Part shown: positions 1-64,000 of the stretch, in pieces
Numbering within the stretch: position 1 is the first letter of the stretch
How the letters are laid out: each line of letters opens with the position of its first letter
Assembly: GCF_008831285.2 (NCBI RefSeq)
Contig: NC_045146.1
Span: 11,857,289-11,921,288 of the forward strand
Direction: 5' to 3'
Source of the DNA: Nymphaea colorata
Taxonomy: Eukaryota > Streptophyta > Magnoliopsida > Nymphaeales > Nymphaeaceae
Length of the DNA: 64,000 nucleotides
Translations under genes and position numbers: made by a program
The notes under the pieces: model-generated
The model's input: only the letters and a program-made list of their open reading frames with translations
Database searches by the model: none
What the model was told of the DNA's origin: nothing

Positions 1-330
1 CCTGAAGGCTCTTCCATCCATCTAAACAGAGTGTTAAGTATGTAGCTGCTATCTCGGTTGGCGTCACAGGCGATGTTTGTTGTACTGTATGTAGTCGATA
101 TTATGTTCTTGTGTATCCTTGTTCACGTCCTTGGCGTTATCCCATTGGACTGAATTTCCGCGCTCATCTCGTCTCCCTTGCAGATGCACCTGATCATAAG
201 AAAGTCACAAACACATCAACTCTAAACCCTTTCCTTTCTATGTATGTCCATCTGCTCTTCCTCCACCCTCCTCTCTATCTGTCTCCCCTCTTCTCCTTTT
301 TCTCCCCATCTTTTCCTCAACATGGTCCGG
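1..330. repeat. Flank module A1
   Basis: A segment of about 330 bases recurs five times in the amylase region. Near-exact or diverged copies lie at 10211-10541, 7905-8130, 18122-18345 and 19095-19450. Shared landmarks are a 'ctcggttggc' block, 'cccattgg', and an exon-like ATG stretch near 183-204 preceded by a pyrimidine-rich tract ending in CAG. The copies at 19095 and here also share the pyrimidine-rich tail (about 208-316). It looks like old 5' flank of an amylase unit. Confidence 0.7.
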
Positions 331-806
331 CAATGAACCGGTCTGGTAGTCACCGCTTTCTCTGTCTTCCAATGGCATAGAGACCGAAGGATCATTCACG
401 TGCCGAGTTTCTTTGCCAGGTGCCAAATGATTTTAACGAAATGAGAAAATGAACGATGTTGATGTCATTCAAGGGCACAGCTTATGGTGCTTCTTTCTTC
501 ACCTTGACAAGTCAGGAATTAAAGAGAAACAACTTACAAACGAACTAAACTCCAAGGAGAGTTTGATCGAACGAGCCAATTTCGCCAACTGTATCAAGTT
601 TATCGCCATCTCTTGTTTGATTCCCTGGCTTTATAAGTTATTTTTTGAAGTCGCATAGCTGGACATAAAACTAAATTTTATGCGTAGATTGTTTTTTAGT
701 TGTTCAAGCGGTCAACTTAATTATTAATATTTCACAACTTGCTACATATATATTTATCAGAAAGGCTAATCAATTATTTGACATAAACTTCATATTTACC
801 TAGTTT

Positions 807-852
<46 letters not shown>

Positions 853-886
853 ATAGGGGGAAAGAGAGAGAGAGAGAGAGAGAGAA
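807..886. repeat. Compound microsatellite (GT)n(TA)n(GA)n
   Basis: Consecutive GT, TA and GA dinucleotide runs. The same compound run is present at about 11018-11097 in copy 2. Confidence 0.9.
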
Positions 887-1900
887 TAATTAGTTGCCAA
901 ATTGAATGACCGAAGCGCCACTACAAGTTTGGCACATTTGACAATAAGGTTTTGCAAATTAAAACATGAAGCAAAATTATTTGACTATGAAAAATGTTGC
1001 CATCAAGATCTTTTCGAGAGGGATTGATGAGCGTGATCTTGAATTAACATCTAAAACTTCACTTTTGTCATCTCTTTCTGTTGTCACCCATTTTCTGCAC
1101 CCAAATACTGAGCATGAAAATACGAAAATATTAGGAATAATTTAGCATTTTGACATGATCTAGGCAAAGTTAGTCCGCAACAAGGTATTTGCGAATTGAT
1201 TTGATGAAAATAGGCCCTAAAAATGGATACCCGTTTGGGTTTTATGATTATAAGAGGGGCGAGTGCGATTGATCGTGTCAAACAGAGGCGGAGAGCTTTC
1301 ACATTCTCCTATGTTAAGATTAACATATTACCTTCTCTAACTAAAATGAGATTTTAGGTCATTCAGCTACGGAAAGAAGAAATTTGAGTGGCAAAACTTG
1401 ACGAACCATCTCAAGCCAAACCCAGTCACGCATCCTTTTAATCTAAATAATACACGGTAAATGTAAGCTCTTATCTGTCACACGATGAAAGCAATTTTCA
1501 TATCAAGGGACATTTGAGGCTGGTAAATATTGAGGTTGTCATATGGACGACGATCTCTCATCTCCCTTGTTGCTCTCTGCTTGTTTCTCGTGTATCTTCA
1601 TCGACAATTACAATGTAACGTATTAGTGCCCCTCAGCCAGAAAATTACTCGGGCCCCCTTGTCCCAATAATAAATGGTGCCTGCTGGACTGCTTGCAAGT
1701 TTCAACTATGTCTATGATCGTTTCTGGCTGGTTGGCTTCTTCTCTGTCTACGTAAAGAGATTGCTCGGAAATTTTAACAACTGTTGGAAAGTCCAATCCA
1801 CAGTCTATTTGGCCAGCAAGTCTTCTATTAATGGAGTTCTGTTCCATAGCCTTCACGTGATGTCGCCGGTTGCTCGTTTTGGACCAATAATTGGCTGAAG

Positions 1901-2014
1901 CTCCGTTTTTTCCTCAAAAGAATATTTTCATAGAAAAAATTGACTCCGTTTTTTCCTCAAAAGAATATCTTCACAGAAAAAATTGGCTCCTTTTTTTCGT
2001 CAAAAGAATATCAG
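1901..2014. repeat. 43-base tandem repeat, about 2.6 units
   Basis: Units start at 1901, 1944 and 1987, giving a period of 43. Each carries a T-rich stretch, 'cctcaaaagaatat' and 'gaaaaaattg', with a few substitutions; the third unit is partial. The equivalent in copy 2 starts at about 12112. Confidence 0.85.
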
Positions 2015-2393
2015 CTGTCAAGTTTTAAATTGCTAAAAGAATCGAACATTCTAAAAGCTTTTTGTTTTCTGCCCACCTCTCTGCCTTACCCACGTAGAAC
2101 GCTCAAGGAAAACATACCAGATTTGCTGATTAATCATTAAAACTAAGGCTCTTTTGCGAGAAAGGGGATGATACCTCCTTTGGTTTAAGAAGCAAAGAGA
2201 GATGACTCGATCGGTCCCTATTTTTAAAGGTCTTCCGATACTGATCATGCATGGCACTAACTTGGATTCACTATAGATTCTCAACCAAGTCATCGTAATT
2301 ATGAGTTCACTTCCGTTACCCTCATGAAAAATAAAAAAATTACTCATATGCATGATTTTCAAGAATTGTCATTTGGCCTGCGTACAGATTTTA

Positions 2394-2399
<6 letters not shown>

Positions 2400-2434
<35 letters not shown>
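2400..2434. repeat. (TA)n microsatellite
   Basis: A run of about 35 bases of TA. In copy 2 (about 12611-12647) it is two bases longer, one of the few length differences between the copies. Confidence 0.9.
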
Positions 2435-2435
<1 letters not shown>

Positions 2436-2688
2436 CGAACAGACCCTTATATGCCAGCCCTTATATATTCATATCAAGGCTAAAAAATTAATATTGACCA
2501 TAAAAAAACAATCACTATATGGGCATTAATTAATGATTGTTTATCAAAATTTGTTTCCTAGAAGTAAACAACATATAATATTTTTTCAGCAGAGAGAGAA
2601 TTAGTAGAACCACATATAGATGTTTCTAGGTAACATGTAAGCTCTTGCTGCTAAGTGCACATGTAAGTTCATTTTTCCTTTCTGCCAG

Positions 2689-3030
2689 GTCTATCGACCT
2701 TATAATAGTGGTGGTGGTACCGCATGCGCCTCGACTTCCTCATCCGATCGCTGGGTATGCATGCTTCAATGTTGCATTTCTTTTCTACTCTCTCGCTCTG
2801 TTATGGTCGAATTTAGATTACAACAAAGGGAATTACATGAACCTTTTAGCTTCTGAATTGCATCTATGTGTAATGCTGACCGATCGATTTAACGTGCCTT
2901 GCAGAAAAAGATCGGGAAGTGTATGTGGGCTGCCTTGCGTTTGTCTGATTTAGCCTTTGGTACTGGTGGTTTCATCGACCTTGGTTCCTCCCTCTTTGAT
3001 ACCCTCGATCTTCTGTTGGGAGACTCTTGA
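2689..3030 (+). other. Exon-like pair, unrecognised small gene or gene remnant
   Basis: Two segments behave like exons. Positions 2689-2754 follow a pyrimidine tract ending CCAG and end at GTATGC; they encode 22 residues starting VYRPYNSGGG. Positions 2905-3030 follow TTGCAG and encode 41 residues from KKIGKCMWAALR to a TGA, ending LDLLLGDS. The frame is phase 0 across the intron. A seven-codon exon-like start at about 184-204 is also phase 0, but its donor is non-consensus. I do not recognise the product. The same pair occurs at about 12902-13243. Low certainty. Confidence 0.3.
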
Positions 3031-3129
3031 ATTTCGGAACAGCACCACGTAGACTAAGTTCTACAGCTTCATTCGAGTCTCCAGGGAATTCTCTTTGTTG
3101 GAGTCTGTGTCTCGTCTTGTGTAAGGAAA

Positions 3130-3325
3130 TGTATATATTTTGTCATTTGGCTACGACATCGTCCTTCGTCTACGGTTAGGTGATTATGCCGCTCCGTCTT
3201 CCCATTCCCTTTCCACCCTTTTTATTTTGTTTTACAATACATTGTATTGTATATTTCGTCTTTATGGACTTTTTGTCCTCAAATTTTTGTATTGATTCCC
3301 ATTTTATCGGCTAAATCAACTATAA
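3130..3325. repeat. Diverged 3' flank module, four copies
   Basis: This AT-rich stretch, with landmarks 'ttcgtcta', 'gtatatttcgtctt' and 'ttttatcggct', is recognisably related to 8570-8770, 18778-19000 and the exact counterpart at about 13343-13538. Together with the A-type module it suggests one ancestral flank unit that was shortened in the copy near 8000-8800. Confidence 0.5.
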
Positions 3326-5563
3326 GAAGTTTTCTTGGTTTGGTTTACTTGGCTGTGTACGTGTTGAATTTTATTTGAACTTCAATGTTGGTTGGGATTC
3401 TTGCTTCTAAAAAAATCCTATTGAAATTCTCCCAATAAAACAACTCACTGGCCATTCAAATTTGGAATTTCTAAATTATAAATATCAAAATTGTTATGCA
3501 ATTAAGTGTACATATGTTTCAAGCACCATATGGTAACTGGTCAAGTTAGCGGCATGTAGGAACGCAGGTCTCTAGTTAAATTCTGATAGGTGCTATGCCA
3601 TTGATGCAACTTATGACCCTATGACCCTAAAGCCCTCAATTTCAACGAGGCCCTAACTCATTCTAAAACATGATCATCTCTTTCACATGGAGGGAGGATA
3701 ATGGAAGCAATTTTTACATCTCTCATGTCTATCTTATACTGATGCCTGCCATGCCAAGTATGTTTTCTAAGCAACTGCTACGCAAACCAGAACCGCCGTC
3801 TAGTGTTTGATTACATGTCTGGTTTGTCGACCAACTGTTCATAATTGATGCAATTAAGTTTGGCAATCTGGACGTAATGCGTTTTAGCTAATGCTGGAAT
3901 GTGAGAGTCGACCATATTCTTCTTATAGATAAAAGCTTGCGCCTCCCCTTTTGATGAGGTGATTAAGTGGTAGCAGACAAGCCTATGGGTCCTCATGCAC
4001 ACTGGATATGGCTCTCATCCTACATTTCTTTCCCCCTCTCATTGTCTCCATCTCTCTCTTACACTCAAATAATAGTGACAAATATATAAAAGTAATTGCC
4101 TACACGTTAATATATAGCTTCGAAAATTTTATCTACGATATCAAACTTCAGAAGTTCTTTTTTTTTTCACCTTCAATCTACATATGGCTGGACACCTGGC
4201 CGAAGTGGCCGTAAAATGTGGCATAGGTTTTTTCCAGCCACTAGGAACAAAGTCAAAGTATGGATGTCAAGTTAGCTCAGATATTTAATCCGACTCTTTT
4301 AGAAAAATATGATACGAAAAAAAATTAGTATCCAATTAAGAAATTAGAACGGATTCAGATTTCTTCAGATTAGGATTTAGATATGATTTTTTTTTCATTT
4401 ATATTCAAATCCAAGATTGGGATTTAGATATGATTTTTTTTTCATTTATATTCAAATCCAAGTTTGAATCTCTGAGTATATGGATATATGAAAACACAGA
4501 TATTTTTAAGAATATATTTAATTTGAATTCAATCCATTCACATATATAGGAGCCAGGGCCCTGCTTCATATTGGACTAGGAATAAAAAATTTTACTTGAA
4601 ATATTTTGGCAAAAAATAATAATAATAAGAACAATAAAAGAACAATGGGCGGGCCTTGTGGCATGTATAATTATAAACATGAGGTTTGAACTCATGTTGC
4701 GACCCCATAGATTTATAATTGATTTTGTAGGTTGGAAAAAAGGGGATAACGATCGATTGAAGAACTTGCATTGCAGAAAAATGTGAGGAGGTGTATATGG
4801 GAATTTCGCCAGTGCTGTTGATCCTGTAGTTGACATTGGTGTTGTTGATCATTTGAATTTGCAGCAATATGGACGTGACCTTTTTATATGAAATGTGCAT
4901 TGCATTTCTTGAAATCAATACCAACTTTTGGAAAGTCTGAATTCCTCATTGTGAAAAATCGTATTACATATCCAAATATACCAGCAGGTTACCAAGTTTT
5001 TTATCATGACAATCGCAACCGTAAAATTTTTAGATTAATTTCTAAATAAAGATCGAAAGCTGGCTTTTAAGCAATTACATTTTGGCCTGGTCGTCCAATT
5101 ACAGATCTCTATCTTGAATACCAAGGATGAATTTTCTGAAATAAATTCTTTGTTTCGTGATCTGTACAGTAGGACTCCATTCCCTGATTTAGGGTTGCTT
5201 GTTCCTGTCAATATTACTGGAAATTAACAGGCAATTTTGTTTTAATTGCCAACCGTAATGCCCTCATTTTATATATATATATATATACTCGGATTCTTTT
5301 ACCAGGTGGGTGCCACCCCTTTTAAAGTTAGATTGCAATGTCTCTAAAGGCTTCAATCAAAGCAGAGTGGCGGAGACTAATTAAAAATGCAATCTGTAAT
5401 TTAGTATCATAAATGACTAGAAAACAAGAACAATAACGAATGAAGCCTTCAATTGGCTTTCAGAGAAAGAAAGAAAGACAAGATAACAGCTAGGAAGAAA
5501 AGAAAGAAGGCGGAGGAAGCAGGAATGAGCTGAGCCTTCTAATTGATTTGTCACGCCTACTCA
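3326..5563. other. Amylase copy 1 3' flank, no gene seen
   Basis: AT-rich sequence without a supported gene. It contains two 47-base direct repeats (units at 4373 and 4420, each with a T8 tract), a TA run at 5269-5286, and short ORFs that do not look coding. Copy 2 carries the same sequence at about 13539-15778. Confidence 0.6.
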
Positions 5564-7279
5564 TTAAATCTTCTCCCAGACCGCGTAATCCTTCCCAGCA
5601 GCAACCATACGGAACCCTGGAGGAATGAGACCGCCGGCGTCATACCTGGACCCGATCTTCGTAATCACCTTTCCATCAATCTTAGCCACATACAGATCCT
5701 TCTCTGCACCCAATATTTCGACGGTGCTTCCCGCCTTGATCCCATTCTTTTCCCTTATCCCCGCAAGCAACTTAATCTCTTTCCCCAGTCCCCAATCAAA
5801 GTAGTGATCATAGAACTGCAAAAACCAAAAGAAAGAATACACAAATAGATGTAAGAATGCATAATTAAGACGATTCTTTACCTTTCCGGTGAACCGCTGC
5901 CCGGAAAAAGAGTTTCCAGCCTGAGCGGAGAAGTGCTAGACAGAGGAAGTAAGGCTACTTACGATTGAAGGTATGCCAGGATGCGTGAGGATGTACGCGT
6001 ATCCCTGCATGACTTTGTCCCCTGGGAACGGCCAGTAGTTCTGGGTCGACCCCGTGTCATGGTTGTCTATGAATGTCACCGCCTTCTCCGGCGAGATCCC
6101 AATCAGTCCCGACGGCCTCCCCTGTGAATCCTTCAACCGCCACAGCTCGTCTTTGACGGCAGATTGCAGCACTCCCTTGGTGGTGAAGTCGAACGCCGTT
6201 GCGACTCCACCCGCACCCCGCACCCAATTGTCCAGCTCCCTTCGGTGTGCTTCCGGGCCTTGAACTGGATCCGAGCCCAGGGAGCTCCAAACCTCGCCCA
6301 CCACGAACTCCGGACGGGCTCGCTGGATGTAGCCTCTCGTCACATCCGTGGAGTATCCCTTGGCGAAGTCGAGGCGCCACCCGTCAAAGCCGACGTCGGT
6401 CTTGAGCCAGGTGAGCCAGTCGGTCAGCTCCTTCTGCACCCTCTGGTTCAGGTGGTCGATGTCTGGGGCGGGGCCGTAGCTATCTCCGGTGTCGTAGTTG
6501 CCGGAACCGTCGGAGTACTGGGTGTCGTCCTTACAGATGGACCAGGCACCCCAGTCCAGGCTGCCGTCGCCCTTCCCTCCCTCGAACGCTGCCCAAATTC
6601 CTCGCCCGTCCTTCTTCGCTGCCGTCCGGTGGTTGATCACCACGTCCGCTAGGCACTTTATGTTTGATGCATGGAAAGCCTTTATCAGGTCCCTCAGGTC
6701 CGCCTCGCTCCCATACTTTGATGAATCGAGGTCGTAATATCTCCCCGGCAAGTAACCTGCTTGACCCCAAAGCGAAACAGAGACGAGTTTTCGTGTTAAA
6801 TGTCTTCATGATCTCAAACACAACGTTTGGTAAATGATATCCCGATGAAACTAATGAGGCCATGGAGGAATATATGTTTGGCTCACCTTCAGGAGAAGCC
6901 GACTGCGAAGGAGGAGGAAGCCAAACATGGGTGACGCGTGCTTCTGCTATCTGAGGCACCAAATTCTTGAGAACACGATACCATCCTTGGGTGTTCTTGG
7001 AAGATTGCCAATTGAAGCCCTATAGAGAGGTTAAAAAGAAGGCATCGTATCAGTGCCCAAGACAATGTAGCCTAATACAGCATTAAGAAAAACCAACTAT
7101 GAAGAAGATATATATATGTATGTATATATATAAGCTTTATTGCTTATTAAGCTCAACCTCTGGCATTGTTCCTACCTGAAAGAGAAGCTGGGCATGAGAA
7201 AGCTGGGAGAAGGAAGCAAGAAAAGAAAGAGAACGGGCAAGATGAAAGCGAGCAAGTGTGCCACGCTATGGGAAGCCAT
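5564..7279 (-). CDS. AMY: Alpha-amylase (GH13), copy 1, with exon-1 frameshift
   Basis: A secreted endo-acting starch hydrolase cutting alpha-1,4 glucan bonds. Exons: 7176-7279, 6887-7019, 5963-6756 and 5564-5815. Exons 2 to 4 encode the full barrel and C-terminal domain, with the GH13 acid residues in [15 protein letters not shown] and [10 protein letters not shown], ending VWEKI as in plant AMY1 proteins. Exon 1 has GG at 7212-7213 where copy 2 has GGG at 17427-17429. As written, the frame shifts inside the signal peptide and stops after about 58 codons, within exon 2. Either copy 1 is a very young null allele or one base was missed; two other G-run losses in this copy favour the second view. 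Exons 2 to 4 show no other damage. Confidence 0.9.
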
Positions 7280-7347
7280 TGAAGAGAAATAAGGGAGTAA
7301 GCTATTGAGCAGCTCTGATCTGCCCTTCCTGGCCTCCCTTCATGGGG

Positions 7348-7355
7348 TTTTTATA
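7348..7355 (-). promoter_or_regulatory. TATA box of amylase copy 1
   Basis: TATAAAAA on the minus strand, about 70 bases upstream of the amylase ATG at 7279 and followed by CCCC. The spacing fits a short 5' UTR. I could not confirm gibberellin-response or TATCCA boxes upstream. Confidence 0.65.
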
Positions 7356-7904
7356 GCAATGCAGCATTAAATGCTCTAACGATATAGAAAGCGCAGATAG
7401 AGATCATAGAGATAGGGAAAGCAGAAAAAGTAAAAATCAGAAAACAAAAAAGGCCCTTAACCAGACAAGGCAGCCCGTTACCTGCATTGAAGGTGTGGCG
7501 GGGAGAAGAACAGGGGCGAATAGGTTTGGCATGGTTTAGCTGCCATTATCGCACACAAAAAGTGGGACGTCATCCCGGGACCCAGAGGTGCTGGACTTAC
7601 GCTTAACTGCTTCGATCGAATACAACTGCGAATCGGCGTCGAAGGAAAACTGGATGAGAGAAAGTGAGATAGATGAGCCCAATCTTGCACTAAAGGCAAG
7701 AGATGAGAGAGCCTTCCTCCAAATTTACTACGCCAACGGATCTTTACGCCATCGCCGGAAACTTATCTGTGGATCATCTGATCACTGCTCTTGCTTTTAC
7801 ACGTACTTTTGGGAATCGACGCTTTTGAAGCTTATCTTGTTTGCCATTAATGCTAAGAGGGCATCGTTACTTGTATAAAGATAAGGTCGATATATAGGTA
7901 GATG
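7356..7904. other. Amylase copy 1 upstream region
   Basis: Promoter and distal 5' flank of the minus-strand amylase. No other gene is seen. The stretch 7670-7900 is homologous at lower identity to 9967-10200, where no amylase gene follows. Confidence 0.5.
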
Positions 7905-8830
7905 GTCAAGGCTCTTCCTGTTGTTCATCAACTTTAGTATGCGGCGGCGGCTATCTCGGTTGGCCTAATAGGCGATGTTTGTTGTGATATGTACGTCAGC
8001 CGGTCAGGATTCTGTTCTTTTGTCTTGTCGGTCACGTTCATGCCGTCAGCCCATTGGTCTGAATTTCCATGTTCATCTCATCCCCCTCGCAGATGCACCT
8101 GATCATGAGAAAGGTCGACAAAATTAGTTTATTATCCTTTTCTCTTTTCAAATGCAAACTCTACGTAGGACTTGAAGCCAAGATGTTGCAACTGAAACCG
8201 AAGATTACTGCACCAAAATTTAGTGACATGAAGTCAAGTTCTTGGATGAGATTATTAAACAAAACGGCTTCTTCATAGCAAATGAAATCAAAATATCACC
8301 AAGTCAAGTTAAACGGCTTTGTTGAAATTGTATTGCACCCAATATGCATCTGGTTCTGATGAACTCATACACAGAAGAACCTCCTATCCTTGATGTGGTC
8401 GAAAAAAGGGCCACCGAAACAAACCAAAAAAGGGCCACCGAAACAAACCAATAGACAAGGAAAACTTCGTGCAAAATTACATTTTATAGTCTCCCCTTCT
8501 TTAAGAGAAACCATGGAGCTTGTTCACGATCATTTATAAGTTTTTAACCATGACTAATTAAATGATGGGGATGTTCATTTTCCTATTCGGCTACGGTGTC
8601 TTCTTCCGTCCTGGGCAATTGTGTTGCTTCATCTATCTATTCTCTCCCCACCTATCTTATTTCATTTTACGTGCAATTGTCTTGTATATTTTGTCTTTTA
8701 TTTTTATTTTTGTGGTTTGATCTTGTATTTAGGGAACATCTAATTTTCATTTTATGGGCTTTTCTCTCTCTCTCTCTCGCTATATATATATATATATATA
8801 TATATATGCATCTATTGCCCCACTCATAAT
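7905..8830. repeat. Flank module B1 and diverged tail
   Basis: 7905-8130 is a diverged copy of the module at 1-204. 8402-8425 and 8426-8449 are a perfect 24-base tandem duplication, present once in copy 2. 8570-8770 is related to 3130-3325. The tail carries CT and TA microsatellites at about 8762-8807. Identity with copy 2 drops sharply after 8269. Confidence 0.6.
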
Positions 8831-9966
8831 ACCCTCTCATCATCCCACCAACAGACAAAGGCCTTAAATTCACATATTGAAATGATGGCAAGCCCGAGAA
8901 CAAATGGAAATCTGTAAATGTGCAATAATATGTACGTCGTCAGGATTTAACAATACATCCACCGATGGTGGCATGCATTTTCCGACTCACAAAAGCAATT
9001 GGGTACATACATGTACATGATGCAGAAAACTAACATGGCTTCCAGGTCCCGATCAAACTGGGAGGAAACATTGCCTCGATCAAGGACGGATCCAGGATTT
9101 TTTTTTATGGGCGGGCCAACAATCCAACCTCTGGATCTGAGTAGGGCTAAATTGAATTTTAATCCAAAAAGTACATGGCGCAATTAAAACATTATATTTT
9201 TTTCAATGTAATTTTTTTTTTCATTGGTCAGGGTGAAGCATGGCCTAGGCGCCCCCCTCCCTCCCTCCGCCCCCTGGCCTCCATGAAGGCATGCAAACTA
9301 TTTTTGAAGCAGTGGTGTGCTCAGAAGGGATGGTCGACGTTTTTACCCTTTGCGCTAAGGGCTTAATATCGAATTGCTCATTACGGCACTCAATTCAATC
9401 CAGAATGATGGGTTCCATCCCCTGAGCAGAAGTGTATTGTGCCGGCAAACAATAACTGGATATGAAACATCTATCTTGGAACTGCTTAATTATGGGTCAA
9501 CTATTCGCATTAACATGAAAGATTCCTACAGTTGAGATCAGACCAGTGCCATAGAAAATGACTTTTGTTAGAAAAGAACGCAAAAAAAAAATGGTAAAAT
9601 ACAAGTTAGCGGAAAAAAAGGGAAAAAAGGAAGACATTTTTTTTTAACTCCAAAACCAAAAAAAAAAAAAAAAAACAGAAGAGAAAGAACACGACTTTAC
9701 TGGTATTATACCGGAAGACTTGATTACGATGGCGATGATGTTGTGTGGTTCCAAGGAAACTATGCTGTTTGGTCATCTTCGTGCTTCAGTACATCATCGC
9801 CCTCACCACTCATCAGTACTTTCCTTTTGTATATATATATATATATATATATAATTTTAAGGGAATTCTTTTTATGTACTATTCATTACTTTTCTGGCGA
9901 ACCGCTGCTCGAAGGCATGATGTGCCCTAATAAGGCATTCATCGAATGGGGTCATTCAGAAAACTA
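8831..9966. other. Copy 1-specific spacer
   Basis: There is no counterpart in copy 2 and no supported gene. It contains a segment at about 9080-9290 with 'ggacggatccagga' near one end and a G/C-rich inverted-looking block near 9255-9285, reminiscent of small plant repeats. It also has A-rich runs near 9585-9675 and a TA run at 9831-9852. Confidence 0.45.
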
Positions 9967-10210
9967 AGAGATGAGAGAGCGGAGATGAGCCCAATCTCGC
10001 ACTGATGGCAAGAGATGGGAGAGATTTCCTCCAACCGGTCGTTACAACATCGCTGACAACTTTTAATCTGCGGATGATCTTATAATTCTGATCACTGCTC
10101 TTGTTCAAACACCTGCTTTTGAGAATCAAGGTTTTTGAATCTTATCTTGTTTGCCATTAACGCTGAGAGAGCATGGATCGGTTGCTTACACATAGCTATT
10201 GTAGATGAAG
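9967..10210. repeat. Relic of an amylase 5' flank
   Basis: This stretch aligns with 7670-7905, the upstream region of amylase copy 1. Shared landmarks are 'gatgagcccaatct', 'ggcaagagatg', 'gatcactgctcttg' and 'cttatcttgtttgccatta', with many substitutions between. No amylase exon lies where one would be expected to its left, so this looks like the remains of an older amylase unit. Confidence 0.55.
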
Positions 10211-10540
10211 CCTGAAGGCTCTTCCATCCATCTAAACAGAGTGTTAAGTATGTAGCTGCTATCTCGGTTGGCGTCACAGGCGATGTTTGTTGTACTGTAT
10301 GTAGTCGATATTATGTTCTTGTGTATCCTTGTTCACGTCCTTGGCGTTATCCCATTGGACTGAATTTCCGCGCTCATCTCGTCTCCCTTGCAGATGCACC
10401 TGATCATAAGAAAGGTCACAAACACATCAACTCTAAACCCTTTCCTTTCTATGTATGTCCATCTGCTCTTCCTCCACCCTCCTCTCTATCTGTCTCCCCT
10501 CTTCTCCTTTTTCTCCCCATCTTTTCCTCAACATGGTCCG

Positions 10541-11017
10541 GCAATGAACCGGTCTGGTAGTCACCGCTTTCTCTGTCTTCCAATGGCATAGAGACCGAAG
10601 GATCATTCACGTGCCGAGTTTCTTTGCCAGGTGCCAAATGATTTTAACGAAATGAGAAAATGAACGATGTTGATGTCATTCAAGGGCACAGCTTATGGTG
10701 CTTCTTTCTTCACCTTGACAAGTCAGGAATTAAAGAGAAACAACTTACAAACGAACTAAACTCCAAGGAGAGTTTGATCGAACGAGCCAATTTCGCCAAC
10801 TGTATCAAGTTTATCGCCATCTCTTGTTTGATTCCCTGGCTTTATAAGTTATTTTTTGAAGTCGCATAGCTGGACATAAAACTAAATTTTATGCGTAGAT
10901 TGTTTTTTAGTTGTTCAAGCGGTCAACTTAATTATTAATATTTCACAACTTGCTACATATATATTTATCAGAAAGGCTAATCAATTATTTGACATAAACT
11001 TCATATTTACCTAGTTT

Positions 11018-11063
<46 letters not shown>

Positions 11064-12604
11064 ATAGGGGGAAAGAGAGAGAGAGAGAGAGAGAGAATAA
11101 TTAGTTGCCAAATTGAATGACCGAAGCGCCACTACAAGTTTGGCACATTTGACAATAAGGTTTTGCAAATTAAAACATGAAGCAAAATTATTTGACTATG
11201 AAAAATGTTGCCATCAAGATCTTTTCGAGAGGGATTGATGAGCGTGATCTTGAATTAACATCTAAAACTTCACTTTTGTCATCTCTTTCTGTTGTCACCC
11301 ATTTTCTGCACCCAAATACTGAGCATGAAAATACGAAAATATTAGGAATAATTTAGCATTTTGACATGATCTAGGCAAAGTTAGTCCGCAACAAGGTATT
11401 TGCGAATTGATTTGATGAAAATAGGCCCTAAAAATGGATACCCGTTTGGGTTTTATGATTATAAGAGGGGCGAGTGCGATTGATCGTGTCAAACAGAGGC
11501 GGAGAGCTTTCACATTCTCCTATGTTAAGATTAACATATTACCTTCTCTAACTAAAATGAGATTTTAGGTCATTCAGCTACGGAAAGAAGAAATTTGAGT
11601 GGCAAAACTTGACGAACCATCTCAAGCCAAACCCAGTCACGCATCCTTTTAATCTAAATAATACACGGTAAATGTAAGCTCTTATCTGTCACACGATGAA
11701 AGCAATTTTCATATCAAGGGACATTTGAGGCTGGTAAATATTGAGGTTGTCATATGGACGACGATCTCTCATCTCCCTTGTTGCTCTCTGCTTGTTTCTC
11801 GTGTATCTTCATCGACAATTACAATGTAACGTATTAGTGCCCCTCAGCCAGAAAATTACTCGGGCCCCCTTGTCCCAATAATAAATGGTGCCTGCTGGAC
11901 TGCTTGCAAGTTTCAACTATGTCTATGATCGTTTCTGGCTGGTTGGCTTCTTCTCTGTCTACGTAAAGAGATTGCTCGGAAATTTTAACAACTGTTGGAA
12001 AGTCCAATCCACAGTCTATTTGGCCAGCAAGTCTTCTATTAATGGAGTTCTGTTCCATAGCCTTCACGTGATGTCGCCGGTTGCTCGTTTTGGACCAATA
12101 ATTGGCTGAAGCTCCGTTTTTTCCTCAAAAGAATATTTTCATAGAAAAAATTGACTCCGTTTTTTCCTCAAAAGAATATCTTCACAGAAAAAATTGGCTC
12201 CTTTTTTTCGTCAAAAGAATATCAGCTGTCAAGTTTTAAATTGCTAAAAGAATCGAACATTCTAAAAGCTTTTTGTTTTCTGCCCACCTCTCTGCCTTAC
12301 CCACGTAGAACGCTCAAGGAAAACATACCAGATTTGCTGATTAATCATTAAAACTAAGGCTCTTTTGCGAGAAAGGGGATGATACCTCCTTTGGTTTAAG
12401 AAGCAAAGAGAGATGACTCGATCGGTCCCTATTTTTAAAGGTCTTCCGATACTGATCATGCATGGCACTAACTTGGATTCACTATAGATTCTCAACCAAG
12501 TCATCGTAATTATGAGTTCACTTCCGTTACCCTCATGAAAAATAAAAAAATTACTCATATGCATGATTTTCAAGAATTGTCATTTGGCCTGCGTACAGAT
12601 TTTA

Positions 12605-12648
<44 letters not shown>

Positions 12649-15600
12649 CGAACAGACCCTTATATGCCAGCCCTTATATATTCATATCAAGGCTAAAAAA
12701 TTAATATTGACCATAAAAAAACAATCACTATATGGGCATTAATTAATGATTGTTTATCAAAATTTGTTTCCTAGAAGTAAACAACATATAATATTTTTTC
12801 AGCAGAGAGAGAATTAGTAGAACCACATATAGATGTTTCTAGGTAACATGTAAGCTCTTGCTGCTAAGTGCACATGTAAGTTCATTTTTCCTTTCTGCCA
12901 GGTCTATCGACCTTATAATAGTGGTGGTGGTACCGCATGCGCCTCGACTTCCTCATCCGATCGCTGGGTATGCATGCTTCAATGTTGCATTTCTTTTCTA
13001 CTCTCTCGCTCTGTTATGGTCGAATTTAGATTACAACAAAGGGAATTACATGAACCTTTTAGCTTCTGAATTGCATCTATGTGTAATGCTGACCGATCGA
13101 TTTAACGTGCCTTGCAGAAAAAGATCGGGAAGTGTATGTGGGCTGCCTTGCGTTTGTCTGATTTAGCCTTTGGTACTGGTGGTTTCATCGACCTTGGTTC
13201 CTCCCTCTTTGATACCCTCGATCTTCTGTTGGGAGACTCTTGAATTTCGGAACAGCACCACGTAGACTAAGTTCTACAGCTTCATTCGAGTCTCCAGGGA
13301 ATTCTCTTTGTTGGAGTCTGTGTCTCGTCTTGTGTAAGGAAATGTATATATTTTGTCATTTGGCTACGACATCGTCCTTCGTCTACGGTTAGGTGATTAT
13401 GCCGCTCCGTCTTCCCATTCCCTTTCCACCCTTTTTATTTTGTTTTACAATACATTGTATTGTATATTTCGTCTTTATGGACTTTTTGTCCTCAAATTTT
13501 TGTATTGATTCCCATTTTATCGGCTAAATCAACTATAAGAAGTTTTCTTGGTTTGGTTTACTTGGCTGTGTACGTGTTGAATTTTATTTGAACTTCAATG
13601 TTGGTTGGGATTCTTGCTTCTAAAAAAATCCTATTGAAATTCTCCCAATAAAACAACTCACTGGCCATTCAAATTTGGAATTTCTAAATTATAAATATCA
13701 AAATTGTTATGCAATTAAGTGTACATATGTTTCAAGCACCATATGGTAACTGGTCAAGTTAGCGGCATGTAGGAACGCAGGTCTCTAGTTAAATTCTGAT
13801 AGGTGCTATGCCATTGATGCAACTTATGACCCTATGACCCTAAAGCCCTCAATTTCAACGAGGCCCTAACTCATTCTAAAACATGATCATCTCTTTCACA
13901 TGGAGGGAGGATAATGGAAGCAATTTTTACATCTCTCATGTCTATCTTATACTGATGCCTGCCATGCCAAGTATGTTTTCTAAGCAACTGCTACGCAAAC
14001 CAGAACCGCCGTCTAGTGTTTGATTACATGTCTGGTTTGTCGACCAACTGTTCATAATTGATGCAATTAAGTTTGGCAATCTGGACGTAATGCGTTTTAG
14101 CTAATGCTGGAATGTGAGAGTCGACCATATTCTTCTTATAGATAAAAGCTTGCGCCTCCCCTTTTGATGAGGTGATTAAGTGGTAGCAGACAAGCCTATG
14201 GGTCCTCATGCACACTGGATATGGCTCTCATCCTACATTTCTTTCCCCCTCTCATTGTCTCCATCTCTCTCTTACACTCAAATAATAGTGACAAATATAT
14301 AAAAGTAATTGCCTACACGTTAATATATAGCTTCGAAAATTTTATCTACGATATCAAACTTCAGAAGTTCTTTTTTTTTTCACCTTCAATCTACATATGG
14401 CTGGACACCTGGCCGAAGTGGCCGTAAAATGTGGCATAGGTTTTTTCCAGCCACTAGGAACAAAGTCAAAGTATGGATGTCAAGTTAGCTCAGATATTTA
14501 ATCCGACTCTTTTAGAAAAATATGATACGAAAAAAAATTAGTATCCAATTAAGAAATTAGAACGGATTCAGATTTCTTCAGATTAGGATTTAGATATGAT
14601 TTTTTTTTCATTTATATTCAAATCCAAGATTGGGATTTAGATATGATTTTTTTTTCATTTATATTCAAATCCAAGTTTGAATCTCTGAGTATATGGATAT
14701 ATGAAAACACAGATATTTTTAAGAATATATTTAATTTGAATTCAATCCATTCACATATATAGGAGCCAGGGCCCTGCTTCATATTGGACTAGGAATAAAA
14801 AATTTTACTTGAAATATTTTGGCAAAAAATAATAATAATAAGAACAATAAAAGAACAATGGGCGGGCCTTGTGGCATGTATAATTATAAACATGAGGTTT
14901 GAACTCATGTTGCGACCCCATAGATTTATAATTGATTTTGTAGGTTGGAAAAAAGGGGATAACGATCGATTGAAGAACTTGCATTGCAGAAAAATGTGAG
15001 GAGGTGTATATGGGAATTTCGCCAGTGCTGTTGATCCTGTAGTTGACATTGGTGTTGTTGATCATTTGAATTTGCAGCAATATGGACGTGACCTTTTTAT
15101 ATGAAATGTGCATTGCATTTCTTGAAATCAATACCAACTTTTGGAAAGTCTGAATTCCTCATTGTGAAAAATCGTATTACATATCCAAATATACCAGCAG
15201 GTTACCAAGTTTTTTATCATGACAATCGCAACCGTAAAATTTTTAGATTAATTTCTAAATAAAGATCGAAAGCTGGCTTTTAAGCAATTACATTTTGGCC
15301 TGGTCGTCCAATTACAGATCTCTATCTTGAATACCAAGGATGAATTTTCTGAAATAAATTCTTTGTTTCGTGATCTGTACAGTAGGACTCCATTCCCTGA
15401 TTTAGGGTTGCTTGTTCCTGTCAATATTACTGGAAATTAACAGGCAATTTTGTTTTAATTGCCAACCGTAATGCCCTCATTTTATATATATATATATATA
15501 TACTCGGATTCTTTTACCAGGTGGGTGCCACCCCTTTTAAAGTTAGATTGCAATGTCTCTAAAGGCTTCAATCAAAGCAGAGTGGCGGAGACTAATTAAA

Positions 15601-15778
15601 AATGCAATCTGTAATTTAGTATCATAAATGACTAGAAAACAAGAACAATAACGAATGAAGCCTTCAATTGGCTTTCAGAGAAAGAAAGAAAGACAAGATA
15701 ACAGCTAGGAAGAAAAGAAAGAAGGCGGAGGAAGCAGGAATGAGCTGAGCCTTCTAATTGATTTGTCACGCCTACTCA
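10541..15778. other. Copy 2 of the amylase 3' flank, no gene seen
   Basis: Near-exact copy of about 330-5563, including the compound microsatellite (about 11018-11097), the 43-base repeats (from about 12112), a longer TA run (12611-12647), the exon-like pair (12902-12967 and 13118-13243), the paired 47-base repeats (from about 14586) and a TA run at 15484-15503. Confidence 0.7.
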
Positions 15779-17495
15779 TTAAATCTTCTCCCAGACCGCG
15801 TAATCCTTCCCAGCAGCAACCATACGGAACCCTGGAGGAATGAGACCGCCGGCGTCATACCTGGACCCGATCTTCGTAATCACCTTTCCATCAATCTTAG
15901 CCACATACAGATCCTTCTCTGCACCCAATATTTCGACGGTGCTTCCCGCCTTGATCCCATTCTTTTCCCTTATCCCCGCAAGCAACTTAATCTCTTTCCC
16001 CAGTCCCCAATCAAAGTAGTGATCATAGAACTGCAAAAACCAAAAGAAAGAATACACAAATAGATGTAAGAATGCATAATTAAGACGATTCTTTACCTTT
16101 CCGGTGAACCGCTGCCCGGAAAAAGAGTTTCCAGCCTGAGCGGAGAAGTGCTAGACAGAGGAAGTAAGGCTACTTACGATTGAAGGTATGCCAGGATGCG
16201 TGAGGATGTACGCGTATCCCTGCATGACTTTGTCCCCTGGGAACGGCCAGTAGTTCTGGGTCGACCCCGTGTCATGGTTGTCTATGAATGTCACCGCCTT
16301 CTCCGGCGAGATCCCAATCAGTCCCGACGGCCTCCCCTGTGAATCCTTCAACCGCCACAGCTCGTCTTTGACGGCAGATTGCAGCACTCCCTTGGTGGTG
16401 AAGTCGAACGCCGTTGCGACTCCACCCGCACCCCGCACCCAATTGTCCAGCTCCCTTCGGTGTGCTTCCGGGCCTTGAACTGGATCCGAGCCCAGGGAGC
16501 TCCAAACCTCGCCCACCACGAACTCCGGACGGGCTCGCTGGATGTAGCCTCTCGTCACATCCGTGGAGTATCCCTTGGCGAAGTCGAGGCGCCACCCGTC
16601 AAAGCCGACGTCGGTCTTGAGCCAGGTGAGCCAGTCGGTCAGCTCCTTCTGCACCCTCTGGTTCAGGTGGTCGATGTCTGGGGCGGGGCCGTAGCTATCT
16701 CCGGTGTCGTAGTTGCCGGAACCGTCGGAGTACTGGGTGTCGTCCTTACAGATGGACCAGGCACCCCAGTCCAGGCTGCCGTCGCCCTTCCCTCCCTCGA
16801 ACGCTGCCCAAATTCCTCGCCCGTCCTTCTTCGCTGCCGTCCGGTGGTTGATCACCACGTCCGCTAGGCACTTTATGTTTGATGCATGGAAAGCCTTTAT
16901 CAGGTCCCTCAGGTCCGCCTCGCTCCCATACTTTGATGAATCGAGGTCGTAATATCTCCCCGGCAAGTAACCTGCTTGACCCCAAAGCGAAACAGAGACG
17001 AGTTTTCGTGTTAAATGTCTTCATGATCTCAAACACAACGTTTGGTAAATGATATCCCGATGAAACTAATGAGGCCATGGAGGAATATATGTTTGGCTCA
17101 CCTTCAGGAGAAGCCGACTGCGAAGGAGGAGGAAGCCAAACATGGGTGACGCGTGCTTCTGCTATCTGAGGCACCAAATTCTTGAGAACACGATACCATC
17201 CTTGGGTGTTCTTGGAAGATTGCCAATTGAAGCCCTATAGAGAGGTTAAAAAGAAGGCATCGTATCAGTGCCCAAGACAATGTAGCCTAATACAGCATTA
17301 AGAAAAACCAACTATGAAGAAGATATATATATGTATGTATATATATAAGCTTTATTGCTTATTAAGCTCAACCTCTGGCATTGTTCCTACCTGAAAGAGA
17401 AGCTGGGCATGAGAAAGCTGGGAGAAGGGAAGCAAGAAAAGAAAGAGAACGGGCAAGATGAAAGCGAGCAAGTGTGCCACGCTATGGGAAGCCAT
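15779..17495 (-). CDS. AMY: Alpha-amylase (GH13), copy 2, intact
   Basis: Four exons: 17391-17495, 17102-17234, 16178-16971 and 15779-16030, joining to 428 codons (427 residues plus stop), the usual length for plant AMY1. Residues 1 to about 30 form a signal peptide with a Leu/Phe-rich core ending near SHAQ, so the enzyme should enter the secretory pathway. The mature protein starts near QLLFQGFNW. The GH13 catalytic residues are Asp209 (GWRLDF), Glu234 (VGEVW) and Asp313 (FIDNHD). The C-terminal beta domain ends VWEKI. All junctions are GT-AG and in phase. It acts in starch breakdown in the apoplast or germinating tissue, by family knowledge. Only the G count in exon 1 separates its coding sequence from copy 1, as far as I could see. 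Confidence 0.95.
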
Positions 17496-17563
17496 TGAAG
17501 AGAAATAAGGGAGTAAGCTATTGAGCAGCTCTGATCTGCCCTTCCTGGCCTCCCTTCATGGGG

Positions 17564-17571
17564 TTTTTATA
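17564..17571 (-). promoter_or_regulatory. TATA box of amylase copy 2
   Basis: TATAAAAA on the minus strand about 70 bases upstream of the ATG at 17495, identical in context to copy 1. Confidence 0.65.
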
Positions 17572-18121
17572 GCAATGCAGCATTAAATGCTCTAACGATA
17601 TAGAAAGCGCAGATAGAGATCATAGAGATAGGGAAAGCAGAAAAAGTAAAAATCAGAAAACAAAAAAGGCCCTTAACCAGACAAGGCAGCCCGTTACCTG
17701 CATTGAAGGTGTGGCGGGGAGAAGAACAGGGGCGAATAGGTTTGGCATGGTTTAGCTGCCATTATCGCACACAAAAAGTGGGACGTCATCCCGGGACCCA
17801 GAGGTGCTGGACTTACGCTTAACTGCTTCGATCGAATACAACTGCGAATCGGCGTCGAAGGAAAACTGGATGAGAGAAAGTGAGATAGATGAGCCCAATC
17901 TTGCACTAAAGGCAAGAGATGAGAGAGCCTTCCTCCAAATTTACTACGCCAACGGATCTTTACGCCATCGCCGGAAACTTATCTGTGGATCATCTGATCA
18001 CTGCTCTTGCTTTTACACGTACTTTTGGGAATCGACGCTTTTGAAGCTTATCTTGTTTGCCATTAATGCTAAGAGGGCATCGGTTACTTGTATAAAGATA
18101 AGGTCGATATATAGGTAGATG

Positions 18122-19003
18122 GTCAAGGCTCTTCCTGTTGTTCATCAACTTTAGTATGCGGCGGCGGCTATCTCGGTTGGCCTAATAGGCGATGTTTGTT
18201 GTGATATGTACGTCAGCCGGTCAGGATTCTGTTCTTTTGTCTTGTCGGTCACGTTCATGCCGTCAGCCCATTGGTCTGAATTTCCATGGTCATCTCATCC
18301 CCCTCGCAGATGCACCTGATCATGAGAAAGGTCGACAAAATTAGTTTATTATCCTTTTCTCTTTTCAAATGCAAACTCTACGTAGGACTTGAAGCCAAGA
18401 TGTTGCAACTGAAACCGAAGATTACTGCACCAAAATTTAGTGACATGAAGTCAAGTTCTTGGATGAGATTATTAAACAAAACGGCGTCTTCATAGCAACT
18501 GAAATCAAAATATCACCAAGTCAAGTTAAACGGCTTTGTTGAAATTGTATTGCACTGAATATGCATCTGGTTCTAATGAACTTATATATATATATATATA
18601 TCTTATCGAAGCTATAGACAAAAATCGAAGCTATCGATGTGGTCGAAAAAAGGGCCACCGAAACAAAGAAAACTACGTCCAAAATTACATTTTATAGTCT
18701 CCCCTTCTTTGAGAGAAACCATGGAGCTTGTTCACGATCATTTATAAGTTTCTAACAACCATGACTAATTAAATGATGGGGATGTTCATTTTCCTATTTC
18801 GCTACGATGCCGTCTTTCGTCTGCGATTGGGCAACTGTGTTGCTCCATTTATCTACTCTCTCCCCACCTCTTTTATTTCATTTTACGTGCAATTGTCTTG
18901 TATATTTTGTCTTTTTTTTCTCTTTTTGCGGTTTGTTCTTGTACTTAGGAAACATCTTGTCCTCGAATTTTACTATGAATTTTTATTTTATCGGCTTTCT
19001 CTC

Positions 19004-19070
<67 letters not shown>

Positions 19071-19100
19071 AGCTGAAGCATCTATTGCCTCACTCATAAT
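18122..19100. repeat. Flank module B2 and diverged tail
   Basis: Counterpart of 7905-8830. It is near-identical until about 18486 and diverged afterwards. It contains TA runs at 18583-18602 and about 19007-19066. Confidence 0.6.
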
Positions 19101-19450
19101 ATGTGGCGGCGGCTCTCTCGGTTGGCCTAATAGGCGATGTTTGTTATGCTATATACGTCGGCACCTATATCCATTCAAACGGGGTCAGGATTCTGTCATT
19201 TTGTCTTATCGGTCACGTTCATGCCGTTAGCCCATTGGACTGAATATCCATGGTCATCTCATCTCCCTCGCTGATGCACCTGATCATGAGAAAGGTCGAC
19301 AAACACATCAACTCTAAACCCTTCCCTCTTTCTGTCCCTCTGCTCTTCCTCCCTCTCTCTCTCTCTCTCTCCCCTTCTCCCCACCTCGCCCGATCTCTCT
19401 TCCCTACCTCTCCTCTTTCTTTCCTCCTTTCTCTCCCCATCTTTTCCTTA
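19095..19450. repeat. Flank module C (third A-type copy)
   Basis: This aligns with about 35-316, including the ATG stretch and the long pyrimidine tract (CT-rich, about 19318-19443). It directly follows the diverged tail of copy 2, so a further repeat unit starts here but is cut off near 19450. Confidence 0.55.
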
Positions 19451-20146
19451 TAAGAGTTCTTTTCTCTTCTGTTTGTAGAATCTGCGAGCCACGTCAAGGG
19501 GAAGGGAATTAAGAGCATACCAATTTTAGGTTCCAATGTATGAATCTTGGGACCCGTCCTAATTAGGATTGTTTCAGTGCTCATAAGCAAACCTCATTCG
19601 GTCATTCCCTAATCACTCATTATGCATCATCGGGCCCGAAATGAGGCGTCACTGGAAACGTAATATCCAACTCAATTTCCATTGTGATAAGCTGCACAGT
19701 TTTGGAGAAGCTCGCTCAAGTAATAATGGCGCTCATCCCAATCTTCCCCCATTGATTCTCTGTAACATTCCATAGCTTTAATTGCTTTTCTTAGTATTCC
19801 CTTCTATTCTGGTTCCTATTGGAGGAATTGTTTTTCTTTTCTTGGCTACATTTGGCATACACAAAAAGGAGCTTTTCTGCATGTTTGTAGCCTTTTTATC
19901 TGGATGGATTGACAGGGAAAACGTTCATAACGTAAGCAGAATGTGATGCTTTTCCAATAAAAATATATCTCATTCATTCGAAACCAAATAAATGCTCTTA
20001 TAATAAAGTACCCTTTTTACCTATTGCGACATTCCTGTAATATACAGCAAGCAAAGACAAATCATAAAACTTTTCTAGCTGCAGACAAGATTTTGAAAAG
20101 AAAAAACATATTATACATCTAACTGATACACATCTGTTAAGTCCGT
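19451..20146. other. Intergenic between amylase array and DC1 gene
   Basis: No gene recognised. AT-rich sequence that includes the 3' UTR of the DC1 gene on the minus strand. Confidence 0.5.
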
Positions 20147-21092
20147 TCACATGTTATCCAAGATTTCCTCTATGACCTCGGACACCGCTTCCTTAACAAA
20201 CTTCTCTGCTTCCTTCTCTGCTCGTGAATCCTTGCTTCCTTTCTTCTTTTTCTACAACACCAGTTGAGCAGCCATTGTGATCTCATGCAATTAGAAAAGC
20301 GTACTCGTAAGACGGCAAACAGGTGCTTATGAAGAAAATAAACTTACCGAACTTTTCCCTGAAGACTTTGAGCTTTCCTTGATCGCGCATTCTGCAACAT
20401 AAGAACAAGCTCAACGAAATTTTCTAAGAAGCCAATTTTCAATCACTTTCAACATTTTGTTCCCTCGATTTATTCAACGTTTAAATTCGATATGTGACGA
20501 TCTGAAAGAAAATATGAATTTACGAATGGATCAAAGCACATACGTCAGTCTCTTTGTCACTCTCACCTGTGTGCAGCTCGAACCCGCAAGGCTTACACCT
20601 GTAGTACCATTGCTTGCGGCCGTGCCTGATGCAGAGGTCGCAGATGAAGCCCAGCCCTCCGTAGGCCGTCTTGGTGGCAAGCACCAGCGCGTGCTTGTGG
20701 GACGGGTGTTGGACGCAGGCCGGCAGCCTGGCGCAGCGTGGGTGGACGTCTAGGCGGCAGGCGGCGCACCGGTAGAGGAAGCCGCGGCCTATTTGACGGC
20801 AGGCGCTGCAGCTGAAGACTTCCCCTGGGTAAGGCGGGACGTCCAGGAAGGCGAGGGGATGCAGCTCGTCGGCCGGGTGGCGGATCTCGCGCGGCGGGTC
20901 GGCGCACTCGCAGTGCAGGAAGTACGTGCAGGAGCGGCAGGCGTAGACGCCATCCTTGGAGGAGCACTCTTCGTGGCAGCCGCCGCAACGGGGGTTTTCT
21001 TTCTGGCCGTTGTCGTCTATCTGGGAGAGATGCAGCGGGTGGGCATGGCTGAAGTGGGTCAGGGTAAGGGCTTCTAGGGAGCTGATCTCCAT
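20147..21092 (-). CDS. DC1-domain (C1-like zinc finger) protein with lysine-rich tail
   Basis: Three exons, 20567-21092, 20348-20391 and 20147-20251, give 224 residues. The first exon carries three Cys/His-rich DC1 modules, roughly residues 13-67, 78-123 and 130-178, with CxxC pairs and HC/HPRC signatures; the last module is completed across the first intron as FELHTEC. The tail is a Ser/Lys stretch with a KKKK run, then an acidic helix-like end (EAVSEVIEEILDNM). DC1 proteins bind zinc and are implicated in signalling and stress responses; the ligand of this one is unknown. A GT donor inside exon 1's ORF extension and in-frame exons downstream support the spliced end over the longer unspliced reading. 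Confidence 0.88.
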
Positions 21093-23072
21093 CTTCTTTA
21101 ATCACTTGTGTTGATCGAGATGTTCAGCGGATTTAATATGGTGAATATTGCTGTTTGAGAGGAAATACAGAACAAAGGCCGCGTTTATCTCACGCACGCG
21201 GAATAAGAAGAGAAGACGCAGCCTAATCTCCAAGCCAAGTTGAAGGAAGGTTACCATGACCAGCAAGCAAAGAAAAAAGGGGGTGGCCTCCCACCCCAAC
21301 TCAAAATTGCCGCAAAATTAGACATTTTTTTGGAAGAGACAGGATGAGCTCCAGTCATCGTCAATAACCATGAGCGGAATTCACAGTAGAACAAGTGAAA
21401 CGACCCAACTGGAACATGATTCGGTGCCATGTATTTGTACATTTTTTTGCAATTGCATCTCGAAAGTAATCTCCACAGTCGATATGCATTTGCATTTGCG
21501 ATTAGAGTTTCATTCAAGTCTATGGATCTAAGTATACATACATTTCTAGGTTTGTTTTCCATACAGTTCATGCCCATGCTGCTGAAACTTTCTACGACAA
21601 CTAAACGATTGGTTTATGAAATGTGACTACATAACATCGTAATTGTGTGTTCCCTATCTGATCTGACAAGAGGAACGGTTGAGACATAAAAAGGGGCCGG
21701 GCTGGCCTCTTTGATTTCAAGGCACAAGAAACTGGTCTTGCCCCTAAGGAGTGATAGTGCAAAGCTGGAAAGCTTCCAAGAAACATGACAACTCCTTCGT
21801 GGATAAGAGATGAGCAATTACCATGAGCAGAATGTAACAAGTCAAGCTAGTCGTAGTTTGGCTCCCGTCTGCTTGTGCAGCGCTCGCCTAAAGTCGTTAA
21901 ATGAGCTCTGCAGGTCAAAATATGAAGAGTGCGCATGCTCAGTCGGCTCAGTTCATGTAAGATTGATAATGCAAAACAAGTTGTTTGGCAACAGTTGTTT
22001 TAAAGTACCGAGTTTGATGTCTTGCAGAGTAAGCTTGTTGAGCCAATCAGCTGACATTAGTAACTTTAACCATGAATTTCACAATGAAGTAAAACATAGC
22101 GGCCTGTGACACGTAATGTGGAAGTGAGGAAGCGAACTATCGAAAAATATTATGCTATTAGCATATCTGATGCGGATTCAGAGAAGGATGTGAAGCTATA
22201 ACTAAAATGTTTGCCAGAAAGAAAACTTCACAAAGCGAAGCGAGCAACCATAAGCTAAATAGCGAGATGCTTTCTTCATTTACGGGAGAGAGAGAGAGAG
22301 AACACAATAATCATGTAGGTAAGCTTGGTATAAGACTATAAGCTCAATCCTTAGCATTTGCACTTTAAGAGATTTGTTACTTTAACCATAATTAGAAGCT
22401 TATCAAAGTCAGGTACTTAGGAAAATGAGTTTATGCCATTTGAACGAAAGCGGCTTTTCTATAAGCTCGTCCGTTTAGTTTTTGACTTCCTGGGAAAATA
22501 TGGCATTCTCAGAAAACAGCTCGTTTATAAAATTAAATTCAATGAGTACTTTAAAGCTGAAACCAGTTTCATTGAAAAGCAAGGATGGATTTCTCAGTAG
22601 CAATGGAACGCTAATGGATTTACAGTCGCCTTAGTCGGGAATGAATTTGGAAAAAGTACAAAACGAAGAACAACGTGGAGAAGATTAAGGTCCAATTCAA
22701 CGCAATAGATGAAAGCAAGTGGATTTACCGATCCCTTTCATAATACTGTTTCTCCGAGCCCCATATCGTCTTTGTCGAACAGTCAAACCACATTACCCTG
22801 TCTCCAGGACAAGATATCCGCACATGCCTCAGAAATGAAACGGGTTCGCTCCTAAGAAAAGTTTCTCCAAGACGGTTCAATATACATAACTTCATAGCTG
22901 CACAAGGAGACTAGAAGTACCTAATACAAAACAACATTTGAACAATTTTATTGGATGAGAAAAATGCATTGCTAAACTTCGACCGCGAAGCATATCCAGC
23001 CCCCTTGACTGGCAAGAATATAGCCTCTATATTAGTGATTTATACACTATATCCCATAAGAATAAATAGCGT
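21093..23072. other. Intergenic: DC1 promoter and QPT 3' flank
   Basis: No coding region recognised. It holds the upstream region of the minus-strand DC1 gene and the 3' flank of QPT. Short ORFs on both strands lack recognisable protein character. A short GA run lies at about 22287-22303. Confidence 0.5.
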
Positions 23073-24057
23073 TCACGCGCGCTTTGTGCGCCTGCCAACT
23101 GCAAGAGCGAGCTCTGTATCAATCTTCAGTGAGATATCCAGTGCTTTGACAGAGTGCGTCAATGCGCCACTGCAGATTTGTGCGGGAAGGGAGAAATGAA
23201 AAGAATAAATAAGACCACTAAGATCAGGAGCAAATCACCCTATAGTTCATAGATATAAAGTGCAAGGAGAAAAACATTTTTATCAGAATTGTGGAGCTAT
23301 AATGAAGGTCTAACAAAAGGGGTATGGGAGAATTTACAATTTGCCATAACTTGGATGGCAAAACAACAATGGTTTTTGAAACATTCCACATGCACAAGGT
23401 GCTGGTGACTTTCTACGTCACTTATCTGATAAGGTGGGAGCCGAGATTAACTTTCCTATCCAGTTAGAAAAAATATTCCACACTCTCCAGACTTTGTATT
23501 TGTTACCTAAAGATGAACAAGCACTAGTTATCCTGACCCGAGATCATCAAAATACAATCAGGAGATGAATGATATATCTAATATCCCATCTTGTCAGGAT
23601 TAATTTATTTGAAGATGCTTGATTTAGATGTACTTAAGTCACTATTGTGCACCTGTGAGTTTAATCCTTATCATTCTTGAGCAGCAGCAGCTGCACCAAT
23701 GCTTGCTAATCACCTTATATCACTGAATGAAAAAGCAATTAATCCTGTTTCCAAAAAATGCATAGCCCACAAATACCAACTTATGTTCTCATGCCAATTT
23801 GAGAAAGCTTTTAACAAAGTAAACATGATTCAGATTCAAGAGGGAAGTCAATATATTACCTCGAAATATAGGTCACTCCAGTCTGCCCGATTTTTTTAAC
23901 TGTCTTGATGGTGACATTACCAGAAGCCTGTGTCCATCAGAAAGCTTCATGAGGAGATCTACACATACATTAATATAACTGGGTAGGTACAGACCGCTGC
24001 CACCTAAACATCTACACACACATACACACAAAATATATATACATATATATATAGCAA

Positions 24058-24088
<31 letters not shown>

Positions 24089-27000
24089 GAAGGGAGAGAG
24101 AGTAATGATAAAGTGCACCTAGGAACACCTACACAAGCTGAAAAAGAGTATTTTTCATGAACAGTTTCTTAGTGAAATAATAAAACCTCTAACAATAGTT
24201 TTGACAACAGAGGTGTAGCTACTCCAGGAGCACCTTTCAAGTTTTGAAACATAATATATATGAAGGCGACAAGTTAGGTACTACTGTATTAATCCCTAAG
24301 CTGTACTGCAGTTGAATATTGAAGTTTAGACACACATACTCTTAAGGGTCTTACAGTCAACAAGAAACTAACTTGATTAGCAGATTGGCATGGAAAACTC
24401 AGCAAATATATGACATAAGATGTCACTAGTTTCCCTGCTTTAAAATGGCATACAACTTATGCTACAGAATTACCTCCGTCTCAAATCTCCCATTTATTAG
24501 GTCAACAGCTTCTTTAAGCATAGAGACATCCACATCATCATCTGGAAGGGGTATAACCATATTGTCCAGCATTATGCGTGTCAATGAAGATTCCCTTTGT
24601 GCTGCATAATTTAATACTTCATTTACTTCTTCAATTGTCCTTGTCTCAATCTGCAGTAATAGAATATTCTTAAAATGAGCATGTAATGAATTTATTAGGT
24701 TAATCCATCTGAATTAAATTGAAACAAAACACTATGTGAAACATGATCCCTTCGTACCTTGAACAGCAAAATAGTAGCCATTACATGAGCAAATTTATCC
24801 ATTTCATGGTCAGAAAATTAAACTAAGAAATGAGGTGAATGAAGCATTTTCAGAAATATGGAAATGATTAAAAGAAATTTTTGTAACAGAGATTAGTTCG
24901 TAACTTCATACATACATGCTGCAAAATATGTGTGTGCATGCATACGAGGGAAAATATGGTGGTTCTTAACAATGTAATATATGGTGGCATTTGCTCTTGT
25001 TTTGTGGATCTAAGCACTAAATGTTGAGTTTACATGTACAGATGTGTTTACCATGATTTGTGCATGTTATAGCAGACTCAGGCACCTCCACTGTAGCATG
25101 AAGTTCAAATGTTGATGGAGCAGAATACAAATGGCCAATGATTCAGGAATATGGGTAGTAAAGAGTGGTTTAAAATACAACATCAAACCCTATTCAACAG
25201 TAGTGATGCTTCTCATGATAGACATCATTTGTACATTATTGTCAAGTCAGTGTTTCCTGATAGTTACATGGTATTACTAGGAAAAAGAAAAATTTACCTC
25301 CACACCCATTTGAAGCTTGTTACTTTCTATATACTCATCCACAGATCTAAGCGCACTTGCAACACCTCCAGCTATTGATATATGATTATCTTTGATCATG
25401 ACCATATCAAACAAGCCCATTCTGTGGTTCTTTCCACCACCAATCAGCACCTTGACATAATAAAACAAAAAACCAGCATAAGGCTACATGAAAATGAAAC
25501 AAATTCATAACTTACAGGGAAGGGAGATGATAAACACCGCCCACTTGTCCACCAAACGTAAACCAGGTGCAGTTTTCCGTGTCTCTAGAATACATGCAGG
25601 ACTTGCAGCATCAGCCATTGCCTTCAACGTCACCAAAACAAGCAGCAAAAACTATTATGAGGATGAAAGAAAAACTGACAAGTATGCGCATTTCATAACA
25701 TAGTGAACTGCACAAACTGGACAAGAACACCTAGAAGTGTTCCTGTTCTAAAACCCACCTAAGTCACCTGGTAACAGTTATAGAGAAACAGCATGTGAAA
25801 GCAAGAACTACTAAAACAAAGTGAAATAACTTTTTCTATATCATCCTCAACTTGCATTAATGTCTATCACCAAATTGAACAGTGTGCATGTGAACGGAAA
25901 GAAAATGAACATGAAAGAATTAAAGAAACTACTGCAGACATGAAGGAACTGTTGACCAGTCTCTCTATGCTTTAACACCTCTTCTCAAAGTGTGGTCAGA
26001 CTAGAGAGTGAACACTGGAAAATTGATAATAAACTTGACCAATCAATGGAAATAAAGTAGTGAATTTATGCATCGACATTGTTATCAAACATATGAAAGA
26101 AGCCAAAACCGACCTTTGTATGTGTGGCAATTCCACTCATTCTTTGCATAAAATTGAGCACAATTCTTTCTGCAATCAGTATACTATGAGCACCTCCTGT
26201 ACATGTAAACATTACAAAGTTTAAAGACGAACATTTTGCTTTTCCCAGTTAGGACTTGAGATTCAAATCCTCTCGAATGTGACTATAGACCTTACCCTGC
26301 ACTCGACCAAATTGTAAGCCTTTATGTATGCAGTCACCATCTCTTGCGTACCATTCAACCTAAACCAATTTTCCATAACCAAAACTTTTTATGCTCGTTA
26401 AAAAAAAAAGTCAAATAGCACATGCTACAGTTCACGATCGCTAAAAACAAGAAAGGATGCCCCGACAAGAAAAAAGATGTAACTTCTCCTACCTTTAATG
26501 AAGGATCAACTTCCTTGAAGATCATATCAGCAAGTGCAATTCCGGCAACAATTCCATCCTCCTTAGCTAAAAAATGTGCTTCCACCTTCTCAGTAATTGG
26601 GATGGTAGCCAAACAAGTTACATCTCCTAGACAAGGACAATGAACTTTTAGAAATAGGACATGCTATTATATCAAAAGCAAAAAGCCCTGCAACTCTTCA
26701 AGCTTCTTAACAACCAGAGGTTTTAAGTTTTAATCGCTTCTGCCAATCGATCTGTTTCATGAAAGGCAGCCTTAACGCCTTCATCACAGAGCAGTGAAAT
26801 AAAGTTGTGAGAAATGTGCTCGACACTACCTATATCGAAAAATTCATTATTATTTTACATTTCTGCCTGCGAAAGGAATGCCTTAACACCAACAATCTAG
26901 CAAAGCATGCGATAGGCAGCCGGAAGGAGCTTCACTTAACACCAGCGAAATGCCCGACACTGTTCGACACCATAACCATAATTGAGAGCTTTTTCCTGTT

Positions 27001-27378
27001 CTATTTTTCCTCTTAATTACTAGAATAAACGTATCAACTAGCTTTTCTTTATGAGAACAGATTCCTACTTCCCAAACCATATCAATCAATTGTCCAAAAC
27101 TGACCACTAAGTCTTGGCCACAAATTCTGAGGGTTAAGAAGGCATAGAAACGAAACCCGTCGACGCATATTATTCACAAGAAAAACAAGCACGCCGATCA
27201 TAAAACGCGAAATTTCACCGGAAAGAATGATGCAGAACAGAAATTCACCTCGATCACCGGCGTCTTCCGAAAGCGCAAGCCTTATGACAGCCTTAAGGTC
27301 GTAGGTGGGGTGAGAAGGAGGGGCTACCACCATGGGATCGACGGCGATTCTCGGGACCTCCTTGGTCAAGGAAGACAT
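23073..27378 (-). CDS. QPT: Quinolinate phosphoribosyltransferase (nicotinate-nucleotide pyrophosphorylase, carboxylating)
   Basis: Converts quinolinate and PRPP to nicotinate mononucleotide, the entry into NAD synthesis from aspartate. Nine exons: 27249-27378, 26493-26626, 26296-26359, 26114-26196, 25538-25621, 25298-25450, 24474-24650, 23860-23927 and 23073-23169, joining in frame to 329 residues. Family signatures in order are [92 protein letters not shown] and the end GRRTKRA. The donor after exon 5 (GTGTTT) is weak. The first ATG gives only about 20 residues before the conserved start, with no convincing plastid transit peptide, although plant QPT is usually plastidial. An in-frame stop lies upstream with no ATG between. 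Confidence 0.93.
24049..24104. repeat. TA/GA microsatellite in QPT intron
   Basis: TA steps followed by a GA run in the intron between QPT exons 7 and 8. Confidence 0.8.
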
Positions 27379-30030
27379 CGCGATTCCTCCTCTCCTAAAA
27401 CCCCAAAAGAAGGGGAGTCCAATAAAACAAGTGGTACGCCACAGAAGTGCAGAAGACGAAGAAGAAAGTCAAGAAGAAAGAAATCAAAGATTCCTTTAGG
27501 ACCTTCGGATAGGCAGAGACCGTGAGGGAGATGTGCAGTGAAAGATACTCGATTTACGATAGCCAATCGCCACAGGTGATGGGTACTTCAGCATGGTCAC
27601 CGCCGCTCCACCGACAACTTCCGGAGCAGCGGGCTATGAGCCTACGATCGTTATCAAGCGCCTGCCAAATGATGAGCATCACCGGAGTTTGAGCTACTGA
27701 AGTGAGCTTGAATGCTGTGCAGCGCATTGCTTCCGCACTTTTCCCAGCCCTATTTGTAGGATACAATTTCCGCACTTTGGCTTCCACCTTTGTCATGTTT
27801 TCCATCTTAGAGTGTGAAATTGATCCAGACCCCGGGATTCCCCAAGGTCGACTACCCAAAACCTGTTACAGGTGCGAAGGTGAAAAATGAATTGACATAT
27901 GAATTCAGTGCTCCCGAAAAAATTTTGATACGTTTTGTGGACATTGCTTCCCGAATGATCAAGTCTTTATTTGTGTCCTTTTTATTGGCAATCAAATTCT
28001 CAAGCATCAACCATCAATTATATGCTTCGTGATTGAATTCACGTTTTCTTTGATAAAGGGCTAAGGGCGTGTTTAGTTGCATGCCCAAAAACGGTGTTAT
28101 GGGAAAACGACATTTTCATGTTTGAGTGACAAACCTGGGGTAGGGGCTCAGGTTTTTCACTCAAAATCGCCCGACAAGTTTCTACATATTTTACTTTGTT
28201 GGCTCTCAAATAACACAATGCATTTTTGCCTACCTTTTCCTTGGCTCTAAAATAAAACAACACACAACTTCGTTATTACATATGCAGTTTTGCCTGCATG
28301 AGTAACTGCGCTATTACACATGCAGCTGCGTTGCCTATCATAATCAAGTTGCATGCAAGCGTTCCGTTGATTCTGCAATTACTGTGCTCAAAATCGACTT
28401 CAACTTCAAATCCTTATCATTTCTAAGCAGTCATGATTGTGTTTTATTTACAACAAGCCTATATATATATATATATATTAATGAGCAAAGGTAGATATAG
28501 ATGAGATACACCAGCCACTATTAGTTTGTTTTTAACTTACAAAACAAATATTATTTTTTAACTAATTATAATCCCACGTTTAATTTTTGTCATATTTAAT
28601 GAGATACGCCAACATATTTTTCAAATCAATGTTTCCACAGTCCTTTTTCTCTTTTTCTTTGTCTACTTGTATAATTTAGTTCCTACGTTGCACTGTTTTT
28701 TGTTTTTTGTTTTTGAATAAAAGATATAACTTAAAATTACTTAAATTTGATTTGAAAATTAAAATTGAAATATAAACCACGTCTGCCCTTCATTGTTTCG
28801 GCAAAGGGGCCAACGCAATTGGTATGGGTAGGTTCGGAATGATATTAATAACATTGGTCTATACTCACTTCAATAATTTAACTTTGTCATTTGGTTATTA
28901 TTTCGTTTATGCTTAAGATTTGGTTTTGCATTAGATCCAACCTTAAATTCCACATAAATCCAGATTAAAATTTTGATTCCTTGCAAATGTTGTGGATATA
29001 AATTCAAATCTAGTGAGGCACACTGCGTGTTTATGTAATTCATAACTGTTGCCATTCCGTAGCTCAATCTGTAGCCTGATCCAAGTCCACAACAAGAACC
29101 ATTTTGGATTAGCAAGACAGCAACGTTTGTGTCCTATACTAGGAAATCTGCATGACGGAATGGATCTTAATCGAAAGGGATCATGATGAACTCAAATCTT
29201 ATCCATAAATGCGTAAAAGTTTGGGCACTTTCCAAAGACAACCAAGATAAAGCTGACCCACCTGATATTTGGATATCCAGTTAAAAAATAACATGAAATA
29301 CGAAACTACTTATGGTGACTTTAGATTTGATTTTTTGTTTTGTTTGGTAAGGAAATTGATGAGTACAGATTAGCTATCCTCCTCACCGATCTACTCAGTT
29401 GGTGTGGAATCTCTCCTCGCCAATGTTTTCAAAATCGGCTTGAATCGATCGATTTAAATCAAATTAGGGGACAAACTGATTCAATTTCATGACCAATTCA
29501 TGAGTGTCAACTTTCAATTATATTTTAAAATGTTTTGAGACTTTTTATTTTAATAACTGTTCGTTCATTCTTCCTAAATTTTGCCACCTCCTTAAATTCA
29601 CATGCTAATGAGCTTGTCTTAGCTGTGCAGATGTTGAAACTTGGGCTAGTCAATGACCAATCACAATCACCGGCACGAAAATGTTTCGTACAAAATTGAA
29701 GCCAATTTCAGAAAATCCCAAGTTCATCCAGAAGAAGCTCTAGATATATTCTGAATCTGAATTACAAAAAAAAAAAGTTTTTTTTTCTCAAAGCTCATCT
29801 ATTTCTCTAAGCCTTTAAGGCCCATCTGTCACCACAAAAATTTGCATCCCACGAGAGGCATGGGCTCGGAGCCCACCAATCAGATCCATCACAGATTCAC
29901 GTCACAACTCTGTAGCTCTGGGCTTCTTGGCGGAGAAAGAGAGAGAGGGAGAGGTGGGCGTACCGCCACACTTCTCCATGCCTCGTTTGATTAGTATTTC
30001 AATTCCCCAGGTCGTATTCCCGAGGAGACA
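27379..30030. other. Intergenic between divergent QPT and Nudix genes
   Basis: No gene recognised. At 28068 a 'gggcgtgtttagttgcatg' start follows TAA, typical of a Harbinger-type or hAT MITE terminus, but I could not find the matching right end. A TA run lies at 28459-28479. The region to the right contains the Nudix promoter. Many short ORFs show no protein character. Confidence 0.45.
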
Positions 30031-33000
30031 ATGATTAGGTATTTGCAGCTCGGGGTCTCCCTCTCCCCTCTTCAAAAGTGGAAGACCCATCTGCTCGTCT
30101 CCTCCCTGTTGGTACCATCTACTTCCTCGGCTGCGTCACATCTTGGGCTCTTCTCGCCTCCCCTTTTGCCTCTGAACAGGCGTTACTACAGGCACCATCC
30201 GTTACAGATGTCTTCCAGCTTCTCCCCATCGAATCATGACTCCGATATCGCCTCCTCCTCTTCTTCGTCTTCTTCCACCATCCTGACACCACCAATGGTA
30301 ACTTCTTATTAAAAAAAAATTCTTTTCTATTATGTGTAGGACTCTATGTAATTCACTTTATATTTCTGCGTTTGGGTTATCGATAGTTGGGATTCTTCGT
30401 TTCTGTGCTAGATGGTCCAGTTTAAGTGCCACGGTCTCCCTTGAGTCTTCTAACTGTTGACCCTTTGTGGTTGAGGAGATTTCTGTTTATATTAAACAAA
30501 TTAGTCGACGGGGTTTTTGTTTTTATGTCAGAAGGCCTTTTACAGGGTTTAAACTTAGACCTGAAATAGGTTGACTGTTCTTGTTTCGTCTTCCTCATCC
30601 ATTTCTTTGTTGGCTTCTGCTCTTAGTCATTGCTGTTATCATCATCCTTGGATGGTCACTTTTTTATAATAAATCGCGGAAGATTGCTTGAATGACAGGG
30701 TTTCCCGCGTAGATCTGTAACGTTGCAGAGCTCTTCTGTAAAAGCTCATAAATGTAATTGCTAACTTCTTGTATTACATGCGCCGATCGTGAATGTTGTG
30801 ACATGAAAGTAGAACTGGGGTGTTTAACGACATTTTCATGAATTGAAACTCTAATTGGTGAATTCATACTTGTAGCTACTTAAGCCGGGTTTTTGGTCAG
30901 TCATGACAAAATAACTGGTTGCTGCCACATCTTCACAAGCTTAAATTCTAATCGGTGTATCTACCCATTTAGGTACACAAGCCAAAGACTAAATTTTGTC
31001 AATCATGTGGAGGCCAAACTAAGCTTGTGGTGCCTGAAGGTGAAGAGAAGCTCAGAGCTGTTTGCACTCTCTGCAATAAAATTTACTATGAAAACCCAAA
31101 GATGGTAAGAAAGTTATTCAAACGATTGATATCTAACTTTTTGGTTTATCTCTGATCTTATGGTGCTTGTTATCCGTTTTGTTTTCCTTGTTCTGGTGAT
31201 TCTGTTATCGGTTTGTTATTTGTTCTCTTAAGAGTGGCAAAATAAATTCCACTTGATCCTTTTTGCTCCATCGAGTGGATAAACCTATTTGTTCTTCAAA
31301 AACGTAACTGATAACTTTGCTCTTACTTTGTTGGTGATAATCTAGGTTGTTGGCTGCTTAGTTGAACATAATAATAAAGTTTTGCTCTGCAGACGGAAGA
31401 TTGAACCATCATATGGGCTTTGGTATGTGTCATTTTTTCTGATTCTCTTTTGTGCTTCTCGGTCTCCTGCTGCTGCATTTTCTGATTCTTGTTTCCTTCA
31501 GCTGGAAGCACAGTGACTTATGCAATTTGATGGACTTCTTGTTAGCACCATATGTTCCTTGATTGACATGGACTGAATTATAGTTTTCATGAATAATGTT
31601 GGTACACAATTTCTCCGTTGTTTTTTGAGTACGTGTGCAAGAATGATGGTTCATTTACATGCCCGTGCAAATTGCGGCTCAACCTATTTACCAGAAATTA
31701 ATGCCTCACGGAAGATATTCCCAACTCCCTTACAATCTTCTTGTCACATTAGCATTGATATTTTGTGATTCTACTTGAACCTTTGCACCATCTTGTTTTC
31801 CTTTCTGCATTTTAGATCCTTCAGCAGGACTTCTATTCCTCTACTGGCTCCTTGAGATATTGTTTTGGAAAAAAATTGAGATGCTGACAGCAATGAGAAA
31901 CCAAGTCAAATTGCAAGCATTCCAGGTTGAACTTCAGAAGAAGCTTTAGCTCCATGAGAAGGAGATTGGAGGCACTGATATAGCTTTTATTGCTCAAATT
32001 GAAAACACTGAAAATTTATTAGTTTTACTTTCAAAACCCAAGCAAGTACATTAATGTCTGCTCAATATGTGAACTCTGTGCATTCAATTAAGCCCCTCTA
32101 TATGTGGAAAACCTAAGATTCACAATGAAGTGAAAATTTGACTTCATTCCAATCCTCTTTGAGTACAGTTCTTTGTGCTTCTTGTTCCTGGCCTCTATGG
32201 TTTGGAAAGCGCACTTGCTTTCCTTGCTTTCTGTTCCTTGACAAAATAAAGAGATAAAAAAAATTTACTGAAAGAACACTTCAGAAGGACCTACAGACTG
32301 ATCCTTCTTAAAATTCATAATTAGATTCCCTTATGCATGTCATGAAATTTGTAATGGATTCTAATAACATCTTTGGCAGGACACTTCCTGCAGGGTACAT
32401 GGAACTTGGTGAATCAGCAGCAGAGGGGGCGGCTAGAGAAACACTGGAGGAAGCATGTGCTGAAGTGGAAGTGGTCTCACCATTTGCCCAATTAGACATT
32501 CCTCTTATTGGCCAAGTAGGGAATGCATTGCTTTCTGGTGAACAAAATTTCCCTTTTCACTTATTTGCTAAAAATGTTTCACTACCTTTGGTGTCATATG
32601 CAGTACAGAGCTACATCATCTTCCACGCAAAATTGAAGAAACCACATTTTTCTCCAGGACCTGAGTCACTTGAATGTGCATTATTTGACCTCCATGATAT
32701 ACCATACGATTCACTTGCTTTCTCTTCAGTTTACGTTACTCTGAAAATGGTAAAGCGCAGGTTCTTTATGTGATTATCTTATTTTAATATATTTGATTAC
32801 TTTTGGTTTACTATTCTGGCTTTTATTACATTTTTTGCTGCTATATTTTGTTGTCCACTGATTCTACTAAAAGTAATCTGTTATATTATCCTGCTTCTAG
32901 ATTTTGCATATCTGTGCTTGCTTATGAAACTTAAGTTGTACCTCATGCTTAAGCCATTTGGTGGATTTAATTTCAACACTTAGGCTTGCCTCAATTTTAT

Positions 33001-34136
33001 GCACTGACTTAATTCAAGCTAATGAATTTTTGGTTGAAATAATCATCTGCCAACTAATTAATGCATTGTAAAGAAATACCTATATCCTCTATGATTTGGC
33101 AGTAATGGCTTCCTAAGTAATTTTTTTGTTTCAGTATGCTGATGATATCAAGAATGGAAAGATCAAGTTTCACTATTGCACCATAAATAAGAGGTAAAGT
33201 TTGTCTTTAGAGTTTTCTTTTACTTTGACAACTTTTAGTTTTCAAAGTTGTTGCAGTATCTTACCCTTAGCCCGGCATGGTATTCATGCTCTGCTGATAT
33301 TTCATACAGCTGTTGTACCTGCTCGGAAGTTTAGTTTGCTTGTAATCTCTTAAGTGTAAGAATGTAAGATATTTCACAGCTGCTAAATCTAATATTTCCT
33401 TTGAGTGTTGAAAAATTTAGGGTTATTTAGGAGCCCAGATGTTAGCACTCATCAAGTGGTTAATAAACATAGAATATCCACTGGGATTTCTAGGTTTCTT
33501 GGGGTTTTTTTTTATTGGGCTTGGACTGGTTGGCATGTGGTGTAACAAGTTGCATATTAATAAAGAGTTCATGCCACTCTATAACATGCCTAGAGGTGGC
33601 AGGAGTGTGTCGCTTCTCTAATATGAGAACCAGATTCTGCAAGCATGCTCTAGATGCTAGAGAATGTGGTAAATCCAAAATGTTAATACATATCTGCATT
33701 ACGATGTCTTTCCCTTTTGAGTTAGCATTAACTGCTAATATACCCAACTGTTTTCTTTTGGAAATGAAATATGAGTTATCTAGGTTCAGCCTGCAATACG
33801 AAAAGGTGGGTTTTTTGCTTCAGCAGACTAGTCCTTGGGATTCATTGTGTCGGATGCACAAGTTGGATGTGATGGAGAATTTCATAGTTCTCAGTTTAGT
33901 CTGATATTTTATTTCACAAGTTTCTTCAAATTGAATGATGCCTTCTGGTTAAGAAAAAATTCACGGTTTTTTTTCGCACAAGACAGAATTGTAATGTTAT
34001 TTCTCTTCATTCACTGGAAATAACAGTATCTCTAGCTCATTCTGGGCACATTTCTATGGTCAATTTGGTTTTCAGGCCAGGTGCAAGTCCATCGGATACA
34101 CAAAGCTTTGCAGTCTGCAACCATTTATGCATGTAA
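30031..34136 (+). CDS. NUDT23: Nudix hydrolase 23-type (plastid FAD/ADP-ribose pyrophosphatase)
   Basis: Seven exons: 30031-30297, 30973-31104, 31346-31422, 32380-32515, 32609-32749, 33135-33193 and 34076-34136, joining in frame to 290 residues. Residues 1 to about 85 are Ser-rich and basic, suiting a plastid transit peptide. A zinc-ribbon-like segment follows (Cys98, Cys101, Cys120, Cys123), then the Nudix domain from MVVGC. The Nudix box begins at Gly164 ([10 protein letters not shown]) and runs through RETLEE. The tail ([17 protein letters not shown]) matches the Arabidopsis NUDX23 C-terminus as I recall it. By family knowledge it hydrolyses FAD, adjusting flavin levels. Oddity: the Gly normally ending the box (EEAG) is Cys185 (EEAC, codon TGT). 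Confidence 0.92.
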
Positions 34137-34526
34137 ATTAATTTTGCTACCGGTGTTATGGTGGAGATCTATAGCAAGGATGGTCAGCTCTGACACGTGC
34201 ATTTGATCGTTAGTTCAGTAACCTGCAGGCTTACCATGATGAGATGTTGGAAGTTTTTCTATTGGTCTCCGGCACAAAATTAGGTAGCTTTTGCCAGAAC
34301 GTTGACTTTTTTTTTCCTTGATTCTGTAAGTACTTGCACCAAAATACAGCATTCACATGGCTTCTTTGCAGTATACTGGCTTTCAGGGAGTTATTAGACG
34401 TGGCTTCACTTTGGTTTTGGTATAAGCATTTACTTGTGCTCTTCCATTTCTATGTTCTGTTGGGTGGAGAATCTTCTTTAGTAATTCCTCTGTCAATGCA
34501 TTGACGCTGTCCCTGGTTCCGGTTGA
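34137..34526. other. Nudix 3' flank
   Basis: Likely 3' UTR and intergenic sequence. No gene seen. Confidence 0.4.
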
Positions 34527-34919
34527 ATGTTTGTGTCAAAGCCCAACACTCGTTTGCTTTATGTTGATGACTGCCTATCAACCTCCTACGTTCAAACCTG
34601 TGAATCTACAATTGAGAGAGGTTTCGCTTATTTGGATTCTCTTACGTCCAACAACGCTTTCAGGATAGAGCGTGAAGAGTGGGAGGAGCCTGATAATATC
34701 CAGGGTAAACCCTGGTATAGGGTAGTCATAAATGGTACAGGCCTCGCTTTGTCAAAGTTTACAGTTGAACAAAGCAAGGTTTGTTCTGAGGGCCTGAATA
34801 ACATGCCATGGGTCCCTCCTCACAGATCAAACATGATCAGAGTCTGCCTTGGCAAAACCGATAACAAGTACTTTAAAATCGGGAAACCTGGATTTTGTAT
34901 ACTTTTTTACTTATACTGA
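34527..34919 (+). CDS. Unrecognised 130-residue ORF
   Basis: Begins MFVSKPNTRLLYVDDC and ends CILFYLY. It is uninterrupted and has a balanced composition with Trp-containing stretches (EREEWEEPDN, GKPWYRVVINGTG, MPWVPPHRS), unlike the low-complexity ORFs around it. It lies 390 bases after the Nudix stop, on the same strand. I do not recognise a family. It might be a remnant of a larger gene, an exon of an unseen gene, or chance. YVDD also occurs in reverse transcriptases, but nothing else here fits one. Confidence 0.35.
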   Translation: MFVSKPNTRLLYVDDCLSTSYVQTCESTIERGFAYLDSLTSNNAFRIEREEWEEPDNIQGKPWYRVVINGTGLALSKFTVEQSKVCSEGLNNMPWVPPHRSNMIRVCLGKTDNKYFKIGKPGFCILFYLY

Positions 34920-36080
34920 GCTGAGGATAAAGAAATAAGGTATTGTTAGGCTGTCATGTTCAGCAGGTCCGACTGTACTTGACCTTGTTACTTCGTTGTG
35001 CCTCTGTCTTCATGTGGCGAATACCAGTGAGGAAGGGAAACCGTGAGCAATTCTGAATGTGTCAAACTAGCCGACCCAAGATGGTCCCTGTTTAAGATGT
35101 CTGGTTATGTTGATTCTTGGTATAGAGCTCTTGGTTTTCTATCTATCTTTGATTCAACTGTGCATTTGCCTGCGCAAAGTAATCGCTAAGAAATTTCTAG
35201 GCAGGAACTAACAGTGAGATTTCATACTTGTGCATGTTCTCTTGTCAAGGTAACCGTGTAGATGTGGTGTTCAACGATCAATACTTAAGGATTAGATCTT
35301 GCATTAATTTTTTCTTCTTCTTTTTCTCTTTTTTCTGATAAGTGATTAACAGTGACAATAAACTCCTGTGCATACTTCAAAGAAAAAGATTTGATAGATC
35401 CTGGCTTTTGCTGTTCTAGGGTTTAAACCATGGAGATCACATCTGTGTGGTTTCTCTGATTGGAAGCACATAGAACTTGCGTTTAATTGAGACAGTAATA
35501 GTACTTTCATGATCTAATCCCTGTTTCAGTGGTGGCCAGCACCCAAGGACATCAAATGGTACTTTAGGGGACAACATCCAATGATCTCATAGCTTGACTT
35601 CTTTAATATATATGCTTCATATGTGAAATTAAATAGGAATATGGGTATGCAAATGACTCAAAACAAAATTGACTTAGTCATCAACTGAATTTTTTATTTG
35701 AACGGACACGTCTACCCATGCCTGAGCCAATCAGCACCTCCCAAGGAAAGATTTCGTATGAGAGCGAACGTTTCCCCTATTTCACCATAGAGGTAGTTTT
35801 GTTTTTTAAAACAAGAAATTGCTGTTTCAAATTCTATTTTTACCCTTAAAGAGGGAGGGGGGGGCCTTAGATTATCTTCAGGGGTATTTTCGACATTTCA
35901 CGCTTTGAACGCAGCCCCCAGTTAGAAGCCTAACATGTATCCTGTCATGCTTTTTTTTTTTTTTTTTTCATGGTCATGCGGAAAAGGACTCGACTTTCTT
36001 GCTAGCTGGACATTTTTCTTGGCAGGTATTTACCTGAAATAAGCCTGCAAATAAAAAAGCGGAAAAGTGGCTCTTAATTG
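34920..36080. other. Intergenic
   Basis: No gene seen. Contains G-rich (about 35854-35863) and T-rich (about 35951-35968) homopolymer stretches shortly before the transposon at 36084. Confidence 0.5.
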
Positions 36081-36230
36081 TAAGGCCACGTTTGATGGCC
36101 AGGAAAAATACTGTTCATCGAGGGTTTTTTTTCTTTTTTGTACGGTTTCAACCGATTTCAACGAGCGCCATCAAACGGTGCTAAAATCCCCCCGCTCAAA
36201 ACTCGTTTCCAGGGTAAATTTACCCTGGAA

Positions 36231-36260
36231 AAAAGTCGGACCCTCACGGGTCCGACTTTT
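36231..36260. repeat. Perfect hairpin inside the Harbinger-type element
   Basis: A 13-base stem (AAAAGTCGGACCC) and its complement are separated by a four-base TCAC loop; flanking A/T bases extend the pairing by about two. A separate perfect 20-base palindrome lies at 36209-36228. Subterminal hairpins are common in non-autonomous DNA elements. Confidence 0.85.
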
Positions 36261-36547
36261 TTTTGGGGATAATTTTTTTGCCCGTTAGGGCTTCTTCCAG
36301 CGCTCCTCTCCCTCGCGACCGCTTCCACACAGGCAAATGTCGCCGTTCGCTGCTGCCGAAGCTCTCGCCTCTTGCCTGCCGACCCATCACTGTCGTCGCC
36401 ACTAGTCGGTGCTGCCTCTGCCCTCCCCTGAAATTTCCCTCCCCTGATTCAATGGTTCCTTGACTGCTTGCGGTTGCTGCTGCCATCGCCACTCGCTGGT
36501 GTTATCGCCACCACCGTCGCCCTTCACTGCGAAAATTCGGGGCTGTT

Positions 36548-37090
36548 CATTTTCTTCTCTTGCCTGCAATATGTGTCCAGAAGCCCCTCCTTGAATTTCA
36601 AAGAGCGAAGCTGAAGTTTGAGGCAGAATTGCAGCAGGAAGCAGAAAATGGGGATTTCACCTACAGCATTGTGAGGCCGACGGCTTTCTTCATGAGTTTA
36701 GGTGGGCAGGTTGAGTTGGTAAAGGATGGGAAGCCATATGTAATGTTCGGAGATGGCAAACTATGCACCTGTAAACCCATCAGCGAAGAGGATTTGGCCT
36801 CTTTCATTGCTGACTGCATCTCTTGTGAAGATAAAATTAACAAGATTCTCCCAATTGGTGGACCAGGAAAGGCATTAACACCACTTGAGCAGGGAGAATT
36901 GTTGTTCAAACTTTTGGGCAAGGAACCCAAGTTTCTGAAAGTTCCAATAGGAATGATGGACTTTGTAATCGGCATTCTTGATTTTTTGGTTAAATTCTTC
37001 TTTTCTCTGGGAGATGCTGCAGAATTTAGAAAAATTGGAAGGTATTATGCTGCAGAAAGTATGTTGGTGCTTAACCCAGAAGATGAATGA
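36548..37090 (+). pseudogene. DVR: Captured fragment of divinyl chlorophyllide a 8-vinyl reductase
   Basis: An open frame of about 180 codons matching the middle and C-terminal half of plant DVR (PCB2), the NADPH-dependent enzyme reducing the 8-vinyl group in chlorophyll synthesis. Signatures: [58 protein letters not shown]. The N-terminal transit peptide and NAD(P)-binding part are absent. Homology starts in frame near 36548 (HFLLLPA) and the frame stops after LNPEDE, where the full enzyme continues for roughly 40 more residues. It lies wholly inside the TIR-bounded element, so it is best read as transduplicated sequence, not a working reductase. The frame is otherwise uninterrupted, suggesting a recent capture. 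Confidence 0.88.
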
Positions 37091-37303
37091 ATAAGCAGGA
37101 TGTTTGGGTTTCAAATTTTTTCATAAAAAATTTTTCTTGTCTATCAAACTATGCATTTTTTACCCATCAAAAAAATTCCAGGCTATCAAACATGACCCTG
37201 AAACAAGAAAAAGGAAAATTTACCCCCTTTTCAATTTACCGTGGAGATTTTTTCTTGAAAAAATTCTCCTTCAAAAAAATCCAGGCCATCAAACGTGGCC
37301 TAA

Positions 37304-38754
37304 GGAAAAAGAGAAGAGGATCAACTTTCACGTCAGCTCGGCCTATTACTGCCAAATACCTTGAAACGAATGCACAAACAAGGAAGATTAAGTTGGCTTT
37401 CAATTGCAGTAAACAATGTCCACCCATCATATTAATAAGACATTAATGTTGCTACGTATAAGCAAGAATATTTCGTTTTTCGATGGCCTCCACCAATTAT
37501 ATTGCCATTAATGGTTGCTAGATGAGACCAATTAGGGAAGCATATGGATATTCGTCTCCAAATACGATTCAACACATGACAAGGTCAACCTTAGATGTAA
37601 TTGGGTCAATATATCACTTTTATGGATCCTACTTTTAATCCATTTTATCCAATCTGGGAAAGATATTTGAACAAGTACTAATTGGATTCAGATTTGGCAT
37701 GCACCTTGATTCCAAATTTCAATCCTAATCCGATGACATATAAATGTCGGACCTTATGCTAGTCAAATCCATAGCCATTTTTAGACTAAGGATCCAAAAC
37801 CAAGTTTGACTAAATATCTTGTTTTTAAAATCAGGGGGAGGGGAAGAGAGAGAGAAAACACTACTTCATCCCCACATCTAATTAGGTTTATAAATGGGCG
37901 ACAGCGGTGGATAAAGAGTGAAGTGGGGTTGGAAAAGTTTGAGGCACATTGTTGTTTGAACATTTAAATCATTTTAATGCAGGCATATAACAGAAAGGTT
38001 GATTTAGTTTCTTTAGAAAAACTTATATTGGTTTTATAATAAACTTGGAAGGTATATGCTTCCATGAGCATGACATATGTAAATTGAGGATTAGATATTC
38101 GATGTGATCAATGAAATTAAGCAACGACGAAAGACATTTTTAAGATAATGATGTTGTCATATGGAAGAGGTTCTCTTAAAGGTGGTTTGGGTATCATTAA
38201 CTCTTTTTAAATATTTGTACTTCCAGTGAATGCATCTGGCGCAGGTTCTTGACACCAATATTTACAACTAGTATATTTTGCCTCGAAAACCATTATAATA
38301 TATAATACCGCTAGCAACCTCATTCTTTCTCTCTCCCCCAAAAAGGGCAATTCTTTTTTTTCTTTACTGAGTCAAAGTCAGCTGGATGACTTTATAGAAA
38401 GAGGATATTGAGAGACAAGCCACTTTTTTATATATAGTCGAAAGTCGGATTAGGGACCTTGTAATCTAAAGCCAAAAAGGCTTTCTTGAGGCCTTCTCCT
38501 GCTGTCGAAAGAAAGAGTTGAACTTAGAAGTTTTCTTGACGGGGTCAATACCAGCAAGAACATCTGTTAACATGCAAACCAAAAAAACATCTTTGAACAA
38601 GGTTCTAGCATCATGCAAATGTGGCAGAAAAAGAAAAGCAAACAAACCAACCTGGCATCAAAATAACATAAGAAAGTGATGCAGGCAACTCTATTCAAGT
38701 TTCCTTTAACAAATTCTTTATGCAAAAAGAAAACGGTAAAACTATTTTTGAAAT
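37304..38754. other. Intergenic
   Basis: AT-rich sequence with no gene recognised. Confidence 0.5.
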
Positions 38755-39057
38755 TTACACTCCCTTTCTTCTTGTTCGTCTCTTACACATAGGATCCTCA
38801 AAAAGCTTCTTCTCTGTTGTCCTCAAAAGTTTTCTCGTTGCTTTGATCTCGTAACAAGGAACGCATACTCGAAGTATTGAACTTTGAGACTTCTGTGAAC
38901 ATCGACGCTTTAAGCCTACCACGTTAGCCAAGTGCGCGGCAAACCTTGGGGCCATCAAAGGTCGTCCCACCATAACTGTGATATTTAGTTCCCTGAACAT
39001 GCGGGTCAAATCAACCAGCAGATGGTATCGGAGCTTCACTGTACCACCCACGGCCAT
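38755..39057 (-). CDS. Unrecognised 100-residue basic ORF
   Basis: Begins MAVGGTVKLRYHLLVDLTR and ends in a basic tail (CKRRTRRKGV). Start is 75 bases from the start of the divergent DC1 gene. It is uninterrupted and rich in Arg/Lys, but I recognise no family and see no clear promoter of its own. It could be chance, or the last part of a divergent transcript. Confidence 0.25.
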   Translation of the reverse strand: MAVGGTVKLRYHLLVDLTRMFRELNITVMVGRPLMAPRFAAHLANVVGLKRRCSQKSQSSILRVCVPCYEIKATRKLLRTTEKKLFEDPMCKRRTRRKGV

Positions 39058-39132
39058 TACTGCTCAAACCATATAACTTCAGTACGTTAGAACGAGGGAG
39101 AGAGACACATAGAGAGGGAGAGAGAGAGAGAG

Positions 39133-40155
39133 ATGGGCAGGCTCCAAAAAGAAGAAGCAATGGTCCACCATTTCAGCCATGACCACCTTCTGCAACTCAT
39201 GCCCTTCACCCAATCCAGCCACGCCAACCTCCACACCCGCTGTTGCGGACCCCCTCCATCTTCTATCTGTGCCACCATGAACGACCCCATCTACGCATGC
39301 ACCCACTGCAACTTCTCAATCCACAAGTCATGCTCGAAGCTCCCTCGGCTCATCAAGCATCGCTTCCACCCTTCCCACGACCTCACCCTCCTCCCTCTCC
39401 CAGTATATCTCAACGGCTCCTTCTCCTGCGACGCCTGCTCCAACGACTCATCTTCCGCATTCTCCTACCACTGCTCCCACTGCGACTACGATCTCCACAC
39501 CCACTGCGCCTCCTTGCCGCTCACCGCCACCCATCCCTCCCACCCCCACACTCTCTCCCTCTCCTTCCTCTTCCCTCCCCCGGAGAAGGCCTTCACCTGT
39601 GGCGTCTGCCTTGCCAAGGGAGGCAGCGCCTGGCACTACGGCTGCTCGCCCTGCGGGTTCGCCGCCCATCTCCACTGCGCCCGAGCCGCACACCCCACCC
39701 CCACTGCCGTGAGTCCGTGCCCATCAACCGGCATACCGGTTCGTCCGCCACCTGCACCGGTCAGACCACCGAGCCAAGTTTCCAGGGGAACCGGACTCAC
39801 CGTGCATGGCCGGCCCATGGGCCAGCTCTCGAATCTGCCGATCGTGGGTTCGCTTGTGTCCAACCCGGCGGCATTGGCTTCGGTCGCTTCGATCGCGTGC
39901 TCGCTGGTGGGCATACCCCCCGTGTTCACTGGGCTCGCTGCCGCTGGTCTGGGTCGGATCGGGCGACCGAACAGGGGGCGACCGAACAGCCTTGCTTCTT
40001 CCGCTCAGGCCCTTGGTCTGGGAGGAGGTTCAGGCGGAGATGGTGGTTCCAGTGTGGGAGATGGTGGAGCAGGGTATGATTGTAATTTGAATAGTCAGAG
40101 TGACATTGCTTCTAGTGGCTTTGACTTTGGAGCCTTTGGTTTTGGTGGGTGTTAA
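39133..40155 (+). CDS. DC1-domain protein with Pro-rich linker and Gly-rich tail, intronless
   Basis: 340 residues in one exon. Three Cys/His-rich DC1 modules occupy about residues 13-68, 79-127 and 134-183, with patterns such as CTHCNFSIHKSC, CSHCDYDLHTHC and CSPCGFAAHLHC that bind zinc. A Pro-rich linker (about 195-215) follows, then a hydrophobic, Ala/Leu-rich stretch (about 237-272) that might associate with membranes, and a Gly/Ser-rich tail ending GAFGFGGC. The start is preceded by a GA-rich leader (about 39093-39132). It shares only the DC1 fold with the gene at 20147. Ligand and role unknown; the family is linked to stress and defence signalling. Confidence 0.88.
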   Translation: MGRLQKEEAMVHHFSHDHLLQLMPFTQSSHANLHTRCCGPPPSSICATMNDPIYACTHCNFSIHKSCSKLPRLIKHRFHPSHDLTLLPLPVYLNGSFSCDACSNDSSSAFSYHCSHCDYDLHTHCASLPLTATHPSHPHTLSLSFLFPPPEKAFTCGVCLAKGGSAWHYGCSPCGFAAHLHCARAAHPTPTAVSPCPSTGIPVRPPPAPVRPPSQVSRGTGLTVHGRPMGQLSNLPIVGSLVSNPAALASVASIACSLVGIPPVFTGLAAAGLGRIGRPNRGRPNSLASSAQALGLGGGSGGDGGSSVGDGGAGYDCNLNSQSDIASSGFDFGAFGFGGC

Positions 40156-40602
40156 CGGGTGAGATTGAAGGGTTGTTTTTTACGAGATCAACGTCTTATG
40201 AACCTGAGGTGATGCTCCTGATTGCTGAGAAAAATGCTTTTCTATGTTCTTGTTCTGGGAGGATCGTGGGGTGGGAGTCTCTTCCCAAGTGTCATCTATG
40301 TAACTTGTTAATATGCTTTGGATGAACAATAAGTTGTGAGTTATAAAAAGACTGCTGGGCAAAAATCCTGAAAACATCAATAGATAGATTCTCTAAGGAG
40401 CTTAGTGCACCTGATTAAGATGCAATTTAGGGTGTTCAAGTTGAAGGAGCTCAAGTGATTCGACGAGGGCAGGGCTCTTGGCGCAATATCTTACTCGTTT
40501 ACTCTTAACAAACCGAAAAGATAGATACAAACAACATATATTTCACAAGCAGGACGATTCCTATTGTCTAGCAAGAACATTCTTGAGAATTGTTTTCACG
40601 TA
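40156..40602. other. 3' flank of the DC1 gene
   Basis: Likely 3' UTR and intergenic DNA. No gene seen. Confidence 0.45.
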
Positions 40603-40988
40603 GGGAGCGTTTGATGGTTTTGAATCAATGATTGTAGAATTAAAATTTTAGAAACAAAATTCCACCTCAAAAAGGAAAATTTCAATTTTAGTTTTCCTTT
40701 GTGTTTGATAAACCGGAATTTTGATTCTATTATTAAAAATGACGTGTTATTAAAATTCGATGAATTGAAACCATCCTAACATATGCTCTAAAGAGAGATG
40801 AAAAAATTCTAAAATTTTGGAATCATAATTCCACCCTCTAAAGTAGAATCACAATTTCAAAATTTTGCTTCAAGAATGCACCTATAATTCCAAATCAAAA
40901 TTCTTTGTTTTATAACGTAATTCTCATTTATAAAAAATGAGAACTTTAATTTTAGATTTCTACAATCCCAACCTCATCAAACATCCTT
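40603..40988. mobile_element. MITE, Harbinger-like
   Basis: An AT-rich element of about 385 bases with imperfect inverted ends. The left end reads GGGAGCGTTTGATGG; the right end, reversed, reads AAAGGATGTTTGATGAGG. Both share GTTTGATG and a downstream GATTGTAGAA. The core resembles the termini of the larger element at 36084. Target duplication is unclear. No coding capacity. Confidence 0.6.
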
Positions 40989-41995
40989 TAGATTCAAAAC
41001 AAAACATTTTAATAATGGTACGGAGCAGTGACTGTATCCCAGACACCAAAGCCGTGGTGGATCATAATCCTTATGCTCACCTGAAATACATGACATTCTC
41101 TAATGCCTTTAGCTACACAGGAGCCTTCCCATTCACATGAAAGTTGTTCTGAGTTTAATCTTTCTCTTCAACTAATGAGCCTATGGTAGGTTGAGGGTTT
41201 GGAGAAACTAGCAAAAGTTGCGCCCGTATTTGCCATATCCTTTGGAAACAATGCTTTCTAAGATTAGATGCTTGCTGCAACTAAACGAGATAACCATGTC
41301 ATGGTGAAAAGGCAAGCGCGGAAGAAATTCGCCGCTACACACAAAGGCTTGAGCTTAGTCGCCGTACCAACATGCCACTGTAAAACACGGTTATTCAGGC
41401 CAGTAGTCATTCTCGTATTACTAGGACAGAAAACTTATCCATCAGAGATACAAACTGCAATGCCAGTCGTTCATGTTCCAATAAATTCTGTTTCAAGGTG
41501 AAACGAATTTAACCTAAATGTATGAAACATTTGAGCTTGTGTTTGTGTAATACGTATTGAACGTTAATTAGAAATAGGACAAACCCAAAAATAGAGTAAA
41601 AAACACTCTGCTTTAAGCATTCAATCCTCCAGTGGTAATTAAACCCTCTAAATTCTCACCATCCATGCAATGCTTCTGAGACCATACTCAGGAAACTGTG
41701 CTCCGAATACCAATATATTCATTTATTTTTTTGGTGCTTTTGATTGAAATAAACTGAATACAAATAACTAGACCATATTATCCAAACCAGAAACAACTTA
41801 AGACGCCTCCCCAGAAGTATCCAGTTTATGCAATTCCTTCGACTCATTGAAAGGCAAAACAGAAGAAAAAGAAAAAATTGGCCACATTTTCCATTGGGAC
41901 ATCCATACAACATATTATCCATGACCAGAAATGGAAAAGCGAAAACCAATCAGCAAATTCATCTAGTAGTAACCTCCCATTCTTGTTTGCAGCAA
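40989..41995. other. Intergenic and actin 3' flank
   Basis: No gene recognised. The right part includes the 3' UTR of the minus-strand actin gene. Confidence 0.45.
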
Positions 41996-44161
<2,166 letters not shown>

Positions 44162-45755
44162 CTTCACACTCTAATTGCCTGCTCAGAAAACATAAACATG
44201 GTGACCAAAATTCAAAACTTCTCCACTCTAAATATTGGCACAAAGCAAGCAAACAAAGAAAAACAACTTAGGATCATCAAACTGTCCCAGCAAGAAAGGA
44301 AGAAACACACAGAAAGGAAATTTTGATAAAATGATCCAGGCTACTACTAGAACGAACAAATCCGTCACTCTGTAGTTTCCAAAACCATACCGTAGAAAGT
44401 CATTTAAACATATTGATCGAGAAATCTTGACTGCTTCCAGAAACGAAAATCTTTTAATATTTAAGGTAGATTTTTAGGTAATCTAAACGTGAAACATTGG
44501 TAAGGCTCGTATCCGTTTTACGCAAAATATACACTCAGGAATCGAACAACCACGGGTCGCCAAATTTCACCGCATATACACATTAATAACTGCCAATCTG
44601 TCTACATTTATGCACAATAAAGAGGCCCGTTGGTGAAAATAAGATTGCTTTCGATGGCTAATTGTATCAGATTCTTGACCAACTACCATCGTGCTAATAA
44701 TCCTTGAAGATAACCCCTTCCCATCAACTAAACTAAATGCACGCAGTAGATCAAATAAGAAATCGGAATCACGTGACAAAACCCTAAGAATGGTTTCATC
44801 CAGGATCTGATGCGTCTATCCATGATGGACGCGACCGATCCCGTAAAAACTTCTTATCGAGCTCATCACCTGAAATATGTCCTGAAGGCTGGGCGTAAAT
44901 CAAACAGGGAGATCAGAACAGTTGCTCGAGGAGGCCATTGACGGGACTTGAAACCTATTGGCCTGTAAAATTTTCTCTAAAAAGACTATGATCTTCCAAG
45001 ACAGTAGCTCTGGAAAATCTGACCAGAGAAAACTTGTCGGGATTCGGTGTATTCGTCACCAGGCAACGATGGACGACAGTTACTCGAACTGAATATACGC
45101 AACGGCGTTTCTGAATCAGAAAATCTAAAATACCAGAAAGACCATCTAGAATATTTCATTTATCAAGATAAACAGCTGGGAACACTTTCAAATTTTCCAG
45201 AAGACGTCACCTTTACTTAAGAGACAAAGCAGAATTTGATTTGATCCTAAACAAACAAAAAGATGATGGGAAAAAATAACATAATTTAAATATCCCTCTC
45301 CATATCAATCATAAAAGCATCGTAATGAAGACAAGAAACAAAAATTCTTTCTTAGAAACCCGCAGTTTGCAAATCAATGGACGATGCTCTGATCTATCGA
45401 AACGTTTCCCCAGGAGTCCGCCGCGAAACCATTCAAATGCATAAATATTCGGAGAAGCCCGATCAAGATCAACCTGTGGTATTGATCATCGATCCCCATT
45501 CCCTTCCGATCCTTCAATTCGACCACCACCCAGAAAGAAAAGCAAGCCCGACCCACGCTCTTCTCAAAAAAAAAAAAAAAGGAAAAACAAACGACAACAG
45601 ACGGAGGAGAAAACCAAGAAGGCCAAACGCAGAGAGATCGAGAAATCACCTTCCGAGAAGACCCAAAAAATCCTCTTCCTTCTTCCTTCGCTCTACGATC
45701 TTGCCGAGAGAGAAAGAGAAAGAGGGAGAGAGCGAGAGACGAGCAGACGCACAGC
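44162..45755 (-). other. Actin 5' UTR with leader intron
   Basis: An acceptor at 44179-44180 (GAGCAG) leaves 17 bases of leader before the ATG. A donor (GGAAG then GTGATTTC) after 45650 gives an intron of about 1.47 kb. The upstream leader, about 45650-45755, is CT-rich on the sense strand, as in other plant actins. The promoter lies to the right. No gene is nested in the intron as far as I can see. Confidence 0.65.
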
Positions 45756-45780
45756 CGAGCACTCCCCCCCCGCCCAACCG

Positions 45781-45786
45781 TTTAAA
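45781..45786 (-). promoter_or_regulatory. Possible TATA-like element of actin
   Basis: TTTAAA just upstream of the CT-rich leader, in a suitable place for a core promoter. Only position supports it. Confidence 0.35.
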
Positions 45787-48700
45787 TGAGAACCACAACG
45801 AAAGTGAAGACCCCGAAAAACTCTCCCCCACAAAAACGCCCAACCAACGACTCTCAACCGTCCATCCCTCTCCCTTCCGAATCCCCGTCGTCGCACCTGC
45901 AACGTGGCGGCCATCGGGAGCCACGTATTTCGCACGGCGTGGGGGCGAGGGCGATGCCAGCTCGAGTGGCGCCCCCCGGTTGTTGGGTTGCTCTCTCTCT
46001 CTCTCTGGCGGGGAAGGGAAGGGAAAGGAAAGAGAGAGGGATCACCGCACCTTTCCAACGGTGCGGATGATGTCACGTGCAGGCAGAGAGGGTGGCACGT
46101 GAGAAAGAAGGTCCAGATTGGTTGCCTCGACAACCAATCAATATCATGGCTGTTCCCTCTCCACACGAACCGGTCAATCCAACCCTTCTTCTTTCTCTTT
46201 CTCACCCGAGAACGCTGCTTCATCCTCTCTGACTCGTCGCCACGTTCTCCCCTATTTTTTTTTTCTATATTTTATTACATTGTTTTCCAAATTTTTAAAA
46301 AATAGAAAAAAAAAAAAAAAAAAGAACTCAAACCCATATAGATTTAGTTCCATTTGACCCGCTTTTAAGTCAGTGGTTCATTTGGTTCTGGATCCAGGGT
46401 CCGAATCGTTTGCTTCCTTCCTTTCGTTTTTATGAATTTTATATAGTATGATCTGTTTTGAGTATCGGGTCCCGCAGAAATTAAAGGTTTGCATGTTAAG
46501 CTAGCAGAGAGAGAGTAGCTGCCACGACATGTGGATGTGGGGAGGGGCCTAACTGGATATGGGCTCTTCTATCATGCCCCCACCCCCATTTTTCTGCTGC
46601 TAAAGTTTTTGCTTCCCCTTTCCTGGACCGAGGTCCAAGCAGTTTGGACCCACCATGTATGTGGGCGCCATGAAGATCCAAAACCCTTGTCACGCATCCA
46701 TCGGCTTTATATGACTACCAACTTGAACTTGGATCGCTTTGTCGAAGAAAGTAACATTCAGTTGTTGATTTGGATCTGGATCAGGTACGCAGTCTCGCTC
46801 TAGACACTCGGACCAACTCCAAGATCTGATGAAGACTCGTAAACATGTAAAATGGAAGGCCCTATGCTACTCTGAGTTTGGTTCAGAAAACCGGGTGCAA
46901 GTCCAGTTCTGACTAGATGTGAGCTCTGATTATGTATGACTTGAGGAAGGGAAGGCTGCTCGATCCAACTAAAACCAGAGGTATAAGGCAAATTTTTGCA
47001 AATTTGATCTATTTTGATAACTTTTATGTTCTTGTTCTTTCGTATATTTTGTGTTCTTGTTCTATGCAGTTAGATTTATCAAAGGCGGAGTGATACAATT
47101 CCAATATGCGCATGAATAACCTATGAACGTTTTTTCCTACATCTCGAATGAGTCGACAAATCTAAGTTTATCGTTTGCATGTGGTCGAAATACAAAGCTG
47201 AATGATAAGGTCAGGGTAGCACAAGCTACGGTCATCGGTTCTCCCAACTAATCTGTCAAAGAATTTATTTCTTTTTGGCTTTTTCTTTAGTTTTTTCTGT
47301 AAAAAAATACGTCCCTGCCCCATTTTTATTGTGACTAATAAATAACATTCCATATTTTTTGCCCAGAAGCAGCTAAGGTTGAACATGAAAATTAACTTTA
47401 TTTTCTTTATATTACAAGGTATAAACATGTGATCTCAAATTTACCAAAGCAAGTTATTTGTGGCCCAGAGCTGTTATTTGTGGCCCAGGCAAGTGAAGCT
47501 TCTCTGATCTCAGAGTTCACTGATATGGGTCATTATTGGATGGTTAGCTGGATTGGGTACAGGCCAATTCATTTTTCATGAAAACTAGACCCATTTGGTT
47601 CCTAAAGTTCTCCACCTTTCAGTCTTTCTCTATGACATGAACCCTTCTTTTGTGGTATGGGAAAAATTCATAGTCTGCAGCCTTTTTTTTTTTTTTTTTT
47701 TTGCAGTACTCCTCTCTTTTTTTATAAATATATCTATGGTGTTGGTTGTTGCATGTGGGTTCATACAAAAAGTGTCTTTACAATGTGAGATCCTTTATGG
47801 TGAATGATGCTCTTCCAAGAAGGCAAGTCTTCGTGCAATTATACAACTCTGTTTGATTGATAGGTGTTGCAATAAGAAATTTGATTTGGACAAGCATGTT
47901 GGGCCACTTTAAAACAGAGAACCAGGACACCTTCAAATTAAAATAATGCTTTTCTGCTGATCAATTACATCAAGCTCAGGCCACTTGCATGGATATTTAT
48001 GGTGTATAATTAGGGTCGCAAATAGGTAAGATCTGGCAAGAAAGTTTTTGTCATTTTTGATATACTGGATCTGTGAAATACAGTTCAATTTCTCGTGAAT
48101 TCAATTCAGTGGCCGATTTTTCTTCCTCTAACTGGAGGTCCTCTACGTTTTGTGGTAAGGAAAATACTTCAAACTTGCAAGGTCTCGTAACCTTAATAAC
48201 ACATAAGAAATTTCCATATCATGTCAACTTAGTTTCATTTATTTTAGTGACAATATGCCAATCTTAGGCCCTTCTTGAAACCAATTGTCTATGTCAAACC
48301 ATTCTTTCAAGTATATTTGAATGCCAGTGGCCAGATGCTGCATCCAGTTTTGCATTTTTAAGGCCTATCATGATATTGTTGGTCATTGCTGTTCGATGCA
48401 ATACAACAGCATCAAGCACAACTGGTTATGTATAAAGTAATTGAAAACAGGACTGACTGTTTAGGCTCATCAATTTCATGCATGTACATTAGACAAAACT
48501 GCAGTACCGAAATGTACAATCATGCGGGCATAAAACCATATATTAGCTTTAGTGAACCGGTTAAGCTCTCTCCAAGTTTGATGATAAGGATGACATGTGA
48601 TCAAGAATCTGACTTATTCTTTTGTCAAACACTCCCACTATCACTACGGTATTACAATGAGACCAAGGACATTCAATTATCAATCATTGAGGGGTTCCAT

Positions 48701-49896
48701 TGTTCCTGCTCACATATTCAAGGGTCAGATGCGACTCCAACACCACTTTAAATTCACCTTTCAGGCAAACTGCATATTCGAAACCTTGGAAACAAGACCC
48801 TCCTCACCTCCCAAATCCATGAGTCGCTACGAAGTGGACGTATTCCTGACTTCATATCAATGGATTCCTCTTGCCAGCTTTCGAACAAGGGACTTGAGAT
48901 CCCTATTGAAGTCCACGCGTCTGAGATCTCAAATCGCCTCAGACCCAGGCATACAAACACGATCTCAAATCTCAAATGGAGGCACGCAAGCACAGCCTAG
49001 AGGTCTTAAACTCAGCTAATTGGGTGGACGAAAATCCAACTTTTTCACTTCAAGTAACTAGATTTTAAGAATTCAACACCTCTATTTTACTCATTATGTG
49101 TTCAACAGTGAGCATTGGTAACGTGCATAGGAAATGGATAAAAAGAGTTGCTTGACTTGTGCCAAACAGTATCAGTCAGAGCACACACACACACCATATA
49201 GACACAAAACCGGTCATATCTATGTATTGTATTCTATATTATATGGGTGTTCAAATGTAATACCGAGTGAGGCCTAGGACAGAGTTAAATGGGAGTCTTC
49301 GGCCAAAAAGTAGGCCCGCAGCATACAAGTTTTTGTAATGTAACCACGGCAATTATTAACTCACCAATAGGAGAATTGCAACCACGGATTTATTAACATT
49401 AAGCACCTCAATGTTGCAGATGTCAAAAATAAAGACAAAAAGTGCAAAAATTTCAGAGGCTACAAGCATTTCAAAGGGTACAGCACTTCTCACCTCACCA
49501 GTGAGTCCAAGAATTTCAGATCTGACACCACGCTTGACAGCTTAGCTTAAAAGAGCTGGAAGTGCATCAACCCATCATAAAGAAATCCAAGACGTCAAAA
49601 GAAAGTCCTCAGAAACTGTGGACGTGCACAATCATAGACTCATGGTGCAATGCCAAATCTTTTTACAGAAATTAAGTATTCTTTTCTACTTATATGCACC
49701 CCAAAATTTGGAATCCCTTGGGAACCTGGATCATAATGCAACTAAGAGCAACACTCAGCATTCGTCTGCAAGGCGAAAGGCCAAGCTGTCAAAGAGCTTC
49801 ATCAGCACCCAGCGAATAATTTCAAAGCAGTGACTATATAATCAGCTCCCAGCAGCCTCCCAATTGACTAGCATATTTGGCATAATTTCAGGGAGA
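45787..49896. other. Intergenic: actin upstream and eIF2A 3' flank
   Basis: No supported gene over about 4.1 kb. GC-richer near the actin promoter (45800-46100), AT-rich beyond, with an A run near 46304-46323 and a T run near 47682-47702. ORFs of 120-240 codons at 45377-46102 and 48386-49019 overlap each other in several frames and show no protein features. Confidence 0.5.
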
Positions 49897-52800
49897 TCAA
49901 GAGCCATTAATAGAAGATGCTGCTTCTGCAGCCTTTTTCTCACGTTGTTTTTCCCTCTTCTTCTTGTTTCTCAATGCATTCTTACTTATTTCCCTAAAAG
50001 AAACCATCATTCAAGGATAGTTAAGAAAGAAGACCTTGTTCTCTAATAAAATGCAAGAAGTGGAAAAACTACTTTTGCTTAAACACAGGCGGAAGGCAAC
50101 TTACTCAGATGGACCAGTTTCCCCAAAAAGCTGCCACAGGGTAAGATCCAGAATCAAATCAGTGTTGGAATTACATGTTTATGTGAGAACTCAGTATTAT
50201 AAGAATGTAGTACCTCTGCCTGAACTGCAGCTACAGATTTGGCATGTGGTGGGCGATAGGCAGCAGCTTTCTGTGGAGGATTGCTGGCTTTTACAGAAGG
50301 CTGTGAAGGTTGTGCAGGCCGTAAAGGCTTTGAACCTTCAAGAAGAACCAACTATCAATTAACGGTACCAACACAACCAAAAAATATGCTCATTTTGTTT
50401 ACCTTTGTTACTGGAATCAATCTTGAAGCTCTCTTTGACTGCTTTTGTGAGTTCTTCAACATCACCAAATTTATCAAGTGCCTCTGGTTTCCACTCTGCC
50501 TGCAGAGGATTACCACAAAAAAGTCGCAAAAATTGGGAATGATGCTAAAATGGAATTTTACTTCACAGTTGAATCCTGACCTGATAAAGCTTGTCATACA
50601 TCTTCTTATAGTATAAGGACCCATCATGGTGAAAAATTTTAATCCTGAAAGGTGCTACATGTCAGTCCCTTAAATATTTCCAACAAAATTAACTTTTTCT
50701 TATAGTTGCCAATACTATTCCAATACATACCCATTGTCTATCTGTAATCTAGGAGCAGTTGTAGCAGTCATCAAATACCGCCCATCAGGAGACCATTCAC
50801 ATGTTACAGAGCATTCAGATTTTGTAGTTCCAAGTAATTTTTTTTCAGAGCAGTCCCAAAAGGCCTGCAGATGAGGTATTACTTAAGTATTTGATAAATA
50901 AGATGTACTTAATATCCTCACTTATAATCAATGCATAAAAAATTGTCACTTTAAGCAAAAAATTTATCTGGACAAGTTGGTAAAGGCTTTTTCCCTTTTC
51001 CATTCTATTCAGATGGCCAAAGCAATTTAGCTACAAATGGAATGGAGAACAAGGAAGCCAATCAACCATGGTTTGAAAAGACGATCATTGCATAATAAGG
51101 TCAACGAGCCATGAAGGTTTCTGGCCTCAGTATAACAGACTTAGATGCAATAGTCAAACATGCCAGAGGATGAATGACAGCACAAACTGGATTTGATAAA
51201 ATCAAGCATCAAGACTAACTTTACAACATAGCTTTTGATACAGGAAAAGAACAGGTGCCCAACCAATTATTGGAAAAGGCTAATCATCACATGCAATTTC
51301 AAGAAAGAAAATGGTGGAAATTAAAAAGAAAGATATGTCGATGAATTCAAGAAATCCAAGTAAAGGCTGTCCAAGAGATTTTATCCAAGTGAAGAAATAT
51401 GATGTGACAGGAACTGAAAAGCAAAAATTAGATATTACGCCAGCAAAACAGCAAAGAACAAGGAGTTGAAATTTATATTGGGCATCACCAAACAGAGAGG
51501 ACCAAATACAATGTTAATCAAGGCATAAAACATAAGGGCTTACTGAGTTTCCAAAACACACAAAAAAAAAAGGCTATGGTAAGCAAGGTGATGCTCCCAG
51601 AGGATTCCCTAGAATGAACATGGTCATTTATGAATGTTCTGAACTTTTAACAGTGAAGTTTTTAATAGCATAAACTAGTCACTTGCACAATAGAGCTGAA
51701 AAAAGGAGAAATTTGCATGCAATAAACAAAAGAATCTAAGTTGGACATTATAATAAATCTGAGCAATTGGGCCTAGATCTGTAAATCTAAAAACAAAATG
51801 AACCAGGATGCAAAAGATTTAGTTACGGCCTGCACAACCTTCCAGCCTTCTGTAAAGGCCTCACAGCCTTCTTCAACATCATTATCTAGAAACTAGTTGA
51901 AAGCAACTTATGCAAAAGGCACTCGCTTTCATGAGGCTGATCCGATATCATGCACAAAGTTAGGGCTAAATAAGTGTTAACTTAGCTTCGAAAAGCACAA
52001 AAACAAAGCCTTTTCAGACAGCTGCACCTGGTCAATGACATTATCAACCCCAGAAGTACCTTTTAGTTTATTATTGAGATCAGACTTCTCTTACATAACA
52101 AACATCAGCCAAAGATTTGGCACCTAATTTTGCAGTACTGAATTGACAACACAGCTAATGGGTTAAAGAACGCCAGCAGAGAAAAGATAAATTAAACCAA
52201 AATATCTGCAGCATGACAATTTGTTAAGGGCCTGCATGCAAAATGAACAAAACACCATATAAAGAAGGAAATTAAAAAACCAGAAAGATATGATATGAAA
52301 GCATGTCAAGCTTTATAAGTAAAACTGCCATCCCAAAAGATTCGCACTGCAGTGTATATAGATGCATCAACTTGTGTAACTATAGTTGATCTGTACAAAA
52401 CCAAATTTGTCAACCATGAGGTACATAGATGCGGTTAGGCTTTCCAGGAAATCAAAATAACATCATGAAAACACGGTGACATCTTCTATACACTCTAAAT
52501 CTAAGGCATCCATTTAGAATGTGAAGCCAACAGACACCGCTACTTAAAACTAGCATATAGTGGTACATCTCATAACTTGATCTGATAACATGAACACCAG
52601 TCCAGCAACACTTCAAGGACTTGTGGTGTCATTGGGCAGCAACTATTTTTAATAAATGAGCACTACAGGTGTATGACACATATGCTACTCCTGTAAGCAT
52701 AAAAGAAGTCTGCAAATCTATTGAAGACTCAAGCAGGCGGCATCTGATGTTCACACATTTTATCATTGAGAGCCTAGCGAATGATAGCAAACTTCAAACT

Positions 52801-54823
52801 CTGTGAGTCCAGAAACAAGCAGTGCCTCTTTTTAGAAGAGACAACACTTAACATTACTTAAAAAGCAAGAAAAGATACTTAAGCATAACCATTGCAGAAC
52901 CCGAATAATAAGTTCACTGAGGAAAAAGCACATGACAGAAACAAACTCGAATCATAAGACCAGTAAAGCAATACCATCAACAGGCTCCACAAAATTTGCT
53001 TAACTCACCATGTCACCAGGTAAATTACCAAACCCTGCCACACATAGGACTGGGAAATGGGATCAAGGCCAACAATCCCAACTAATGAAAAATTTACCAT
53101 GAAAAGCAATATATCAACAACAAGGAAAAGAAAAAAATGCAACCATATGGCCATTAACAATGTCAGTATAATCTTAGGCACCGATATAACTAACCTGTAT
53201 TCAGACATAATCATCAGAAAGCATACTAGTATTCAAGCATGATCATCAGAAAATCGAAATGCTTATAAAGGATACGTTTTCCTCTAGGATTCCATCTGAG
53301 AGTGTTGTACGGTCCAGTTCCAAGCTCAAAGATTGGATTGCATTTCTTGTCAAATAAGGTCACCTTTGCAGGCATAACTGTAATAAAATTAAGGAATAGA
53401 AACACGTATAGCAAAAAGGGGTTATGAACATTTTAATGGAATTCCTTTACTTCTCTCTGCCAAAAATGGGAAAGAAAGAAGAGACTCAGAACCAAGGATA
53501 CATCCATAAACAACGACGAATTCAGTACCCAAAGGTGACCATTGAACATCATGAACTGGCCCTTCCTTCCCTGCAAAACCGCCAAAAATTTCACCTTGAT
53601 GAGTTTCAGGATTAACGAAATCTAAAAAATAAGCTCGATTCCAAAGAATCGGAAGACTGCAGCATAAGAGCTATACTCAGAGGAACGTGTCCTTCATGGC
53701 TTCCATCAGTCGTCAAGTAATTCAATTTCGTCTCCCCATAGTAACTCTGGTTGCTCTTATCCACGTCCGACTGCGCCACCACCAGAAGGCCCGTGGAGCC
53801 GCGATTCCATAGCATCTGTACCGAGGAGCAGCGGAAGAAGCTCCGCCGCGCAACCGCCTGGCTCTGTAAATTCTTCTCGCACGAGAAAATCTGAACGCTG
53901 GCAGGAATTCCCTGATCCAAGAAGCCAACAGGTAAAAAAAAAAAATCACCAAACAAAAGAGAAAAGGTTCCATTGAACAACAGAGGAATGCGAAGAATGC
54001 AAAATCTGGCTCAGCAAGATAGAGGGCTAGATGCAAAGAACGATTGAGACCTTCGATTCCGGAACGAACGCCGCAACATGAGAGGCAGGCGACTTCGGAA
54101 GCTCCATTGCTACTAGTCCAGGGATCCTGAGCCTGTAGAGGATGCCCTTCGAAAAGTCCTTGGCGTCGAAGAACTGTATCTCGTTTGTCGCCATCCGGCA
54201 AGCAACGGATTCATCATCGCTGAATCTGATAGTCGGCCTGATCGTTCAGCAGGCAAACAGCCTCAGCATGGCTCAGAATAAGTAAACCAAGTGATGGAGA
54301 AAATGAAAAGACGGGCCAACGCACCACGTGGTCTTGGAGATATTCTTCTGGAACAACTCGTAGACGGGAGCGGAAGTGGTGGTGTTCCAGAGAACAACAT
54401 TCTTCTCCTGTTGCGAGCCCGGGGATGGCTTGCGGAAGGTCTGTAGGTAGGTGGACCGGGGGGAGATGACCGCGGCAGCGACGCCCGCGATCTGGAAAGA
54501 GAGGGTCTCGGCGAAGGTTGAGGTGTCATAGAGCCTCACGGCGGCGTTGCTGTCGGTGACGGCGAGAAGCAGAGAGCCGTCGGGGCTGAAGGACGACGAG
54601 GAGCAGGGTGAGCCCTGGAGCTTGACGCCGGGATGGCCATCTGCAAACGGTGGGCCGGTGCTCAGAGAGAACCCACTTGGTTCTCTCGCTGCAAAAAAAG
54701 TTTTCGCAACCAAAATATCTCAGCAAAGAGAAACAGAGACAGAGAAAGACAGGGAAACAGAGAGAAAGAGAGGGTACTGAGAATCTGCAAGGAAGGGGAT
54801 GAAGATGATGATGATGAGGTCAT
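49897..54823 (-). CDS. EIF2A: Eukaryotic translation initiation factor 2A
   Basis: Thirteen exons: 54778-54823, 54325-54688, 54051-54237, 53677-53911, 53502-53570, 53276-53377, 53009-53049, 50731-50864, 50581-50644, 50403-50499, 50214-50335, 50105-50130 and 49897-49993. They join in frame to 527 residues. The N-terminal two thirds is the WD40-like beta-propeller of eIF2A (REPSGFSLSTGPPF, STYLQTFRKP, ARRSFFRCSSVQ, VVAQSDVDKSNQSYYGETK, GFGNLPGDM, CEWSPDGRYLMTATTAPR). After a linker come AAYRPPHAKS and a basic C-terminus (KNKKKREKQREKKAAEA), likely the RNA or ribosome contact. eIF2A is a non-canonical factor aiding Met-tRNA delivery to the 40S subunit. Exon 12 is only 26 bases and exon 7 only 41; intron 7 (50865-53008) is about 2.1 kb. 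Confidence 0.93.
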
Positions 54824-57800
54824 TGAGTTGCGCCGCCAGTCGTCGTCCTCCGGCCGCTCTGAGAGAGAAGACGAAGGAAGCCGACCTCGGGTTTTCCCTT
54901 TCGCCTGAGTAGGACGCGTTCCCCTTCCTGTTTGGGGAAATCACAAGGGAAAGCTATTTTTCCTAAGAAACAGAATTCAGGATGGTTATTCCAAGGTATC
55001 GAAGAATTCTGTTTCCTTCGGTTATCAAACAGTTCCGACGGGGGAAAAGGAATTTAGTACGTCTCGATCTCTCCCTCCCATGTTGTTACTACAATCTTCG
55101 CTCCAAAATTTTTCATGTGAGAAATTACTGGTTAAATTATTCATTTCGCAGTAATCAACGAATTGGCCTTCTGACCGAGACAAAATTTTGTTGAGAAAAG
55201 CACAAATACGTAAGTTCGTAACTGAAAAATGCAACTAATAAGTAAATGTAATATATTGTCATGTAAAGCTAGAAGGGCATGTGAGCGTGTTTAGGATAAA
55301 AGTTTGAAGAACATCATGGCAGCAGATTTTTGCAGAAGCAAACATTCAACCATGAAAATGGGTATTAAACATTAACAAGGATACTAAGTTTTCTATTTTT
55401 CCCAACTCCTTTATTCCCATCCGGTGTCTACCTCGCCTGTTGTCGATGTTGATCTCGTATCGGCCACAAATACAAATGTTTCGTAAGATGGACCCGGATC
55501 TAAGCAATTTTTGGTTTATCATAAAATATAAAATATTTATTAATTTTTTCTATAAAATGACTTGATGCAGTCCAATGTGCATGGATGACCACTATGAAAG
55601 CTAGTTAAGCGTCTCTAATTTAGCTTTCCAAGTGGGTTAAGCAAACACAAGTTGCAGCAGCTGCTCTCAGTTTATGTTTATGTGAACCACAGCTGGTTGG
55701 ATTGGCGGATCGTTGAGAATTCAATTCAGTTTAATGTTTTGTGAGTGTTATTTTTTTTTTCATTGTTTCATTTTTTGCGAGTGTCATTTTTTTTTTAATT
55801 TGAAACCGTGATAATATGACATTTTATTTGACAGATGTACCATAAGTTCATTTATGTCGGAAAGGTAAAAGGTATTGGCCCTTCTTTGGGGGGCGTCACT
55901 CGCCTTAGTATACCTGAAACTATTGTTTTTTTTTTTTTTGATGGTTGTTTAGAAGAGCTTTTGAGATTCATGAATTTTTGGGGCACAATGTTGTGTATTT
56001 TTTTTCCAATCTTCAGAAAACATATTATTTAATATCAAGCTTTGGTCGGTAGAACAAAGGTTTCAACTTCCACATTGCCATGGTATGTAAATACCTCATA
56101 TTTTTGTTCCAGGAATTTTACTACCTTCTTTGCAGGAGAAAGTATCAAAACTTCGTGTATACATATATATATATATATATATATTTGAATAAGTGACTAA
56201 CTAACAAACAAAAATGACGACTTCTTTTAAGGGCCTCTACAACTTATTTCATGAAGTCTATCGTTCCAATGAAGGTCCAAATGAACAGGACCTCAAAAAT
56301 TTTCATTATGTCATCTAACTCAGGTGACAAAAAAATCAAACTCGATTTCCATCGTTGCGGCATTCCAGAATTGCAGGTGACAAGAGAGTATTCCTATGTC
56401 GCTTTTGCTATAATATGCCAAAGTTTTTGTTGAAAGCAATAGCGCCCATTAACAGATCAAACAAGTCCAACCCCCAAACCCCATTTTCACGACGACCACC
56501 ATCAGAAATCGAAGAAGGGTATTTCCTGCACAGACGAAGGGTTAGCCGTTCAACAACCCACTAACGTCTGCAAGTAGTAACCGGCAATCCTTTCCGACGT
56601 TTCGGTAAGAGAGAGAGAGAGAGAGAGCGCGCGCGAGCGAGAGAAAGTGGGAGAGGGAGAGTCAATCTCAAAATTTTTGACACAAATGGACGCAGAACAT
56701 CAGAGAAAACAGATCGTGACTGATTCTACAGGGAAAAACAGAGAGGGACAGACACAAGTTGAAAGAAAAATCGTCTTTTAAGGAAACGCATGCACAAGAG
56801 GAAGCCTTTACAACAACGCAAAAAAAAAAAAGAGAAGAGAGAAAGAGAATGAGAGAGAGAGAGAGATAATTAAAGTACACTCATAGACATTCATAGAACA
56901 CTAAAACTAAGAACACTAAAACTAAGAGCCAATAAATCTGTCTCAATCTTTAGAGAGATTCGTGAAAAACTCACGAGTGTTCTATTACTTTTGCCAAAGG
57001 ACTCCTCAAACAATTTTGGTAGGCTTAGGGAAGGAGGATTTGGATTTTAGATCTCACCAAAAGGAGTTGACTTAATTTTAAGACCTCCAGCCTGGAGGGG
57101 AAACTGCAGAGTAACCCTTGTTGATGGAAAATGCTGGCTTATGGCTTCCCCTAATTTGCAACGTGTGATAAATCAGATCTTGCTTCCGGTATAATTTTGC
57201 TTGGCCTTCTGTTCCTTTCGTTCTTCTCTTGTACGGATCCCTACATGTTATTGTCAACAACTCTTGGAGTAATAAACGAAAGCACAAGGTGCGCCTTTAC
57301 AACTTTATCCATCCGATTAAGAATCTCGCTGTTAATAATCCTAGGATTGTTGTCAAATAGGAAAATGGTTGATATTTGTGAAAATTCGATTCTTTTTTTT
57401 TTTTTCTTTTTAAGTTCACCATCCACCTGACTAGGCTCTCAACCTAAAGTCAATTCATTAGACAATTACACATCTCTCGGTGTACATTGGTACGGGCACT
57501 ACACAAACCATACAGAAAAGAATGAAGAAAAATACCGTGAAATTCGCATAACAAACAAATCTTCTTTCATTCAAATAGTAATTTCATTTAAATAACAATT
57601 AACGTTATAAACTAAAGTGTTACACCATGTCTACTACTCAAGAGAAAAGGCAAAACACCCGCTACGAGAGACAAAACCCCAACCCCCACTCAACTGCTCG
57701 TTTACAAAGGTACGTAGATGGCTAGCTTTGGGTCTTGGGAAGTTACTGACTACCTACCTATCAACCGCGCCACCACCTGCCCCCTCACCTCCCCCGACTC

Positions 57801-58249
57801 GAAGCTATATTACTCGAGGCTATATTCACCATATATGTTAGATTAGATAGTGCTACTTGCATAATACGTTTTACCGATAAAAAGTATTGCCACATCATTA
57901 ATTACCTCACCGCACAACAAAGCCATGAATAGCAAGGGTCAGATTTTATTTGAGGTCGTCCCATCGCCTGATATTTCATCTAGGTGTTCGATCTTTTTCT
58001 GCCTACCTGTACCCATTACGTGCCATCCAGCCCGGAGTTGGATACCAGCTGAGTTCGTATAACAACTATTAGTTTTGTACATAAACCAGTCCGAATAATG
58101 ACAATGCGTCAATGTAATCGAACGCACACAGCAGTGGAGAGCAATTAGATTGCTGGCTAACACATTTAGATTTCTGGCTAACCCATGGTTGTTTATAACC
58201 TAAAAAGACGGTTACTTATATGGCATATCCGCCAAAGGGATAAGATTCG
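54824..58249. other. Intergenic right of eIF2A
   Basis: Promoter and 5' leader of eIF2A at the left. The remainder is AT-rich with no gene recognised. T runs near 55750-55800, a TA run at about 56159-56184, and GA runs near 56609-56628 and 56849-56867. Confidence 0.5.
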
Positions 58250-59655
58250 CATCAAATTAAAAACAAAGTCGGAGGAGGTCTAGAATTCATGAACTCATGG
58301 TTGTCGATGGGCGACCCGCGGGTAGGCGGACCTGCCACCGACGTCCACATTGGAAGCGTACGTTCTTTTGGATCTTCTCCAAGTTCAAGCATGTGGCTTG
58401 TACGAGAACAAACGTTCCCACCGAGGGAGAAAACTTGGGTGACAAAGTGACGAGACATGGATCAGATCTCAAGAAGCGACTGGGGGCCAGTTTGTAGAAA
58501 CAAAATTAGTTAAAGCCGAGGCCACACGAACCTCTCCGACCGTGGGCTCCGGCTCTTCCAACAGTTGCCCGAAAACAAAAAATGCAGATATGGCTTCAAT
58601 CAGAACGCTGCCACCGGCAGAGTATGTCCGACCCTCATCGTGAACCCAGCAAATAGAGGACCAAGGGGTTCCCGACCCTTCCACTCGGAAACTAGGTCGG
58701 TTCAGGATGAGGGAGCGTCACGGAGACACAGACGATGGATGATACAGCCAGCTGATTGAAGTTCCACATCGTCACATTGGATCCGCCATAGACTGCTCCG
58801 ACCTGAGCTCATGATGAGAACTTCGTTAAGCATAGGGTCGGATGCCACCACTAACCGGCTGAGCAGGCGGATAATTATAGCTCCCTTCGCTAGAAAACTG
58901 GAAAGCAAGATTGGTGACAACAAAGCAGAAAATTCTAAATATAACAAGCACAGAGCTTACAATGTGAATCTGTACCTCAGATCTGCTCAGGCAGATCCCC
59001 GGGTTCCGATGGATACACGAACCAACGGCCACTACGACTCCGAGGGGCAGAATCATGCCGGAGAAGCAGGAGCAATCCCACAGCTTCCAAGAAAGATAAA
59101 GAACAGTTTTGTTATCCTCGCAAACACAAAATTCCTCCAAATATGAGGAAAAGAGGAGTGGAAAATCTACTCCTCAATACCTGCACCAAAACCCTCCTTT
59201 CCCTGAAGAGAACTCGGCTTCACACACGAGCTCTAAACCTGTCGCCTACAAATCACCTTCTGATAACAAAAACCCAGAAATTGCAGGAGAAGAAACGAAT
59301 CATGCATGCTATCTTTTGCGCCCTACCATGATCCTTCCCTTCCGCTGATCTCGCCTCCATCGTCCTTCGAACGAACACAAATTCTAATAACAAATTACTA
59401 ACATATGGCTTATATAGCAGTAAAAAGTAAGAACCATTAAAAGCAACATATACCGGTCCATCAATATCGCGGAAATATAACCCACAGGACAGTACCATAT
59501 TTGGACTACAAACTCCTACCAGATTTTGAAATTTCAAAAGAAAAAAGTGAAGAAAGGCAGCAAAACGAAAGGAAGAAATTGAAACGGATAGTTTTCCTGT
59601 TCCTCTGAACATCTGTACAAAATCTTATAGATCCATCATCATCATCATTAGGAAT
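58250..59655. other. GC-richer stretch with overlapping ORFs, no gene recognised
   Basis: Higher GC than its surroundings. Several minus-strand ORFs overlap in different frames (58469-58684, 58702-58947, 58826-59140), with possible splice sites such as GAGGTACAG near 58974. None matches a family I know. It may hold a decayed gene or extended 3' sequence of the gene at 59656. Confidence 0.35.
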
Positions 59656-60753
59656 TTACTCACATGCACAGGATGGTGCGACCTCCATATCAGCCTTTGT
59701 TGTCCTCTCTGCTTCAACTTCCAACGCCAGAGTCTCAGCCTCCGGCTCGGCTGTTGATCTGTCATCCTGCTCTGCACGCGATTTCTCAGCCTCTGCTTGC
59801 GATGCCTCCATATGGGGCACATCCAGCTCGGACCGCGATATCACCTCATCTACGTCAGCACACGAGACAACCTCGGGCTCTCCGTCCCCGACGCTTTGTT
59901 CTGAAGAAATATCGCCGCCACCTTCATTTCCAGATACTTCTTCATTATTCGCCTCGACTCGATCAGCCTCCAGCATCCTCAGCCTCCGTCTCAATTCCAC
60001 AATCTCCTGCTCCATCAGAAACATACGCTCCTTGAGTGTCAGATTCTCCTCCTCCAACTGTGCAATGAGCGCGTCCTGATCATCCACTTTGCTCTCCAAC
60101 AGATTCTCATATCTCGACTCATCGTCACCGCCAAAACCAGAAGGGTAGATCATCTCAAACCGGCTTAGATCGTGGTCCAGCCTCCGCTCCACCTCCACGT
60201 GCTCCTCCACATCACTCTCGCTGTCACTCGATGTTCCCGTCTCATCCCGATTTTCCTCGTTTCCTGGCGATCGCAGACGAATTAATCCGTTCATGGAACC
60301 ATACCCATCGACGCCCCACTCCTCCTTCGCCATGTCGATCAAACCCTCTCTTGAGGGCGAAATAACAGGGGTTGGCAAGATAGCGGGAGTGACCGGGCAG
60401 GGAGAGACCAGAGAGGCAATTCCCCCGGACTTCTTCGCACGGATGATAAAAGACGTCGTATTCCGTGGCGCATAGGGCGCAAACCTGTGGAACTTCCGCT
60501 TCGGGTAGAATCGCCGTGCTTTCAGCCTGTTCTGAGTCTGCAATTCCTGAAGCCTCGGCGGGTTGTAACCGACAACACCCTGTTGTTGTGCTGCTGGCGC
60601 ACCCTCGCTCCCCTTCCGCCGCATATCCATCTTCTTCGACTTCCATCCTGCACGGCCAGACTGTGGATACCCACCAGCCACGCTCGTCCCACTGCTACCT
60701 CCGCCGTGCCACCCTCCATAGGTTCGATTCATCATCTGGCCCTTATCGTTCAT
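59656..60753 (-). CDS. Uncharacterised plant coiled-coil protein with basic and acidic regions
   Basis: 365 residues in one exon. Order of parts: Gly-rich N-terminus (about 13-28); basic stretch (77-90, LKARRFYPKRKFHR) followed at once by FAPYAPRNTTSFII (91-104); Pro-rich segment (118-133); acidic Ser/Asp/Glu segment (165-190); predicted coiled coil (about 213-265, QLEEENLTLKERMFLMEQE); Glu/Ala-rich tail. There is no signal peptide or membrane segment, and basic clusters could act as nuclear localisation signals. I know no established function. The order basic, NTT-F motif, acidic, coiled coil resembles animal HEXIM, but this is only a resemblance. Confidence 0.85.
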   Translation of the reverse strand: MNDKGQMMNRTYGGWHGGGSSGTSVAGGYPQSGRAGWKSKKMDMRRKGSEGAPAAQQQGVVGYNPPRLQELQTQNRLKARRFYPKRKFHRFAPYAPRNTTSFIIRAKKSGGIASLVSPCPVTPAILPTPVISPSREGLIDMAKEEWGVDGYGSMNGLIRLRSPGNEENRDETGTSSDSESDVEEHVEVERRLDHDLSRFEMIYPSGFGGDDESRYENLLESKVDDQDALIAQLEEENLTLKERMFLMEQEIVELRRRLRMLEADRVEANNEEVSGNEGGGDISSEQSVGDGEPEVVSCADVDEVISRSELDVPHMEASQAEAEKSRAEQDDRSTAEPEAETLALEVEAERTTKADMEVAPSCACE

Positions 60754-61300
60754 CCTTGAGCTTCAAGAACCAAAGCGAACACAGCAAAACAGAATTCCCC
60801 GTCGCCGAACTCCTCCCCAACACAAACCAACCGAATCCGTTACCTGAATCCCTCAATGTACGATCCCCAATCTCAAAAAGAAACGACGTGCTGCGCTGAA
60901 AGCGGAATCTATCAAAACCCTCTTCTCTGAACTACACTTCCCTAAGAAACCAGCAAGAAAAGTCCTACGGAAAACGATGATCGAAAAGACGAAAACCCTA
61001 CCAAACTATGAGAGAGAGAGAGAGAGAGTTCTGGAGAAATCTAGGGTTTCGAGAATGGATCCCGAGCCCTGCGAAGTTCCGTTTCCGACGAAATCAACCC
61101 GCTGGTGAGATCAGTAACGGTAAGAAACTAGGGCTCACAGAACCAGCAAGAGAGAGAGAAAGGGGAAAGATGGAATAAGGAAGAAGAAAAGAAAAGAGCG
61201 GGGACGATGTCGTCAGACTTAGCCACCAGGAAAGGAAAACGAGAACGGCTCAGGAAGAAAGTCAGGAGAAGCGACTGGCGAGGGAGGGCTTATATAGGCC
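60754..61300 (-). promoter_or_regulatory. 5' leader and promoter of the coiled-coil gene
   Basis: TATATAA on the minus strand at 61290-61296 is a good TATA box, implying a start near 61260 and a leader of about 500 bases. The leader contains a GA run (about 61011-61028, CT on the sense strand). A possible leader intron begins after CAG at about 60844 and ends shortly before the ATG. Confidence 0.55.
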
Positions 61301-64000
61301 ACGGACTGGCATGCGAACGGTCAGATCGAAGGGGCAAATGTTTTCGACGGTCCAGATCTTCCGTTGCCAAGGTTTCCCTTGTTCCGTAGTGCTATGGACA
61401 TTTTGAGCCGGGGCAATTTCAGATTGCCATTCACATTGGTTTATTCTACGAAAATGCCACCGCTCTCTAGGCACTCTCCCCCCACGGCGAAGGGGCTTCC
61501 AGAAAAGGGTTCCATAATTTCTTTTATTCCTTTTCAGTGCACGGATCGAGTCCAACCAAGACTTGGTTCCGCTAGGACTACGTTTCTCACCCAAGTGGAC
61601 TCGAGACGTTTTCCATAAACGGATTTGGCTAAGTTCCAAACCTCGTTACCCCATAACTTAGTAAAGTTCCTTGTATTTTTTATTATATCACGAACACGTT
61701 TCACATTTTTTTTTTTAAATAAAGAAATAGGGGGACTTCTGCCACAAGAAATATGCCAATATCTCTCATCGAGCCCAGTAAACGTGGACCTTTGACTTTT
61801 GGTGAGAACGAAATTCTTCTTGAGGACAATTAAGTCTTTACGGAAATGGCGTTACGGTAATTATAGGGAACGCGGGAGTTGCGTTCGTCTGAGCGGAAAT
61901 CGTCTGCAAGCGAAAAGACGGTTTCACCCACGGCATTTGAGGAATAAATACCATTTTTTCTTCGCGCTACTTAAATTACAATGAAGCCCCTGAGGCGTTA
62001 AAAAATTGCCCCGATTCTTCCCCTAAACGCAGTGGGAGTGGATTGCCCCCCGGTTCTCACGGATGCCCCTTCATTTGCATGAAATGACATGCCCTTCTTA
62101 TGAGAACATGCCGTCGGGACAGGAAAAATTGAGGGCGTTTTTGAGATTTGAAGAAACGGTGACCTAGTTCCGTTGGGATTCCGGAACTTCTTTCTTGGAG
62201 ATATGGATTCCCTTTACAAAGTTTCGGATAATTATAATTTCTAAGAGATAGGAACTGAAAACAGAAATTGGATAGGATGATATATAATTAGGATGCCTCT
62301 ATTCTTTGTTTTTATAAATTTAAATTCTAATTTAACATGCCTCGATTCGTTTGTTTTTATAAATTTGAATTCTATTTTAACGTGAGTTATTTATAAATAT
62401 AAAGTGTCAACCTTTGGATTCCCAGTCTTTTTAAAAAAAAAAATTGAGTACCTCCTTTCCCGGTGAAACGAACCTAATGATAAATATCAAGTGTCCGATG
62501 ATCTTCTCCGTTTATCCGTTTTAATTCACATCTTTTTAGCACAAAGTTGAGATTTCGCGTATCGGACGCTATCAATTTTGAATCAGGTTGTCATAATTTA
62601 TTTGGCATACAAAAGTTCCAAGATTGTCACGCATGCCAACTTTTTACAAAATAAAATCAAGAAACATTGGAATTACATATGTTTTCTAAATCTACTCGCG
62701 TCATGTTTTTCTTTACTGACCAAAAATATTTACGCAGGCAACATTACGAGAAAACTACCAACTTAAAATATTTTTTTAACCAAGGAATATAATTTTTAGA
62801 AGTCAAGTGTTCAACCATTTGCCAAAATTTATGAAATTTGTCATCATTTCACAAAGTTGAACAACAAAAGATCTAACCTAAGGCAGCTCGAGCTTAGCCT
62901 TGCCTAGAGAGGAAAAACTGCTGTGGCTTCCACGGCGATGTCCTTGGCTGGAGCTTTGGCACGCTTAGAATCGATTCAAGCCTATTTCCTTCAATAAAAA
63001 AGTAAGATTCGCCTTTCACTTTCGCACCTTTCTTTTTGTCTACAAGTTGAGAATCACATATATGATTTTTTAATATATAATATATTTATTTATTTATTTA
63101 TTTATTTATTTATTGTCACGACAAAAGTATGTGAACTTTGGTGAATCACAAGTTAAAGCAAGTGCTCTTTTGCCTGTTTAAGCGGAAAAGCTCGAGCAAT
63201 GAAGAACCTTTCCCCATAGGCTGAGGAAGACCACTTCGTACAAGCCCACATGTGGCTCCGCATTCTACAGGTGAACTGCCTATCCAACATGCAGGGCCCA
63301 AAAAAATGATATTTTTCTTCGGCATCGAAAAGAATGATGTCTGCCCAAACACATATATCTCTTCATAAAGCATCCTTAATAAGCAATTCTGATTTTTGTG
63401 TTACTAAATATTGGTTCTAAAGATTGATTTCCTAAAGAACTCGCGCCCAGTCATATCAATTTGGTGCGGACCGGCTTGCCTATCTTTAGAACTTTTCATT
63501 TTCTCTTACGTGGTTGACACGATAATCATAAAGGAGACGAAAGTAAAATGAACAAATGTATTCAAGACAAAAGGCTTATAGACATGATAGTTTAGGAGGT
63601 CTGGTCCGATTCAAAACTGTGACTTGTCAAGAAATGAAATAGCCACCAACGATTCTGAAATTGTCAAAGAGAACTAAGGAAATTAAAAAAAATCAAACCA
63701 TCTTGAACGATTATTGAAAGAGATTCTTTAGTTATATATATATATTGCACTAAATAGTAGAATTTAGTACTCGAAGACCGATTAAGAAAATAATCCGTGT
63801 TAATCTTAAGAAGCAATGTTTTTATCTTTTACTAGTTCTTCTCTATACTCGTTACATCGTTATAATTTTCAACAATGGAAGAAATCACCTAATGTTCCTA
63901 TCATTGTAATTCGGAGTAGTTGTAAAAAAAAGGCCTGTGCGCCCCTTCATCCCATTTTTACTTCCAGAAAAAGTTTCCTTGTCGTCTACTCCAAGTATAA
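61301..64000. other. Intergenic, right end of window
   Basis: No supported gene. AT-rich, with a TTTA microsatellite at about 63083-63115 and a TA run at 63734-63746. Short ORFs do not look coding. Confidence 0.5.

Follow-up and report, generated by a model that had tools for sequence, protein, structure and literature searches.

The window, a stretch of 64,000 nucleotides from Nymphaea colorata (C9:11857289-11921288), contains an element of 1,217 bp at positions 36084-37300. The perfect 17-base inverted ends and TAA repeats that an earlier note had read at 36081-37303 were borne out. Between them lie two regions shared with other members of a transposon family, a GC-rich piece, a fragment of a gene that we take to encode divinyl reductase (DVR), and a short intron remnant of a second gene, presumably a formin gene judging from a neighboring exon (Table 1).

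Outside the element, an alpha-amylase gene (minus strand) lies in a tandem duplication of about 10.2 kb at window positions 1-8741 and 10211-18957. Identity was 100% in five blocks of 300 bp and 90% in one of 130 bp, and we read this as a recent duplication or an assembly effect. Open frames with C1_2 (DC1-type) domains were found at 20520-21101 (minus strand) and 39091-40155 (plus strand); from the right end of the insertion to the start of the latter is about 1.8 kb.

Table 1. Features of the element and its target site (window positions; L and C numbers denote loci and contigs of the same genome)
Feature	Position	Strand	Evidence
TAA target-site duplication, left	36081-36083		same as 37301-37303
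Left 17-bp terminal inverted repeat	36084-36100	+	GGCCACGTTTGATGGCC; 49 exact genome matches, control 0
Left PIF-family region including hairpins	36084-36322	+	79-82% over ~200-240 bp to L030-L037 and L040 (interiors differ)
Two adjoining hairpins	36208-36261	+	fold z = -6.6, 0/200 shuffles as good (36190-36285)
GC-rich piece of older capture	36321-36525	+	76% to L056 (C7:5332759-5332986); 75% in part to L057 (C3)
Deletion scar (~186 bp lost, including original DVR 5' junction)	36526-36531		sequence retained in long copies L023-L026
Captured DVR fragment, sense	36532-37080	+	donor residues 294-479; 97.3% over 549 bp to L027
Formin-like gene intron remnant, antisense	37077-37128	-	87% over 52 bp, pairwise E 5e-15, to L067 (C4:880000-880600)
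Right PIF-family region	37111-37300	+	86% over 190 bp to C14 transposase-domain element
Subterminal end-repeat copy, 3 mismatches	37181-37197	-	L022 homology ends here
Right 17-bp terminal inverted repeat	37284-37300	-	exact complement of 36084-36100 repeat
TAA target-site duplication, right	37301-37303		same as left TAA

Similarity of the left family region fell to 73% in L038 and to short pieces only in L039. The hairpins it contains gave eight Rfam matches at E <= 1, none of them at the gathering score. The loop of the second hairpin (36244-36247) reads TCAC, and some close copies carry the reverse complement GTGA, a 4-nt inversion between close copies. Across the copies, the loop of this hairpin (36235-36256) is TCAC in the window, L021 and L023, GTGA in L022, L026 and L028, and ATGA in L024.

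The GC-rich sequence, whose source the earlier note had asked for (36280-36545), was traced as far as the diverged relatives L056 and L057, which are 70% identical to each other over 353 bp and neither of which holds PIF ends in the stretch fetched. A hAT-like repeat was considered as its source and rejected, there being no long inverted ends to back it. The DVR fragment had been described as fused to this GC-rich stretch. Both are present, but as separate captures, and the remnant at 37077-37128 adds a third; the last few residues of the DVR match fall within that formin-derived remnant.

Class and family of the element

The genome searched comprises 407.8 Mb in 783 contigs. The 17-mer end was found at four sites in the window at <=3 mismatches (0.16 expected) and, as an exact match, 49 times genome-wide against none for a reversed-pattern control; these 49 are single end matches, mostly unpaired into elements. 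Further copies of the ends, which the earlier note had made a test of its reading, are thus present. The family search returned 73 matches from 40 of 235 candidates scored, so that copy counts are lower bounds. Twenty longer stretches were read, one of them the DVR donor, along with several shorter ones. Target repeats of TTA or TAA matched in 16 of the 20 two-ended copies, a set that includes the C14 element described below and L018-L020; the copies without matching repeats were L018, L035, L036 and, unless its last base was lost, L040. L021, L022, L025, L026, L028, L061, L062 and L065 were left out of this count on the grounds of an end that was missing, in N, eroded, beyond the stretch or displaced.

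One family member, at C14:6241462-6247465, is 6,004 bp long, has a matching TAA repeat and related ends, and encodes Myb_DNA-bind_3 (E 5.9e-16) and DDE_Tnp_4 (E 7.1e-11) domains by Pfam. Its right end is 86% identical to that of the window element over 190 bp and its left end 91% over 33 bp. The transposase reading is split across several frames and contains a repeated stretch. We consider this element the likely autonomous relative, or parent transposon, of the window element, judged on domains and ends.

We conclude that positions 36084-37300 are a non-autonomous Pack-type PIF/Harbinger DNA transposon. The 3-bp target-site duplication (TAA/TAA) is of the TTA/TAA kind that defines PIF/Harbinger elements, the short ends are held in common with the DDE_Tnp_4-encoding element on C14, and the second, Myb/SANT-like protein of the superfamily is found in that same 6.0-kb element. 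As for the Pack type, a host gene fragment (DVR, 549 bp, 97.3%) lies between the ends of an element that is itself non-autonomous, the donor gene stands elsewhere (C5:18102017-18103567), with no end-like sequence in the 6 kb read there, and seven DVR copies with dissimilar flanks indicate movement after capture. The earlier assignment to a Harbinger-type element with a captured DVR fragment is therefore upheld by shared-end copies, TTA/TAA repeats, an intact donor and a Myb + DDE relative.

Two other classes were considered and rejected. Pack-MULEs of rice likewise hold gene pieces between inverted ends, but these are Mutator ends with target repeats of about 9 bp, whereas the ends here are 17 bp and the target repeat is TAA, of the 3-bp TTA/TAA kind. 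Tourist-type MITEs have PIF ends, no captured coding sequence and usually less than about 500 bp, whereas the present element has 1,217 bp and DVR coding sequence.

Several other family members showed features of their own. L040 (C11:23423252-23425469), of 2.2 kb, has kept 262 bp of interior sequence of the C14 element (92%) and may therefore stand midway between the autonomous and the Pack form. L030 is 99% identical to L031 over 1,102 bp; its right end repeat (C6:11771894-11771910) is in the wrong orientation yet has TAA on both sides, and we read it as an end rearrangement or an assembly error. Candidate donor sequence for two further sister groups was matched at C7:4.65 Mb (79% and 82%) for L030-L032/L036 and at C6:5418508 (97% over 189 bp) for L037/L038/L040. 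On contig C279, weak matches to a family piece (75%, ~105 bp) recur at 12549, 22044, 32264 and 42337, and this spacing of ~10 kb suggests a tandem array.

The donor gene and the order of events

The parental DVR gene was found on C5 (L027), at 97.3% identity to the window over the 549 bp, as an uninterrupted frame of 517 codons at C5:18102017-18103567. A scan in which 22 of 22 candidates were scored yielded this one full gene and seven element copies with its middle part, and two other searches agreed with it. The protein has an NAD-binding domain whose match begins near residue 187-191. A pattern-seeded, non-exhaustive scan of bacterial and archaeal genomes gave 30 pattern-matching stretches, of which eight were confirmed as relatives (60-64% identical), all eight in Chlorobiaceae. 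Chlorobiaceae use the homologous reductase BciA, of the 8-vinyl reductase family, and the name DVR is supported since this is the group expected for that family. The 208-residue frame of the window gave NmrA and NAD_binding_10 below the Pfam cut-off and no transposase domain; the DVR fragment gave no NCBIfam match and seven weak PDB matches (best, pinoresinol reductase, E 1.4e-4).

Homology to DVR stays within the element, short of both inverted ends; its extension beyond them had been named as what would refute the capture. No end-like sequence (<=4 mismatches) was found in the 6 kb read around the C5 gene, and at seven donor or source loci the stretches fetched held neither end-like sequence at that threshold nor any match to the two end regions of the window element. 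When 1.2-kb flanks were compared among the seven DVR copies, no similarity was seen at E <= 1e-5. At their present positions, the copies (C1, C2 and C9) and the gene (C5) are unlinked.

Three longer copies match donor residues 232-479, and a fourth long copy, L023, has a broken frame and matches residues 232-445 plus a second stretch. The longer form carries 733 bp of DVR. Ends are eroded in L025 and L026, and the left end of L021 contains a run of N. The window copy differs from L021 at 2 of 1,169 aligned bases plus a 1-base gap, and from L022, within the element and up to the point where L022 stops, by three substitutions and the 4-base loop flip. Homology of L022 (C1:13527421-13528535) stops at the subterminal repeat and is followed by TTA, while the left flank is TCA; use of an alternative end is possible.

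The state before capture is represented by L028 and L029, which have the left and right parts of the window element around a different middle. L065 has the same middle at 82%, a left part at ~70% and window-element positions 994-1095 at 90%, with no clear pair of ends found. The DVR-less middle is itself a mosaic, with an L056-like piece (C7) at L029 element positions 231-543, an L066-like piece (C5; 104 bp, 92%) and an antisense piece of the formin-like intron (C4; 131 bp of element, 88%). The similarity to L056 passes through the point at which DVR starts in the DVR copies, and the DVR-less state is therefore taken to be ancestral. When DVR took the place of this interior, the element was thus a mosaic already, made of three or more pieces that have relatives at other sites in the genome. 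A loss of ~186 bp came next, in the common ancestor of three near-identical copies: the window copy, L021 and L022.

Mode of capture and status of the open frame

Two sister captures were found in the same family. In L039, two pieces of a C12 mTERF gene (376 and 126 bp) stand collinear and in sense; 567 bp of the gene are skipped, and 8 nt serve as filler. The donor is taken to be the uninterrupted 533-codon frame at C12:14995633-14996666 because both pieces match there (95%, 99%); a second place on C12 (15729331-15729536) matches over 206 bp at 94%. Relatives of L039 lie at C2:1850257 and C8:2969839 (both read) and C1:18539374 (match only), and its sister L061 has similar left and right parts with the mTERF piece absent. 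L033-L035, and C9:2278319 as a match only, carry two collinear pieces of a C13 gene with 155 bp skipped. A downstream exon of that gene encodes a CBS-like domain, which scores 22.8 bits (cut-off 24; E 1.2e-4). The second piece spans a putative intron, read from splice-like boundaries, which points to DNA, not RNA, as the copied template. In all three gene captures with a clear donor the piece is in sense.

The sequences show that the middle of an older mosaic element was replaced by ~733 bp of DVR in sense orientation. The DVR-carrying element then multiplied, one lineage losing the ~186 bp and giving the three near-identical copies, among them the window insertion. We propose that DVR entered by template switching, as a break within the element was repaired or replicated. 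Transposase from relatives such as the Myb + DDE element on C14 may move the family via the shared ends. Template switching is inferred because the donors as read today lack such ends, the pieces in both sister captures are collinear though discontinuous, and 4 nt are shared at a DVR junction: the 3' junction has CAGA in common between sister, donor and product, and the 5' junction is blunt. An overlap of 4 nt has a chance of ~1.6% per random junction and ~3% for two (hand-worked formula). Only these two DVR junctions were scored, the outer junctions of the mTERF and CBS captures being too diverged. A Pack-type PIF/Harbinger element into which DVR was copied by template switching, its frame a neutral passenger, is the best explanation overall, with a probability of about 0.78.

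Alternatively, two copies may have landed on either side of DVR sequence, lost their inner ends and moved together by their outer ends, the fusion model proposed for Pack-CACTA and Pack-PIF (PMC8903248). Family ends are abundant (49 exact), and maize Pack-PIF cluster 18 is compatible with fusion according to its authors (PMC8903248). However, both DVR breakpoints lie within coding sequence of a C5 gene that is fully open and has no end-like sequence in the 6 kb read around it, the DVR element aligns collinearly with one sister element on its left and right, no part being duplicated, and the mTERF and CBS pieces skip sequence within their donors. Fusion would need two same-orientation insertions in or beside DVR coding sequence and a complementary loss leaving no duplication. 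The capture history thus fits template switching better than fusion of neighboring insertions, and we regard fusion as unlikely. A further proposal is of serial, replacement-type capture, in which breaks in elements of this family would be patched time and again by template switching onto intact genes elsewhere, setting these downstream of a conserved leader that holds a strong hairpin, and in which the three near-identical DVR copies would act on the DVR gene via chimeric or small RNA. While its copying part is fairly likely, the proposal as a whole is more doubtful than fusion.

In the frame that remains open in the window (36464-37087, 208 codons), no in-frame ATG is reached until codon 77, about 53 codons into the DVR part, and the stop codon comes from the formin-derived remnant. 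Changes from donor to window number 12 nonsynonymous to 3 synonymous, against an opportunity ratio of 3.49, and look about neutral. After 15 random substitutions, the probability of an open frame was 0.50 (4,000 simulated copies). The matched DVR frame is stop-free in six of the seven copies and broken in L023. A protein function is unlikely given the near-neutral changes, the outcome of the simulations, the broken L023, the late first ATG and the borrowed stop; the captured frame is most likely, on these sequence measures, a neutral passenger. From the open frame, a chimeric transcript or regulatory RNA against DVR had been thought conceivable. The near-neutral changes, and a frame that half of the simulated copies keep, lend this suggestion no support.

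That the frame is a new gene, or a source of regulatory RNA acting on the DVR gene, would agree with the stop-free matched frames in sense to the element, the single full-length DVR gene found and the strong hairpins near the left end. Against it stand neutral-looking substitutions, an open frame that at this age is a coin toss, a fragment that begins at donor residue 294, beyond the start of the NAD-binding match, and no ATG ahead of codon 77; we consider it very improbable. Finally, although the DVR gene is one uninterrupted frame, so that a processed copy would look alike, a processed pseudogene or segmental duplication of DVR whose inverted ends arose by chance is refuted, to near certainty, by the recurrent ends, the matching target repeats, the unrelated flanks, the DVR-less relatives, the putative intron retained in a sister capture, and formin-derived sequence rather than poly-A directly after the DVR piece.

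Relation to published Pack-type elements

The earlier note had held that PIF/Harbinger captures are fewer than those of Mutator. This is a fair statement, yet PIF elements with captured host sequence have already been published from grapevine (PMC2528002) and from maize and rice (PMC8903248). The Pack-PIF elements of maize and rice (Gisby and Catoni 2022, PMC8903248) resemble the present element in being non-autonomous, in their mostly TTA/TAA repeats, in their host gene pieces and in clusters with and without a captured piece. In the worked maize example the pieces are 163 and 58 bp, and the authors favor fusion of neighbors (PMC8903248). Here ~733 bp replaced an existing interior, the donor is without such ends and the sister captures are discontinuous. 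Pifvine-3 of grapevine (2008, PMC2528002) is likewise a PIF element with host exons and introns, some common to several copies, but holds its extra sequence as a 5' region, up to 3.5 kb long, next to coding regions of its own, whereas here ~1-kb copies lack transposase.

The course proposed here, template switching and then transposition, corresponds to the gap-filling/FoSTeST scheme described for the Pack-TIRs of animals (PMC8277862). As here, these show short breakpoint overlaps (median 2 bp), present at one breakpoint or more in 67.6% of cases and in some accompanied by an insertion at the second breakpoint, and transposition after capture in multicopy families (PMC8277862). They are animal elements, and the term Harbinger is absent from the main text of that paper. 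Within the literature searched, the term Pack-PIF appeared in one paper, and no paper combined "divinyl reductase" with Harbinger or Harbinger with captured, microhomology and gap repair.

The Pack-PIF kind itself is therefore already published; new here is a base-resolved capture history that is unusually complete. A single genome holds the donor, the gene-less relatives, the product, a trimmed descendant, the likely parent transposon and two further captures. With this record of donor, relatives and product, a junction-by-junction test of copying versus fusion is possible in a single species.
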